From contig JAQUST010000011.1 of the NCBI GenBank assembly GCA_028710495.1, forward strand, positions 1 to 53,864: 53,864 bases of DNA, given 5' to 3'. This document shows, in pieces, positions 1 through 53,864 of this stretch (its first letter is position 1; each line of letters opens with the position of its first letter). The notes beneath the pieces were generated by a model. It was not told the DNA's origin and searched no databases. It worked only from the letters and a program-made list of their open reading frames with translations. Source of the DNA: Clostridia bacterium (GTDB lineage: Bacteria; Bacillota; Clostridia; Christensenellales; CAG-917). A program made the position numbers and the translations under genes.

Positions 1-119
1 AATAAAAGATATGATATTAAAATCAAAATTGTCAATGATATTCGTAGAACATGATGGTAATTTTTGAAATGAGTTGTCAACAAAAATAATAAAAATACAG
101 AAATAAAAAGCAGCATAAT

Positions 120-161
120 GAAATGCACCTCAAAAATTTACACAGCTAGGAGGTGCATTTC
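120..161 (+). promoter_or_regulatory. RBS-sequestering hairpin upstream of tape-measure remnant
   Basis: A perfect 12-bp inverted repeat (GAAATGCACCTC at 120-131, complement at 150-161) encloses an 18-nt loop. The AGGAGG ribosome site (148-153) of the decayed tail gene starting at 164 lies mostly inside the 3' arm. It could be a phage intergenic terminator or a structure that masks translation. The pairing is seen directly; the role is inference. Confidence 0.5.
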
Positions 162-163
162 TT

Positions 164-430
164 ATGCCAAAAAATCGGTAACGAAGTACGGTTTGGAGTA
201 ATAAGAAATCTTGTAGTTGACTGCGGACTTTCTAAGGGTTTGAATAACACACAGACACAGCTAAACAAGGTGTCAAAGAACTTAGGCAAAATCGAAAGCA
301 GTTTATTAAAAATGTCACTGTACAACTTATTGCTCTTGGCACTTTGGCGGTGAAAACAAGCGCTAGTTTTGAGCAAAGTATGGCAAACGTTGCTTCAGTT
401 TCTGGTGCAACAGGCGAGGAATTGAATAAT
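164..430 (+). pseudogene. Remnant of phage tail tape-measure protein N-terminus
   Basis: An AGGAGG site precedes ATG 164, but the frame breaks at once in the A-run 169-174 (stop after five codons). Moving one frame gives IGNEVRFGV, then GLSKGLNNTQTQLNKVSKNL. A second break near 300-305 leads to VQLIALGTLAVKTSASFEQS followed by MANVASVSGATGEELN. FEQSM-ANVASVSGATGEEL is the hallmark of TP901-type tail tape-measure proteins, which set tail length and start with such a coiled segment. Nothing tail-like follows 430, where the sequence runs into unrelated decayed DNA. This is a truncated prophage scar with at least two frameshifts. The family call is from recognised motif wording, not a search. Confidence 0.75.
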
Positions 431-486
431 GACAGCTATTTTAGTTATTCCACGAAAGTTTGAAACAAACGAATATTTCTAACGAA

Positions 487-693
487 AGTTACACTGTTAA
501 GGACATTAATATGGATAGCATCTGCATGAGCTGAATTATCGACAATCAAAACAATGTAATATGGCATAACTGAGCAATGGATGATTATAATAGCTCTCTG
601 CGAATCAATCCGTCCGCTAAAACATACGTTGTCATATTATCTAATCTTTCTCATGATTATAGAATTCACACAACAATTTTGCGTGCAAATTAA
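487..693 (+). pseudogene. Decayed C-terminus of a serine beta-lactamase-like hydrolase
   Basis: One frame reads through two TGA stops (532-534 and 571-573) and gives VIWHN, a stop, then AMDDYNSSLRINPSAKTYVV and ILSNLSHDYRIH, ending at TAA 691. The order trp-his-x-gly, then S-x-x-I/L-x-x-x-P, then VVILSN is typical of the end of class C beta-lactamase-like serine hydrolases. The stops fall about where W and G would be expected. No N-terminal part with the S-x-x-K site is present. The assignment rests on a short stretch, so confidence is limited. Confidence 0.4.
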
Positions 694-712
694 TCGTACC
701 TTGGACAGTTAA

Positions 713-730
713 AGCTATCAATTGATAGCT
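713..730. repeat. Perfect 18-bp palindrome
   Basis: AGCTATCAATTGATAGCT equals its own reverse complement. It lies about 80 bp beyond the stop of the MerR gene (minus strand). It could be a weak terminator for that gene, since the minus strand continues with a short T run, or a protein-binding site. Confidence 0.6.
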
Positions 731-733
731 ACG

Positions 734-827
734 ATTAAGACTTTATTCAACTGAAATGATTATATGAAGTTATGCTGAAAGTGACGCTTAATTCGTAATT
801 AAAGCTTTATTTAACTGGAACGACTAT
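734..827. repeat. Imperfect 30-bp direct repeat at the merR 3' end
   Basis: 734-763 and 798-827 match at 24 of 30 positions. The second copy encodes the last residues and stop of the MerR protein (IVVPVK-stop). The first copy encodes a decayed version of the same tail, suggesting a second, lost GyrI-domain gene or a local duplication. Confidence 0.5.
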
Positions 828-1604
828 CCATATTATATTTTTATCTGAGTTATTATCGAAATTGCCTTCAAGATATATTTCTTGTGGGAAACCCGTGACC
901 GTATAACCGTGTTTGATTATGTATTTTTTTATAAGTTCATAAGAAGCAATGCTTTTGTTGTATTCTCCGCAAAAGGAAACGGAAACAGCCTTTGTTTCGG
1001 GATAAACCACGGCATCGGCAGGTGCACATTTTTTGTCTACACTAATGCATACCTTCATAGTGATATTTGTCAGTTCATAAAAATCTTTATCAAATAAGTC
1101 TTTGGAAAATTCACAGAAATGATAACTACCATCCGCAAATTTCAAACCGCGCTTTAAGCAATTATAATAGCAGGATATAACCGTGTCTATGGCATCGTCC
1201 ACGTTTTGGGCAGTGTAATCCGTGCATATGCAATACCTTTTTGGAAGCGTAATCTCTTTTATGATTGGTTCGGCGCTATATTCGGTATTTCTTATTTCAA
1301 GTTGTTCAATGGCTTTTTGTGAGGCAAGTATCTGTTCTCTTAAAAGGCAAATTTGTTTGGCTGCGGAAAGCTTTCCTTTCAAATATTTGTCAATGTCAGA
1401 AATAGACATGCCCGTTTTTCTAAGGTCAAGTATAAGCTGAACTCTTGCTATCGTATAGCTATCAAAATAACGGTAGCCGGTGTTTTCATCAATAATCGCA
1501 GGTTTAATTAGTCCGTGATTCTCGTAATTTAGCAGCATTTTACGGCTGATATCGAAAAGCGCAACGACTTCGCCTATTTGAAAAAGGTTAGCATATTTTT
1601 TCAC
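807..1604 (-). CDS. MerR-family regulator with GyrI-like effector-binding domain
   Basis: 265 residues from a GTG start (1604-1602), with GGAG about 12 nt upstream. Residues about 8-75 form the MerR winged helix: FQIGEVVALFDISRKMLLNY, then GLIKPAIIDENTGYRYF, ending in the usual coiled dimerisation helix (residues 85-110). Residues about 115-265 look like a GyrI/BmrR-type small-molecule pocket ending in WIVVPVK. The family binds inverted repeats in overlong promoter spacers and untwists the DNA when a ligand or stress signal is present. The divergent spacer at 1651-1681 contains exactly such a site, so the likely target is the zinc-ribbon/giant surface protein unit. The ligand is unknown; drug-like cations are common for BmrR relatives. 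Confidence 0.88.
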   Translation of the reverse strand: MKKYANLFQIGEVVALFDISRKMLLNYENHGLIKPAIIDENTGYRYFDSYTIARVQLILDLRKTGMSISDIDKYLKGKLSAAKQICLLREQILASQKAIEQLEIRNTEYSAEPIIKEITLPKRYCICTDYTAQNVDDAIDTVISCYYNCLKRGLKFADGSYHFCEFSKDLFDKDFYELTNITMKVCISVDKKCAPADAVVYPETKAVSVSFCGEYNKSIASYELIKKYIIKHGYTVTGFPQEIYLEGNFDNNSDKNIIWIVVPVK

Positions 1605-1650
1605 TTTAGTTTATTCTCCAAAAAAAATTCTAAAATTTTTATTGTAAGTA

Positions 1651-1681
1651 TTGACTCGTACCTAAAGGTGCGATATACACT
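1651..1681 (+). promoter_or_regulatory. MerR-type promoter/operator
   Basis: TTGACT (1651-1656) and TACACT (1676-1681) are separated by 19 bp, the spacing MerR regulators correct. The palindrome ACCTAAAGGT (1660-1669) is centred in the spacer. Read rightwards it would drive the zinc-ribbon ORF and the 10.8-kb gene. A 17-bp reading with TATACA as -10 is also possible. Sequence is direct; control by the adjacent MerR is inference. Confidence 0.65.
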
Positions 1682-1725
1682 TAGTATAGCATGGAAAATT
1701 ATGTTATGCAAATCGGAGTGTAAAA

Positions 1726-2016
1726 TTGAAAATAAGTTTTAGCGATTATTGCAAAGAATCGAGTAGAGAGTATTTGATTAATGAATGGCATCCTGCGAAA
1801 AACGGGACGAATACTCCACAAAATACGGCAAAAACCAGCCGTAAGATTATTTGGTGGAAGTGTGATCATGGTCATGAATGGCAGACGCAGGCGACTTCAC
1901 GATTGTACGGTACAGGTTGCCCGTACTGCTACCGTATTAAACAGGAACAAAAAAGAATAGAGAAAGCTAGCGATATAAGGGAGCAAAATCATGCAGAAAA
2001 CGATATTAAAAAATAG
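1726..2016 (+). CDS. Small zinc-ribbon domain protein
   Basis: 96 residues from a TTG start preceded by CGGAGTG; no in-frame ATG exists upstream because of a TAA. The core reads NEWHPAKNGTNTP, then WWKCDHGHEWQ and TGCPYC: the zinc-ribbon repeat (DUF4379-like) usually found in tandem in larger proteins, here as one copy with candidate ligands Cys/His and CPYC. The charged C-terminus overlaps the start of the giant gene by 26 bp in another frame, so the giant gene's ribosome site lies inside this ORF and the two may be translationally coupled. The domain suggests nucleic-acid binding; whether this is a functional short protein or a truncated one is open. Confidence 0.6.
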   Translation: MKISFSDYCKESSREYLINEWHPAKNGTNTPQNTAKTSRKIIWWKCDHGHEWQTQATSRLYGTGCPYCYRIKQEQKRIEKASDIREQNHAENDIKK

Positions 2017-5000
2017 AGACATATTGCATAAAAGTGAATCTCAGATAAGTATCAAGATTATTATTATCGCCATTTTTATGTTGATGGGCATAATGGTTAT
2101 AGGTGCGACGATGTTCGTCCCCGGACAATATGAAGAAACAGCTTTTGCAGAGGGCGATGAGCCTTTAGATGCAAGAGCAAAAATAGGTTTCTCAACAGAA
2201 AATTATAATTATAACGAATTTTATATAGAAGAAAATGGTGGAGCAGTAACGGTTAGAGTATACGTGAGTGAAGTGCAAACAGTGGACATACCCTTTACAC
2301 TCACCGAAACGCGTTACGAAGCTGAAGACGCCCTTTTTGTATTTCAAGACCGTTATACTTTACCCGCAAGTAGTAGTTATACGGACATAACCTTTTACCA
2401 AATCGCTCAAGCGGAGAGTGGAAGCGACGTCAGAATGTCAGATATTTTTATACATTGTGACACTGACACTGTGACTATTGCTGACGTGGAGTATTACGGC
2501 GAGAACGAGCCTTATGATGACGATTATCTTGCTATAGTATACGATAAAGATGGAGAATCTGAACTTATTGTTGAGCAATTGCCTTTTAGGTCTTATGAAA
2601 CAGATTGCACAATTTCTTCACGTTTAGTTAGAGCGGGCGCAATTACGTCCGACGTAGACATTTATTATAATATTAAAGATTATGATCCGGAAAACACGAA
2701 GGAACTTGTATTTGAAAATTACAATTCCGTAATTAATTTCGGAGCAAATGAAAGAAATAAAACGTTTGAACTTAATTTTATTGATAACGACCGATTAAAT
2801 CTTAGAGAAGCATATGAATTAGAATTAACCGCCATACATGGAGTGTCAAAAATATTCGATTTGAATTATCGAAGATATTTAGAAGAGGAAGAAATATTAT
2901 GTATGGATTTTGCTATTCACGATGACGAGCCTCTTTCCGATAAATACGTTGCAAGAGCACAATATTACCAACCGGGTGAAACCGACCCTGCATTTCAAGT
3001 AGGTGAAGGCGGGCAATTAGATGTTCATGTCGTTTTGAGCGGATTGCGGGATATGCCGCTAACAGCTTTCCGTCTTTATTATTCTATTGAAGCTTACTCA
3101 ACGGCTGTTTACAGTGAAGACTATATTATAGTAGGCAATTATTCGCATAGTAATAATCTTGGTTATATTGATGCGCCTGCAGGAGAGGAGTATTATATAG
3201 CTGATTTAAAAATAAATGTTTTAGATGATGCAATTTTTAACGGAACACGAACTGTTTACGTTAAGTTTTTCATCAATGGAAGAAGCGATATATTGTTACA
3301 GCCACTCGATACTGTACGGATAGAAATTACTGATAACGAAATTTTACCTGATAATAATACGCTAAGTTGGGATTTAACCGGATTGTATAACTGTTGTGGT
3401 GTATATGAAGATAATACGCTTACGATAAATGAGAATTACTACGATAGGGAAAATTATATAATAGGGATTGACACGGACTATCATGGCACTGCGCCTTTGA
3501 ATATTCCGGTAAGATTTGAGGATGTGACAGCAACTAATGGCATTGATTATTCTCAGGAAAGTACTTACACTTTACTTACTTTTATGCCTTTTTACGGGGA
3601 TAACAGATATGGTATAGATATTAATTTAATTAACAATTTTTATTTTTCCGGAACAAGAAGGTTGAAAGTAACTATAATAGGGGATGGTTTGACGCCTGGT
3701 ATTACGCTTAGCGGAAGCGCGGTGCTTTATATAGACATTGTAGGGCGAGTCAAAGACGACTATTCATTTATAGAATATACGCAAGAGGAAATCGACGATA
3801 TTTTCAGCATCGGAAAGAAAGAGTCGTTGACTTTTCAATTAAAGAGGTTAGAAACCGTAGCAGAATCTACATATTTAGATTTAACGAGAGGTCAACAGGG
3901 TGCATTTATAGAAGGTACTCATATAGCGGCAGACTTATTCCCTTACGAGGTCGTATGGGCGGAAAATGAAACACAAAAGACGATAACGTTTGAATTTTTA
4001 CAAGACTGGAACGATACCAATTCGGCTGCCGGATTTATTACCTGTTTGGACGGGAATATGATGCCTTTTGACATAGTCTATGGAGATAATCAGCGCTACA
4101 GCGTTCCGATAACACTTTATATGTCAAATTCTGCAGCATGCTATTATTTCCCTGGTAGCGATATGCTATCGCTTATACAATACGAGTATTTGTATTCCTC
4201 TGACAGTATTTTGCGAATACCCGTAACAAGAGAGTTACTATCGAAAACTTCAGCGAATACGTCTGTTTCTTATCATTTGACTTTTGATTATTACAAGACG
4301 GAGCAATTGATTCTATCAAGTAACGTCGCCGAGATTGGCACGCACATAAACAATTTAAGCGGAACACTTTATTTTTACGGTGCAGAAACCACCAAATATA
4401 TAACGGTTACCGTGCCGGATACTGTAAAAATGGCATACGGTTCCAAATATGTAAACCTCGTTCTTTCCGAGCCAAGCGACGAAACATACCTGTTGTATAA
4501 TTGGGACTATGCGGGTAAATTTAGTTTGGTTCAGATAAAGATAACCAATGATATAACACCTATCTTGACATATGGGGATCTAACAACGACCACCTCTGAA
4601 GACGGCGGATTCGAAACTACGGTTATAGACGCTCTCGAATACGAAGGTAAGGAATGCGATTCATTTAGAGTAGAACTAATTCCTTATGAAACCGACGAAA
4701 CTCCGTATCAAACCGGTCTTTATTATGCGATGGATATTAATCTATATTCGGTTTATGATCTTTCCACGGTAGGTGTGGAGGTTTTTGGTAATGGCACGAA
4801 GTTAGAATCTATTTCCATAACACCTTTTATTTACGAATACACGGACGGAAGCGGTTCGCATCAAGTTACGTATAATTACGCTAATGTTTTGCACGTTAAC
4901 TTATACGATGATAATCCTTATGCTTCATTCACGCTTAGATATTCGGAAATTTATTTAGAAGGGCTGCAATTTATATCCACTAATCTATTAATTAAGACAT

Positions 5001-8000
5001 ATAACCAATATTTAATGAATGGATGGCAAACGTATGAAAAACAGCTTTTCCTTAACGCTTGCGGCGCAGATGCCGAAGTAAATGTATCAATAACGCCCGC
5101 GTCCTTAGTATCTGAGGGAGAGACAAACGTTCAAGCTGGGGATAACGTATATTTGACGGTTACAAGAAGCTCAGACGATTCCGGTGCATCAACTATGTTT
5201 TTCCGTAGCATTGCTTACGGTGTTAAGAGCTTTGCGGCTTCCGCTGACGCGACCTATTATTTTGAGCCGCTTGATACTTTTGTTGTTTTCGAACCGTATG
5301 AGCGAAGCAAAACCGTTGCATTTGTTACACGAGATAACAGACCTCAAGGTACTGAATGGGATTCTGCTGCTTCTGCTGCACTTATTAGATTATTTAATTA
5401 CTATGATACCAATGAGATTTACGGAGAGCTGACCGTAAACGTATGCGAGGAGTGGTCGGTTACACTTATAAATGCAGAGGTGCAGTTACTTACTGATTAC
5501 GTTAATATACATAAACGCTCGGGAGACCCTTATGACCCGATAACGGTAAAGTTTATTTTTGACAAAACATACGAGGCTAATATAGAGTTTAATATTTCAG
5601 GGCTTGATGCAAGACTAGGAAATATGACAGCTATCTTACCTGCTGGACAAACCGAGATAATACATAGCTTTACAATAAATGAGAATGATTTTACCGCAAG
5701 CAGTGAAGTTTTGTATTTGAACATGACAGGAGCACTTATTACGTTATTTGGTGATGCCGAGCTAAAACTGTCCGTTCCCGAGGGCATGAAAGTGAACGTA
5801 TATTCAGAAATGATATCTTCGCAAAAATTCCATGCGGGCGTACCTGATGTTTTAAGTATAAACGAGGACAACCAAGGCTATATTTCTTTAGAAATAATTG
5901 CTAACCGCTCAGAGTATCCTTCAACGTGGAAGGACGTTAACGCTTTCGTTACACTAGGCGGTACGGCGGTATACGGCGAAGACTACATAATTAAATATGA
6001 TGGAAAGGGGAATAATAACACATTTGACTTATCCACGGGAATAGTTGTTATCTATAGATTATACGAAAAATCCACGATAAAGGTCTATCCCATAGACAAT
6101 AATTTGAATGAAGGCGATAAAACGATAGAACTTACCGTATTGGATTATTGTTACGGGCATGCCGCGTATCCCGAGACCTTAATCTTTGCACTTACGGATA
6201 ACGAATATTTCGGAGATGTCGGAATAGAAACGTCCGAATCAAACATTCAAAAAACGATTACCCTATCTAGAAAGAATCATACAGTCTGCGATTTACCTCT
6301 AAACTATGTGGTAGAAGAATTAAGCGGTGTTTACGGCATTGACTATAGAATAAATACTAAGAACTCCTCCGTTTTAGAGAAAAACGGCGTTCTAACTTTT
6401 AACGGTGATTTATCGTATATTTATCTTTACGTTGAAACACTAACGGAGATTGGGAATAGAGCAACCTTTAATTTCCGTATATCTGTAGACAAAGACACTT
6501 TGTTTTCTATTATTACAAACAATGTTTTCGTATCTCTGAGGAACATATTTGAAGGCGGGGAATTTACCGCGCGGACGGCGAAGACCGATTCGCAACTCAA
6601 CAAATGGCCTGGCAACTACACAGACTTTTTGCTCGATTACACAGAATACTATTCCTCGTATTCCTCCGGCGCAAAAATCAAGGTAAATTCGCAAAATTTT
6701 GAAGGAGTGACCGAAGACGTCTATCTTGACTTTAATCCCGACGGGCTGACTTATATATCAGCATCGGGAAGAAGCGGGAAATACGCCGTGCCTTCGGGAA
6801 TAAGTCCGAATCACTGGTATGACATAAATGACGACGGTATTAAAGAGCTTATTTTCGTCGCCAACTTAGATAGCTGTTTCGGCGGAGCGTCAGAACTTGC
6901 AAGTACGGGATTATGCGGAGTCTATGCTCTTGACCTCGTAAGCGGAAATTATACTTTGATTTTTGCCTTAGACTCTACTATGGCTTCGAGGCATCTCGAC
7001 ATCTATATAAATGATTTGAAAGGAGACGGTTTTCCCGACGTCGTAGTTTTTTCCACGCCTTGGGCGGATAGAGTTTTTCGAAGAAACGGCAGTAACATAC
7101 TTTATATAGTTGATAATACAAACGGAATGTTCACAATCGAAAACGTTTATGACGGCAACGCGGTAATAAACGGAACGAATATGACACTATATTCGGTGAT
7201 TGTTACCAATAAGTATAAAAACTACGACAGAAACTATATTGAGGTCAGCTATTATTCTCATACAGACCGTTTTTTGGGTTTGGATTATGGCACTGTAATC
7301 GAACTTTCGGCGGAAGAGAATGCGCACTTTATCTATTGCGAGGGAGCAAACTACGGTATCGAGGGAACCAATTTCGTTTTGACGGTTAATAACGTCACCG
7401 GAGCAGCGGGCACGGCAACGCTTGTCTTTAGAAGCGACAATGCGGTTTATGGCAGGGATTATTTGCCTGAAAACCTAACGCTTACATTCGCTCAAGGGGA
7501 ATATGTTAAGAATGTCACATTGGTTACTCTAAACAACAACATACCTACAGATGAACTCTACATATATTTTTATTTGGAAAGTGATGATTTCAATGTGGGA
7601 GTCAATAACAATTTGTGTATAAGCGTAATTGATGCAAGCGTCGTGAATAAGGGCGTAGCCTATACTGTACTTGAGGGCTTTGATTCTTCCTATACAAACT
7701 CAGAGTACATAACCGGAGACAGTGCAGCTTTTTCACTTGATACACTTACCATCAACGGCATAAGATGCATCGCTACGAGCAACGACCGTTATGACGTCCG
7801 TTTTTCTGTGCGTTTTGGAAATTCGACATGGACGGACGAAGATAACGACGGATTGATAGCGGTCACGGGATTGCAAAACATTTATTTGTCTTCCGATAAT
7901 CCTCATTACATCTATATAGATGTTGAGTTTTTGTATGAGGGTACGAATACGGCAATTTCAAGAAAGAGTTTTTCAGCTTGGTATTACTATTATGATGCAA

Positions 8001-11000
8001 ACAGTAGCGATTATAAGATTGTTAACGAAGTAGAAATAAGCGAGACTATTTATATGGGCAAACTGCATATTAATGCCGAAAGCATGATTTCATGCCGTGA
8101 TAGCCAAATACCGGGGCGCTTTTTATTCTCATTTACTAGTAATATAAATAACAAAACTTATAATTTTTATTCGGATAATAGCGGACTTTTGAATGCACAA
8201 ATAGAATACGGAATTATTCAAGGAATGTTTGATTATTCATACACTATTACTCCTTTATCCGTTCAAGCGCAAGCATATACGAGCGGTCAAATGACACTGC
8301 GAGCTTACAAAGATACAATGGACTTTCCCGTGACTGTAATAGACTCGGTAAGGCAAACACTCCTCAGGAACGTGCTTATCGAAATTGTTGGTATAAATAC
8401 TAATTTTAGTTACAGTGGACATTCAGATGCAGAGACAGGTTTGTTTACGATACCTGAGCTTATTCCGCAAAGAACCTATAGGATAACGGTTAACGGAGAT
8501 TACGGTATAAATTACTTTAAGAGCTATACGGCAGTTATATGTCCTACCGTAGAAGAACCGAATTTGTCGGTTAGCTTGGAAATAAGGAGAGAGGGAGCAA
8601 GTCTGGATAATGTTTCGGTCATAGTTATCAAACAAATGTCAATTTCTGCCTCTCTGAAAATACTTGCGAATAAACATTCGTATACCGGTGATTACGGACG
8701 CATAGTAAGATATCTTGCCGGCGAATCTGTGCAATTAGACAGTGGCGCGGAACAGATTTTGACTGAATATTTAAAATCAGCTTATATTTACTCAAATTAT
8801 TATGTTCAATCTAAAATAATTCGCGGAGATTTGCTTTTTTCAAACGATTATCCTAATGTTTACAAATCATTAGCAAAAAATGCAGACGATATAACGCTTG
8901 TTTCATACCGATATAATCCCGATTATGACTTCGGAGACGTAAACGTCCTATTAGGCAGGGAAGAATTAACGTCGGAAAATTGCCGTTGCTTATCCTATTC
9001 GTATTCGATAGATTATTACGGTTCGGGCGATTATCAAACTGATGTAGTGCATTTTTACTCTTTCAATGGCGCAGAGAACTGTATTATAGATATTGAGATA
9101 GAAAGTGAAGCCTATCTTAACGGCAAAAAAACAGTTCCGCTTGCATCTTTCGGTACAGGTCTCGGTTCTTTCCTAATACAGCCGGTACAAGATGTGTTTG
9201 CATCAATCGAAACGGCAAGCGTGCCTACGAATTTTGCATTCCTTAACGGAATGAGTTTTATGCTTGGTTTTGCGGATATCGATTTTGCATTTGATTACGA
9301 CGAAGAAAACATGACGTTTAGCCTTTATATGGGGGCGTCAAAAGACCTATACGAGAAATCGCGCGGAATGAGCTACGGAGATATTGGCAGGCCTACGTTG
9401 GCGCAACTGCGCGCCGCAAAAGCTGCGGGACTTGGTATGGGACGAGGTCAGGCAGGTCTCGGAGTCGGACTGGGTGGAAAGATGACATTCAAGTACGAGG
9501 ATGGAGATTGGAAACTTCGAGCCGGCGAAATATATTTTAGTGTCAATGCTTCCTATAACTATACAAAGTACATTTTACTGCCGATTGTAAGCATTCCTGC
9601 CTTTTTCAGCGCTACGGTTTCGCTTGAATTGGAAACGACTATTTACTTTAATTGGATTGATGCCGAGGAATATACCGAGGTTACGGGCGATTTGGCAATA
9701 GAACTTGCTCTTGAGATAGAATGCGGTATAGGTATTAAAGGCTTTCTTTCTGCCAGCATTTATGGCAGAGCAGGAATAGAGGTAATTATTCAAATAGAAA
9801 GCGGCGCAACAAAGCTTACGCTGTATGTTGAGGGCGGAGTAAGGATACAAATAGTATTCTGGAAATACCAATATTCCTTTGGACGGGCTGAGTGGAGTAC
9901 GCAAAGTGACGGATATGTGGAAAGGGAAGCGATTATGCAGTCACTATGTCTTTCCCAGCTTAGCAACACAACGTCATATACGGGTGTAGCCGCACTTTAT
10001 AGTACATCGGGACAGCTTATGATGGGTATAGGACTTGGAGAAGACGGTGAGGCGGAAGATATCGTGCTAATTTCTAATGTATACGAGAAAAGTTCTCCCC
10101 AAATTGCCGAGCTTACAGATGGGACTAAAATGATTGCTTGGATTAATTACGACATAGTGAGAGGTGAAGATAATGCCGAGGTCATCAACTATATTTACTT
10201 TGACGGTGAGAGTTGGAGCGAAGTTGCTGTTGCTGACGAAACTATCACTGCTGATCTTGATTTGGATATAAAAGTGATTGACGGCAGTTTTGCAATAATT
10301 TGCACCGAGGTTAAGGAAGAGCTTTCACAAGGCTCAACAATATCCGAAAGGCTTTTGAAGAGCGACGTGGCAGTATTAGTATTTAATGCTGCAACTAAAA
10401 CCTTTAACAAAACCGTAATGACAAACAACCTATTTAACGATCGTCAAGTGTTGTTTGATTACGAAAGCGGCTATGGGATAGCGGTAGATTACCGTTCTGA
10501 AAATACAAATATAACGGATGATATGACGATTAACGATTTTCTTTGCGGAGAGAATGCGGACAACAAATTGTATTACAGTATTTTTAATACTTCAACAGAC
10601 AGTTGGGGCGAATTTTCTTTGTTTCAATACGCACTGCCGGCTGTATCTACTATGTCGGTTAAAATTGTGGGGGGCATAGCTTATATCGCACTTGAATGTG
10701 ACAATGACGATAACTTTGATACGACTTTGGACAGAGAGATAATGCTTTTGCAATATGTATTTGCTACAGGACAAAGTAGATTACAACAACTGACAGATAA
10801 CGTCGCTCAAGACGTGTGTCCTTCGCTTATGGAATTTAAGGGGAAAGTATTTATGGCATACAGAAGTGGTGATGACGTTAGATATTGGTACGAAAACGAT
10901 TCCTATTTCGTATGCACTCTTCCGCAAAATTATACTAATTTTGAGATGTTTGCGAGTGGAGAATACGCCGTAATGCTATTCACTATGCCTGTAGAAGGTG

Positions 11001-12808
11001 TGGCACAAGTGTTTGCAAGCGTTATGGACGGCGACTCAATGGCATTTTCCATACCTATGCAGATAACTTCTTCCGCCAAATCGGTTCGCGATCCTATACT
11101 TGCATTCTCGGGCAATGAAACATCCGTTTATTATTGTGCAGATACGTATACTCTCTTGAGCTCAAGCGGAGAAGAGTGTACATTCAGCGTAACCTCCGAT
11201 ATCGTTAGTACTGGCTTTAATCTTTCCAGTGAATTATCCATAGAGGTTTTAGAGCCCGATTTTGCGGAAATGCTACCGGGTGAGGAATATGAATTTACCG
11301 TAAGAATTTATAATAACGGCACGCTCAACGTTGTATCCCCGTGGATTAACGTTTATCTTGGCGAAACTCTTATTGCAGATACGGTTGCTGGTACAGTTTT
11401 GGGTAACGGATATTTGGACGTACTTGTTAGCATAACTTTGCCTTCGACGCGTTCGACATTAAGATTTGTAATCGGCAAGGAAAATCTAGAAGAGAATTTA
11501 GATAATAATTTTGCTGAAACCGATGTATTACTCTCGAATATTTCTATAGATAAGGATAATACGCTTACTTGGAACGAGAACGGGACGCTTAAGGTGATCT
11601 TAAGCGTAACAAACCAAGGCGCCGTTCCGATGAATAGCGTAACAATAATCGTTACTTCATATTCAAACGCTTCAATACCTTTAGCATCTTCGATTATTTC
11701 TTCAATTGCCGCAGGCGAAACGAAAATTATAAATCTGATTATAGAAAAAGAGAATGTTATCTTTAATTCGAACAACGAATTATGGCTAAAAGCTTTTGCG
11801 CTTACCGCAGATAAGGACATTTACACCGTGGGCATCGACGATTATGACGTTTCGGATAACCTGCGCAGTTTACACATAGCGCGCGCCGTTTTTGCTGACG
11901 GCAGTACGCTTGCTTTGCTGACGGAAAGTATTGATTTGGCGGTTGGCAACAACGGTTACCTCGGCATAGTTTATACGGGCGACGGCGAAGTAGGCGTGAC
12001 GTCAAGCGATCCTTCTGTGGTCGAGGTAAACGGTAACAATCTTAGCGCTCTTAAAAACGGCACCGTCACCATTATGGTATCAGACGGTTCAGTATCAAAA
12101 TCACTTCTGGTTACCGTTACAGGTCAGACGATATTTACTGTGACCTTCAAGAACAGCGATGGTACGGTAATAAGGACAGAAACGCTTGCCGTTGGTTCAG
12201 CGATAACTGCTCCGGTTGCTCCCGAAAAGTCAGGTTATACTTTCGGCGGATGGAATACTGCGGTGGCAGAAACAATGACCGGCGGAGATGCAACCTATAT
12301 TGCACAGTGGGTGCTTAGCAATCCCGTTGTAATGTCGCAAAGCGGGTACAGTGGAAAGTATGACGGCGAGGAACACTTCGTCAACGTCGAGGCAAGCCAT
12401 ACCTTGGGTAGTGTGACATATCAATGGTACAAAGGTTCAATAAGCAGCGAAAACATAATAGAAGGGCAAAACGGCGCAACACTTTCCGTTGAGAACTCGT
12501 CAGATAGTGGTACGTATTATTGTCGCATATCCTATACGGACGGAGAACAAACCACATTCACCGATAGCGAGGCTATTGAGGTAAACATAACTGATATAAT
12601 AATGACCGGCGGCGCAATAGCAGGTATGACGATAGGTACAATACTTTTGCTGGCAATTGCCGCATATATTGTTCTTTACGTTGGTTGGAAGAAAAAAAAT
12701 AAAAAGTCACCTGCCTTTTTGGTTACAACTTTCAGGAAAGTGAATAAATTAATGTTCAAAACCGAGTTAAATGATATAGAAAAATCAGCAGAAACAAGTA
12801 AGTTTTAA
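1991..12808 (+). CDS. Giant multidomain cell-surface protein, Calx-beta/CARDB/Big2/InlB-repeat, TM-anchored
   Basis: 3605 residues from ATG 1991 (AAGGGA upstream). Residues 22-43 form a signal segment followed by a candidate AFA cleavage site near residue 53. Much of 60-1900 is beta-rich Calx-beta-like units: GTAVYGEDYI near 1330 and NAVYGRDYLPENLTLTF near 1815 are the typical strands. Two FG-GAP/VCBS-like calcium loops (DINDDGIKE, DLKGDGFPD) lie at about 1610-1690. A carboxypeptidase-regulatory-like fold lies near 2110-2180, a glycine-rich hydrophobic stretch near 2450-2640, a propeller-like part (YFDGESWSE, FNTSTDSWGEF) near 2670-3070, two CARDB-like domains near 3085-3295, Big2 near 3315-3377, an InlB_B repeat (GYTFGGWN) near 3382-3440 and an Ig-like domain. 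A membrane helix (about 3538-3565) and a basic tail of about 40 residues close it; there is no LPXTG. Probably an adhesin or extracellular binding scaffold. Partner unknown. CG dinucleotides look more frequent than in neighbours. Confidence 0.85.
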   Translation: MQKTILKNRDILHKSESQISIKIIIIAIFMLMGIMVIGATMFVPGQYEETAFAEGDEPLDARAKIGFSTENYNYNEFYIEENGGAVTVRVYVSEVQTVDIPFTLTETRYEAEDALFVFQDRYTLPASSSYTDITFYQIAQAESGSDVRMSDIFIHCDTDTVTIADVEYYGENEPYDDDYLAIVYDKDGESELIVEQLPFRSYETDCTISSRLVRAGAITSDVDIYYNIKDYDPENTKELVFENYNSVINFGANERNKTFELNFIDNDRLNLREAYELELTAIHGVSKIFDLNYRRYLEEEEILCMDFAIHDDEPLSDKYVARAQYYQPGETDPAFQVGEGGQLDVHVVLSGLRDMPLTAFRLYYSIEAYSTAVYSEDYIIVGNYSHSNNLGYIDAPAGEEYYIADLKINVLDDAIFNGTRTVYVKFFINGRSDILLQPLDTVRIEITDNEILPDNNTLSWDLTGLYNCCGVYEDNTLTINENYYDRENYIIGIDTDYHGTAPLNIPVRFEDVTATNGIDYSQESTYTLLTFMPFYGDNRYGIDINLINNFYFSGTRRLKVTIIGDGLTPGITLSGSAVLYIDIVGRVKDDYSFIEYTQEEIDDIFSIGKKESLTFQLKRLETVAESTYLDLTRGQQGAFIEGTHIAADLFPYEVVWAENETQKTITFEFLQDWNDTNSAAGFITCLDGNMMPFDIVYGDNQRYSVPITLYMSNSAACYYFPGSDMLSLIQYEYLYSSDSILRIPVTRELLSKTSANTSVSYHLTFDYYKTEQLILSSNVAEIGTHINNLSGTLYFYGAETTKYITVTVPDTVKMAYGSKYVNLVLSEPSDETYLLYNWDYAGKFSLVQIKITNDITPILTYGDLTTTTSEDGGFETTVIDALEYEGKECDSFRVELIPYETDETPYQTGLYYAMDINLYSVYDLSTVGVEVFGNGTKLESISITPFIYEYTDGSGSHQVTYNYANVLHVNLYDDNPYASFTLRYSEIYLEGLQFISTNLLIKTYNQYLMNGWQTYEKQLFLNACGADAEVNVSITPASLVSEGETNVQAGDNVYLTVTRSSDDSGASTMFFRSIAYGVKSFAASADATYYFEPLDTFVVFEPYERSKTVAFVTRDNRPQGTEWDSAASAALIRLFNYYDTNEIYGELTVNVCEEWSVTLINAEVQLLTDYVNIHKRSGDPYDPITVKFIFDKTYEANIEFNISGLDARLGNMTAILPAGQTEIIHSFTINENDFTASSEVLYLNMTGALITLFGDAELKLSVPEGMKVNVYSEMISSQKFHAGVPDVLSINEDNQGYISLEIIANRSEYPSTWKDVNAFVTLGGTAVYGEDYIIKYDGKGNNNTFDLSTGIVVIYRLYEKSTIKVYPIDNNLNEGDKTIELTVLDYCYGHAAYPETLIFALTDNEYFGDVGIETSESNIQKTITLSRKNHTVCDLPLNYVVEELSGVYGIDYRINTKNSSVLEKNGVLTFNGDLSYIYLYVETLTEIGNRATFNFRISVDKDTLFSIITNNVFVSLRNIFEGGEFTARTAKTDSQLNKWPGNYTDFLLDYTEYYSSYSSGAKIKVNSQNFEGVTEDVYLDFNPDGLTYISASGRSGKYAVPSGISPNHWYDINDDGIKELIFVANLDSCFGGASELASTGLCGVYALDLVSGNYTLIFALDSTMASRHLDIYINDLKGDGFPDVVVFSTPWADRVFRRNGSNILYIVDNTNGMFTIENVYDGNAVINGTNMTLYSVIVTNKYKNYDRNYIEVSYYSHTDRFLGLDYGTVIELSAEENAHFIYCEGANYGIEGTNFVLTVNNVTGAAGTATLVFRSDNAVYGRDYLPENLTLTFAQGEYVKNVTLVTLNNNIPTDELYIYFYLESDDFNVGVNNNLCISVIDASVVNKGVAYTVLEGFDSSYTNSEYITGDSAAFSLDTLTINGIRCIATSNDRYDVRFSVRFGNSTWTDEDNDGLIAVTGLQNIYLSSDNPHYIYIDVEFLYEGTNTAISRKSFSAWYYYYDANSSDYKIVNEVEISETIYMGKLHINAESMISCRDSQIPGRFLFSFTSNINNKTYNFYSDNSGLLNAQIEYGIIQGMFDYSYTITPLSVQAQAYTSGQMTLRAYKDTMDFPVTVIDSVRQTLLRNVLIEIVGINTNFSYSGHSDAETGLFTIPELIPQRTYRITVNGDYGINYFKSYTAVICPTVEEPNLSVSLEIRREGASLDNVSVIVIKQMSISASLKILANKHSYTGDYGRIVRYLAGESVQLDSGAEQILTEYLKSAYIYSNYYVQSKIIRGDLLFSNDYPNVYKSLAKNADDITLVSYRYNPDYDFGDVNVLLGREELTSENCRCLSYSYSIDYYGSGDYQTDVVHFYSFNGAENCIIDIEIESEAYLNGKKTVPLASFGTGLGSFLIQPVQDVFASIETASVPTNFAFLNGMSFMLGFADIDFAFDYDEENMTFSLYMGASKDLYEKSRGMSYGDIGRPTLAQLRAAKAAGLGMGRGQAGLGVGLGGKMTFKYEDGDWKLRAGEIYFSVNASYNYTKYILLPIVSIPAFFSATVSLELETTIYFNWIDAEEYTEVTGDLAIELALEIECGIGIKGFLSASIYGRAGIEVIIQIESGATKLTLYVEGGVRIQIVFWKYQYSFGRAEWSTQSDGYVEREAIMQSLCLSQLSNTTSYTGVAALYSTSGQLMMGIGLGEDGEAEDIVLISNVYEKSSPQIAELTDGTKMIAWINYDIVRGEDNAEVINYIYFDGESWSEVAVADETITADLDLDIKVIDGSFAIICTEVKEELSQGSTISERLLKSDVAVLVFNAATKTFNKTVMTNNLFNDRQVLFDYESGYGIAVDYRSENTNITDDMTINDFLCGENADNKLYYSIFNTSTDSWGEFSLFQYALPAVSTMSVKIVGGIAYIALECDNDDNFDTTLDREIMLLQYVFATGQSRLQQLTDNVAQDVCPSLMEFKGKVFMAYRSGDDVRYWYENDSYFVCTLPQNYTNFEMFASGEYAVMLFTMPVEGVAQVFASVMDGDSMAFSIPMQITSSAKSVRDPILAFSGNETSVYYCADTYTLLSSSGEECTFSVTSDIVSTGFNLSSELSIEVLEPDFAEMLPGEEYEFTVRIYNNGTLNVVSPWINVYLGETLIADTVAGTVLGNGYLDVLVSITLPSTRSTLRFVIGKENLEENLDNNFAETDVLLSNISIDKDNTLTWNENGTLKVILSVTNQGAVPMNSVTIIVTSYSNASIPLASSIISSIAAGETKIINLIIEKENVIFNSNNELWLKAFALTADKDIYTVGIDDYDVSDNLRSLHIARAVFADGSTLALLTESIDLAVGNNGYLGIVYTGDGEVGVTSSDPSVVEVNGNNLSALKNGTVTIMVSDGSVSKSLLVTVTGQTIFTVTFKNSDGTVIRTETLAVGSAITAPVAPEKSGYTFGGWNTAVAETMTGGDATYIAQWVLSNPVVMSQSGYSGKYDGEEHFVNVEASHTLGSVTYQWYKGSISSENIIEGQNGATLSVENSSDSGTYYCRISYTDGEQTTFTDSEAIEVNITDIIMTGGAIAGMTIGTILLLAIAAYIVLYVGWKKKNKKSPAFLVTTFRKVNKLMFKTELNDIEKSAETSKF

Positions 12809-13309
12809 TTTTTGACTAAATGTGGAAACAAACGTAAAAATAGTGTAAAAACAACTTAATAAGCCAATTCATATCCTTCAAAATCACAAAAGGGACTTAT
12901 TGGCGCTTCAAAAGGCAAAAATATAAACTTAGAAAACATCAACTTTTGTCTTTGGAGAATGTTGTAAAATGAGGTGTGGCTAGGGAACATTACAATGGCT
13001 TAATAATAAAATATTACTCAAAATATAAAATTCAAATCTCGGTTATTGTATTAAAATTGAATGACGAGGTAAGTAATATTTTTTGATTTAACTGCTATTA
13101 TGTCTGTAATGAACAGTGATGCGATTGTTTTTTGTTAAATAAATACTGAATATTATATTTGTAATATTTAATATAATTTTAACAATGTTAACGAAAACTT
13201 TCATAAGTTAATATTGACATTTTTTACCTTATTACAAATATATTGACTTTGTTTTTATCCACTCATATAATATAAATATCAAGAATTATCCAAAAGTTAT
13301 AGGAGCATT
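12809..13309. other. AT-rich intergenic region
   Basis: No convincing gene. A clear rightward promoter lies near its end at 13243-13271. No terminator-like hairpin was found after the giant gene. Confidence 0.6.
13243..13271 (+). promoter_or_regulatory. Sigma-A promoter for the SGNH lipoprotein remnant
   Basis: TTGACT (13243-13248), 17-bp spacer, TATAAT (13266-13271), followed 30 nt later by AGGAG and ATG 13310. Confidence 0.75.
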
Positions 13310-14009
13310 ATGAAAACAAGTGTTTTGCTTTGTTCTTTTTGTTTTGATATTTGTATTTGAATTCTCAGGATGTTCTTTACTGAGCGATTTTTCTATAAAT
13401 GCCTCTAAAATCGATGAACCAAAAGTCGATGAACCAATAGTCGATGAACCAAAAGTCGATGAACCAATAGTCGACGAACCAATAGTCGACGAGCAAAAAG
13501 TCGATGAACCAAATGAAAATAATGACGTTACAATAATTGGGCATTCGTATTCTACTATCGATGTATTCAATACTATTCCACTTCAATGGATAAATAATGC
13601 GTCTGATTTACATATATTTTACGGACACACTTCACCCGGCAGTCAATTGGTTGACGGCATGGCTGGTTTAATAAACTTTTTGAATGATATTGAAAGCGGG
13701 AAGGGTGATAATTATCAATATAGTGATGATGTAAGTACGGGGATGCAGTTGTCTGAAAATTGGAATGATTTAGACAATCCAGAATGGGGAAATCTTACGT
13801 GTGTATATAGAGAACAATCCAAACGTCAATGTGATTATGTGGTCATGGTGTGGACAAGTTAGCTGATATTCGGAGGAGCGAATATTAAAGTATCTTACAA
13901 AAATGAGTGCGCTTGAAAGTGAGTTTCCTTCAATAAGATTTGTTTATATGACAGAACATACCGCGACGGTAGCGGAGAAGAAATGGAGCCGGCAAAGTTG
14001 GCTATTTAG
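13310..14009 (+). pseudogene. Frameshifted SGNH-hydrolase-like lipoprotein with VDEP repeats
   Basis: ATG 13310 has a good AGGAG site but its frame stops after 16 codons; a one-base shift in the A-run after the ATG enters the long frame. That frame can also start at GTG 13320 and runs to 13862 (180 residues): a hydrophobic signal, lipobox FSGC, seven VDEP-type repeats, then IFYGHTSPGSQLVDGM and DYVVMVW. Past a further shift near 13851 the family continues with one TGA (13864) as YSEERILKYLTKMSALESEF and PSIRFVYMTEH, then a third shift and DGSGEEMEPAKLAI. GHTSPGSQL, then MS-LESEFP and FVYMT-H, match an SGNH esterase-like family of secreted clostridial proteins. The C-terminal catalytic part is missing, so the product is probably inactive. 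A short lipoprotein of 13320-13862 could still be made. Confidence 0.65.
13407..13514 (+). repeat. 15-bp tandem repeat encoding VDEP units
   Basis: About seven copies of a 15-bp unit (core GTCGATGAACCAA) encode K/I-VDEP. Small third-position changes (GAC for GAT, CAA for CCA) show the array is not brand new. It forms an acidic spacer between the lipid anchor and the catalytic-type domain. Confidence 0.9.
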
Positions 14010-14322
14010 GCGAAATAATAAAACAAGCTGACTAATGAAGAACTAACAAATTTTTCAGAACGGCTAATTTTATGGACAAGCCAAATAATTATAAATTATT
14101 TAATGCGGTAAATTACTATTTATAGTGTATTAAAAATAGAATAAACGAACGAGAGCAATTTCAATAGATACATTGATAAAATGCGCAAATTTATTTGAGT
14201 GTGCGAAAATCTTGTGGATCTTATGTCGATTGAAAAGTTTGTTCTGTGGCAAAAGGAAGCGAAGCGTCAAACAATTACAGTTTGAAATTGACTTATTTGC
14301 ATTTTTTTGATAATATTATACT
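14010..14322. other. Intergenic region with possible HTH remnant
   Basis: No intact gene. Around 14150-14190 one frame reads RAISIDTLIKCANLFEC, resembling the end of an XRE-type HTH; it is not an open gene. The promoter for the next gene lies at 14288-14316. Confidence 0.35.
14288..14316 (+). promoter_or_regulatory. Promoter placing the TSS at the ATG (leaderless candidate)
   Basis: TTGACT (14288-14293), 17-bp spacer, TAATAT (14311-14316). The expected transcription start is at or within a few bases of ATG 14323, and no Shine-Dalgarno sequence lies between. Confidence 0.55.
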
Positions 14323-15120
14323 ATGAATTCAAAGAAGAGATTTTCTATTGCAGCAGTAATATTAGTTCTTTGTGTTTTATTTAGTTGCTGTTCCAGCGAT
14401 TTAAGTAAAACTACTGAAGAATCTGATAATGATGGCGAAAAACGTACTTTTTTCACTTCTTTTGAAAGTGCTGATGAGTTTTCAAACTATTATATTGTTT
14501 CGCAAAATTACAAAAATACTACGCATGACTTATCAACTGAAATTGTGTATGATGGAACATATTCACATAAAGCTTGGATTATAGATAGCTATATTGAAAG
14601 TACTTCTCTTGAAAACAATAATCATCGAGCATATCCTACTATACAATTATACAAAGATTCTCAAGGTGCATTTGTTTCTCCTTGCCTTATTACATTTTAT
14701 GTTTGGGTAGATATGATACTTACAGAACATTCTCCGGAAAATCAGTGGCTAAGTTTTGCCACTATTACAGGAGATTCTTCTGATAATTGGTATCCGGTAG
14801 TTTGTGTTAATTTAAGTTGTGACGGCTTCGTTCATCTAATGCATATTCCAACGCAAGGTGAAAAGGATTATATTTTTCAAACTACTGATGTTAGATTCCC
14901 GATGAGAGAATGGGTGGAATTAAAAATATATTATGACAATCGTGAAGACGGCTATGTAAAAGTTTGGCAGAATGGGGAACTTGTTTCTTATGGTTCATTG
15001 GATAATGGAAATGGTCTTTTGTCACAAGCCCACTTTGGTTTGTATGCCGCACCTTCAATTGGTAGTGGAATAGTTTATAATGACTGTCTAACCATAAAAG
15101 AAGTAAGCGGTGAAGAATAA
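14323..15120 (+). CDS. Lipoprotein with concanavalin-like (polysaccharide-lyase-like) fold
   Basis: 265 residues. The N-terminus MNSKKRFSIAAVILVLC leads into a lipobox ending FSCC, so the mature protein should be a lipid-anchored extracellular protein. Residues about 45-260 look like a beta-jelly-roll: FFTSFESADEF near the start, AWIIDSYIE, MREWVELKIYYD, then KVWQNGELVSYG and QAHFGLYAAPSIGSGIVYND near the end, wording typical of heparin-lyase/PL14-like concanavalin folds where HFGLYA closes the sheet. It may bind or cleave a polyanionic polysaccharide; I cannot confirm catalytic residues. It lies next to the broken SGNH lipoprotein, suggesting a former glycan-handling pair. The start is unusual because the promoter abuts the ATG. 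Confidence 0.65.
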   Translation: MNSKKRFSIAAVILVLCVLFSCCSSDLSKTTEESDNDGEKRTFFTSFESADEFSNYYIVSQNYKNTTHDLSTEIVYDGTYSHKAWIIDSYIESTSLENNNHRAYPTIQLYKDSQGAFVSPCLITFYVWVDMILTEHSPENQWLSFATITGDSSDNWYPVVCVNLSCDGFVHLMHIPTQGEKDYIFQTTDVRFPMREWVELKIYYDNREDGYVKVWQNGELVSYGSLDNGNGLLSQAHFGLYAAPSIGSGIVYNDCLTIKEVSGEE

Positions 15121-15303
15121 AATTTTGACAATTGAGATATAGCAATTTACGGTCACTTTTTCTAAATTATTATATTCTTATGCGAAATTCATATGAAATT
15201 TAAATCGATTGAGGATACTTTCAACTGAATTTTTTTGCGAAATTGATTTTAGAAAATTCATTAAAATTTTAAAATAGGGAAGCGCTTTCGTTTATAGAAG
15301 GCT

Positions 15304-15334
15304 GCTGTTTTTTTGTTTTAAACAGCTATTTTTA
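15304..15334 (+). terminator. Possible Rho-independent terminator
   Basis: GCTGTTT (15304-15310) pairs with AAACAGC (15320-15326) across a T-rich loop, followed by TATTTTTATT. The stem is short, and it sits 180 nt downstream of the lipoprotein gene. Confidence 0.4.
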
Positions 15335-15449
15335 TTAAAACTTTTAAAATATTCGAATTTTATCGTAAGATTTTTTGCTATGCAAACACAAAATCTAGTT
15401 TTTTATTTAAGTGATAAATTTTGTTCGCAGTCTTTGCGTTATGCGAGTA

Positions 15450-15479
15450 TTGACTTAAATTGAGATTCAATGTTATAAT
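15450..15479 (+). promoter_or_regulatory. Sigma-A promoter
   Basis: TTGACT (15450-15455), 18-bp spacer, TATAAT (15474-15479) preceded by TGT. It is followed by AAGGAC just before ATG 15531. Confidence 0.75.
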
Positions 15480-15530
15480 TTAACCTATAATTAGTGGTAT
15501 ATAATAATAAATTAGTTTAAAAGGACTAGT

Positions 15531-16481
15531 ATGGAAACCCTCAAAATAAAAAAACTCGATAGAAATGTGGTCGCTGACTATATCTCAAAAATTGTTGAAA
15601 AACAATACAACAGTAAAGTTTTGTCAGTGAATTATTTAGGAGGGGGGTCTTTTGGCTTAGCATACAAAGTTATGCAGGATTGTGAGCCATCGGCGCTTGT
15701 TGCCAAAGCGTATAAAGTTGAAAATATGCACAAAAAAGAGGCTTATGCGCTCAAAACCTTGGGCGAACATACTCAAATTAAATATCCTGCCGTATACTTC
15801 CTAAATGACGCGACCGATGAATTTCCAATCGATTGTATGTGCATGGAATTTATCGAGGGAAAAGACGCATTTACCAATTTTGCGTTATTATTTAAACCTA
15901 AGAATCAAAAGATAGCCTTTGCTGAAAGTGTTGTGAACTCTATGCTTGAGATACACAGTTTCACCAACCCCAAATTCGGTGATATAGAAAATCCAAGCTA
16001 TGACAACTGGCTGGATTATTATAAGCCTTTTGCTACGGAAATACTTGAAACATCAAAAAAACTACGTGATGGCGGCAAATTGGATGGTTATATTGTGGAA
16101 ACTATGGAAAAGGCGTATGCAAAATTTGACATAATCTTTGCTGAGGAGGTCAAGCAAGGAAGCCTAATTCATGGCGACTTGAATGTAATGAACATTATGG
16201 TGAAAAAGCCTTTTACCGTAGCGGCAATTATTGACCCGTTGGAATCGAAATTTGCAGATAGAGAATACGACCTGTTTCAGCTCAACAATTTGACGGGCAA
16301 GAAATTTGGATTGTACAAGCTGTACAAAGAGAAATATCCTGTCAGCAAAAACTGCGATATTAAATGTGCTTTTTACGGTTTGTGGAATGAGGTGTATTGT
16401 TTTATCAAGGCCGAAACATTATTCAAAATTATAATGAATCCGCTTGTTAAGAATATGAAAAAACTGCTTGAGAGGTTGTAA
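15531..16481 (+). CDS. APH/choline-kinase-like phosphotransferase
   Basis: 316 residues from ATG with AAAAGGAC upstream. The kinase-like fold is visible: glycine loop GGGSFG (37-42), an ATP-anchoring lysine in LVAKAYK (Lys59), hinge MCMEFIEG, catalytic HGDLNVMN (His214, Asp216, Asn221) and the metal-binding Asp235 in AAIIDPLES. The arrangement is that of aminoglycoside phosphotransferases, fructosamine kinases and choline kinases, which phosphorylate hydroxyls of small molecules. Substrate unknown; a single gene with its own promoter and no antibiotic-gene neighbours argues against calling it a resistance enzyme. A second, more distant member of the same fold lies at 21039-21788. Confidence 0.8.
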   Translation: METLKIKKLDRNVVADYISKIVEKQYNSKVLSVNYLGGGSFGLAYKVMQDCEPSALVAKAYKVENMHKKEAYALKTLGEHTQIKYPAVYFLNDATDEFPIDCMCMEFIEGKDAFTNFALLFKPKNQKIAFAESVVNSMLEIHSFTNPKFGDIENPSYDNWLDYYKPFATEILETSKKLRDGGKLDGYIVETMEKAYAKFDIIFAEEVKQGSLIHGDLNVMNIMVKKPFTVAAIIDPLESKFADREYDLFQLNNLTGKKFGLYKLYKEKYPVSKNCDIKCAFYGLWNEVYCFIKAETLFKIIMNPLVKNMKKLLERL

Positions 16482-16705
16482 GAATTATTCTAACCAAAGA
16501 TTAGGAATTGATTTTGAAATAAGCAAAGCCATTTATATAAATAGAAAAACATTAAGTCTATTTTATGTTTCTTAACGGCAAAATCATGAAAAACAAAGTC
16601 CTACACGGCTATATTCATTTGCTTTTTTTTAATTTGCGTAAGGCGAGAAAATCATTCAAAAATGAGAAAACAGCAAAATTTTGTTCAGCTCAAAAGCTAA
16701 AATAA

Positions 16706-17590
16706 TCATAAATTAGTATCTGAGTACTCAAATCCTGCTCTTTCGCTTGTCAAGTCGAATATGACTTTTTCATCTTTTACAAGTAGATAGCGCACTTTGC
16801 AAGAAAGGCTTTCCCGTATCGTTCTTGCCATTAAGCCATTTATCGGCGCTTTTAAGTCGTGAGCGCGCTCTGTTAGCTGCTCAGCAGAAAAAACGAGATT
16901 TCCTTGTTTTATTTTCGCGTAGTTTTGTTTATTCTCTATAATTTTTGCACCTAGATATGTTGCCAGTCGGTATTCCTTCCCTTGAAAATAAATAGAACAG
17001 ATAGTACCTTCAAAATTTATAAAAAGTATCTTTATTGTAGCAATAGAAAGCATAATTGTGCAGTCATTTTCGCCTTTAATATTGCATTGAGTCCACAAAT
17101 ACTTTTTAGGGAAAGATTTTCCACTGTCTTTTTCCAGATAACCGATGCCATCGTTGAATTGATATTTTTTTCCATTTATCTCTAAAGTTCCGTTTACTGA
17201 ATGTTGAAAGCTTAAAAGCCAGTGCCGACACTGTAAAAATGGAACGGTACATAAAGGACCCATAACATCGTATTTTGGCGGTTTCAAGGCCGAATAAGCC
17301 AAATTTCCTTTTATTTCTATATCATCAGTTTTGATATTTACGTTTATGCCTCTTTCAGAAAATTCACTGTTCCCAAGTTTAATAAACAGATTTTTATTGT
17401 CAAGATAAAATTCATTGAACAAATATTCGAAATTGTATGATGAATCATCAGTGATAACTTGCAACGAGCCAGAAAGCTTACCTTTGTTGTCTATATGATA
17501 TGAAGGTATAAAAGCGATAGTATTATTCTCGTTCATATTTTTAAAATACCAACCGGCGAAGTAATTCTTTTTGTTTACAATATTTTTCAT
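16706..17590 (-). CDS. Tocopherol-cyclase-family protein
   Basis: 294 residues from ATG 17590. The signature elements are YFAGWYFKN near the N-terminus, MGPLCTVPFLQCRHWLLSFQ in the middle, then GIGYLEKDSGKSFPKKYLW and WTQCN. Those are the hallmark of the tocopherol cyclase family (PF14249-like), lipocalin-like beta barrels. Plant members close the chromanol ring of vitamin E; firmicute relatives occur in organisms without tocopherol synthesis, so their substrate is unknown, possibly a lipid. No signal peptide is evident. It stands alone, convergent with the kinase gene, with no clear ribosome site and no clear terminator in the 224-bp gap. Confidence 0.75.
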   Translation of the reverse strand: MKNIVNKKNYFAGWYFKNMNENNTIAFIPSYHIDNKGKLSGSLQVITDDSSYNFEYLFNEFYLDNKNLFIKLGNSEFSERGINVNIKTDDIEIKGNLAYSALKPPKYDVMGPLCTVPFLQCRHWLLSFQHSVNGTLEINGKKYQFNDGIGYLEKDSGKSFPKKYLWTQCNIKGENDCTIMLSIATIKILFINFEGTICSIYFQGKEYRLATYLGAKIIENKQNYAKIKQGNLVFSAEQLTERAHDLKAPINGLMARTIRESLSCKVRYLLVKDEKVIFDLTSERAGFEYSDTNL

Positions 17591-17706
17591 AAATTGAGTA
17601 TTTCTTAATCAGTATTTTTTATTCAAGGATTGCAAGTGCAATAAATAGATGAAATTTAGGAAAACTTTAATTACAAATATTCTTTAAATATTTTTATTGA
17701 AATTAG

Positions 17707-17735
17707 TTGACAATGTAAGAATAAATAGATATTAT
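17707..17735 (+). promoter_or_regulatory. Promoter of the rex operon
   Basis: TTGACA (17707-17712), 17-bp spacer, TATTAT (17730-17735). An alternative -10, TATAAT (17733-17738), has a 20-bp spacer. It is overlapped on its downstream side by the inverted repeat at 17737-17760. Confidence 0.7.
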
Positions 17736-17736
17736 A

Positions 17737-17760
17737 ATATCGATAACAAAGTATCGATAT
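17737..17760. promoter_or_regulatory. Candidate operator in the rex leader
   Basis: Perfect inverted repeat ATATCGATA (17737-17745) and TATCGATAT (17752-17760) with 6-bp spacer ACAAAG. The octamer TATCGATA appears twice, 14 bp apart. The stretch 17732-17749 also resembles a half-conserved Rex site because it ends in ATAACAA. Position over the transcription start suits repression; whether Rex or another factor binds is unknown. Confidence 0.6.
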
Positions 17761-17778
17761 GTCATATAAGGAGAAAAA

Positions 17779-18411
17779 ATGGAAGGTATTTCAAAAGAAT
17801 CGTTGCAGAGATTGCCAACGTATTTAAGATATCTGAATGAATTGCACTTGAATGGTATAGAGAGTGTATCATCCACAACAATTGCAGATAGATTTAAGCT
17901 GAACCCTGTGACAGTAAGAAAGGATTTGGCATTTATAAGCGAAGACGGTGGCAAGCCGAAGACTGGCTTTTCTGTGGCTGATTTAGTTGCTGAAATTTCA
18001 GAATTTTTGGGTTACAACAACACTCAAGACGCAGTTTTAGTCGGTGTTGGAAAACTTGGAAGCGCATTGCTTGGCTATAAGGGATTCAGCAATTACGGAT
18101 TAAATATAGTTGCTTCATTCGATTGCAAAACTGATATCCAAATTGATTCTACTAAAAGAGAAATCAACAACATAAGTATGCTACCTGATTTGGTAAAACG
18201 ACTAGGTGTGAATATAGGCATTATAACTGTACCCGCAGAAAGTGCGCAGGCAGTTTGCGATTTGATGATAAACTCCGGCATAAAAGCAATTTGGAACTTT
18301 TCGCCTACACATTTGATTACTCCTGATAATATAGCAATAAAAAATGAGGATATGGCAGCATCGTTGGCGGTGCTTTCACAAAGATTGACAGCAATACTAA
18401 AAAACGAATAA
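17779..18411 (+). CDS. rex: Redox-sensing transcriptional repressor Rex
   Basis: 210 residues from ATG 17779 with AAGGAG upstream. Residues 1-75 are the Rex winged helix (LQRLPTYLRYLNEL, NPVTVRKDLAFIS). Residues 80-200 are the Rossmann domain with GVGKLG (89-94), the nucleotide loop. Rex binds DNA when NAD+ is high and releases it when NADH builds up, derepressing NADH-consuming fermentation genes. Being first in an operon whose next gene is adhE fits autoregulation together with its classical target. A candidate operator lies in its own leader. Length and both domains match the family. Confidence 0.96.
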   Translation: MEGISKESLQRLPTYLRYLNELHLNGIESVSSTTIADRFKLNPVTVRKDLAFISEDGGKPKTGFSVADLVAEISEFLGYNNTQDAVLVGVGKLGSALLGYKGFSNYGLNIVASFDCKTDIQIDSTKREINNISMLPDLVKRLGVNIGIITVPAESAQAVCDLMINSGIKAIWNFSPTHLITPDNIAIKNEDMAASLAVLSQRLTAILKNE

Positions 18412-18427
18412 AACGAGGAGATTATAT

Positions 18428-21028
18428 ATGGACAAAACTTTTATAGTCAAAGATGAAGAAACACTTGAACGCAGATTAGAAGATGTGCGGAAAGCGCAAA
18501 AAGAATTTTCAAAATTTTCGCAGGAGAAAGTGGATGCAATATTTTTTGCAGCGGCAATGGCAGCCAATCAGGCGCGTATCCCACTTGCAAAAATGGCTGT
18601 TGAAGAGACGGGTATGGGGATTGTTGAAGATAAAGTAATAAAAAACCATTATGCCTCCGAGTATATTTATAATGCTTACAAAGACACAAAAACTTGTGGA
18701 ATTATTGAACAAGACAATGCCTATGGAATTACTAAAATAGCTGAACCAATAGGTATTATTGCTGCCGTTATTCCAACAACCAATCCAACGTCAACTGCTA
18801 TTTTCAAAGCTTTGCTTGCGCTAAAAACAAGAAACGGTTTGATATTCAGTCCGCATCCAAGAGCAAAAAAATGTACAATAGCAGCTGCAAAGATTGTTCT
18901 TGATGCGGCAGTAAAGGCTGGAGCTCCCGAAAATATTATAGCTTGGATTGACGAGCCTTCAGTGGCTTTATCCGGTTTAATAATGAAAGAAGCTGACATC
19001 ATTCTGGCAACAGGCGGCCCTGGAATGGTTAGAGCCGCATATAGCTCAGGAAAACCTGCAATCGGTGTTGGCGCGGGAAACACACCTGCTATTATTGACG
19101 ATTCGGCGGATATATTGCTTGCGGTCAGTTCTATTATACATTCAAAGACTTTTGATAACGGTATGATTTGCGCATCAGAGCAATCCGTCATTGTGCTTGA
19201 AAAAGTTTACAAAGCGGTAAAAGAGGAATTCACAAAGAAAGGTTGTTATTTTTTGAATCCCGAGGAAACCGAAAAGGTAAGAAAAACAATAATCATAAAT
19301 GGGGCTCTCAACGCGAAAATAGTTGGTCAGTCAGCATATAAAATTGCGGCACTTGCAAATGTAACTGTACCTGAAAATGCAAAAATTTTGATTGGCGAGG
19401 TTGAGAGCGTGGAACTTCAAGAGGAGTTTGCGCATGAGAAGCTGAGCCCAGTGCTTGCAATGTACAAGGCAAAAGATTTTGAGGATGCAGTTTCAAAAGC
19501 AGAACATCTTATTGCGGACGGTGGATATGGGCACACTTCATCATTGTATGTTGATGTGTTGAATAACAAGGACAAGATAAGCAACTGGGAAAACCGTATG
19601 AAAACTTGCCGTTGCTTGATAAACACTCCGTCTTCACACGGCGGAATCGGCGACCTTTACAACTTTAAGCTTGCACCTTCTTTGACATTGGGTTGCGGTA
19701 GTTGGGGTGGCAACAGCGTCAGTGAGAATGTCGGGGTAAAGCATCTTATCAATATTAAAACAGTAGCTGAAAGGAGAGAAAATATGTTATGGTTCCGTGC
19801 GCCTCAAAAGGTATATTTCAAGAAAGGTTGCTTGCCTGTTGCTTTGGATGAATTGAAAACAGTAATGGGTAAGAAGAAAGCATTTATTGTCACGGACTCA
19901 TTCCTTTTTAACAACGGATATACAAAGCCAATTTCTGATAAACTCGACCAAATTGGTATTATCCACACAACTTTCTACAACGTTGCTCCAGACCCGACTT
20001 TGGCTTGTGCAAAAGAGGGCGCAAAGGCAATGAATGAATTCAAACCGGATTGCATTATCGCTTTGGGTGGAGGCTCAGCAATGGACGCCGCAAAAATTAT
20101 GTGGGTTATGTATGAACATCCTGAAGTGAATTTCATGGATTTGGCGATGAGATTTATGGATATAAGAAAGAGAGTTTACACATTTCCGAAAATGGGCGAA
20201 AAGGCATATTTTATCGCAATTCCAACATCAGCAGGTACAGGCTCAGAGGTTACACCTTTTGCAGTTATTACCGATGAAGAGAGCGGTGTAAAATATCCTC
20301 TTGCAGACTATGAATTGATGCCGAATATGGCAATCGTTGATGCAGATATGATGATGAATGCGCCAAAAGGTTTGACATCTGCTTCTGGTATTGATGCAGT
20401 AACGCACTCTTTGGAAGCCTATGCTTCATTGCTAGCTACTGATTATACAGATGGTTTGGCATTAAGAAGTTTGAAAATGGTGTTTGAATATCTTCCACGC
20501 GCTTACGAAAACGGCACGAATGACCCTGTTGCCAGAGAAAAAATGGGCAATGCGGCTACTATGGCAGGTATGGCGTTTGCGAATGCGTTTTTGGGTGTTT
20601 GCCACAGTATGGCGCATAAACTCGGAGCGTTCCATCATTTGCCACACGGCATAGCGAATGCATTGATGATAAATGAAGTTTTAAGATTTAACGCTGAGGA
20701 AGTACCAACAAAAATGGGAACATTCTCACAATATGATCATCCGCACACTTTGGCAAGATATGCAGAAGTTGCCGATTATTTGGGCGTAAAAGGAAAAAAT
20801 GACAGCGAAAAATTGGATAATCTTATCAAAGCTATTGAAGAGCTGAAAACAAAAGTGGGAATCAAGAAAACAATCAAAGATTACGGAATTGATGAAAAAG
20901 ATTTCTTAGACCGCTTGGATGCTATGGTTGAGCAAGCGTTTGACGACCAATGCACAGGTGCAAATCCCAGATATCCGCTTATGAGTGAAATCAAGCAGAT
21001 GTATTTGAATGCCTACTACGGCATATAG
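18428..21028 (+). CDS. adhE: Bifunctional acetaldehyde-CoA/alcohol dehydrogenase
   Basis: 866 residues, the family length; ATG after GAGGAG, 16 nt behind rex. The N-terminal half is the CoA-acylating aldehyde dehydrogenase with catalytic Cys248 in NGMICASEQ and the glycine loop GVGAGNTP (213-220). The C-terminal half is an iron-dependent alcohol dehydrogenase: GGGSAMDAAK (547-556) for NAD, PTSAGTGSEVTPF, and iron ligands Asp656, His660, His726 and His740, three residues offset from the E. coli protein. It reduces acetyl-CoA to ethanol, consuming two NADH, in cytosolic spirosomes. It is the textbook Rex target. The gene continues into the sensory hydrogenase genes with 10-nt spacing. Confidence 0.97.
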   Translation: MDKTFIVKDEETLERRLEDVRKAQKEFSKFSQEKVDAIFFAAAMAANQARIPLAKMAVEETGMGIVEDKVIKNHYASEYIYNAYKDTKTCGIIEQDNAYGITKIAEPIGIIAAVIPTTNPTSTAIFKALLALKTRNGLIFSPHPRAKKCTIAAAKIVLDAAVKAGAPENIIAWIDEPSVALSGLIMKEADIILATGGPGMVRAAYSSGKPAIGVGAGNTPAIIDDSADILLAVSSIIHSKTFDNGMICASEQSVIVLEKVYKAVKEEFTKKGCYFLNPEETEKVRKTIIINGALNAKIVGQSAYKIAALANVTVPENAKILIGEVESVELQEEFAHEKLSPVLAMYKAKDFEDAVSKAEHLIADGGYGHTSSLYVDVLNNKDKISNWENRMKTCRCLINTPSSHGGIGDLYNFKLAPSLTLGCGSWGGNSVSENVGVKHLINIKTVAERRENMLWFRAPQKVYFKKGCLPVALDELKTVMGKKKAFIVTDSFLFNNGYTKPISDKLDQIGIIHTTFYNVAPDPTLACAKEGAKAMNEFKPDCIIALGGGSAMDAAKIMWVMYEHPEVNFMDLAMRFMDIRKRVYTFPKMGEKAYFIAIPTSAGTGSEVTPFAVITDEESGVKYPLADYELMPNMAIVDADMMMNAPKGLTSASGIDAVTHSLEAYASLLATDYTDGLALRSLKMVFEYLPRAYENGTNDPVAREKMGNAATMAGMAFANAFLGVCHSMAHKLGAFHHLPHGIANALMINEVLRFNAEEVPTKMGTFSQYDHPHTLARYAEVADYLGVKGKNDSEKLDNLIKAIEELKTKVGIKKTIKDYGIDEKDFLDRLDAMVEQAFDDQCTGANPRYPLMSEIKQMYLNAYYGI

Positions 21029-21038
21029 GAGGATTATT

Positions 21039-21788
21039 ATGAATTTAGATAGAATAATTGCAGTCAGAACAAGCAAAACAATTTATAAAGATGGTGACAA
21101 GGTTATCAAGGTGTTTGACAAGGATTTCTCAAAGTCGGATGTTCTCAATGAAGCTTTGAATCAGTCTCGTGTTGAGGAGTCAGGTTTGAATGTCCCGAAA
21201 ATTTTGGAAGTTTTTATGCTTGACGAAAAATGGGCAATAGTTATGGAGTTCATCAAAGGTAAAACCCTTGACAATATAATGGCTGAAAATATAGAAAAGG
21301 AAGACGAATATCTCAATATGTTTGTGGATTTGCAGTTGGAAATGCATTCAAAAAGAGTCCCATTGCTTAATAACTTGAAGGACAAAATGGATAGAAAAAT
21401 CGAGGAAAGTAAATTTGATGCGACTATTCGCTATGAATTGCACACAAGGCTTGGCGGAATGCCAAAGCATACCAAACTCTGCCATGGCGATTTCAATCCT
21501 AGCAATATTATCATAGGCGAAGATGGGAAGAATTATATTATTGACTGGTCGCACGCAACTCAAGGGAACGCAAGCGCAGATGTCGCAAGAACGTATCTGT
21601 TGTTTAAGTTGTCAGGAAAAAATGAACTTGCAGAGAAATACATGAAACTATTCTGCAAAAAGAGCGACACGGCAAGGCAATACATTGAAAAATGGTTGCC
21701 AATAGTTGCAGCATCACAATCCGTAAAAGGAAAGCCGGAAGAGAAGGAATTTCTTTTGAAATGGGTTGATGTTGTAGACTTTGAATAG
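21039..21788 (+). CDS. Small APH-like kinase in the rex-adhE-hydS operon
   Basis: 249 residues from ATG 21039, which has AGGAGG immediately upstream; an in-frame upstream start at 21009 lies inside adhE and is unlikely. Visible motifs are an MEFIKGKTL hinge, catalytic CHGDFNPSN (His149, Asp151, Asn156) and IIDWSHA (Asp169), the aminoglycoside-phosphotransferase arrangement. It is shorter than most APH enzymes. The target may be a small molecule or, given the PP2C phosphatase four genes downstream, a protein; that is speculation. Spacing is 10 nt behind adhE and 9 nt before the ferredoxin gene, so it is part of the same transcript. Confidence 0.8.
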   Translation: MNLDRIIAVRTSKTIYKDGDKVIKVFDKDFSKSDVLNEALNQSRVEESGLNVPKILEVFMLDEKWAIVMEFIKGKTLDNIMAENIEKEDEYLNMFVDLQLEMHSKRVPLLNNLKDKMDRKIEESKFDATIRYELHTRLGGMPKHTKLCHGDFNPSNIIIGEDGKNYIIDWSHATQGNASADVARTYLLFKLSGKNELAEKYMKLFCKKSDTARQYIEKWLPIVAASQSVKGKPEEKEFLLKWVDVVDFE

Positions 21789-21797
21789 GAGGTTCTT

Positions 21798-22043
21798 ATG
21801 ATAAAGTTATCAGTTTGTATCGGCACTACTTGCCACTTAAGAGGGTCAAGAGAAATAATAGAGCAACTACAAGAGTTAATACACGCCAACGGATTGAAAG
21901 AAAAGGTTGATATGTCAGGCAAATTTTGTTTGGGCAGATGCGAAGAAAATGGCGTTAGTGTAAGTGTTGACGGAGAAAATTTCGCTCTTACTCCCGACAA
22001 TACGCAAGCTTTTTTTGAAAAAGAAATTTTAGGGAGAGTTTAA
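21798..22043 (+). CDS. Thioredoxin-like [2Fe-2S] ferredoxin 1
   Basis: 81 residues after TAGGAGG. Cysteines 7, 12, 44 and 48 (C-x4-C and C-x3-C) are the four-cysteine pattern of thioredoxin-like [2Fe-2S] ferredoxins and the NuoE/HydC C-terminal domain. The opening SVCIGTTCHLRGSREII is typical. Such single-domain proteins accompany HydS-type hydrogenases and probably pass electrons to or from them. It lies 1 nt upstream of a paralogue. Confidence 0.9.
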   Translation: MIKLSVCIGTTCHLRGSREIIEQLQELIHANGLKEKVDMSGKFCLGRCEENGVSVSVDGENFALTPDNTQAFFEKEILGRV

Positions 22044-22044
22044 T

Positions 22045-22293
22045 ATGAAATTGCTTGTGTGTGTTGGTAGTTCTTGTTATTTGAAGGGTTCTTATGATGT
22101 TATTCAGAAATTACAAGAATTACTAAAAAAATATGAAGTTGAAGACCAAGTTGACCTCAATGCAAGTTTCTGTTTAGGATTTTGTGCAAGCGGTGTCACA
22201 CTGAAGTCCGACGAAGTATTTTTACACCATGTAAATCCCGAAAATGTCGAGGATGTATTTTTGAAGGAAGTATATCCATTATTGAACAAATGA
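22045..22293 (+). CDS. Thioredoxin-like [2Fe-2S] ferredoxin 2
   Basis: 82 residues after AGGGAGAG. Same fold as its upstream neighbour, with cysteines 6, 11, 43 and 47 and the shared pattern SCYLKGSYDVIQKLQELL. The pair is similar in length and motif order but diverged, indicating an old tandem duplication rather than a recent one. It may have a different potential or partner. Ten nucleotides separate it from the hydrogenase gene. Confidence 0.9.
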   Translation: MKLLVCVGSSCYLKGSYDVIQKLQELLKKYEVEDQVDLNASFCLGFCASGVTLKSDEVFLHHVNPENVEDVFLKEVYPLLNK

Positions 22294-22303
22294 GAGGTGC
22301 ATT

Positions 22304-24016
22304 ATGACAAGTTGTTTGGATTTCCAAAATGCGAATTGCAAAAACTGCTATAAATGCCTGAGAAGTTGTCCTGTGAAAGCTATTGCCGTGACAAATCATC
22401 AAGCGCGAATCATAGATGAAAGATGCATTCTTTGCGGAACCTGTACACACGTATGCCCGCAAAACGCAAAGCATGTGCACAGCGATAAGGACGAAGTGTA
22501 TACGATGTTGTCATCTGGAGAAAAAATTATTGCGAGCGTTGCTCCGTCATTTATCTCCAGCTTTGGCATAAGGGATTTTTCGCTGATGAAAATTGCGCTA
22601 GGCAAGTTAGGTTTTTTTGATTCTGCAGAAACCTCTGTCGGAGCAAATCTCGTTGTAAAAAAATATAACGAGTTGCTTTTGGAGAAGGAATATAAGAATT
22701 TTATTACTTCTGCTTGTCCTGCTGTCAACACATTAATTCAGCTGTATTATCCAAAAGCGCTACCTTATCTCGCTCCAGTGGATTCGCCGATGCTAGCCCA
22801 TACAAAAATATTGAAATCACAAAATAAGGATGCAAAAATTGTATTTATAGGTCCTTGTATTGCCAAAAAGAAAGAAGCGCAACAAAGTGGTATTATTGAC
22901 GCTACGCTTACTTTTGAAGATTTGGCAGAAATGCTTGAGGAAGAAGGGATTATTTTTGATGATATCGCGAAACTTTCAATTGAAAAACCAAGCATTGAAA
23001 TCAACAAAGCAAAATTTTTCCCAATCAGTAGTGGCATAATAAAATCCTTCAACATTTTACCGAGCGGGTATGAATATGTAGCCATCGACGGAGTTCAAAA
23101 GTGTATGGAGATTTTGGAAAACATAGAAAGTCTTTCTGGTATGTTTTTAGAACTTAATGCTTGTGATTACTCTTGTGTCAATGGACCGTGCAGCTTGACA
23201 AAAAAGGGTTCTGCTATAAAAGCAAATTCTGACATAAGAAACTATGTCAATCTCGATTTAATTCACACAATTTATAGCCCGAAGCTTGAGCCAAGCGTTG
23301 TTGATATCACGACAATATATCCTCGTATAAAAACAAATAGTATGCCTGTTTCAGAAAAGAGAACCAATGAGATTCTTGCTATGACGGGCAAGCTAAAGCC
23401 AAGTGATGAATTAAATTGCGGCGCTTGCGGTTATTCCTCTTGCAGAGAGAAGGCTTGGGCTGTTGCAAATGGCTATGCTGAGCTCGAAATGTGCTTGCCA
23501 TACATGCGCGAGCGTGCGGAGACAATGGCATATGAAATTTTGCAGAACAGTCCAAATGGCATTGTCGTGCTTGACAGCGATTTAAAATTAATTGAAATCA
23601 ATGCAAAAGCAATCAAAATATATGGAGTGGATGGCACAAACTATAAGGGAAGAGATTTTGTGGATTTTGAAAACCCAACTGATTTTGTACTCGCACAACT
23701 TGAAAATAAAAACTTAATAAGAAAGAAAATTTATATCAGCAAAACAAAGACCTATGTTGAAATGACAATAATAATTCTCAAGGAACACAATATTTTGTTT
23801 GGGTTTTTGACTGATATTACGGAAGAAGTCAGTTACAATGAAAAACTTAGCAAGGTGAGAAGCGATACCATTGCAACTACGGATGAAGTTATCAAAAAAC
23901 AGATGAGAGTTGCCCAGGAAATTGCATCTCTGCTTGGGGAAACCACTGCCGAAACAAAAGTTGCGCTCTTAAAATTGAAAAAGGTATTGTCTGAAGCAGA
24001 AAAAAAAGGAGAGTAA
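22304..24016 (+). CDS. hydS: Sensory (group C, HydS-type) [FeFe]-hydrogenase with PAS domain
   Basis: 570 residues after GAGAGGTG. Domain order: two [4Fe-4S] ferredoxin clusters (Cys12, 15, 18, 22 and Cys41, 44, 47, 51); H-cluster domain with L1 TSACPAVN (Cys138), L2 GPCIAKKKEA (Cys185) and L3 NACDYSCVNGPC (Cys287, Cys291); a Fes-type four-cysteine motif NCGACGYSSCREKAW (Cys372, 375, 380, 397); a PAS domain (about 408-505); and a C-terminal helical tail (505-570) that could be a coiled coil. All four H-cluster cysteines are kept, but the catalytic proton-relay cysteine of TSCCP is Ala137. That matches the low-activity sensory HydS group, thought to detect H2 or redox state and signal through PAS. 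The following phosphatase starts 1 nt after its stop. Confidence 0.93.
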   Translation: MTSCLDFQNANCKNCYKCLRSCPVKAIAVTNHQARIIDERCILCGTCTHVCPQNAKHVHSDKDEVYTMLSSGEKIIASVAPSFISSFGIRDFSLMKIALGKLGFFDSAETSVGANLVVKKYNELLLEKEYKNFITSACPAVNTLIQLYYPKALPYLAPVDSPMLAHTKILKSQNKDAKIVFIGPCIAKKKEAQQSGIIDATLTFEDLAEMLEEEGIIFDDIAKLSIEKPSIEINKAKFFPISSGIIKSFNILPSGYEYVAIDGVQKCMEILENIESLSGMFLELNACDYSCVNGPCSLTKKGSAIKANSDIRNYVNLDLIHTIYSPKLEPSVVDITTIYPRIKTNSMPVSEKRTNEILAMTGKLKPSDELNCGACGYSSCREKAWAVANGYAELEMCLPYMRERAETMAYEILQNSPNGIVVLDSDLKLIEINAKAIKIYGVDGTNYKGRDFVDFENPTDFVLAQLENKNLIRKKIYISKTKTYVEMTIIILKEHNILFGFLTDITEEVSYNEKLSKVRSDTIATTDEVIKKQMRVAQEIASLLGETTAETKVALLKLKKVLSEAEKKGE

Positions 24017-24017
24017 T

Positions 24018-25178
24018 ATGGAACTCTTTCTTGAAGATGGTTTCACTTCTATAAACAAAAATGGCGAGGAGCTATGTGGTGACAATGTTGCGTCTTGCGT
24101 AATAGATGACTACACAACTTTAGTGCTTGCCGACGGCTTGGGGAGCGGAGTGAAGGCCAACATACTTTCTATACTTACATCGAAGATTTTGTGTACTATG
24201 GTTTCAAATGATATTGATATGGAAGAATGCATTGAAACTATGATTCAAACACTTCCCGTATGCAAAGAAAGAGAGGTGGCATACTCAACATTCTCGGTCA
24301 TTCATGTGAACAAACAAGGCGTCGGGTATATGTTTGAGTTCGACAATCCTCAAGCCATTTACTATCATGATGGACAATGCCAAGACTTTGAGCGTGAAGA
24401 ACTTGATATATTAGGGAAAAAAGTCTTCAAGACGAATTTAGCACTAAAACCTAATGATATAGTTATTGTAATGTCAGACGGGACAATACACGCAGGTATT
24501 GGAATGATACTCAATTTCGGTTGGCAGCGGAAGGAAATTATAGATTATCTAAACAAAGCTATAAAAACAAATATGTCGGCAAGATGCGTATCGTGTCTGC
24601 TCACAAGAGCGTGCAATGATTTGTATTTAGACAAGCCGGGGGATGACACCACCGTCGCTGCTGTGCGTATAAGAGAAAAGTGCACAGTTGATATAATGGT
24701 AGGACCTCCCGTTGACAAAGAAAAAGACGATTTTTATATAAATAGGTTTTTGTCCGGCGAAGGTAAAAAAGTGGTTTGCGGCGGCACAAGTTCTATTATA
24801 GTTGCGAAACACTTGAACACCGAAATAAAAACCAACTTTGATTTTCCTGATCCTGACGTACCGCCAATAGCCACAATTAAGGGCATAGACCTCACGACAG
24901 AAGGTGTTTTAACCATTAGAAAGCTATTATATATTTCCGAAAAATATATATCTCCAAATGACCTCACTCCCAAAAATTTTGTAAAAAAGGATGGCGCGTC
25001 TTTGCTTGCTGATATGCTGTTTGAAAAAGCAACACATATCAATTTTTATGTTGGTCAAGGAATAAACACAGCTCATCAACATTTGCCAATTGATTTGACA
25101 ATGAAGCTTAAGCTTGTGGAGGCAATAGCAGAAAACCTAAAGAAGATCGGCAAGGTGGTAACAGTTCAATATGACTAA
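24018..25178 (+). CDS. SpoIIE-type PP2C serine/threonine phosphatase with C-terminal domain
   Basis: 386 residues after AAAGGAGAG. PP2C metal-binding aspartates are all visible: Asp22 in CGDN, Asp39 in LADGLGSG, Asp154 in VMSDGTIH and Asp209/210 in PGDDTTVAAVRI. Residues about 225-386 form an additional domain (MVGPPVDKEKD, KKVVCGGTSS, INFYVGQGINTAHQHLP) that I do not recognise beyond its occurrence with HydS neighbours. Such phosphatases usually reactivate an anti-anti-sigma protein or another phosphoprotein. No RsbV or RsbW-like gene is present in the window, so the substrate must be encoded elsewhere or be an operon product. It is the last full gene of the operon; no strong terminator follows. 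Confidence 0.9.
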   Translation: MELFLEDGFTSINKNGEELCGDNVASCVIDDYTTLVLADGLGSGVKANILSILTSKILCTMVSNDIDMEECIETMIQTLPVCKEREVAYSTFSVIHVNKQGVGYMFEFDNPQAIYYHDGQCQDFEREELDILGKKVFKTNLALKPNDIVIVMSDGTIHAGIGMILNFGWQRKEIIDYLNKAIKTNMSARCVSCLLTRACNDLYLDKPGDDTTVAAVRIREKCTVDIMVGPPVDKEKDDFYINRFLSGEGKKVVCGGTSSIIVAKHLNTEIKTNFDFPDPDVPPIATIKGIDLTTEGVLTIRKLLYISEKYISPNDLTPKNFVKKDGASLLADMLFEKATHINFYVGQGINTAHQHLPIDLTMKLKLVEAIAENLKKIGKVVTVQYD

Positions 25179-25257
25179 AGCTAGAGAATATATGACTAAA
25201 GTTAGAGAAGAGTTGTCTCGAAAAAAATGTGTAAAGAGAATTAAATTAGTAAAATGA
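25171..25257 (+). CDS. Possible 28-residue ORF with internal 21-bp duplication
   Basis: ATG 25171 overlaps the phosphatase stop and reads MTKAREYMTKVREELSRKK and a basic end, stopping at 25257. The first 21 bp are nearly repeated (25171-25191, 25192-25211), so the second ATG restarts MTKVREEL. There is no obvious ribosome site apart from coupling to the upstream stop. It could be a tiny protein or the stump of a lost operon gene. Confidence 0.25.
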   Translation: MTKAREYMTKVREELSRKKCVKRIKLVK

Positions 25258-25557
25258 CTTATAAGTTTTATTTTCAAAATTTTTGATTACTTTTTAAGAA
25301 AGTTTATATTTGTGTTTTTTTGCTTTTTAAGGGCACTAACTTTTCCATATACGGATGCCTCTATGTTTATTGAATTCGCTACTATAGAAATAAGCGAATT
25401 TTCATCGAACTGATGAAACTGTTTCAGAAAACCGTTCTCGTAACATACATAAGCAAGATATTGTATCACAAAACACCGAATGCATAATAAAGCTATATCA
25501 AGTTGCTGTTCATATCGAAAATATTATTGAAATTCTCAATATTTATTCTTAATAAAG
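25258..25557. other. Gap between convergent genes
   Basis: No supported gene. A 60-codon minus frame at 25287-25469 has no ribosome site and no recognisable motif. An AT-rich imperfect hairpin around 25519-25544 may act as a weak terminator for the minus-strand acyltransferase. Confidence 0.45.
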
Positions 25558-26367
25558 CTATTCATTGTTGTTCTCTTCCGTATTCTCGGGGAGGCGTGTA
25601 TAACTATAATACTCATAATCTGAGTTTTTGCTACGCTTACACATTGCCTCGTAAACGGAGTTTCGCAACATTTTTTGATTTTCTTTTATTGGCAAATTTT
25701 CATCAGGGTAAAACGGTCCATCAATATAAACAGTGACTTTAGGTTTTGCGCAGTGTCGGCGTTTTTGATATGTTGTGGTAAAGCAAAATGCGGGCTTGTT
25801 TGTTTCGGCAGCGTATTTGAACGATACATCTTTGAAAGGTCGTATTTTTGTATAATAAGGCCAAATATGTGCTTCGGGATAAATGACGATGCACTTGCCA
25901 TTTTTTGCGCGCGTGTCAACTGCTTCACGGAAATTTCGCATGCCTGCAAATTGAGTAGGCAAAGGCATAGCGCCGAGCATTTCAACAAGAGTTCCTGTCA
26001 GTGGAACAGACACAGCGTCGGGACTGGTGACGATGAAAGCTTTTTTTGGAAACGAAAGTAGAGAAGGAGTAAATGCGTCTCCGCATGTCAGCGTGTGATT
26101 TCCATAGATAAAGCAACCTTCTTTTTTATAACAGTCCAGCACTTTCTTGTTTACAAAACGGAAATTGTAAGCGAGTTTTTGAGAAATGAATACCAATGGC
26201 AATGCCAAGATGTAATATAAAACAAATTCACAAAAACGCCAAAACGGATTTGTGTGGATGTATTTATATGAAAGCGGTAAATTCTTCCGCTTTATATTCA
26301 TTCCTGCAAAGTCATCATTTAGTTCGTCGCTGAAATGTATTTCTCTTTTCATCTTTTTTTCTTTCAT
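25558..26367 (-). CDS. Lysophospholipid (1-acyl-glycerol-3-phosphate) acyltransferase family protein
   Basis: About 269 residues if started at ATG 26367; a TTG at 26385 and an ATG at 26352 are alternatives and none has a clear Shine-Dalgarno. An N-terminal hydrophobic segment (WRFCEFVLYYILALPLVF) anchors it to the membrane. The acyltransferase block is GNHTLTCGDAF, with the His and Asp separated by five residues rather than the usual four, and then IVIYPEAHIWPYYTKIRPF, a wording found in one firmicute branch of the PlsC superfamily. It probably acylates a lipid or glycolipid at the inner membrane face. Single gene, convergent with the rex operon. Confidence 0.8.
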   Translation of the reverse strand: MKEKKMKREIHFSDELNDDFAGMNIKRKNLPLSYKYIHTNPFWRFCEFVLYYILALPLVFISQKLAYNFRFVNKKVLDCYKKEGCFIYGNHTLTCGDAFTPSLLSFPKKAFIVTSPDAVSVPLTGTLVEMLGAMPLPTQFAGMRNFREAVDTRAKNGKCIVIYPEAHIWPYYTKIRPFKDVSFKYAAETNKPAFCFTTTYQKRRHCAKPKVTVYIDGPFYPDENLPIKENQKMLRNSVYEAMCKRSKNSDYEYYSYTRLPENTEENNNE

Positions 26368-26725
26368 CTTTTTACGTTTGTCCAAATGCGCTCATCATTT
26401 TATCTTATTCGATGACTGTATTGAGCAAATTCCTTTATTGTTATTTTATGCATTTATCACTTTATGCCAGATAATCAAGTGATTTCTTGCAATTGTCTTT
26501 GATTTATTATGTTCAATATTATTATTATCTTGCCTATACTACAATTCTGATTATATTCTTATGAAGTTAAACAATCTACTTAGTTTGGTAGAGTATAATT
26601 ATACTTATATCAAAGTGCGTCTAAATATTTTAGATATAAATTTTTATACTCCACAAATTTTAGATATTGTAGAGTTTAATAAAAATACTACTTGATTTGA
26701 TATTAAAATGGTGTATATTATAGTT
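26368..26725. other. AT-rich divergent region with inverted repeat
   Basis: No gene seen. ACTCCACAA (26648-26656) and TTGTAGAGT (26667-26675) form an imperfect 9-bp inverted repeat (8 of 9), and TTTTAGATAT occurs twice nearby. It is a candidate operator for the XRE regulator that follows. Confidence 0.45.
26692..26719 (+). promoter_or_regulatory. Promoter abutting the XRE regulator start
   Basis: TTGATT (26692-26697), 16-bp spacer, TATATT (26714-26719). The predicted start is about at ATG 26726, with no ribosome site between. Confidence 0.4.
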
Positions 26726-27310
26726 ATGGATAATGAAATAAAAACTATAGTAGCAAATAATCTGATAGCTCTGCGGAAACGAAAAAAAATCACACAGACG
26801 GATGTTGCGCATGCTTTGAATTATTCCGATAAATCGATTTCTAAGTGGGAAAATGCCGATTCACTTCCAGACATATCGGTTCTATGTGCATTGTCCGATA
26901 TGTACGGCGTTACATTGGATGATTTGACACATGAAAATGCCGTTGAAAAACTTAAGGCACAGGACACTATGAAAGTCAACACTCCCAATCGGTTGATAAT
27001 CGCATGCCTTTCTATAGCTGTTATATTTTTGATAGCATCACTTGTATTCGTATATGTGATGATTAAAGTTGGTGCGGTATACTGGCAGGCTTTTGTGTGG
27101 GGTGTTCCGATTTCGTGTGTTGCGCTTTTGTATCTAGATAGAAAATGGAGTGGTATAAAAGTTTTTAGGCCGCTGCTTCTTTCCATTTTATGTATTTCGT
27201 TGCTGATTTCTGTTTATCTGCAATTTATGCAGTATCAATTGTGGTTGATATTTGTGCTAATATTGCCGATTGAAGTAATAATTGTGCTGAGTTCTAAGCT
27301 ACATAAATAA
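26726..27310 (+). CDS. XRE-family regulator with C-terminal membrane domain
   Basis: 194 residues from ATG 26726; an upstream in-frame ATG at 26708 lies within the promoter -10 region and is less likely. Residues 1-65 are an HTH_3 domain: LRKRKKITQTDVAHALNYSD, then KSISKWENADSLPDISVLC and YGVTLDDL. From about residue 80 to the end four hydrophobic helices follow. Such membrane-tethered XRE regulators are widespread in firmicutes and are thought to sense membrane or cell-wall state. Candidate operator repeats lie upstream. Target genes are unknown. Confidence 0.85.
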   Translation: MDNEIKTIVANNLIALRKRKKITQTDVAHALNYSDKSISKWENADSLPDISVLCALSDMYGVTLDDLTHENAVEKLKAQDTMKVNTPNRLIIACLSIAVIFLIASLVFVYVMIKVGAVYWQAFVWGVPISCVALLYLDRKWSGIKVFRPLLLSILCISLLISVYLQFMQYQLWLIFVLILPIEVIIVLSSKLHK

Positions 27311-27602
27311 TATCAAATGCAAATATACAAATATAATTATGAATAAATTATTTAAAATGTTGGGAATTAATATTATTATATATAAGAAATAAGATATATT
27401 TGAATAAGAACAAAATCAAAATACACATTTAATAATAGAATGAAGTTTTTATTAAACAGAATAAAAAAAACTTGCTAAAAAATAGAAATTTTACTAAGCA
27501 TAATACAAATATTACTGTACTAATTTTTTACAAAAAAATGCAGATTGCTTCTACAGCCGAAAAATAATATCAAAATAAGACATCAATATGTAAGGTGGAA
27601 TA

Positions 27603-28529
27603 ATGAAAAAAATTATATCTCTTTATTTAGGATTGCTAATTTTATTTTTAGTGTATAGTCTTGTTTTTCCATTTAAAAAATCTTCTATTGCAGATGCAGA
27701 TTTTGGTCCAAAGCCTTCGGTAGTCATTGAATTTGAAGGGTTGAGTGAGTTCACTTATTATGTTACTCTTTTATCAAAGACAAACACTACAGGACCTTAC
27801 AGCGCCAGTACTGACGAAAATGATCGTTACTATTATTATTGCGATAATGAGCAAGAAGAGGCTGTAGCTGATAAATTTCTCGATTATCAAGACATTGATG
27901 GCTATTATTATTTGCAGTTTATGCAAAAGTGTGAGGGCAATGACACTTTTGTTTGGGGATATTATCCCCCAAATGATTTTAAAGTGCTTATTTATATTCC
28001 CCAAAATAATAAATTTTTTATAAGTTCATTTTGTGAGAGATATGCATTTGACAGCTATTTCAGCGTTGATGTCAATACTATGCAAATTTCTTCAGTTAAT
28101 CCTGTTCAAATAATAGATGATAGCAATGTGGAAAGAAATTATGATTATTTTACACAAGTTTGGACATTGCTGGTCAGAATAATTTTGACAATAGCAATTG
28201 AAATCGGTGTTGCTCTTCTTTTTGGATATCGAACAAAAAAGTATCTTTTCATTATTGTTATAGCAAATCTAATAACGCAGATAGCCTTGAATGTTGCATT
28301 AAATATTATCGCCTACAGCAACGGCCCAGCATCATTTATTGCAACTTATGCGGCGTTGGAGTTATTAGTTTTTGTTGTTGAAGCATTGATTTATATATCA
28401 TTTTTCAGCAAAATGCAAAGTAGCTTAGAATTCAAAAAAAGAAAACCTATAATTTTCTCTTTTGTTTCCAATACTGTTTCATTTGCTTTTGGTTTAGGTT
28501 TGGCAATGATACTGCCGGGCATTTTTTAG
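27603..28529 (+). CDS. Membrane protein of unknown function
   Basis: 308 residues, ATG after AAGGTGG. One N-terminal helix (residues about 4-22), an extracellular domain of about 150 residues rich in Tyr and acidic residues (YYYYCDNEQEEAVADKFLDY), then four hydrophobic helices (about 185-305) ending MILPGIF. I do not recognise the family by function. A decayed copy of its last 40 codons lies at 30823-30955, on the other side of the enoate-reductase-like gene. A good shared terminator follows. Confidence 0.75.
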   Translation: MKKIISLYLGLLILFLVYSLVFPFKKSSIADADFGPKPSVVIEFEGLSEFTYYVTLLSKTNTTGPYSASTDENDRYYYYCDNEQEEAVADKFLDYQDIDGYYYLQFMQKCEGNDTFVWGYYPPNDFKVLIYIPQNNKFFISSFCERYAFDSYFSVDVNTMQISSVNPVQIIDDSNVERNYDYFTQVWTLLVRIILTIAIEIGVALLFGYRTKKYLFIIVIANLITQIALNVALNIIAYSNGPASFIATYAALELLVFVVEALIYISFFSKMQSSLEFKKRKPIIFSFVSNTVSFAFGLGLAMILPGIF

Positions 28530-28593
28530 TTACAAAATAAATACTAAAAAATACAGTGTAAAATTCTATAGGGAAGTGCAAATAAAACAAAAA

Positions 28594-28622
28594 AACAGGA
28601 GAGAACTTCTCCTGTTTTTTTG
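28594..28622. terminator. Bidirectional Rho-independent terminator
   Basis: AACAGGAGA (28594-28602), loop GAACT, TCTCCTGTT (28108 offset: 28608-28616), then a T run; an A run precedes the stem. It serves both the membrane protein gene (plus) and the flavoprotein gene (minus). Confidence 0.88.
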
Positions 28623-28640
28623 GAACATAATTTATTTTTA

Positions 28641-30641
28641 TTAAACTGACCTTGCGACCTCATATGCATCCCATATTGCACCGCGAATATTTCGAACTTG
28701 CCTGGAATCGCCAAGGTTGTATACCCCGCAAATTTCATTGTCAAGTTCTTCGAAAAGCATATTGTCCGATTTGTAACCAACTGCAATGACAACTGAATCA
28801 GTTGGAATTTTCATCTCATTGTCGAATTGATTTACGATTGCTTCTGTGTTTGTTATTTTAGTGAGCTTCGTGTTTGTTAGAATATTGACTTTATTGAAAG
28901 CTAGTAAATCTCTTAGCATCCATTCATTCATTGGCGCCATCATATTACCTGCTTTTAGTATGTCGGGGAGAGCCTCGACAATAGTAACTTCAACTCCACG
29001 TTGCGCAAGATACAATGCAGTTTCTGATCCAACAAGACCGCCGCCGACTATTGTGCATTTTCTTCCTGGTGCTTTTTTGCCAAGAAGTATTTCGCATGCA
29101 TCTGCTACATTATTTCCATTTATGCCAGGGATGTCCATTTTTATTGGCTTTGATCCAGTAGCTATATAAACCAAATCGGGTTTTAGCCCCAACACCGTTT
29201 CCTTTGTTGCTTTTGAATTCAGCTTTACTTTAACTTTCAAAAGTTTCAATTGGTTTTCATACCATTTGACAAGCATTCTGTCATCTTCTTTGAAATCAGG
29301 AACACCACCTGGAACAAGATTTCCGCCCAATTTATCAGAGGCTTCAAAAAGTACAACATCATAGCCGCGAATTGCGCTTACTCTTGCGGCTTCCAAACCT
29401 GCAGGACCACCGCCAACAACAACTACTTTTTTCTCAATCGGGTCTTTATCTATACTAACTGTGAGTTCACGTCCGCATTCGGGGTTTACAGCGCATGAGC
29501 CACGCTTGCCTTCAAGCAGTCGTGTGAAACAACCATCATGACAACCAAGGCAGGGGCGTATATCTTGAATTTGACCTTTTCTGAGTTTATTTGGATAGTC
29601 AGCATCAGTGAGAACGGGTCTGCCAAGACCAACTGCATCAATAATTCCTTCATTCAATGCATTTAATGACATATCAGGATTGTCCATTCGTCCAGCAACC
29701 ATAACAGGTACTTTTGAGACCTTTTTTATCTCCGATGCGAGTGGAAGATACATTCCTTTCTTGAAATACATTGGTGGATGCGCCCAATACCATGAATCAT
29801 AAGACCCAGCGTCAGCATCAAATGCATCGTATCCTGCATCCTGCAATATTTGCACAGCTTCCAGCGCTTCCCCAACATCTCTGCCAAGTTCTTTGAAATT
29901 TTCGCCCGGCAAGCCGCCTTGTCTTATAGCTTTAATATAACTTTTTATGCTGAATCTTAATACAACAGGGAAATCCTTTCCGCACACGGCTTTTATGCCT
30001 TGAACTATTTCTATAGGAAAGTTAAGTCTACCCCTCAAATCGCCGCCATATTTATCAGTTCTTTGATTGAACAATGCCATAGTAAAACAATCCAACAGAT
30101 AACCTTCGTGCACTGCGTGAATTTCGACACCGTCAAATCCACATTGTTTTGCAATAGCCGCGGAAGTTATAATTTGTTTGGCTATTGATTCAACTTCCTC
30201 AGTTTTAAGTTCTCGACAAGTAATGTTGGGATCCCACCTATTGGAAACAGTAGAAGGTGCAACAAAATTTTCTACGAATGCCGGTACTGCCGACCTGCCA
30301 AACCCCGCGGTCAGTTGAAGAAAGATTTTTGTTCCGAAAGAATGTATTCTCTCAGTCATTTCTCCTGCAACTTTCACATATGCGTGAGGGTTTACAGTCG
30401 GCGTCGGAGCAAGTCCTGGCGCGTGTTTTTCTACTTCATTTTCAACAAGATTTGCGCCCGTTATGATGAGTCCTATTCCGCCTTTTGCTCGTCGAACGAA
30501 ATATTCAACTGATTCCTGAGTGAAAACTCCATCTGGTGTGCAACCCACTGGTGTCAGCATTGGCGCCATGAAGAATTTGTTTTTTATTTTGAGTTTTCCT
30601 ATCATAAATGGCTCAAACAGTTTTTCATACTTTTTTTCCAT
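28641..30641 (-). CDS. Enoate-reductase / 2,4-dienoyl-CoA-reductase-like flavoprotein
   Basis: 666 residues from ATG 30641 with AAAGGAGG. Residues 1-370 are the Old Yellow Enzyme TIM barrel binding FMN (FFMAPMLTPVG; GVEIHAVHEGYLLD with its His pair). A [4Fe-4S] site follows: Cys364, Cys367, Cys371, Cys383. Residues 400-666 hold the FAD and NAD(P)H modules (VVVVGGGPAGLEAA; TIVGGGLVGSETALYLA). That order is that of clostridial enoate reductases, BaiCD/BaiH and bacterial dienoyl-CoA reductase, which reduce carbon-carbon double bonds conjugated to a carboxyl or thioester. HAVHEGYLLD rather than the OYE HGAHGYL favours the enoate-reductase branch. Substrate unknown. Single gene; no beta-oxidation or bai genes nearby. 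Confidence 0.9.
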   Translation of the reverse strand: MEKKYEKLFEPFMIGKLKIKNKFFMAPMLTPVGCTPDGVFTQESVEYFVRRAKGGIGLIITGANLVENEVEKHAPGLAPTPTVNPHAYVKVAGEMTERIHSFGTKIFLQLTAGFGRSAVPAFVENFVAPSTVSNRWDPNITCRELKTEEVESIAKQIITSAAIAKQCGFDGVEIHAVHEGYLLDCFTMALFNQRTDKYGGDLRGRLNFPIEIVQGIKAVCGKDFPVVLRFSIKSYIKAIRQGGLPGENFKELGRDVGEALEAVQILQDAGYDAFDADAGSYDSWYWAHPPMYFKKGMYLPLASEIKKVSKVPVMVAGRMDNPDMSLNALNEGIIDAVGLGRPVLTDADYPNKLRKGQIQDIRPCLGCHDGCFTRLLEGKRGSCAVNPECGRELTVSIDKDPIEKKVVVVGGGPAGLEAARVSAIRGYDVVLFEASDKLGGNLVPGGVPDFKEDDRMLVKWYENQLKLLKVKVKLNSKATKETVLGLKPDLVYIATGSKPIKMDIPGINGNNVADACEILLGKKAPGRKCTIVGGGLVGSETALYLAQRGVEVTIVEALPDILKAGNMMAPMNEWMLRDLLAFNKVNILTNTKLTKITNTEAIVNQFDNEMKIPTDSVVIAVGYKSDNMLFEELDNEICGVYNLGDSRQVRNIRGAIWDAYEVARSV

Positions 30642-30822
30642 CGTGAACCTCCTTTTATCATTTTAATGTGTGCATTTTTTTGTTGTTTTCTACTTAAAAT
30701 TTTATTTCTAAAAATTGTTATAAAAAAGATTTCCCTTTAATCAAGGTATTTATAACAGATAAGATATATTTATTTGCAAAGAAATGTAGAAAAGGTATAT
30801 TGAAAAATCGACTCCAAAAGTG

Positions 30823-30955
30823 AAAAGCTGCTTAGAATTCAGAAAATTTATATTTGTTTCTTTTGTTTCCCATACTACTTCATTTGCTTTTGTTTTAGGT
30901 TTTGCAATTACAGTCTCTAAAATTTTAGTTGCACAATACATACAAAAAATGCAAC
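30823..30955 (+). pseudogene. Decayed 3' fragment of the 27603-28529 membrane protein gene
   Basis: From CTTAGAATTC onward the sequence follows 28423-28556 closely: TTTTGTTTCC-ATACT, then TTCATTTGCTTTTG-TTTAGG and a matching end including the downstream spacer TTAGTT-CA-AATA. It encodes FVSHTTSFAFVLGFAI, compared with FVSNTVSFAFGLGLAM in the intact gene. Substitutions and an internal deletion show age. The copy and its parent flank the flavoprotein gene in the same orientation. Confidence 0.8.
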
Positions 30956-30973
30956 GGCGCAAGCTGTTGCATT
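30943..30973 (-). terminator. Rho-independent terminator of the BclA-like gene
   Basis: On the minus strand AATGCAAC pairs with GTTGCATT (30948-30955 with 30966-30973), with an inner GC pair, followed by TTTTTTG. It lies 32 nt past the stop at 31005. Confidence 0.75.
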
Positions 30974-31004
30974 GAGGGCAAATAAATATTTGAGCAAATG
31001 TTTA

Positions 31005-31925
31005 TTATGTCGTAGTACTAGATTGCAAAATTATTATTGACGATGTTGGAAGAACAAATGTGGGTGAATTTCCTTCGGCATCTGCAATAACCAGCATTCC
31101 ATATTCATTTTTGTATACAATACCTGCTTTTGAATTGCCAATACCCCAGTAAACTTCAACTTCAGCGCCTATAGGTAAAAAGTCATGCACTGCTGTTATC
31201 ACGTCCGTGTCCCAGCCTTTAGGAAATGGTGCCGTCGGAGTCAGATAAGATATTGAAGGATTGTAAACAGTGGCATCTCCGGTTTTGACAGCCATAATGG
31301 TATTTAATGGTATTGATTCATTTTGCTCTTCGTATAGCATAGTGAATATTCCTGCATTGTCACCTTCGGGAGAAGTATACAAGGATACTGGAGTTCCGTC
31401 TATATCATACAAACCCGGAGCGTAAGCTCTCATAACGCTTGTTGGATACAAAATAATCAATTGTCTCAAAATATTGGCAAGTTGGCGATATTCAAAATCG
31501 AGCATAGATTCAGAAGTTGACGCACTAGTTGACGCACTATTTATTGCAAGCATTGCTTTTATTGGAACAGTATCTGATAGATATGCCGCACCAGAATTTG
31601 CCCCTCTTAAAGTCAGATTGACAGGTGGCGTTGTAACGTTGATGACTCCTAAGCCATTCAATTCACCTGTTTTTGTTGGGGAATTGCTTATAATATTTTC
31701 TCCGGTGGATGACACCAGAGAAAATGCTACGCCACCTGAATTTTTTGCAGTTTGCAGAGCTATCCACCAATTGATATTGTATACTCCAGCTTGATTTAAT
31801 GTTATTATTCCAGTTGAAGTATCATAAGCGATATTGCCTTCTCTAAACATAATATTTTCAAATACTACTGCATCGCTTGTTATTGTGTCAGCATTTATTT
31901 TTGTGATGTATAAACTATTAATCAT
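31005..31925 (-). CDS. BclA-C-terminal-like (C1q/TNF fold) spore-surface protein
   Basis: 306 residues from ATG 31925, GAGGGG upstream. Residues about 1-130 follow the BclA C-terminal/TNF-like jelly-roll: VVFENIMFREGNIAYDTSTG, then GVYNINWWIALQT and FSLVSSTGENIIS. After a SASTSASTS linker (12-bp duplication at 31515-31538), residues 145-306 form a second part of unknown fold ending in SSIIIL. There is no signal peptide, as expected for a mother-cell-made spore surface protein. Its promoter region has a sigma-K-like AC-N16-CATAGAGT arrangement and faces a second BclA-like gene. It lacks a collagen repeat of its own. Confidence 0.7.
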   Translation of the reverse strand: MINSLYITKINADTITSDAVVFENIMFREGNIAYDTSTGIITLNQAGVYNINWWIALQTAKNSGGVAFSLVSSTGENIISNSPTKTGELNGLGVINVTTPPVNLTLRGANSGAAYLSDTVPIKAMLAINSASTSASTSESMLDFEYRQLANILRQLIILYPTSVMRAYAPGLYDIDGTPVSLYTSPEGDNAGIFTMLYEEQNESIPLNTIMAVKTGDATVYNPSISYLTPTAPFPKGWDTDVITAVHDFLPIGAEVEVYWGIGNSKAGIVYKNEYGMLVIADAEGNSPTFVLPTSSIIILQSSTTT

Positions 31926-31963
31926 AAAAACCCCTCAAAAAATTATATATCAATACACTCTAT

Positions 31964-31990
31964 GATAAAAAGTTCTTTTAGTTTAATTAA
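31964..31990 (-). promoter_or_regulatory. Sigma-K-like promoter for the left BclA-like gene
   Basis: On the minus strand AC, 16 bp, then CATAGAGT, matching the sigma-K core AC-N16-CATANNNT. The -10 lies about 40 nt upstream of ATG 31925. Short consensus, so support comes mainly from the matching site of the opposite gene. Confidence 0.5.
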
Positions 31991-32046
31991 CAGTTGTATT
32001 TATCTGAGAAAAGTTGAAATTTTTTCTATAAAAGAATATTTGCGAA

Positions 32047-32072
32047 ACGAAAGTTGAAAACATTCATATATT
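32047..32072 (+). promoter_or_regulatory. Sigma-K-like promoter for the right BclA-like gene
   Basis: AC (32047-32048), 16 bp, CATATATT (32065-32072), the same AC-N16-CATANNNT pattern as on the opposite strand; the flanking consensus bases are not all kept. ATG 32089 follows after GAAGGTG. Confidence 0.5.
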
Positions 32073-32088
32073 GTAGTGAAGGTGAAAA

Positions 32089-32610
32089 ATGATATTTTTT
32101 AATAATGATTGTAATTTTTGCAATAGATGCTGTCCAAAATTTATTGTCGGACCACGAGGACTAATTGGCCCTCGAGGACCGCAAGGACAGCCATCAAATC
32201 TTGCAGGGCTTCAAGTGCAGTTAGTCGGAAGTAGTATGGCCAGTATAGCTAATGCAGAAAATGTAATATTTGATAATTTAGTAACAGTTACCAACTCAAA
32301 TATTATTTATGACGATGCAACAGGTGTATTCATTGTTGGTGTAGCAGGCACGTATTACATTTCATGGTGGGCAAATATAGACGGTGCAGAGGAAGGAACT
32401 TCGCTATTGTTTTCTATTGTAACTAGTGAAGGGCAGGTTATTTCTGCTTGCTCTATGGTACCTGTCACCTCATTGCAACTTAATGGAAACGCATTAGTCA
32501 ATTTCGCAGCACCAGGAAGTTTCTCATTGAAAAACTTTTCTGGAAATACAGCAAATTATGGAGAGGCAGTCGTTCAAGCAAGTCTAGTAATAATAGAAGT
32601 TGCAAATTAA
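32089..32610 (+). CDS. Collagen-like spore-surface protein with BclA-type C-terminal domain
   Basis: 173 residues, ATG after GAAGGTGAA. A cysteine-rich N-terminus (CNFCNRCCPKF) precedes a short collagen-like stretch GPRGLIGPRGPQGQ (four to five GXY triplets), then a C1q/TNF-like BclA domain: NVIFDNLVTV, GVAGTYYISWWANI, LLFSIVTSEGQVIS and AVVQASLVII. It is shorter in collagen than exosporium BclA but the domain order is the same. Such proteins trimerise and coat clostridial and bacillus spores. The cysteine cluster could cross-link it in the coat. Divergent from the other BclA-like gene. Confidence 0.75.
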   Translation: MIFFNNDCNFCNRCCPKFIVGPRGLIGPRGPQGQPSNLAGLQVQLVGSSMASIANAENVIFDNLVTVTNSNIIYDDATGVFIVGVAGTYYISWWANIDGAEEGTSLLFSIVTSEGQVISACSMVPVTSLQLNGNALVNFAAPGSFSLKNFSGNTANYGEAVVQASLVIIEVAN

Positions 32611-32755
32611 ACAAATGCGATTATTCTTCTTTAGATGAGAATTGCTTTCGATAATTATAGCTTGAACTATTGTTTACAATTAAGAAAATGACGCTTCAAA
32701 GCAAGGACATTTTGAGATTTTTTTCGGGTCAATTTTTCGTATTGTTCCGAATTTG

Positions 32756-33574
32756 TTATATAGATAAATCTCTTCTGCTAAATTGATAAATTCCCAAACC
32801 AAAGCTAATCGATGATATCAAGAGCATTAAGAAAATAAATATTATGGACAGCGGCTCATAGTTTAGCAATCCATTTGAATCGAACAAAGAGAAAATCGTC
32901 AAAAACTTGAGACAATCAAGAGAACTCCCCATATTTGAAAGCATATCAATCAAATAGAAACCAATACCTATTGAAGAACAAAGACCTAGAGTTTTTTTCG
33001 ACTCACTAAACGAACAAGAAATAGCGAAGAAGATTCCGCACAGCATAATGTGAAACGATAAACAACCAAAATGGAGCAATAGGAATTTTCCTATATCAAT
33101 AGTTCCTGGGTATTTTATTGCGCTTTCTATGATAATAAAAAGTCCAGCAAGAATTAATATTGATGTTGTGGACAATATATAAAAAAGCATTTGAGTGGCA
33201 GCAATTTTTTTACGCGAATTTGGAGTGGCTAACAGATATGCCATTGAGCCTTTATCAATATATCTCGTCATCAGTTTGTTCGACATGATTATGATGTAAA
33301 TTAAAGGGAAGATGAGCATTATCATTCCATATAAATACGAGGATAAAAAAGAAGTATAATCGGTAGACTGCAAAGAAAAGCCAAACATATTCGCCAATTC
33401 AGGCATTTGCTCCATCATTTGAAAAAGTGAATTGTTTTGATTGCCAATATCAGCAACAAACGCGCCATACATCCACACGATAACGCTTGTGTACATTGCA
33501 AGCACGGCAATAAAAATCAGAATAATTTTGTAATTAGCCTTGAGTTCTCTCTTCAGCAAAGTGTAATTAATCAT
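32756..33574 (-). CDS. ABC-2-type transporter permease
   Basis: 272 residues from ATG 33574, which has GAGGTGAG upstream; a longer in-frame start at 33613 lies inside the ATPase gene. Six hydrophobic helices are visible: first at about 17-40 (KIILIFIAVLAMYTSVIVW), then a cluster near 85-110 and later pairs. The loop KGSMAYLLATPNSRKKIAAT is typical of ABC-2 permeases of the lantibiotic/drug export type. It overlaps the ATPase stop by 8 nt, so the two are translationally coupled and form an exporter or a membrane-remodelling complex. Confidence 0.85.
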   Translation of the reverse strand: MINYTLLKRELKANYKIILIFIAVLAMYTSVIVWMYGAFVADIGNQNNSLFQMMEQMPELANMFGFSLQSTDYTSFLSSYLYGMIMLIFPLIYIIIMSNKLMTRYIDKGSMAYLLATPNSRKKIAATQMLFYILSTTSILILAGLFIIIESAIKYPGTIDIGKFLLLHFGCLSFHIMLCGIFFAISCSFSESKKTLGLCSSIGIGFYLIDMLSNMGSSLDCLKFLTIFSLFDSNGLLNYEPLSIIFIFLMLLISSISFGLGIYQFSRRDLSI

Positions 33575-34451
33575 TTTGCTCACCTCCGTAATAATGCATA
33601 AAGACTTCCTCAAGAGTTCCCTTTTCTTCTTCCAAATTTTCTATACTAAATTTTGATAAATCTTTTATAAATTTATCAATCGAACCAATTATTTCTATTT
33701 TGACCTTCATATTTTGTGATTTGACATTGTATTCTTTTGCAAATTCTTCCAGCTGAGCTTCATTGCTAAAGGTGACAGTGAATGTTTTTTTCTTGCTATT
33801 CTTTATATTTTCGACGGAATCAATTGCAACCAGTCTGCCTTGCTTTATTATTGCAACTCTATCACAGGTTTTTTCAACTTCCTCGAAGATATGAGAGCTC
33901 ATAAGAATCGTTTTGCCTTTCTTTTTTTCTTTGAGAATCATATCGATAAAAATATTTTGCATCAAAGGATCAAGTCCGCTTGTTGGTTCATCAAGAATAT
34001 AGACATCGTTGTCTCCCATAAACGCACAAACTATGCCTATTTTTTGTTTGGTTCCTTTTGACATTTTCTTGATTTGAATATTTGCATCTAGGTCAAAAAT
34101 TTTCGTGAGTTCATCAGCTTTTGACAAATCCGCAATGCCTTTCATTTTTGCGATAAATTCAATAAAATCCGTACCCTTCATATCATCAAAAAAGGCAATT
34201 TCTCCAGGCAAATAGCCGAGGTCTTTTTGTATTAATGATGCTTTAAAACTACAATTTAGTCCGTTTATAAAACATTCTCCTTTATCGGGATGGATAAACC
34301 CTAGCAGTTGTCTAATTGTTGTGGTTTTTCCAGAGCCATTAGGACCCAAAAAACCAAATACTTCACCTTTTTTCACACTATATGTTAAATTAAATATTCC
34401 TCTTGAATTTCCATAATCTTTTGTTAAGCTTACTATATCAATTACATTCAT
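33567..34451 (-). CDS. ABC transporter ATP-binding protein (export type)
   Basis: 294 residues from ATG 34451 with AAGGAGGAG. Walker A GPNGSGKTT (residues about 34-42), Q-loop near GYLPGEIAFFDD, signature MSKGTKQK (about 133-140), Walker B VYILDEPTSGLD and the switch His in SSHIFEEVE. The C-terminal 80 residues form the regulatory extension common in CcmA/BcrA-like subunits. Partner is the coupled permease. Its promoter carries a perfect operator, but no regulator gene lies adjacent. Substrate unknown; drug or peptide export is usual for the class. Confidence 0.92.
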   Translation of the reverse strand: MNVIDIVSLTKDYGNSRGIFNLTYSVKKGEVFGFLGPNGSGKTTTIRQLLGFIHPDKGECFINGLNCSFKASLIQKDLGYLPGEIAFFDDMKGTDFIEFIAKMKGIADLSKADELTKIFDLDANIQIKKMSKGTKQKIGIVCAFMGDNDVYILDEPTSGLDPLMQNIFIDMILKEKKKGKTILMSSHIFEEVEKTCDRVAIIKQGRLVAIDSVENIKNSKKKTFTVTFSNEAQLEEFAKEYNVKSQNMKVKIEIIGSIDKFIKDLSKFSIENLEEEKGTLEEVFMHYYGGEQND

Positions 34452-34627
34452 TCAAATACTCCTCCTTGTAGGATATATTTTCTATTAGTTTAATCCATTT
34501 TTCATATTTTTTCGTGTTTCTTTTAGTTCAATATTTTTATCTTGCATTTGTTTTTGATGCAAAAAATCATCTCAAACATACAATGGACTGTTTTGACCCT
34601 GTGGATATGTTCATTTCTGTCAATACA

Positions 34628-34668
34628 ATTATATAGTGTTGACTACTTTTGTCAACACCAACTATTTT
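34628..34668. promoter_or_regulatory. Shared operator with divergent promoters
   Basis: Perfect inverted repeat GTGTTGAC (34636-34643), 7-bp spacer, GTCAACAC (34651-34658). Leftward promoter: TTGACA (34655-34650), 16 bp, TATAAT (34633-34628). Rightward promoter: TTGACT (34639-34644), 18 bp, TATTTT (34663-34668). The palindrome contains both -35 boxes, so one bound repressor could shut both the ABC exporter and the DUF3298-type gene. Confidence 0.7.
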
Positions 34669-34735
34669 CTTCGAATATTGCAAAAAATGTAACAAAAATT
34701 TAAAATGCAACATATTTTTGATTCAGAGGTATTCT

Positions 34736-35461
34736 ATGCAAATATCAAATCTGAAAGCAGTTATGAACAATCAAAAATATGATAGAGAATTCATTTATAA
34801 AAATGTAGTAGTTCTCAACACGTCATTTGACAGCTTTATTGTGGGCTTGCACTCAAATGAATTCGCCGAAAAGCGCATAAACAGTAGAGTAAATATGCAG
34901 CTTTCGGAATATTTGAATTACAATGAGAAAACACTTTTTCCTCAAGCGGTTGAAGTTTACAACGAATCAGTTGACAATGATTATCCAATTAGAGCATTCG
35001 AATCAATTTTGGATTACACCGTCACTTTCAATCAAAAAAGTTTTTTGAGTTCATATCGCGATCAATATGACTATACTGGCGGCGCTCACGGAAACACTTT
35101 GAGAAAATCAGAGACCTGGAGTCTTTCAAGCGGCAAAACATTGCCTCTTGCATATTTCTTTCCGCAAAATATGAATTATAATGAACTTATTATTAAATAC
35201 ATATTAGAACAAGCTGAAAAAAATATGGAAAGTAATTCTATATATTTTGAAAACTATGCCGAGCTTATTGTGCAATATTATAATTCGGAGAACTATTATT
35301 TGACAGAATCGGGACTAGCAATATATTTTCAGCAATATGAAATTGCTCCTTATTCCACAGGCATCGTTGTGTTTACTATTCCGTATGCTTTATTGGATGG
35401 AGTATTTTCAAAATTAAATATTCTAGAAAATGTTCGTGAGAGAAATCAAATAATACTATAG
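34736..35461 (+). CDS. DUF3298/DUF4163 (RsiV/PdaC-like) domain protein
   Basis: 241 residues from ATG 34736 with AGAGG upstream; a longer in-frame start at 34649 would lie within the promoter. Motifs are YDYTGGAHGNTLRKSETWSL (central), GKTLPLAYFFPQ and YFQQYEIAPYSTGIVVFTIP near the end, the DUF4163 plus DUF3298 pair found in RsiV anti-sigma factors and PdaC, where the domain binds lysozyme or cell-wall-related ligands. Most relatives carry a signal or membrane anchor; none is visible here, so the protein may stay in the cytoplasm or have lost its N-terminus. Divergent from an ABC exporter with shared control region. Confidence 0.75.
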   Translation: MQISNLKAVMNNQKYDREFIYKNVVVLNTSFDSFIVGLHSNEFAEKRINSRVNMQLSEYLNYNEKTLFPQAVEVYNESVDNDYPIRAFESILDYTVTFNQKSFLSSYRDQYDYTGGAHGNTLRKSETWSLSSGKTLPLAYFFPQNMNYNELIIKYILEQAEKNMESNSIYFENYAELIVQYYNSENYYLTESGLAIYFQQYEIAPYSTGIVVFTIPYALLDGVFSKLNILENVRERNQIIL

Positions 35462-35761
35462 ATATAAACTTGAATACGGGCACGCCTGCTATTATTGATG
35501 TGTTGGCAGATATAATAGTGCTATAGATATACGACTCGAAGAAGACTTGATTTTTAGACTAAACTACTGAGAATAAAAGAATAAAAAAGGTGAAGAGAGC
35601 AATATTATGGTTTGAATGATGAACAAGCAAACAATTCGAGTTTAATTTTTATTGAAAGACATACAATATTGCATGAGAATTAAAAACATATTATAATATT
35701 ATTGACAAGTAGATTGTGCGCAGGTATAATATAGACACTTATCTATGTATGGAGGGCTGAA
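35462..35761. other. Intergenic region upstream of arsR
   Basis: No gene seen in 35462-35700; the right end contains the arsR promoter and operator. Confidence 0.6.
35702..35746 (+). promoter_or_regulatory. arsR promoter and candidate ArsR box
   Basis: TTGACA (35702-35707), 17-bp spacer, TATAAT (35725-35730). Immediately downstream ATAGA-N6-TCTAT (35731-35746) forms an inverted repeat at the expected transcription start. Promoter is near consensus; operator role is inferred from the adjacent ArsR gene. Confidence 0.75.
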
Positions 35762-36067
35762 GTGACTCATTCGGACTATGCACTATGCTTCAAAGCACTT
35801 AGTGATGAAACAAGATTAAAAATAGTGGAGATGCTCAAGGGTGGCACAATGTGTGCTTGCAGAATACTTGAGCAATTTGAAATTACGCAGCCAACACTCT
35901 CTTATCATATGAAAATGCTTGTTGACAGTGGTTTGGTAGCTGTTGAGAAAATAGGCATTTGGAACCATTATTCAACAAATAATAGCCTCTTGATTGAACT
36001 TGCAGATTTGTTGATGAAAAATGAAGAAAAAAATGAAAATTGTAAATGCGACAAAAGAAAAATGTAG
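35762..36067 (+). CDS. arsR: ArsR/SmtB-family metalloregulator
   Basis: 101 residues from GTG 35762 with GGAGGG 8 nt upstream. Winged-helix core: FKALSDETRLKIVEMLK, then ITQPTLSYHMKMLVDSGLV. A Cys-x-Cys pair (Cys31, Cys33 in TMCACRIL) sits where the arsenic site CVC of ArsR lies, and a second Cys-x-Cys (Cys94, Cys96) closes the protein. ArsR binds As(III) or Sb(III) and leaves the operator, inducing efflux. The following genes fit that role. The 420-bp gap to the permease is unusually long for this operon type. Confidence 0.9.
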   Translation: MTHSDYALCFKALSDETRLKIVEMLKGGTMCACRILEQFEITQPTLSYHMKMLVDSGLVAVEKIGIWNHYSTNNSLLIELADLLMKNEEKNENCKCDKRKM

Positions 36068-36487
36068 CAAAAATTTTTTTACAGCATAATATAGATAAAT
36101 CTAAATATATCTATAAGTACTTGTTGAAAGAGATGTATTAATGAGCAAAGTTTTTGTAGCGTGGCGAAATAAATCATGGTTTAAGCGAAAAAAACATAGC
36201 AAAAGATTAATAATATAAAAAAAAGATTGAGAACAAGATAGAGAAGAATAATATATAAATTTTAACTTAAAAGATAGAATAATAAAATGCGAACGCAAAA
36301 GATAAGGCAACTATAGAATCTAATGATAAAGAAACTGGAAGCGCAAACAATAAAACAAACTATAAACGGAAACGAATAACATAAAATACAAACACAAACT
36401 TTAAACGGAAACATAAGTGCAAGTTTTGTTTCACAGTAGATTCAAAAAATTAGAATTTATAATTCATATTGAAGTAGGAGACAGAAT
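36068..36487. other. 420-bp gap between arsR and the permease gene
   Basis: TATAGATA (36090-36097) and TATCTATA (36108-36115) form a perfect inverted repeat with a 10-bp spacer, sharing AGATA/TATCT half-sites with the arsR operator, so it may be a second ArsR box. A 20-bp near-perfect direct repeat (CAAACTWTAAACGGAAAC core) occurs at 36354-36373 and 36393-36412. No gene or clear promoter found. Confidence 0.5.
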
Positions 36488-37690
36488 ATGAAAGACGACA
36501 AAGAAGAATTGAAGCAAGTTTTGGCAGAACAGCCCGACCTTGCAAAAATAAAAGAGCAAAACATTTCAAATGACCCAAAGCCAAAAAAGAAACATAAAGC
36601 TTTGATAATTTTGGCGAGTATTGTGGGTGTATTGGTTTTGACATTTGGGATTGCAGCTATTGTCGGCGGTTGGACAGGCGTAAAGTCAACGGCCGAATTT
36701 ATCACTCGCCAAATTCTTGGTATGAGTTGGTTGAACACGATTATTGGCGCGGCTTTGAGCGGAATAGGAGGCTCAGCATTCCTCGGCACTTGGTATGGCG
36801 GAGGCATACAGTTCTTTTTATATGATACCATCAAAATTATATTTTTACTGTGCCTTTTGATTTTTATCATCAGCTATATTCAAAGTTTCTTTCCACCAGA
36901 AAGAACGAAAATAATCCTTTCAAAATTTGGCGGATTGAAAGGAAATATGCTCGGCGCATTGCTTGGAACGGTCACTCCGTTTTGTAGTTGTTCATCAATT
37001 CCATTGTTTATAGGATTTACAAGAGCAGGTGTCAGAAGTGGCGTCACATTTAGTTTTTTGATTTCAAGCCCGCTTGTTGACCTCGGCGCATTTATATTGC
37101 TTGCCAGTGTGTTCGGTTTTCCTATTGCCCTCTCTTATGTAGTAGTTGGTCTGATACTTGCAGTTATTGGCGGAGTCATCATTGAAAAGACGGGAGTTGG
37201 AAAAAATGTTGCCGATTTCATTACGGAAGGCGAGGACATAAACATTGATAACATTGAGCTTAATCGGAAAGACAGAATGATTTATGCAAAAGACCAAATG
37301 CTTGCTACGCTCAAAAAAGTATGGCCTTATATATTGATTGGCGTCGGAATCGGTGCGCTTATACACAATGTTATTCCACAAGCTTGGATAAGTGCAGTTT
37401 TGGGTCAAGATAAATGGTATAATGTGTTGATTGCAACTGTTTTGGGCACGCCGATGTATGCGGACATATTTGGAACTATCCCAGTTGCTGAAGCATTGTT
37501 CACAAAAGGTGTTGGAGTAGGAACTATTCTTGCCTTTATGATGAGCGTGACCGCTTTGTCTTTGCCTAGCATGATAATGCTGTCAAAGGCAGTAAAGCCG
37601 AAATTGCTTGCATCATTTATAGGAATTGTGGTCGTAGGAATTTTAATAATAGGTTATGTGTTTAATGCGCTTAACTTCTTGTTTATATAG
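36488..37690 (+). CDS. arsP: ArsP-like organoarsenical permease (DUF318 family)
   Basis: 400 residues, ATG after GTAGGAGAC. Soluble charged N-terminus of about 38 residues, then eight or more hydrophobic helices. The family mark is GTVTPFCSCSSIPLFIGFTR (residues about 158-177), with the Cys pair, and ISSPLVDLGAF. A second GTPMYADIFGTIPVAEAL matches the repeat of the fold. Family members export trivalent methylarsenicals such as methylarsenite; others were described as plain UPF0718 permeases. Followed 20 nt later by a ferredoxin gene, and preceded by arsR, which supports the arsenic assignment. Confidence 0.85.
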   Translation: MKDDKEELKQVLAEQPDLAKIKEQNISNDPKPKKKHKALIILASIVGVLVLTFGIAAIVGGWTGVKSTAEFITRQILGMSWLNTIIGAALSGIGGSAFLGTWYGGGIQFFLYDTIKIIFLLCLLIFIISYIQSFFPPERTKIILSKFGGLKGNMLGALLGTVTPFCSCSSIPLFIGFTRAGVRSGVTFSFLISSPLVDLGAFILLASVFGFPIALSYVVVGLILAVIGGVIIEKTGVGKNVADFITEGEDINIDNIELNRKDRMIYAKDQMLATLKKVWPYILIGVGIGALIHNVIPQAWISAVLGQDKWYNVLIATVLGTPMYADIFGTIPVAEALFTKGVGVGTILAFMMSVTALSLPSMIMLSKAVKPKLLASFIGIVVVGILIIGYVFNALNFLFI

Positions 37691-37710
37691 CAATAAAAGG
37701 AGAGAAAACA

Positions 37711-38100
37711 ATGTCAAAAAATTGGTATCCCGTTATTGATACGGAAAAGTGTGTCGAATGTGGCACATGTGTGGAGATGTGCAAACATGGAGTTTACAAA
37801 AAAGGGACTAAAACACCTATTGTTGTGAACGAGGAGGGATGCATAGAGGGTTGCAAAGGTTGCGGTAAAAAATGTCCTTCCGCCGCAATTGAATACATAG
37901 GTGACAAAAATTATGCGCCATCAGAATGTGGATGCGGACTAATAAAAGATGAAAAAGAGATTGAAGTAAAAAACGGTTGTGAATGCGCATCAAAAGAAAA
38001 GGAAGTTGAAGAAAAAACCTACTGTGATTGCGAACAGAAAAAAGAGAAAGCAGAAGAAAAAACTGATTGCGGTTGCGGCTGTGGTTGCGGTAAAAAATGA
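37711..38100 (+). CDS. 2[4Fe-4S] ferredoxin with cysteine-rich tail
   Basis: 129 residues, ATG after AAAGGAGAG. Residues 1-65 carry two cluster motifs: Cys14, 17, 20, 24 and Cys44, 48, 51, 55. The rest is a low-complexity Lys/Glu tail with Cys-x-Cys pairs at 73/75, 90/92, 105/107 and a terminal run at 120, 122, 124, 126 (GCGCGCG). The ferredoxin part is known from arsenic loci of clostridia; the tail resembles a metallothionein and could bind As(III) or other thiophilic metal. It probably supplies electrons to, or buffers metal for, the neighbouring permease. The tail is unlike an ordinary ferredoxin and worth testing. Confidence 0.85.
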   Translation: MSKNWYPVIDTEKCVECGTCVEMCKHGVYKKGTKTPIVVNEEGCIEGCKGCGKKCPSAAIEYIGDKNYAPSECGCGLIKDEKEIEVKNGCECASKEKEVEEKTYCDCEQKKEKAEEKTDCGCGCGCGKK

Positions 38101-38120
38101 AATTAGTAGGAGATGAGAAA

Positions 38121-38357
38121 ATGAAAATTATTACACTAGGAAGTTGTTGCAAAAAATCAACACAAAATCACGAGAATGCAGTAGTCGCCGCAAAGAATTG
38201 TGGAGTTGATGAACCTGTCAATATCGGTGATATCAAAGAAATTATGAAGTACGGAGTTATGAGCACGCCTGCTCTTGTTATTGACAACAAAGTTGTGGCA
38301 ATGGGTAGAATGCTTTCAGTCGAACAAATTGAAAAGCTTATAAAAGATAGATTATAA
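38121..38357 (+). CDS. Mini-thioredoxin (MTH895/TM0996-like)
   Basis: 78 residues from ATG 38121 with AGGAGA; an earlier in-frame ATG at 38097 overlaps the ferredoxin stop and is less likely. Thioredoxin fold elements: TLGSCCKKS, NIGDIKEIMKYGVMSTPALV (cis-Pro in STP), then IDNKVV. The active site is Cys9-Cys10 rather than CxxC. Such 80-residue proteins occur in arsenic operons and may deliver electrons or thiols for arsenic handling. Last gene of the ars locus, followed by a strong terminator. Confidence 0.85.
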   Translation: MKIITLGSCCKKSTQNHENAVVAAKNCGVDEPVNIGDIKEIMKYGVMSTPALVIDNKVVAMGRMLSVEQIEKLIKDRL

Positions 38358-38783
38358 AATTATTGAAATATTAACTTTTACAAAAGCCGAGCAATATGCT
38401 TGGCTTTTTGTGATTTAAAATATGTAAATAAATAAGAAAATTTTTAAGGTATACAAAATTAACTTGCAGAACTAAATATAGTTTTTAAGTTTATTAGAGC
38501 GAGGTAATAAAAATAAAGAATTTATTTTGCAGAACTCAAACTTAGCATTGAAATTTATTATGGCGAGGACACAAAAACATATCGAATTGATTTGATACAT
38601 TCAAACTTATAGCATTTTGGAATTTCAATATTAGAAATTTTTACAATATTGATAGTTGGTGTGATATAATATACAATAAAGATATAATAAAAATAGGTTT
38701 TATTCTTTTGACGTTTGGATGACAGTGATAAAAAATAGTAATTAGTATTACATAAATAAAATGCTTGAGAGAAAAGTAGAAGA
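38358..38783. other. Intergenic region after the ars locus
   Basis: Terminator at 38382-38410. The remainder to 38783 is AT-rich; no gene is supported. A loose TTGACG at 38706 could begin the promoter of the next gene. Confidence 0.55.
38382..38410 (+). terminator. Rho-independent terminator of the ars locus
   Basis: AAAAGCCGAGCA (38382-38393) pairs with TGCTTGGCTTTT (38397-38408) across ATA, then TTG. Confidence 0.88.
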
Positions 38784-40358
38784 ATGATTAGAATACAAAA
38801 CATAAAATTGAGCTTAGACGAAGATGAAAGTCTATTGAAAGGGTTAGCGGCAAAAAAGGCAAATATTAGTATGCGCGATATCAAATATTTCAAGATTATC
38901 AAAAAATCAATCGATGCAAGAGACAAGGGAAATATCCATTTTTCATATATAGTGGATATTGACACTATTTTGCCCGAAACTCCCAAAATTATTGCTCAAA
39001 AATACAGTCGTCCACAAAAAAGAATTGCTATCATAGGCACTGGACCCGCAGGTTTATTTGCCGGATTAAGTTTGGCGAGGGCGGGTTTTCAACCAATCCT
39101 CATTGAGCGTGGCTCATCAGTGGAAAACAGGCAAAAAGCAGTTTCGCAATTCATAAGCGAAAGGCTTTTGAACACATCTTGCAATATTCAATTTGGCGAA
39201 GGGGGAGCTGGCACTTTTTCTGATGGCAAATTGAACACAGGAGTGAACAGCCCTTTAAACAAAATTGTATTGGAGGAATTTGTTGCACACGGCGCACCTG
39301 AAGAAATTTTGTTTCAGAATAAGCCACATATAGGAAGCGACAATCTGCCAAATGTTGTGAAAAATATTCGGAAAGAAATTTTGAGTTTGGGTGGAGAAGT
39401 TTATTTCGACACAACCTTGATCGGAATAAAAACTGATGGCGGAATAAAAACTGATGGAGGAATAAAAACTGATGGAGGAAAAATTACTTCAATATTGTGC
39501 GAAAATGAAAAAATATTCGACATTGAAGTAGAAAATGTAGTTTTGGCAATAGGGCATTCTAGCCGTGATACATTCCAAATGTTGTTTGACAACGGAATTA
39601 TGATGGAGCAAAAGGATATGGCAATCGGCTTCCGAATTGAACATAAGCAAAAATTTATAAATAAAAGTCAATATGGAAATTTTGCAGAAAATATTAAGCT
39701 TGGGGCGGCGGATTACAAACTAAGCTCCCAAGCGTCAGATAGAGGCGTATTTACTTTTTGTATGTGTCCTGGAGGCACTGTTGTTCCTGCCACGAGTGAG
39801 CCTGGTGCTGTGGTTGTGAATGGTATGAGCAATTTCAAGCGTGACGGCGAAAATGCAAACAGCGCAGTAGTGGTTCAAGTCAAAAAGTCAGATTATGGAG
39901 AGGGCATTCTTGCTGGGATTGATTTTCAGAGAAAGCTTGAGAGTGATGCTTATATTGCAGGCGGTAGTGACTACTCAGCTCCCGTGCAACTAGTGGGCGA
40001 TTTTTTGAGAAATAAAGAAAGCAAAGCATTTGGCGAAGTGAAACCGTCGTATTCATTGGGTGCGAAATTCTATCCTTTGCACGCACTTTTGCCAAAAGAA
40101 ATGACCTTAGCTATTCAACTTGGATTGCAAGATATGGACAGAAGACTGAAAGGATTTGCGATGAACGATGCGGTTTTGACTGGCATAGAAACAAGAACAT
40201 CTTCACCGGTTAGAGTGCTTCGTGGTGAAAATTTGAACAGCGTTTCGCTTTCCAATCTTTATCCTTGCGGAGAGGTTGGATATGCAGGCGGAATAATGAG
40301 TTCAGCAATGGACGGTTTGAAAGTTGCGCAAATTATAAAAGAAAAATATGCGATTTGA
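38784..40358 (+). CDS. FAD-dependent oxidoreductase (COG2509-like)
   Basis: 524 residues. N-terminal 90 residues form the family's RNA-binding-like domain (IQNIKLSLDEDESLLKGL), then FAD GTGPAGLFAG (residues 86-95) and the conserved stretch QFGEGGAGTFSDGKLNTGVN. It ends TRTSSPVRVLRGENLNSVS with YPCGEVGYAGGIMSSAMDG. These are the hallmarks of the uncharacterised dehydrogenases of COG2509, present in most firmicutes; function not established. A 54-bp insert (39423-39476) adds three GIKTDG units between the FAD domain strands. Followed 45 nt later by rnr, so possibly in one transcript. Confidence 0.88.
   Translation: MIRIQNIKLSLDEDESLLKGLAAKKANISMRDIKYFKIIKKSIDARDKGNIHFSYIVDIDTILPETPKIIAQKYSRPQKRIAIIGTGPAGLFAGLSLARAGFQPILIERGSSVENRQKAVSQFISERLLNTSCNIQFGEGGAGTFSDGKLNTGVNSPLNKIVLEEFVAHGAPEEILFQNKPHIGSDNLPNVVKNIRKEILSLGGEVYFDTTLIGIKTDGGIKTDGGIKTDGGKITSILCENEKIFDIEVENVVLAIGHSSRDTFQMLFDNGIMMEQKDMAIGFRIEHKQKFINKSQYGNFAENIKLGAADYKLSSQASDRGVFTFCMCPGGTVVPATSEPGAVVVNGMSNFKRDGENANSAVVVQVKKSDYGEGILAGIDFQRKLESDAYIAGGSDYSAPVQLVGDFLRNKESKAFGEVKPSYSLGAKFYPLHALLPKEMTLAIQLGLQDMDRRLKGFAMNDAVLTGIETRTSSPVRVLRGENLNSVSLSNLYPCGEVGYAGGIMSSAMDGLKVAQIIKEKYAI
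39423..39476 (+). repeat. 18-bp x3 in-frame tandem repeat in the FAD-dependent gene
   Basis: Three copies of an 18-bp unit (GGAATAAAAACTGATGG core) encode GIKTDG each; they differ only at the last base of the first copy. The insert lengthens a surface loop by two extra units without shifting the frame. Confidence 0.95.
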
Positions 40359-40403
40359 ATCATTTAATATGATAAAAATGCAAATAATACAAAAGAGAGA
40401 AAA

Positions 40404-42521
40404 ATGATATACAAAGACAACATTTACAAAAGAATAGCTGATATGAACAGAGAAAGCCTAAACATCAGAGATATTGAAAAAAGGCTCAATTTGCGCAGCC
40501 AAATTGACAGAAATATGCTCTCACGAATTTTAAGTGAATTAGAGGATGAGGGTATGCTTTCTATTGATAGAAATTGGAATGTAAAACTCAAAAAATTAAA
40601 GTTGCTTAAAGGCGATTTGAGAGGAAACAAAAGAGGCTTTGCCTTTTTGATAAGAGAAGATGGCGGAGAGGATATATTTATTCCAAACCGAGCACTAAAC
40701 GGAGCAATGCACGGTGACACGGTTTTTGTCAGACTTACAGGCGAAAGTGAAGGTGAGGTTTCTTCAATCGAAAAACGCGGTATAGTAAAACTCATAGGCA
40801 CATATTTCAAAATGGATAATTTTGGATATGTCAAAGCAGACAATTCTGATTACTTCAAAGATATTTATATTCCAGACCGAAGCTCAAAGGGTGCCAAAGA
40901 CAATTCAAAGGTTGTAGTTTCAATAATCACAAATCAAAACGATATGAAAATTCAGGGAGTCGTGACTGAAGTATTGGGTATTTCAGGTGAGCGTGATGCA
41001 GAAGTGCTTTCAATCTTAAGAAATTATGATTTCAGTGAAAAGTTTCCTGAAGAAGTTCTTGCAGCTTCAGAAAAACTGAAATATGAACCTGAGAATGAAG
41101 GCAGAAAAGATAAAAGAGATTTGCTCACAATCACGATTGATGGCGAGGATGCAAAAGATTTTGATGATGCAATAAGTCTTGAAAAAAACTGCTCAATTTT
41201 CAAATTGTATGTTCACATTGCAGATGTGTCACACTATGTCAGGTCAGGTGATGTCATTGACAAAGAAGCATTTGAGAGAGGCACAAGCGTGTATTTCCCT
41301 TCATCTGTTTTTCCGATGTTGCCAGAAGCTGTGAGCAATGGAGTTTGTTCTTTGCGACCAGGTGAAGAAAAACTCACCATGACTGTGGAACTCGACATTG
41401 ACGGCAACGGAAATATAATAAATTCAGATTTTTACAAATCCGTCACGAAATCAAATTTCAGAATGACTTACACGGCGGTCACTGCTATTTTGAATGGCGA
41501 TGAAGAACTGCGTGCGCATTACAGCGAAATTGAAGAACTCATTTATGCGATGGCAGAGCTTGCAAAAATACTTGAGGACAAAAGAAACGAAGGTGGCGCA
41601 ATAAATTTCGTCAGCAAGGAAAGCAAAATTTTGCTTGACGAAAAAGGTGATGTCATTGATATAAAACCTTATGCTTATGGCATTTCAAACAGTGTCATTG
41701 AACAGTTTATGGTGTTGGCAAATGAAGCTGTTGCAAAATATCTTTACGATGAAAAAGTGCCGAATGTTTATAGAACGCACGATGCGCCAAGTGAAACAAA
41801 GATTGCTGAATTCAAGGAATTTGTAAATGCGTTGGGATTAAATCTGAATACAGCGTTGGGCGTGACTCCAAAGCTGTTTAGTGACCTTTTGGAAAAAGTC
41901 AAAGGCGAGCCAACTGAGGCAATAATAAACAAGACTCTTCTTCGTGCAATGCAAAAGGCAAAATACAGTATAAAAAACACGGGGCATTTTGGATTGAACT
42001 CGCAATTTTATTGCCATTTCACTTCACCGATAAGAAGATATCCTGACCTTATGGTGCATAGGGCACTAAAAGCAAAAATTGAAGGCAAAGCTGATGATAG
42101 ATTCAAAAATAACTTTTTGAAGCAATGTATTTCCGCAGCTGATAAATCCTCAGAGAGAGAAGTAGCTGCTGAGCGTGCTGAAAGAGATATCGATGACTAC
42201 TACAAGACTGTCTATATGTCCAAAAAGATTGGCGAGCAGTACAGTGGTGTTGTGAGCGGGATTGTGTCTACAGGGATATTTATAGCTCTTGAAAATACTG
42301 TTGAGGGTTTTATGCCTTTAGATGAACTGCCTGAAGATAATTATAGCACTGACCCTAAAATGAGACTGGTTGGGAAAAGATATCAATTTTCTATTGGAGA
42401 TAGCATAGAAGTGGAAATAAAAAGCACTAATATAGCGGCAAGACAAATCAATATGAGTTTTATAGGTAATGTGCTGAACCACCGTAGACCGAGCATCCGA
42501 ACAACAAAAAAACTTATTTGA
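40404..42521 (+). CDS. rnr: Ribonuclease R
   Basis: 705 residues, ATG after GAGAG. Order: winged-helix N-terminus (1-60), cold-shock domains (GNKRGFAFLIREDGGEDIFI and the second copy around 130-190), the RNB catalytic core with TITIDGEDAKDFDDAISLEK (catalytic Asp residues) and HFGLNSQFYCHFTSPIRRYP, and a C-terminal S1 domain (YSGVVSGIVSTGIFIAL). It degrades structured RNA and acts in tmRNA-linked mRNA decay. Length is in the family's normal range. No smpB or ssrA is next to it in this window. Confidence 0.95.
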   Translation: MIYKDNIYKRIADMNRESLNIRDIEKRLNLRSQIDRNMLSRILSELEDEGMLSIDRNWNVKLKKLKLLKGDLRGNKRGFAFLIREDGGEDIFIPNRALNGAMHGDTVFVRLTGESEGEVSSIEKRGIVKLIGTYFKMDNFGYVKADNSDYFKDIYIPDRSSKGAKDNSKVVVSIITNQNDMKIQGVVTEVLGISGERDAEVLSILRNYDFSEKFPEEVLAASEKLKYEPENEGRKDKRDLLTITIDGEDAKDFDDAISLEKNCSIFKLYVHIADVSHYVRSGDVIDKEAFERGTSVYFPSSVFPMLPEAVSNGVCSLRPGEEKLTMTVELDIDGNGNIINSDFYKSVTKSNFRMTYTAVTAILNGDEELRAHYSEIEELIYAMAELAKILEDKRNEGGAINFVSKESKILLDEKGDVIDIKPYAYGISNSVIEQFMVLANEAVAKYLYDEKVPNVYRTHDAPSETKIAEFKEFVNALGLNLNTALGVTPKLFSDLLEKVKGEPTEAIINKTLLRAMQKAKYSIKNTGHFGLNSQFYCHFTSPIRRYPDLMVHRALKAKIEGKADDRFKNNFLKQCISAADKSSEREVAAERAERDIDDYYKTVYMSKKIGEQYSGVVSGIVSTGIFIALENTVEGFMPLDELPEDNYSTDPKMRLVGKRYQFSIGDSIEVEIKSTNIAARQINMSFIGNVLNHRRPSIRTTKKLI

Positions 42522-42558
42522 TGAACTAGCGTACTTTCCAAAGAAAGGAGATTAGAAA

Positions 42559-43530
42559 ATGGACAAGAGTAAATATTTGTTGGATATATCTGAAATCGCG
42601 GAGATTGAAAACCAAAAATATCATTTGAGATATCGCTCGAACAACACCGAAAATCCAGTTATATTATTTTTGCATGGTGGCCCTGGAGACCCGGATCGAG
42701 CAATGTTATTGAAGTACCAGTCTGCATTGGCTGAAGTTTGCACAATGGTTTGTTGGGACCAAAGAGGTGCGGGGAAAGCATATAATTCTGTTGAAGCAAA
42801 AACATTGAAGCTCACAATAGATCTGTGTGTAGAGGACGCTCACGAAGTAATATTATTTTTGAAGAAGAAGTTCAATGCGGAAAAGATTTTCATAGTTGGA
42901 CATTCTTGGGGTTCAGTGCTTGGAACATTGGTAGCGCAAAAATACCCAGAAGATATTGCAGCATATGTTGGTGTAGGGCAATATGTTTGCGGTGAAGAGA
43001 ACGAACGAATTTCTTATCAATTTGTGCTGAATGAGGCTAGAAACCGTAATGATAAAAAGGCGATTAAAAAACTTAATAAAATAGGTCAGCCACAAAATGG
43101 GAAGTACAGAAAGAAGAATGGTATTGTTGTAGAACGCAACCTACTACATAAATATGGCGGCGCTGTTTTCAATGTTTATGAATCTATTGTTAAATATTTT
43201 CTGCATCAACTGCGAATTATGACTTCCCAATATTCATTTGCTGACCTTTTGAAATATTTCAAAGCTGAGAGTTACAACATCAAATATCTGGATATAAGTG
43301 GAATAGATTTTTTAAAAAATGTTAAAGAATTGAATGTTCCAGTATATTTATTAGAAGGACATCATGATTTCAATTGTCCTTATGAATTGGCAGAAAAATG
43401 GTTTAATCAGCTTAAATCGCCACATAAACGGCTTGTTTGGTTTGAAAATTCCGCACATTTTCCGCAATATGAAGAAAACAAACTATGGGGAAAAACTTTG
43501 GCTAAACTACTTTTTGATAAAGAAATCTGA
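42559..43530 (+). CDS. Alpha/beta hydrolase, prolyl-aminopeptidase-like
   Basis: 323 residues, ATG after AAAGGAGA. The oxyanion segment LFLHGGPGDPDR, the WDQRGAG motif and the nucleophile elbow GHSWGSVLG (Ser) are those of proline iminopeptidase/haloperoxidase-type hydrolases. The acid residue probably lies in LEGHHDFNCP and the base His in ENSAHFPQYEEN. Substrate not determinable. Downstream of rnr by 37 nt, ending at a strong shared terminator. Confidence 0.88.
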   Translation: MDKSKYLLDISEIAEIENQKYHLRYRSNNTENPVILFLHGGPGDPDRAMLLKYQSALAEVCTMVCWDQRGAGKAYNSVEAKTLKLTIDLCVEDAHEVILFLKKKFNAEKIFIVGHSWGSVLGTLVAQKYPEDIAAYVGVGQYVCGEENERISYQFVLNEARNRNDKKAIKKLNKIGQPQNGKYRKKNGIVVERNLLHKYGGAVFNVYESIVKYFLHQLRIMTSQYSFADLLKYFKAESYNIKYLDISGIDFLKNVKELNVPVYLLEGHHDFNCPYELAEKWFNQLKSPHKRLVWFENSAHFPQYEENKLWGKTLAKLLFDKEI

Positions 43531-43553
43531 ATTTTATGTTATTTGATTAACAA

Positions 43554-43584
43554 AAAAAATGCTCACGCAAAGTGAGCATTTTTT
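43554..43584. terminator. Bidirectional Rho-independent terminator
   Basis: ATGCTCAC (43559-43566) pairs with GTGAGCAT (43572-43579), loop GCAAA, flanked by A and T runs on both sides. It ends the hydrolase gene and the convergent membrane protein gene. Confidence 0.92.
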
Positions 43585-43604
43585 AATATATACAATTCCG
43601 ATAA

Positions 43605-44324
43605 TTACATCCAGCCTATGCTGCCAAAAATAATGAGAAGTAAAATATCAACACCAAAAATTATTCCTAATGTTATCAATTGTTTCTTGCGTGAGAAATC
43701 GTGCACCAAAAATGCCATAGTGAAAAATGGAAGATAGCCTATCAAATAAACTAAATACGGACAAGAGCGGCTCCACCATGAATATTCCCAAGTCAAAACT
43801 CCGCAATAGTTCAAAAAGCATTCAATACAAACGCAAAGCAGTGTTAAAACCAATGCATATACTACTCGGTTGTTGAATTGAAAATTCAATGCTTTTTGTT
43901 TTTTTATGTCGGGAAGTTTTGCACAAAAAGTTTTGTAGCCCCAACTATTTTCGCTCTTGAACAATTTCGTTTTCGGATTTTGAGGTAACATTTTGCAAGC
44001 AGTTATTCCTAATATCATAAACATAAACGATATTTCGATATTATAACCAATGAGTATCAGCAATGAAGTTGTTCCAGCTCCGATAACAGGCGTTCCCCAA
44101 ACTGGTGCAAATCCTGTTGCATTGAAAACAATCGAGTTCCAAATTTCATTTAATAAATCCATACCCCATAATGCTGCAGCACCAAATAAAACATTATAGT
44201 TTTTATCTTTTAATTCTTTTGTAACGATGTACATTACGATAAGTAAAATCGGAATAATGTACCATTGCATCGTTTTTGCAGGTTGTCTTAAAATTTCTAA
44301 AGCGGAACTTGAATAATCAGACAT
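43605..44324 (-). CDS. Polytopic membrane protein of unknown function
   Basis: 239 residues from ATG 44324 with AAAGGAGG. Six to seven hydrophobic helices with WYIIPILLIVMYIV first and LGIIFGVDILLLIIFG last; conserved-looking blocks MDLLNEIWNSIVF, TGFAPVWGTP and LILIGYNIEISFMFMILGI. I recognise the pattern as a recurring uncharacterised bacterial membrane family but cannot name a function. Divergent from an ABC transporter operon. Confidence 0.7.
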   Translation of the reverse strand: MSDYSSSALEILRQPAKTMQWYIIPILLIVMYIVTKELKDKNYNVLFGAAALWGMDLLNEIWNSIVFNATGFAPVWGTPVIGAGTTSLLILIGYNIEISFMFMILGITACKMLPQNPKTKLFKSENSWGYKTFCAKLPDIKKQKALNFQFNNRVVYALVLTLLCVCIECFLNYCGVLTWEYSWWSRSCPYLVYLIGYLPFFTMAFLVHDFSRKKQLITLGIIFGVDILLLIIFGSIGWM

Positions 44325-44428
44325 AATTAACCTCCTTTCATATTATATAAAACAAATTTACCATATTCTATTTGATTTTTCAATAGCCCTTAGTTTTTTT
44401 TAAAAAATGTTAAGTTTCAAAAAAACGG

Positions 44429-44456
44429 TTGACATTCAAATTATGGCGAGTATACT
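44429..44456 (+). promoter_or_regulatory. Promoter of the ABC-ytrA operon
   Basis: TTGACA (44429-44434), 16-bp spacer, TATACT (44451-44456). The downstream end overlaps the operator at 44454. Confidence 0.75.
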
Positions 44457-44478
44457 GTGTATGAACGATATACACAGT
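44454..44478. promoter_or_regulatory. YtrA-type operator
   Basis: Perfect inverted repeat ACTGTGTAT (44454-44462), 7-bp spacer, ATACACAGT (44470-44478). GTGTA..TACAC half-sites are those bound by YtrA-subfamily GntR regulators, and such a regulator is the last gene of this operon. It lies over the transcription start, suiting autorepression. Confidence 0.72.
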
Positions 44479-44490
44479 TGGGAGGCTTTT

Positions 44491-45336
44491 ATGCTTATAG
44501 TTGAAAATTTATCAAAAGAATATCCTTTGTTCAAATTAAATAACATTTCGTTCCAATTGCCGAAAGGCTATATTATGGGATTTATAGGAATGAACGGAGC
44601 AGGAAAAACAACAACATTGAAATCAATGCTGAATCTTGTCAAGCCTGACAGCGGAACAGTCACAATTCTTGGAAAGGATGTTGCAGACAGTGAAGTTGAA
44701 ATAAAACAAGAAATTGGATTTATGTTGGGCGAGGCGGATTACTATTCAAAAAGCAAAGTAAAGAAAATCGCAAATGTTTACAAACGGTTTTTCAAAGAAT
44801 GGGATGAAAAGGCTTATCAAAATTATCTCACTAGGTTCGGCGTAGACGAAAGCAAAATGATAAGTGAACTTTCAAGTGGTATGCGTGTCAAACTTGCTAT
44901 CGCATTTGCACTTTCTCACAAGGCTAAGTTGCTTATCTTTGATGAGCCAACTAGCGGTCTTGACCCTATTGCTAGAGACGAAATGCTGGATTTGTTTCAC
45001 GAAATAGTTGAAGACGGAGAAAAAAGTATAATATTTTCTACACACATAACATCTGACCTTGACAAATGCGCTGATTTTATTATATTTATTAGAAACGGCG
45101 AATTGATAGCGAATACAAGCAAGGATGATTTGATTGCTGACCATATTTTAGTTGCAGGAAAAAAATCAGATTTGACAGACGAATTGAAAAATAGGCTTAT
45201 TGGCTTTAAGTTGAATGCATTTGGTTTTATAGGATTAATGCACAAAAATAATATGCTCGATACTGAGAAGCTTCAAACCGAAATTCCAAATTTGGAAGAT
45301 ATTATGATTTACTACAACAAGGAGGAGCAAAAATGA
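44491..45336 (+). CDS. ABC transporter ATP-binding protein
   Basis: 281 residues from ATG 44491 with GGGAGG; an in-frame start at 44407 lies upstream of the promoter. Walker A GMNGAGKTT, signature LSSGMRVK, Walker B LLIFDEPTSGLDP and switch His in STHITSDLD. The residues GFMLGEADYY form the Q-loop region. It resembles the YtrB/bacitracin-type exporters. It overlaps the permease by 4 nt (ATGA), so the two subunits are co-translated. Confidence 0.93.
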   Translation: MLIVENLSKEYPLFKLNNISFQLPKGYIMGFIGMNGAGKTTTLKSMLNLVKPDSGTVTILGKDVADSEVEIKQEIGFMLGEADYYSKSKVKKIANVYKRFFKEWDEKAYQNYLTRFGVDESKMISELSSGMRVKLAIAFALSHKAKLLIFDEPTSGLDPIARDEMLDLFHEIVEDGEKSIIFSTHITSDLDKCADFIIFIRNGELIANTSKDDLIADHILVAGKKSDLTDELKNRLIGFKLNAFGFIGLMHKNNMLDTEKLQTEIPNLEDIMIYYNKEEQK

Positions 45337-45983
45337 AAAATTTATTGTATAAAGAGCTAAAACTTGTTATTCCTCCTGCGACATATTTGTTTGCGTTGCT
45401 TCCGGCGTTGCTTCTTATTCCCGCTTACCCTTATTTTGTGGGCGTGAGTTATTTCTTCTTTATCATTCAGATAACATTTGCAACAGCAAGAGCAAATAAA
45501 GACCATGAGTTTACCTCAATGCTGCCGATACCGCGCAGACAGATTGTACTGGCAAAGCATTTAAATGTTGCATTTGTTGAATTATTGACAATATTAGTTG
45601 CAATTCCATTTGCTCTTATATCTTCATTGATTATCAATCCGAATGGGAACATAGTGGGTATGGATGCTAATTTTGCATTTTTTGGGTTGACATTGATAGC
45701 ATATTCGGTTTTCAACCTTGCATTCTTTCCAGCCTATTTCAAAACTGGTTATAAAATGGGAGTTCCACTATTGATAGGAATAGCTGTATATTTGATCACT
45801 ATTTGCTTTTTTGAATTGGTAATTAACCTTGTACCTGCGCTAAAAAGTACTTTGGACGGACTTAATCCGCAAACATTTATTTATCAATTCATTGTTTTGG
45901 TGGCAGGCATAGTGATTTATGTGGGGAGTATGTTTGTTTCCTATAAGATTTCGACTAAAAAATTTGAAAAGGTCAGCTTGTAG
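45333..45983 (+). CDS. ABC-2-type permease
   Basis: 216 residues, ATG overlapping the ATPase stop, with AAGGAGGAG upstream. Six hydrophobic helices; the loop ANKDHEFTSMLPIPRRQIVL after helix two is typical of short ABC-2 permeases regulated by YtrA-type repressors. Together with the ATPase it likely exports a peptide or cell-wall-active compound. Confidence 0.85.
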   Translation: MKNLLYKELKLVIPPATYLFALLPALLLIPAYPYFVGVSYFFFIIQITFATARANKDHEFTSMLPIPRRQIVLAKHLNVAFVELLTILVAIPFALISSLIINPNGNIVGMDANFAFFGLTLIAYSVFNLAFFPAYFKTGYKMGVPLLIGIAVYLITICFFELVINLVPALKSTLDGLNPQTFIYQFIVLVAGIVIYVGSMFVSYKISTKKFEKVSL

Positions 45984-46090
45984 GCAAACTATTGAAAAAG
46001 AATAATAGGGCTTAACAGATTTCGAAAAGCATTTGCGATTGCTTAATGCAAATGCAAAAAATCCGAGGTATATCCTCAAGTGAGTGGAAT

Positions 46091-46462
46091 GTGAATATAG
46101 TTTTATCAAACAAAAGCGACAAACCTATCTATGAACAAGTTTATGAGCAAGTCGCCTCTCAAATCATCAGTGGTGAATTGGAGGCGAATTTTTGCTTGCC
46201 TTCAATAAGAGTGATAGCCAAGGAAATTGGAATAAGTATCATTACTGTAAAAAAAGCTTGGGAAACACTTGAAAACAATGAATTTATTTACACAAGAGCG
46301 GGAATAGGTTGTTTTGTCACAGAGTACGCAAAAAAGCACTTAGATGACAAGAAAGTTGCAATAGCAAAAGAAAGGCTTAAAAAAGATATACCATACTATA
46401 AGAGCTTAGGGTTTTCTATTGAGGAGCTTATAGCACTCGTAAAAGAAGAATATAGAAAGTAA
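46091..46462 (+). CDS. YtrA-subfamily GntR regulator
   Basis: 123 residues from GTG 46091; an in-frame ATG at 46046 would add 15 residues (relatives usually begin just before the KPIYEQ motif). The winged helix reads KPIYEQVYEQVASQIISGEL, then LPSIRVIAKEIGISIITVKK and GIGCFV. A short C-terminal helical dimerisation part (LKKDIPYYKSLGFSIEELI) is the YtrA hallmark. Such regulators repress their own ABC operon and respond to cell-wall antibiotics. The operator at 44454-44478 supports this. Confidence 0.88.
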   Translation: MNIVLSNKSDKPIYEQVYEQVASQIISGELEANFCLPSIRVIAKEIGISIITVKKAWETLENNEFIYTRAGIGCFVTEYAKKHLDDKKVAIAKERLKKDIPYYKSLGFSIEELIALVKEEYRK

Positions 46463-46843
46463 TGGTTTTAAGATTTATGAAAAAGTGTATTTTAGTATAT
46501 AGTAATACAGTTTAAGTCAAAATGATTAAGATTAAATCAATGAAGCAATGCATACAAATTTAGACAGTTCCGAATCGCTAAAGATATTATTAATATTGTG
46601 ACTTGTGGAAATTGATAATAAAATGCATAACAGTTTATGATATAGAATTATGTAACAAAAAATTTACGCAGTATTTTTTTGAGAACAAAATCATTAAATT
46701 TACGCAGTATTTTTTTGAGAACAAAATCATTTGAGCGTAGTTTGATAGTGTGATATACTACTTCAGAAATAAGCTTATAAAAAAACCTTAATAGAAAAAT
46801 TAGAGAGTTTGCAATTTGAATTTTGGAGAAAGATAGGTGTACT
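46463..46843. other. Intergenic region with 36-bp tandem repeat
   Basis: No gene is supported. An antisense frame across the repeat (46648-46869) has no ribosome site and mirrors the repeat twice. The repeat itself is listed separately. Confidence 0.55.
46660..46731. repeat. Perfect 36-bp tandem duplication
   Basis: 46660-46695 and 46696-46731 are identical, each containing TTACGCAGTATTTTTTTGAG. Identity points to a recent event. No hairpin or known function. Confidence 0.95.
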
Positions 46844-47431
46844 ATGGAAAAATTTATTAGATTTGCCACAATAAACGATGCAGAAGATATATTAAAAATT
46901 TATGCTTCTTATTTTGACACGTCAATAACTTTTGAATATGAAGTTCCTTCTTTGGAGTCATTCAAACAAAGAATGAGCACTATTATGTCTGAATATCCTT
47001 ATCTCGTTTATGTTGTCGAAAATCAAATTGTAGGTTATGCATATGCAAATAAACACAAAGAAAGAGCTGCATACCATTGGAATGCTGAATTATCAGTATA
47101 TGTTGACAGAAAACATTTTGGGGTTCATATCGGGAAAAATCTTTGCTTGTCACTGCTTGAAATTCTTAAATATCAAAATATCCAAAATGTTTATGCGGTC
47201 ATCACATCTCCGAACGAGAGAAGTGAAAATTTGCATAAAAGTTTGGGATTTGAATTCCTTTTCATATACAAAAAAACAGGCTACAAACTCGGAAAATGGC
47301 ACGATGTTGCTTGGTACGAAAAATCTTTGAATAAGCACGAGGATTTGCCCGCGGAATTCATAAATTTCAACAACTTGGACAAGGCATTGATAAAAAGTAT
47401 AATATTTGAGAATAGCAAACCTAGCGATTAA
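46844..47431 (+). CDS. GNAT acetyltransferase, phosphinothricin-acetyltransferase-like
   Basis: 195 residues from ATG 46844 (GATAGG 7 nt upstream); an in-frame TTG at 46823 is an alternative. The GNAT fold is visible as IRFATINDAEDILKIYASYF, VGYAYANKHKERAAYHWNAE, SVYVDRKHFGVHIGKNLC (acetyl-CoA loop) and LGFEFLFIYKKTGYKLGKWH, the wording of the Pat/Bar branch. The substrate may be an amine or amino acid analogue. A charged C-terminal extension of about 25 residues follows. Confidence 0.85.
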   Translation: MEKFIRFATINDAEDILKIYASYFDTSITFEYEVPSLESFKQRMSTIMSEYPYLVYVVENQIVGYAYANKHKERAAYHWNAELSVYVDRKHFGVHIGKNLCLSLLEILKYQNIQNVYAVITSPNERSENLHKSLGFEFLFIYKKTGYKLGKWHDVAWYEKSLNKHEDLPAEFINFNNLDKALIKSIIFENSKPSD

Positions 47432-47502
47432 TTATTAGCTTTTCGAAACTGTTATATTTATAATTTGTTTTTTTGATTAAATATTTATATGGAGAAAAAA
47501 TT

Positions 47503-48210
47503 TTGGACAATAAAACACGGGCAACTGAATATTTAAGCAAAGATTTGCTCAAAAATTGCAACTTGATTTCTCCGCTTCAAATTTCTGATGATATAAAATT
47601 TGTATATGCAGAAAATGACGGAGTTTGTTTTGTGATGTGCGACTCAAATATTGTTTTTCTTTCCACGAGCAGAAGTGACATCGCAAAAAAAGTAATAAGC
47701 AAGTTGGAAAATGTTGAATTGTGCGTTGCAAGCAATAAGTTTGAAGCAGATATGATATCAACAAAATTTGGTTTGAAGAAAATAATTCCTTGTTATCAAG
47801 TTTTGTATAATACCGAAAAAATTCAGCCTGTGAACGAAAAGCTGGAAATCAAAAAATTAGATAAAAACTTGGCAGAATTTGTGGCGCTAAATTATAGCAT
47901 GCATCCCGAGACGGAAGAAGTTTGTGAGATAATGGACAGATTCGGAATTTACGGTGCATATGTTGATGGCGAAATCGCAGGTTTTATCGGAAAACATCAA
48001 GAAGGTTCAATCGGAATGCTGGAAGTTTTTCCAGACTATCGGAAGCAGGGCATTGGAACGTCCTTAATCAATTTTATGGTGAATCTTTGCAAATCAAACC
48101 ACCAAATTGCCTATGGTCAAATTATGACAACGAACACCGCTTCATTTAATTTGCACAAAACTCTTGATTGCACCTTCAGCGATGAACTCGTTTATTGGTG
48201 TTTTACTTGA
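47503..48210 (+). CDS. GNAT (FR47-like) acetyltransferase
   Basis: 235 residues from TTG 47503 with GGAG 8 nt upstream; a TTG at 47473 would add ten residues. The N-terminal half is a poorly conserved decayed-looking GNAT-like domain; the C-terminal half is clear: YVDGEIAGFIGKHQEGSIGM, then VFPDYRKQGIGTSLINFMV (acetyl-CoA binding) and NTASFNLHKTLDC. Two-domain FR47-type acetyltransferases of this length are common in clostridia. Substrate unknown. Follows another GNAT gene by 71 nt but in a different branch. Confidence 0.78.
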   Translation: MDNKTRATEYLSKDLLKNCNLISPLQISDDIKFVYAENDGVCFVMCDSNIVFLSTSRSDIAKKVISKLENVELCVASNKFEADMISTKFGLKKIIPCYQVLYNTEKIQPVNEKLEIKKLDKNLAEFVALNYSMHPETEEVCEIMDRFGIYGAYVDGEIAGFIGKHQEGSIGMLEVFPDYRKQGIGTSLINFMVNLCKSNHQIAYGQIMTTNTASFNLHKTLDCTFSDELVYWCFT

Positions 48211-48325
48211 TAGAATTTCATAGGCAAATCGTTTTTGAATAACGTTGAAATGTGATATAATTAATTTAATATCAATCTTAAATACATAAAAAATAATATA
48301 AATAGCGGAATGGAAAAAAATACTA

Positions 48326-49864
48326 ATGAGCATACTGACAATCAATAATCTTACACACACTTTTGATGGAAAAATTCTTTTTGAAAATGCTTGTCTATCA
48401 ATAAACAATGGCGAACATACAGGAATAGTAGGTTTGAATGGTGCTGGAAAAAGCACCTTTATGAACATAATTTGCGGTCGACTTGTGCAAGATGACGGCG
48501 AAGTCTTGTGGCTTAACCGCATAAAATGGGGCTATCTTGACCAGCACGCCGATATAGACAAGTCGCTTTCCGTTATGCAATATCTGCAAAGTTCTTTCAA
48601 AGCTTTGTTTGATTTGAATGAAAAACTTGAAGCAATCTACAAAGAAATGGAAACTGAAACCGATATGGACCAACTCGATGTTTTGATTTCCCGTTCATCG
48701 TCAATGATGAACGAATTGACAAAAGAGAATTTTTACGAACTTGACAGCGAAATAAAGAAGGTCGCAAACGGTCTTGGAATAGGCAATTTCGGCTATGATA
48801 CTTTGATATCAAAACTGAGCGGTGGACAACGCGCGAAATTGATGCTGGCAAGTTTATTGCTGTCAGATTTTGACATGATTTTGCTTGATGAACCAACCAA
48901 CTATTTGGACATAGAACATATTGCTTGGCTGACTGATTACCTAAACAAATACAAAGGTACTGTTTTGGTTATCTCTCACGATACCGAGTTTTTGGACAAA
49001 GTTTGCAGAAACATTATTAGCGTTGAAGAAAGAAAGATTAAAAAATACTCCGGAAACTATCAGCAATTTTTGGTCACTAGCGCGATAAGCCAAAAACAGC
49101 ACGCGGAGAACTTTGAAAAACAACAACAGCAAATCAAAAAAATGGAAGAGTTTATCGCTAAAAACAAAGCGAGAGCAGCGACAGCAGGAATGGCAAACTC
49201 ACGAAAAAAGATGCTAGAGAAAATTGATATTATTGATAAGCCTGTCATTATATATCCTTCTACATTCAATTTCCCATATATTGAGGTGCGTTCCAAAGAT
49301 ATGTTGGTGGTAAAAAAACTTGAAATAGGCTACAGTAAACCGCTTTTGCCACCTATCGATATTCATATGAATAGCGAAACAAAAATTTGGATAAGAGGTA
49401 CAAACGGAATAGGAAAGAGTACACTTTTGAAAACGCTTATGGGAAAAATTTCCGCGCTTGATGGCTCGTTTCAGTTTTCTATCAATTCCAAAAAATTGTA
49501 TTTGGAGCAGGATTTGGAATTTTATAATATCGATGGAACTGCTGCCGCATATATTTCGAATTGCTATCCCAAAATGGACACAAGACAAATTCGAACACAG
49601 CTAGGAAAAGTGGGCATAAAAAATGACCTTGCAATAAAACCGATTTCCAACTTGAGTGGTGGAGAGCAAGTGAAAGTCAAACTTTGCGCTCTAATGCAAA
49701 ATCAAAGCAATTTCTTGATTTTGGACGAACCAACAAATCACTTGGACATTAATGCGAAAGAAAGTCTTGCAAAAGCTCTTCAGGAGTACAAGGGTGCTAT
49801 AATTTTGGTAACACACGAAAAACAGTTTGCTGAAAGTGTATGCAACAAGGTTTTCGATTTGTAG
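48326..49864 (+). CDS. ABC-F family ATPase
   Basis: 512 residues, ATG with weak GGAATGGA upstream. Two nucleotide-binding domains without membrane segments: Walker A GLNGAGKST and GTNGIGKST, signatures LSGGQRAK and LSGGEQVK, Walker B LLDEPTNYLD and LILDEPTNHLD. The linker carries the charged helical P-site tRNA-interaction motif region (about 235-290: QQQQIKKMEEFIAKNKARA). ABC-F proteins act on the ribosome, as translation factors or as antibiotic protection factors. Which of the two cannot be told from this sequence. Confidence 0.93.
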   Translation: MSILTINNLTHTFDGKILFENACLSINNGEHTGIVGLNGAGKSTFMNIICGRLVQDDGEVLWLNRIKWGYLDQHADIDKSLSVMQYLQSSFKALFDLNEKLEAIYKEMETETDMDQLDVLISRSSSMMNELTKENFYELDSEIKKVANGLGIGNFGYDTLISKLSGGQRAKLMLASLLLSDFDMILLDEPTNYLDIEHIAWLTDYLNKYKGTVLVISHDTEFLDKVCRNIISVEERKIKKYSGNYQQFLVTSAISQKQHAENFEKQQQQIKKMEEFIAKNKARAATAGMANSRKKMLEKIDIIDKPVIIYPSTFNFPYIEVRSKDMLVVKKLEIGYSKPLLPPIDIHMNSETKIWIRGTNGIGKSTLLKTLMGKISALDGSFQFSINSKKLYLEQDLEFYNIDGTAAAYISNCYPKMDTRQIRTQLGKVGIKNDLAIKPISNLSGGEQVKVKLCALMQNQSNFLILDEPTNHLDINAKESLAKALQEYKGAIILVTHEKQFAESVCNKVFDL

Positions 49865-50063
49865 AATTATATTCAAATGTTTTTTTACAATTGCGAAATA
49901 TTCTTGCTTCAAGATATTATTGCGTATTAAGATATGTAATGTATACAGTTTATTAGATTGGAAATAGACAGTTAATATAATAAATGAAAGTATGAAAGAG
50001 CTAATATAATAAAGCAATATCAAATAGATATTTAACTAAGTGAATATGAAATAGTAATTTTGC

Positions 50064-50099
50064 GCACGAGACTGACAAATTGTCAGCCTCGTGCTTTTT
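50064..50099 (+). terminator. Strong Rho-independent terminator
   Basis: GCACGAGaCTGACAA pairs with TTGTCAGcCTCGTGC (50064-50094) with one mismatch, followed by TTTTT. It lies 200 nt after the ABC-F stop, so it may end that transcript or an unannotated RNA. Confidence 0.85.
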
Positions 50100-50110
50100 A
50101 AATATTGTCA

Positions 50111-50147
50111 ACAACTCAAAAACAACTCAAAAACAACTCAAAAACAA
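50111..50147. repeat. 11-bp tandem repeat
   Basis: ACAACTCAAAA occurs three times in a row (50111, 50122, 50133) and a fourth partial copy starts at 50144. Confidence 0.9.
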
Positions 50148-50398
50148 TTTATAAGTATGCTGAACGAAATCTAGAAGAAAATCTAGAACGAAATCTATAA
50201 GTAAAATCAACAAAATACAAAATTTAATCATTGAAATCTATAAGCAGAATAATAAAAATAATGCGTTTTTTGCGTGCGGAAAAAAAATAAAAAAAATGTT
50301 GTAAAAAATCGATTGATTTTCCAATATTTAGTGATAATATGTGTGAATTATTTACTCGCAAAAACACACAGGATGAGAAGGGAGAAGCCCGAATTTTT

Positions 50399-51973
50399 AT
50401 GAATAAGCATTTAGTTAAGAACTATTTTAGTTCTTTTTTGCCACAATCAGCTTTAATGTTGAAAAATTACAACGGAAGTAAATTTCTAAAAGATTTATTA
50501 TCAGGCATAATAGTAGGAATTATCGCATTGCCTTTGTCAATAGCGCTTGCTATTGCATCCGGCGCGCCACCAGCTATTGGACTTGTTACTGCGGCAGTTG
50601 CAGGTTTTTCAGCAGCTTTGTTTGCGGGTTCACCTTTTCAGGTTACAGGACCAACTGGCGCATTTATTATTATAGTTTTGAATATTATCAATGGCTATAC
50701 ATATCAAGGAATGCTAATCGCTACTTTTATGGCAGGAATATTTCTTGTTTTGATGGGATTGTTGAAAATTGGCAAAATTGTTAATTATATTTCAAAGCCA
50801 ATAATAGTTGGATTTACTGCAGGAATTGCTGTAACAATTTTTTCTACTCAAATCGTTGATTTCCTCTCATTGCAACTCACTTCCAATCCTTCCGAATTTT
50901 TTGAAAAATGGATTGCATATTTTCAAGTGATGAGCACTACAAATATTGCTTCATTATCCATCGGTTTGGGTTCTTTAATTTTAATGCTACTATGGAGCAA
51001 ATTGAAAATCAAAATACCTGGAGCTTTGATTGCCGTCTTGTTGTCTTCACTTGTTGTTGCATTTTGTAAGCTTAACGTTCCAACAATAGGCACAAAATTT
51101 GGAGAAATAACAATGACACTTCAATTTTCCAATCCTTTTGGTGGAATTGATGTGCTGAGTCTTGTGAAACCTGCAATAACTATTGCTTTGCTTGCTTCTA
51201 TTGAGTCGTTATTGTCGGCAATGGCAGCAGATAATATGAGCAAGACAAAAACCAACTCAAATACTGAACTTATTTCGCAAGGTATAGCAAATGTTTTTTC
51301 TTCGTGTTTCGGGGGACTACCGGCAACCGGTGCTATAGCAAGAACAAGCGCAAACATCAAAAGTGGCGCAGTTAGTCCTGTCTCTGCAATGATACACGCT
51401 GCATTTATTCTGGTCGTTGGTCTTGTTTTGATGCCGCTTGTCAAATTTATTCCTTTGTCATCGCTGTCAGCAGTGTTGTTTATGGTCTGTAAAAATATGA
51501 TTGAAGTCAAGGAAATAAAAGAAGTTTTCAGAAGCAATATTTCTGATATGATTTTGTTTACTTCAACTTTTCTTTTGACAATCATATTTGATTTGGTTGT
51601 AGCAATTTGCACAGGTGTATGCTTAAGTTTTGTGTTGTATGCCATGAATATCTTAATTAAAAAAATAAACCTCAAATCATTAAAGCTCAATATTGTGGTT
51701 GAGGACAACAAAATCGTTCTTAGTGGAGTACTGAATTTTCTCAACTCCAATAATTTTATGGATAGAATTAGAAAAATTCAAAACGCATCGGCTATTGATG
51801 ACAAAGAGTTAGTAATTGACACATCTGCGCTAATTATATTGGATATGAGCGGTAAAGAAGCTTTAAGAAGCCTAAAGATATACTATGAAATCAAAAACAA
51901 TGAACTTTCGTTGAGCTCTGATTTATCAAAAACTAAGCAAATTTGCGATAATTTGGGCATAGATGCGGCATAA
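50399..51973 (+). CDS. SulP-family anion transporter with STAS domain
   Basis: 524 residues from ATG 50399; an in-frame ATG at 50339 overlaps a possible promoter. GGGAG lies about 14 nt upstream, a long spacing. The transmembrane core has about ten helices: SGIIVGIIALPLSIALAIAS, FQVTGPTGAFIII and CFGGLPATGAIARTSANIKS are SulP signatures. The last 100 residues form a STAS domain ending in VIDTSALIILDMSGKEALRS. Family members carry sulfate, bicarbonate or other anions; substrate cannot be read from sequence. Confidence 0.88.
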   Translation: MNKHLVKNYFSSFLPQSALMLKNYNGSKFLKDLLSGIIVGIIALPLSIALAIASGAPPAIGLVTAAVAGFSAALFAGSPFQVTGPTGAFIIIVLNIINGYTYQGMLIATFMAGIFLVLMGLLKIGKIVNYISKPIIVGFTAGIAVTIFSTQIVDFLSLQLTSNPSEFFEKWIAYFQVMSTTNIASLSIGLGSLILMLLWSKLKIKIPGALIAVLLSSLVVAFCKLNVPTIGTKFGEITMTLQFSNPFGGIDVLSLVKPAITIALLASIESLLSAMAADNMSKTKTNSNTELISQGIANVFSSCFGGLPATGAIARTSANIKSGAVSPVSAMIHAAFILVVGLVLMPLVKFIPLSSLSAVLFMVCKNMIEVKEIKEVFRSNISDMILFTSTFLLTIIFDLVVAICTGVCLSFVLYAMNILIKKINLKSLKLNIVVEDNKIVLSGVLNFLNSNNFMDRIRKIQNASAIDDKELVIDTSALIILDMSGKEALRSLKIYYEIKNNELSLSSDLSKTKQICDNLGIDAA

Positions 51974-52021
51974 AGTTTTTACAAATTGCAACATTTTTTT
52001 TGAAAATATAATACAAATTTG

Positions 52022-52050
52022 TTGCCAAAGTTTGTGCAATGTACTATGCT
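52022..52050 (+). promoter_or_regulatory. Promoter of gdhA
   Basis: TTGCCA (52022-52027), 17-bp spacer, TATGCT (52045-52050), then AAGGAG just before ATG 52086. Confidence 0.6.
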
Positions 52051-52052
52051 AG

Positions 52053-53432
<1,380 letters not shown>

Positions 53433-53493
53433 ATAGATAAATTGGTTGTTAATATTATCATAATACTATAAAGTAAAGGTACAATTTGAATTT

Positions 53494-53544
53494 AAGACTC
53501 TGAACTAATCTGCTAAAATCAGATTTGCTCAGAGTCTTTTTTTT
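53494..53544 (+). terminator. gdhA Rho-independent terminator
   Basis: AAGACTCTGA (53494-53503) pairs with TCAGAGTCTT (53529-53538); inside, AATCTG pairs with CAGATT. A run of eight T follows. Confidence 0.93.
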
Positions 53545-53765
53545 AAGAGAATAAAAATATATTTTATATACTTTGATAAAGCGAATAGATGAGGAAAAAA
53601 ATCGGTTCTATAGAAAAGAAAAGATAATTTTAAAGAAATAGATATGACAATTTAACAAGCGAAAATTGAGAGAAAATAAAGGAGAAAGGCGGATAAATTT
53701 GTTTGATGTACTAAAAAAGTGCGGGCAACATAAAATTAATTATACAAATTTTTTACAAAAAAGAG

Positions 53766-53794
53766 TTGACAAGGTTGCTAGTGTATGGTAAATT
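53766..53794 (+). promoter_or_regulatory. Promoter of the truncated right-edge gene
   Basis: TTGACA (53766-53771), 17-bp spacer, TAAATT (53789-53794), followed by GAGGTG 11 nt before ATG 53837. Confidence 0.7.
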
Positions 53795-53836
53795 CGACTA
53801 ACAAAGCAAGTTGAATTTGCGAGGTGAAAACCGAAC

Positions 53837-53864
53837 ATGCAAGACTGCAAAACCCAAATGGAGA
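53837..53864 (+). CDS. Start of an unidentified gene, cut by the window edge
   Basis: ATG 53837 with GCGAGGTG upstream reads MQDCKTQME before the window ends. Too little to name the product. Confidence 0.5.

Follow-up and report, generated by a model that had tools for sequence, protein, structure and literature searches.

Interspecies hydrogen transfer in the rumen has been modelled on the cluster that Ruminococcus albus 7 carries on plasmid pRUMAL01, the transcription of which drops 111-fold when a partner removes H2 (PMC6776011). This strong H2 response, known for R. albus only, has been credited to the hydrogenase HydS, although no route from HydS to transcription is known. In Thermoanaerobacterium, deletion of the HydS homologue hfsB raises the transcripts of adhE and rex (PMC5707799), suggesting that HydS can influence transcription, which counts against the mechanism proposed below. 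With regard to Rex, it has been described for the T. maritima protein that Arg60 and Gly61 enter the minor groove and that the glycine-rich wing is "strictly conserved" (PMC8836258).

Here we describe an operon of a Clostridia bacterium, encoded on contig JAQUST010000011.1 (53,864 nt, the whole of which is called the window below) of a 91% complete draft genome of 1.57 Mb. Taken jointly with the mechanism outlined below, it probably represents an R. albus-type operon for ethanol formation which responds to H2 and NADH and has lost the terminal hydrogenase gene. Whereas the operon itself is known and widely conserved, the variant Rex and the different DNA switch look new.

Results and discussion

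Organization of the operon

The seven genes follow each other on one strand in the order rex, adhE, APH-like kinase, two thioredoxin-like 2Fe-2S ferredoxins, HydS-type hydrogenase and SpoIIE-type phosphatase (Table 1), with gaps of 16, 10, 9, 1, 10 and 1 nt and a Shine-Dalgarno-like sequence before each gene. The open reading frames and their Pfam and NCBIfam matches agree with the preliminary description, and its dense operon combining an NADH sensor, AdhE, a sensory-type hydrogenase and a PP2C phosphatase is supported. Of its "paired ferredoxins" both are indeed present, the exact type being that of NuoE-like proteins (PF01257). The preliminary description would have been refuted if the gene order occurred nowhere else, but numerous Clostridia, among them R. 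albus 7, retain it. The operon is not novel, however, as the same seven genes have already been published for pRUMAL01, and the suggestion that H2 sets the route of reductant disposal had been made before for R. albus (PMC6776011; Zheng et al. 2014 as cited in PMC5707799).

Table 1. Features of the operon and their positions in the window
Feature	Position	Strand	Support
Promoter TTGACA-N17-TATTAT	17707..17735	+	11/12 consensus matches; best promoter-like site in the region, just 5' of rex
Operator TATCGATA-ACAAAG-TATCGATA	17738..17759	+	2 bp past the -10; conserved upstream of rex in relatives
rex, redox-sensing repressor, variant wing GGKPKTGF	17779..18411	+	NF003994 258.7 bits (cut-off 130)
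adhE, bifunctional acetaldehyde-CoA/alcohol dehydrogenase	18428..21028	+	NF010378 1403 bits (cut-off 951)
APH-fold kinase	21039..21788	+	PF01636 1.4e-13
Thioredoxin-like [2Fe-2S] ferredoxin 1 (fd1)	21798..22043	+	PF01257 2.9e-06
Thioredoxin-like [2Fe-2S] ferredoxin 2 (fd2)	22045..22293	+	PF01257 4.5e-07
HydS: 2x[4Fe-4S], H-cluster domain, C-terminal FeS domain, PAS	22304..24016	+	PF02906 3.5e-44, PF04060, PF00989
SpoIIE-type PP2C phosphatase, about 165 further C-terminal residues	24018..25178	+	PF07228 1.2e-12, residues 30-218
Operon end	25179..25557	.	Neither pattern nor fold points to a strong terminator; next gene convergent; hydA2 missing

Across the region, promoter-like (47 vs 38.5 +/- 6.3) and terminator-like matches (6 vs 8.0 +/- 3.0) were near chance, and no RNA element reached the gathering threshold in the window. 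The gene hydA2 of a ferredoxin-dependent hydrogenase, which in R. albus and most relatives follows the phosphatase gene, is not part of the operon; it was not found in the rest of the 91%-complete genome either, and left no remnant downstream. Of the 27 loci that carry the kinase and extend far enough downstream, only the window lacks it, and all of the six other relatives fetched by their operator possess it.

A variant Rex and its probable operator

The winged helix and the NAD-binding domain of Rex are both present in the window protein, which matches Rex structures in the PDB at 1e-26 to 3e-32 and is the only PF06971 match of the genome. Its wing contains Pro-Lys, and that of related Rex proteins Pro-[Lys/Arg]. 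It thus differs from the Arg-Gly wing of canonical Rex, and the promoter is followed not by a TTGTGAA-N4-TTCACAA-type operator but by a different palindrome. This palindrome, TATCGATA-N6-TATCGATA, has its sole exact copy in the 1.57-Mb genome at this site (0.00 expected in the window), is accompanied by a degenerate third repeat, AATAGATA, at 17724-17731, and spans about -4 to +18 of the window promoter. Such a roadblock geometry, with the operator right after the promoter, recurs in four other loci (L121, L123, L019 and L115).

Nearly every Clostridial rex of the Pro-Lys type has a TATCGATA operator upstream. Of 19 loci containing rex, 15 have the operator, as against 2 of the 42 that contain no rex (Fisher p 6e-9, the loci not being independent by descent), and where it accompanies hydS in loci without rex (L048, L052) the same genomes carry elsewhere a rex that has the operator. 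When 150 related genomes were scanned blindly, 17 operator sites were obtained vs none in a reversed control, most of them at Pro-Lys-type rex genes or adhE/hydS operons. Fifteen of these loci were read; a rex of the same type lies downstream in 11, and the others precede adhE (L120), fd-hydS (L119) and Fe-ADH (L129), with one unexplained. Because of this co-occurrence we favour, as part of the same probable explanation, a Rex subfamily with an operator of its own that would directly control the window operon. Three Bacteroidales Rex proteins that share the Pro-Lys-type wing but have no such operator count against this link.

A wider regulon in the window genome was rejected, as operator matches with up to 3 mismatches did not exceed the control. 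The same was true for the canonical Rex box (30 matches vs 61 in the control, TTGTTAA-type boxes). In Clostridia, the operator may help to trace the regulon of Pro-Lys-type Rex, since a search with the canonical box would miss such sites.

Proposed control by NADH and H2

Judging from the sequence, Rex with its altered wing would bind TATCGATA-N6-TATCGATA over the promoter and block the whole operon, rex included. When H2 builds up, the bifurcating HydABC, whose presence in the genome speaks for this mechanism, could no longer reoxidise NADH, the NADH/NAD+ ratio would rise, Rex would leave the DNA and AdhE would be made, burning NADH to ethanol. From what is known of its family, HydS would sense H2 or the redox state via its H-cluster and relay the signal by way of its FeS and PAS domains to the PP2C phosphatase encoded next to it, and both would constitute a second layer acting on a phosphoprotein. 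The kinase would belong with AdhE, its probable target being AdhE itself or something that AdhE needs.

The variant Rex may hence add a direct transcriptional route with no need for HydS, and a conserved operator that tracks rex offers a simpler and directly testable path from H2 via NADH and the variant Rex to the operon. If this is true, another role, probably a post-translational one, has to be assumed for HydS and the phosphatase. The window is useful here as a stripped-down case with a simple roadblock promoter and neither hydA2 nor lysR. A more far-reaching version, which we regard as rather improbable, would have the Pro-Lys Rex subfamily with its own operator dedicated to one operon and AdhE reversibly phosphorylated by an AdhE-specific kinase and the H2-controlled PP2C phosphatase, so that NADH would govern the ethanol flux at the level of transcription and H2 after translation.

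HydS and the phosphatase

The H-cluster cysteines C138, C185, C287 and C291 are conserved in HydS, which also has accessory FeS domains (Fer4_10 and PF04060) and a C-terminal PAS domain (PF00989 above cut-off). It carries Ala, Gly and Asn at the C299, M353 and M497 positions and is, by position in these three motifs, of the non-catalytic type; it shares 41-42% identity with HydS of R. albus and Monoglobus. HydS is probably a group C sensory-type [FeFe] hydrogenase that senses H2. In the phosphatase D22, D39-G40, D154-G155 and D209-D210 are invariant, and its AF2 model (pLDDT 88.5) gave Foldseek matches to SpoIIE/RsbU-type phosphatases.

According to the published view, H2 acts through HydS and the phosphatase (or the kinase) on a downstream regulator that sets the transcription of the cluster, with Rex being secondary. 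This has been proposed for R. albus (PMC6776011; Zheng et al. 2014 as cited in PMC5707799), and is in line with the changes in adhE and rex transcripts and in ethanol yield upon hfsB deletion in thermophiles and with the adjacency of HydS and the phosphatase in nearly all surveyed loci. A target regulator is not known, however. STAS domains occur in the window genome in one SpoIIAA-like stand-alone protein and within one long window protein, but the former, the sole stand-alone STAS found, sits in a spoIIAA-spoIIAB-sigF/spoVA sporulation cluster. In addition, 3 of 9 Bacteroidales genomes with HydS and phosphatase gave no STAS match, ruling out STAS partner switching as a universal output. The TATCGATA operator would explain an H2 response through NADH with no need for such a regulator, and we consider HydS as the main switch somewhat unlikely.

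AdhE and the APH-like kinase

The start of the kinase was set to the ATG at 21039, which is preceded by AGGAGG and agrees with the homologues, whereas the longer start at 21009 overlaps adhE. The residues K24, E38, H149-G150-D151, N156 and D169 are invariant in 31 homologues, and the AF2 model (pLDDT 91.9) gave APH(3') as top Foldseek matches. Besides APH, weak matches to RIO/Bud32-type models were obtained, and the R. albus homologue has been called a Ser/Thr protein kinase. PADLOC matches to defence systems (PD-T4-6 and similar) are weak kinase-fold matches and were dismissed.

The preliminary description saw in the kinase a possible antagonist of the phosphatase, which would have both enzymes act in opposite directions on one shared regulator. 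Both enzymes look catalytically intact, and a few loci have the kinase beside HydS and phosphatase but no adhE. Yet the sensor occurs without the kinase in 34 of 61 loci, and the closest solved folds are those of APH-type small-molecule kinases. Furthermore, of 61 loci in all, the 22 that carry this adhE each have the kinase, and it is missing from 34 of the 39 others. Its identity amounts to about 69% regardless of the sensor or phosphatase type, but to about 75% with adhE vs about 55% when adhE is missing, HydS hardly changing. The kinase thus appears to track AdhE and not the phosphatase, which leaves the antagonism unsupported as stated and a shared regulator distinctly unlikely. A strict dependence on adhE does not hold either, as the kinase occurs without adhE in five loci whose upstream sequence is long and in two where it is shorter, suggesting a coupling and not an obligation.

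Operator position in R. albus-type loci

A different arrangement is seen in R. albus and many further loci, where a TTCC-N18-extended -10 promoter is preceded by the operator, whose dyad is near -61 and whose distance to TTCC is fixed at 14 or 29 nt despite diverged spacers. Many activators bind near -61, suggesting that the same operator may act differently there. Rex might then be an activator in R. albus-type promoters and a repressor in the window clade only, due to the moved operator, as the fixed distances, the N18 to the extended -10 and the window-clade position of about -4 to +18 could indicate. Classical Rex leaves the DNA upon NADH binding, however, so that the sign would be wrong if Rex were an activator in R. 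albus, and repression from upstream is equally possible, making this inversion decidedly doubtful. Binding of the operator by a different regulator, for instance the LysR protein whose gene lies upstream in R. albus-type loci, is very unlikely: lysR adjoins many of these operons and L129 combines lysR, operator and Fe-ADH with no rex nearby, but the operator is found in none of 7 lysR-only vs 6 of 10 rex-only loci (the window among the latter), it is missing the T-N11-A pattern, and the TTCC promoter, being found in lysR-only loci as well, more likely goes with LysR.

Comparison with known systems

The variant Rex shares the winged helix and NAD-binding domain with canonical Rex (T. maritima, Thermus, Thermoanaerobacter) and, with that of Thermus, the Arg-Lys-Asp of the recognition helix; it differs by Pro-Lys in place of the Arg-Gly wing and by TATCGATA-N6/7-TATCGATA in place of TTGTGAA-N4-TTCACAA. 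HydS resembles the group C [FeFe] hydrogenase HydS of Thermotoga maritima in its PAS domain and in Ala and Gly at the C299 and M353 positions, but has Asn where the latter has Ser at the M497 position. With SpoIIE/RsbU PP2C phosphatases the window phosphatase has the catalytic domain and the metal-binding aspartates in common, but it lacks an N-terminal regulatory domain as well as a STAS or anti-sigma partner in its neighbourhood, and carries a conserved C-terminal extension. The hfsABCD operon of Thermoanaerobacterium, which was compared on the basis of the papers and not of sequence, likewise comprises a PAS-hydrogenase (HfsB), a serine phosphatase (HfsC), a HydA2-like protein (HfsD) and a link to adhE expression, but consists of four genes without adhE, rex or kinase. 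The R. albus 7 cluster has its first seven genes in identical order (identities to the window of 75% for adhE, 40% for HydS and 45% for the phosphatase) and TATCGATA-N7-TATCGATA upstream of rex (RUMAL_RS17350), and differs by its terminal hydA2, the lysR upstream and an operator placed upstream of the promoter.

Organisation of the operon

Domain searches of the window located seven open reading frames with the domains named in the preliminary description, all on one strand, and the tight spacing described there was equally borne out, with intergenic gaps of 16, 10, 9, 1, 10 and 1 nt. A Shine-Dalgarno-like sequence precedes every one of the seven starts, that of the kinase lying at 21039 and not at 21009. 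The top promoter-like site of the operon region is found directly upstream of rex, the number of such sites in this region being about that of shuffled sequence.

The same gene order, sought in other genomes, is present on plasmid pRUMAL01 of R. albus 7, where rex, adhE, a phosphotransferase gene, two (2Fe-2S) ferredoxin genes, an FeFe hydrogenase gene (hydS) and a SpoIIE-family phosphatase gene follow each other identically and the cluster ends, after the phosphatase, in a 4Fe-4S hydrogenase gene (hydA2).

The surroundings include a long frame that probably encodes a giant surface protein, and a tocopherol cyclase-like gene, which is unusual in a fermentative Clostridium-like genome.

Positions of the operon, its operator and neighbouring or related features (L numbers denote surveyed loci from related genomes)
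Feature	Locus	Position	Strand	Remarks
Seven-gene operon	window	17779-25178	+	rex to phosphatase
Operator	window	17738-17759		TATCGATA-ACAAAG-TATCGATA, 2 bp downstream of -10
Single ORF, 3605 aa	window	1991-12808	+	weak Listeria-Bacteroides repeat, Calx-beta and Ig domain matches
APH/fructosamine-kinase-like protein, second	window	15531-16481	+	1.3 kb 5' of rex, outside conserved operon
Tocopherol cyclase-like protein	window	16706-17590	-	PF14249, 2.2e-18; divergent from rex
HydABC cluster	L009	4135-12340		two HATPase_c-like proteins
HydS-phosphatase cassette region	L133	4649-8053		common neighbours typA-like, IMP dehydrogenase-like
HydS-phosphatase cassette region	L134	4689-11374		common neighbours typA-like, IMP dehydrogenase-like

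Operator and promoter layouts

The pattern ATCGAT-N5..11-ATCGAT, a presumed NADH-responsive binding site of Rex, occurs once in the window genome, and the same element lies upstream of rex in R. albus. Across loci it tracks rex, not lysR, being present in 15 of 19 loci with rex versus 2 of 42 without. Four rex loci are devoid of it, three from Bacteroidales and one on a cut contig, and the two operator-bearing loci without rex have an operator-preceded rex elsewhere in their genomes. When 150 relatives were scanned blind, the exact site turned up 17 times and the reversed pattern never; window-type rex lies directly downstream in 11 of the 15 loci read from the scan, while of the other four, three have an adhE operon, a hydS operon or an Fe-ADH and one is unexplained. 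In L127, L131 and L086 a lactate/malate dehydrogenase-like gene is headed by window-type Rex and the operator, so the regulon appears to vary between genomes.

The operator comes 2-3 bp after a TTGACA/TATAAT-type promoter in the window and in L121, L123, L019 and L115, which is a roadblock position. A second layout, seen in R. albus and many other loci, places it 14 or 29 nt before a TTCC-N18-TGN-TATAAT promoter and its dyad near -61, from where Rex might either repress or activate. This layout lies upstream of rex in L109, L116, L127, L130, L041, L084 and L089; these distances are fixed although the spacers have diverged. The lysR-only loci L056, L062 and L064 have the TTCC promoter without the operator.

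Kinase, sensor and phosphatase

The survey took eighty loci bearing a HydS homologue from named genomes and annotated them by BLAST, using proteins of the window and of R. albus as references, and co-occurrence was counted in the 61 with at least 4.5 kb upstream. Window-type adhE and the kinase occur together in 22 of these, adhE without the kinase in none, the kinase without adhE in five and neither in 34. Over full operons adhE (75-84% identity to the window) and the kinase (65-71%) vary little, but there are two types of HydS and phosphatase, one at about 56%/70% and the other at about 41%/45%, and L133 and L134, from one genus, carry different types at the identical chromosomal site. The pair is thus exchanged as a cassette which does not include the kinase. 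Several Bacteroidales drafts (L012-L026) also have HydS-phosphatase pairs, with about 55%/68% identity to that of the window, a finding which suggests inter-phylum transfer or binning errors.

The kinase has the fold and catalytic residues of the APH family. Among R. albus-type loci its mean identity to R. albus is 75% with adhE versus 55% without (Mann-Whitney p 1.4e-4, a guide only, as survey loci share descent and are not independent), while HydS hardly shifts (71% and 69%). From this comparison we read the kinase as functionally tied to AdhE.

HydS retains all four H-cluster cysteines and a PAS domain, and has Ala, Gly and Asn where catalytic enzymes have Cys, Met and Met; it may sense H2, with the phosphatase, which retains every PP2C metal ligand, as the putative output. 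Classical partner switching was rejected as a general output, because no STAS partner is encoded near the operon, the stand-alone STAS protein that this genome does encode lies in a spoIIA/spoVA cluster, and some genomes with HydS gave no STAS match. At L009, one HATPase_c-like protein is RsbW-like (140 aa) and adjoins a hydrogenase-like protein; this protein might act as a hydrogenase-associated Ser kinase and is a candidate to oppose the phosphatase paired with HydS.

The window is the one locus without hydA2 among the 27 that bear the kinase and extend at least 3.5 kb downstream, and the gene is present in the operons of six of six further relatives. A PF02906 search of the window genome returned the HydA of the bifurcating HydABC, a 425-residue hydrogenase-like protein of that cluster and HydS, and no others; since the genome is 91% complete, hydA2 is likely, though not certainly, absent from the rest of it.

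Comparison with known systems

The gene content of the operon is ordinary, well conserved and described before. The eight-gene R. albus cluster is 111-fold down when an H2 consumer is grown alongside, and HydS was put forward as its H2 sensor (PMC6776011), an idea credited to Zheng et al. 2014 (as cited in PMC5707799). In Thermoanaerobacterium, deletion of the HydS homologue hfsB gave more ethanol and more adhE transcript. With these reports at hand, the H2/NADH signalling suggested in the preliminary description comes near to a published hypothesis.

T. maritima Rex contacts DNA through Gln46, Arg48, Lys49 and Ser52, and the minor groove through Arg60 and Gly61 of a wing termed strictly conserved (PMC8836258). 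The window Rex retains Arg-Lys-Asp, but its wing reads GGKPKTGF, with Pro-Lys in place of Arg-Gly, and the related Rex proteins have Pro-[Lys/Arg] in common at this place. Since the rex-associated palindrome has changed along with the wing, the canonical operator being TTGTGAA-N4-TTCACAA (PMC6391272), the evidence coherently points to an altered DNA specificity. Three points are new here: the pairing of Rex with its operator has likely been rewired, hydA2 has been lost, and there is evidence tying the kinase to AdhE.
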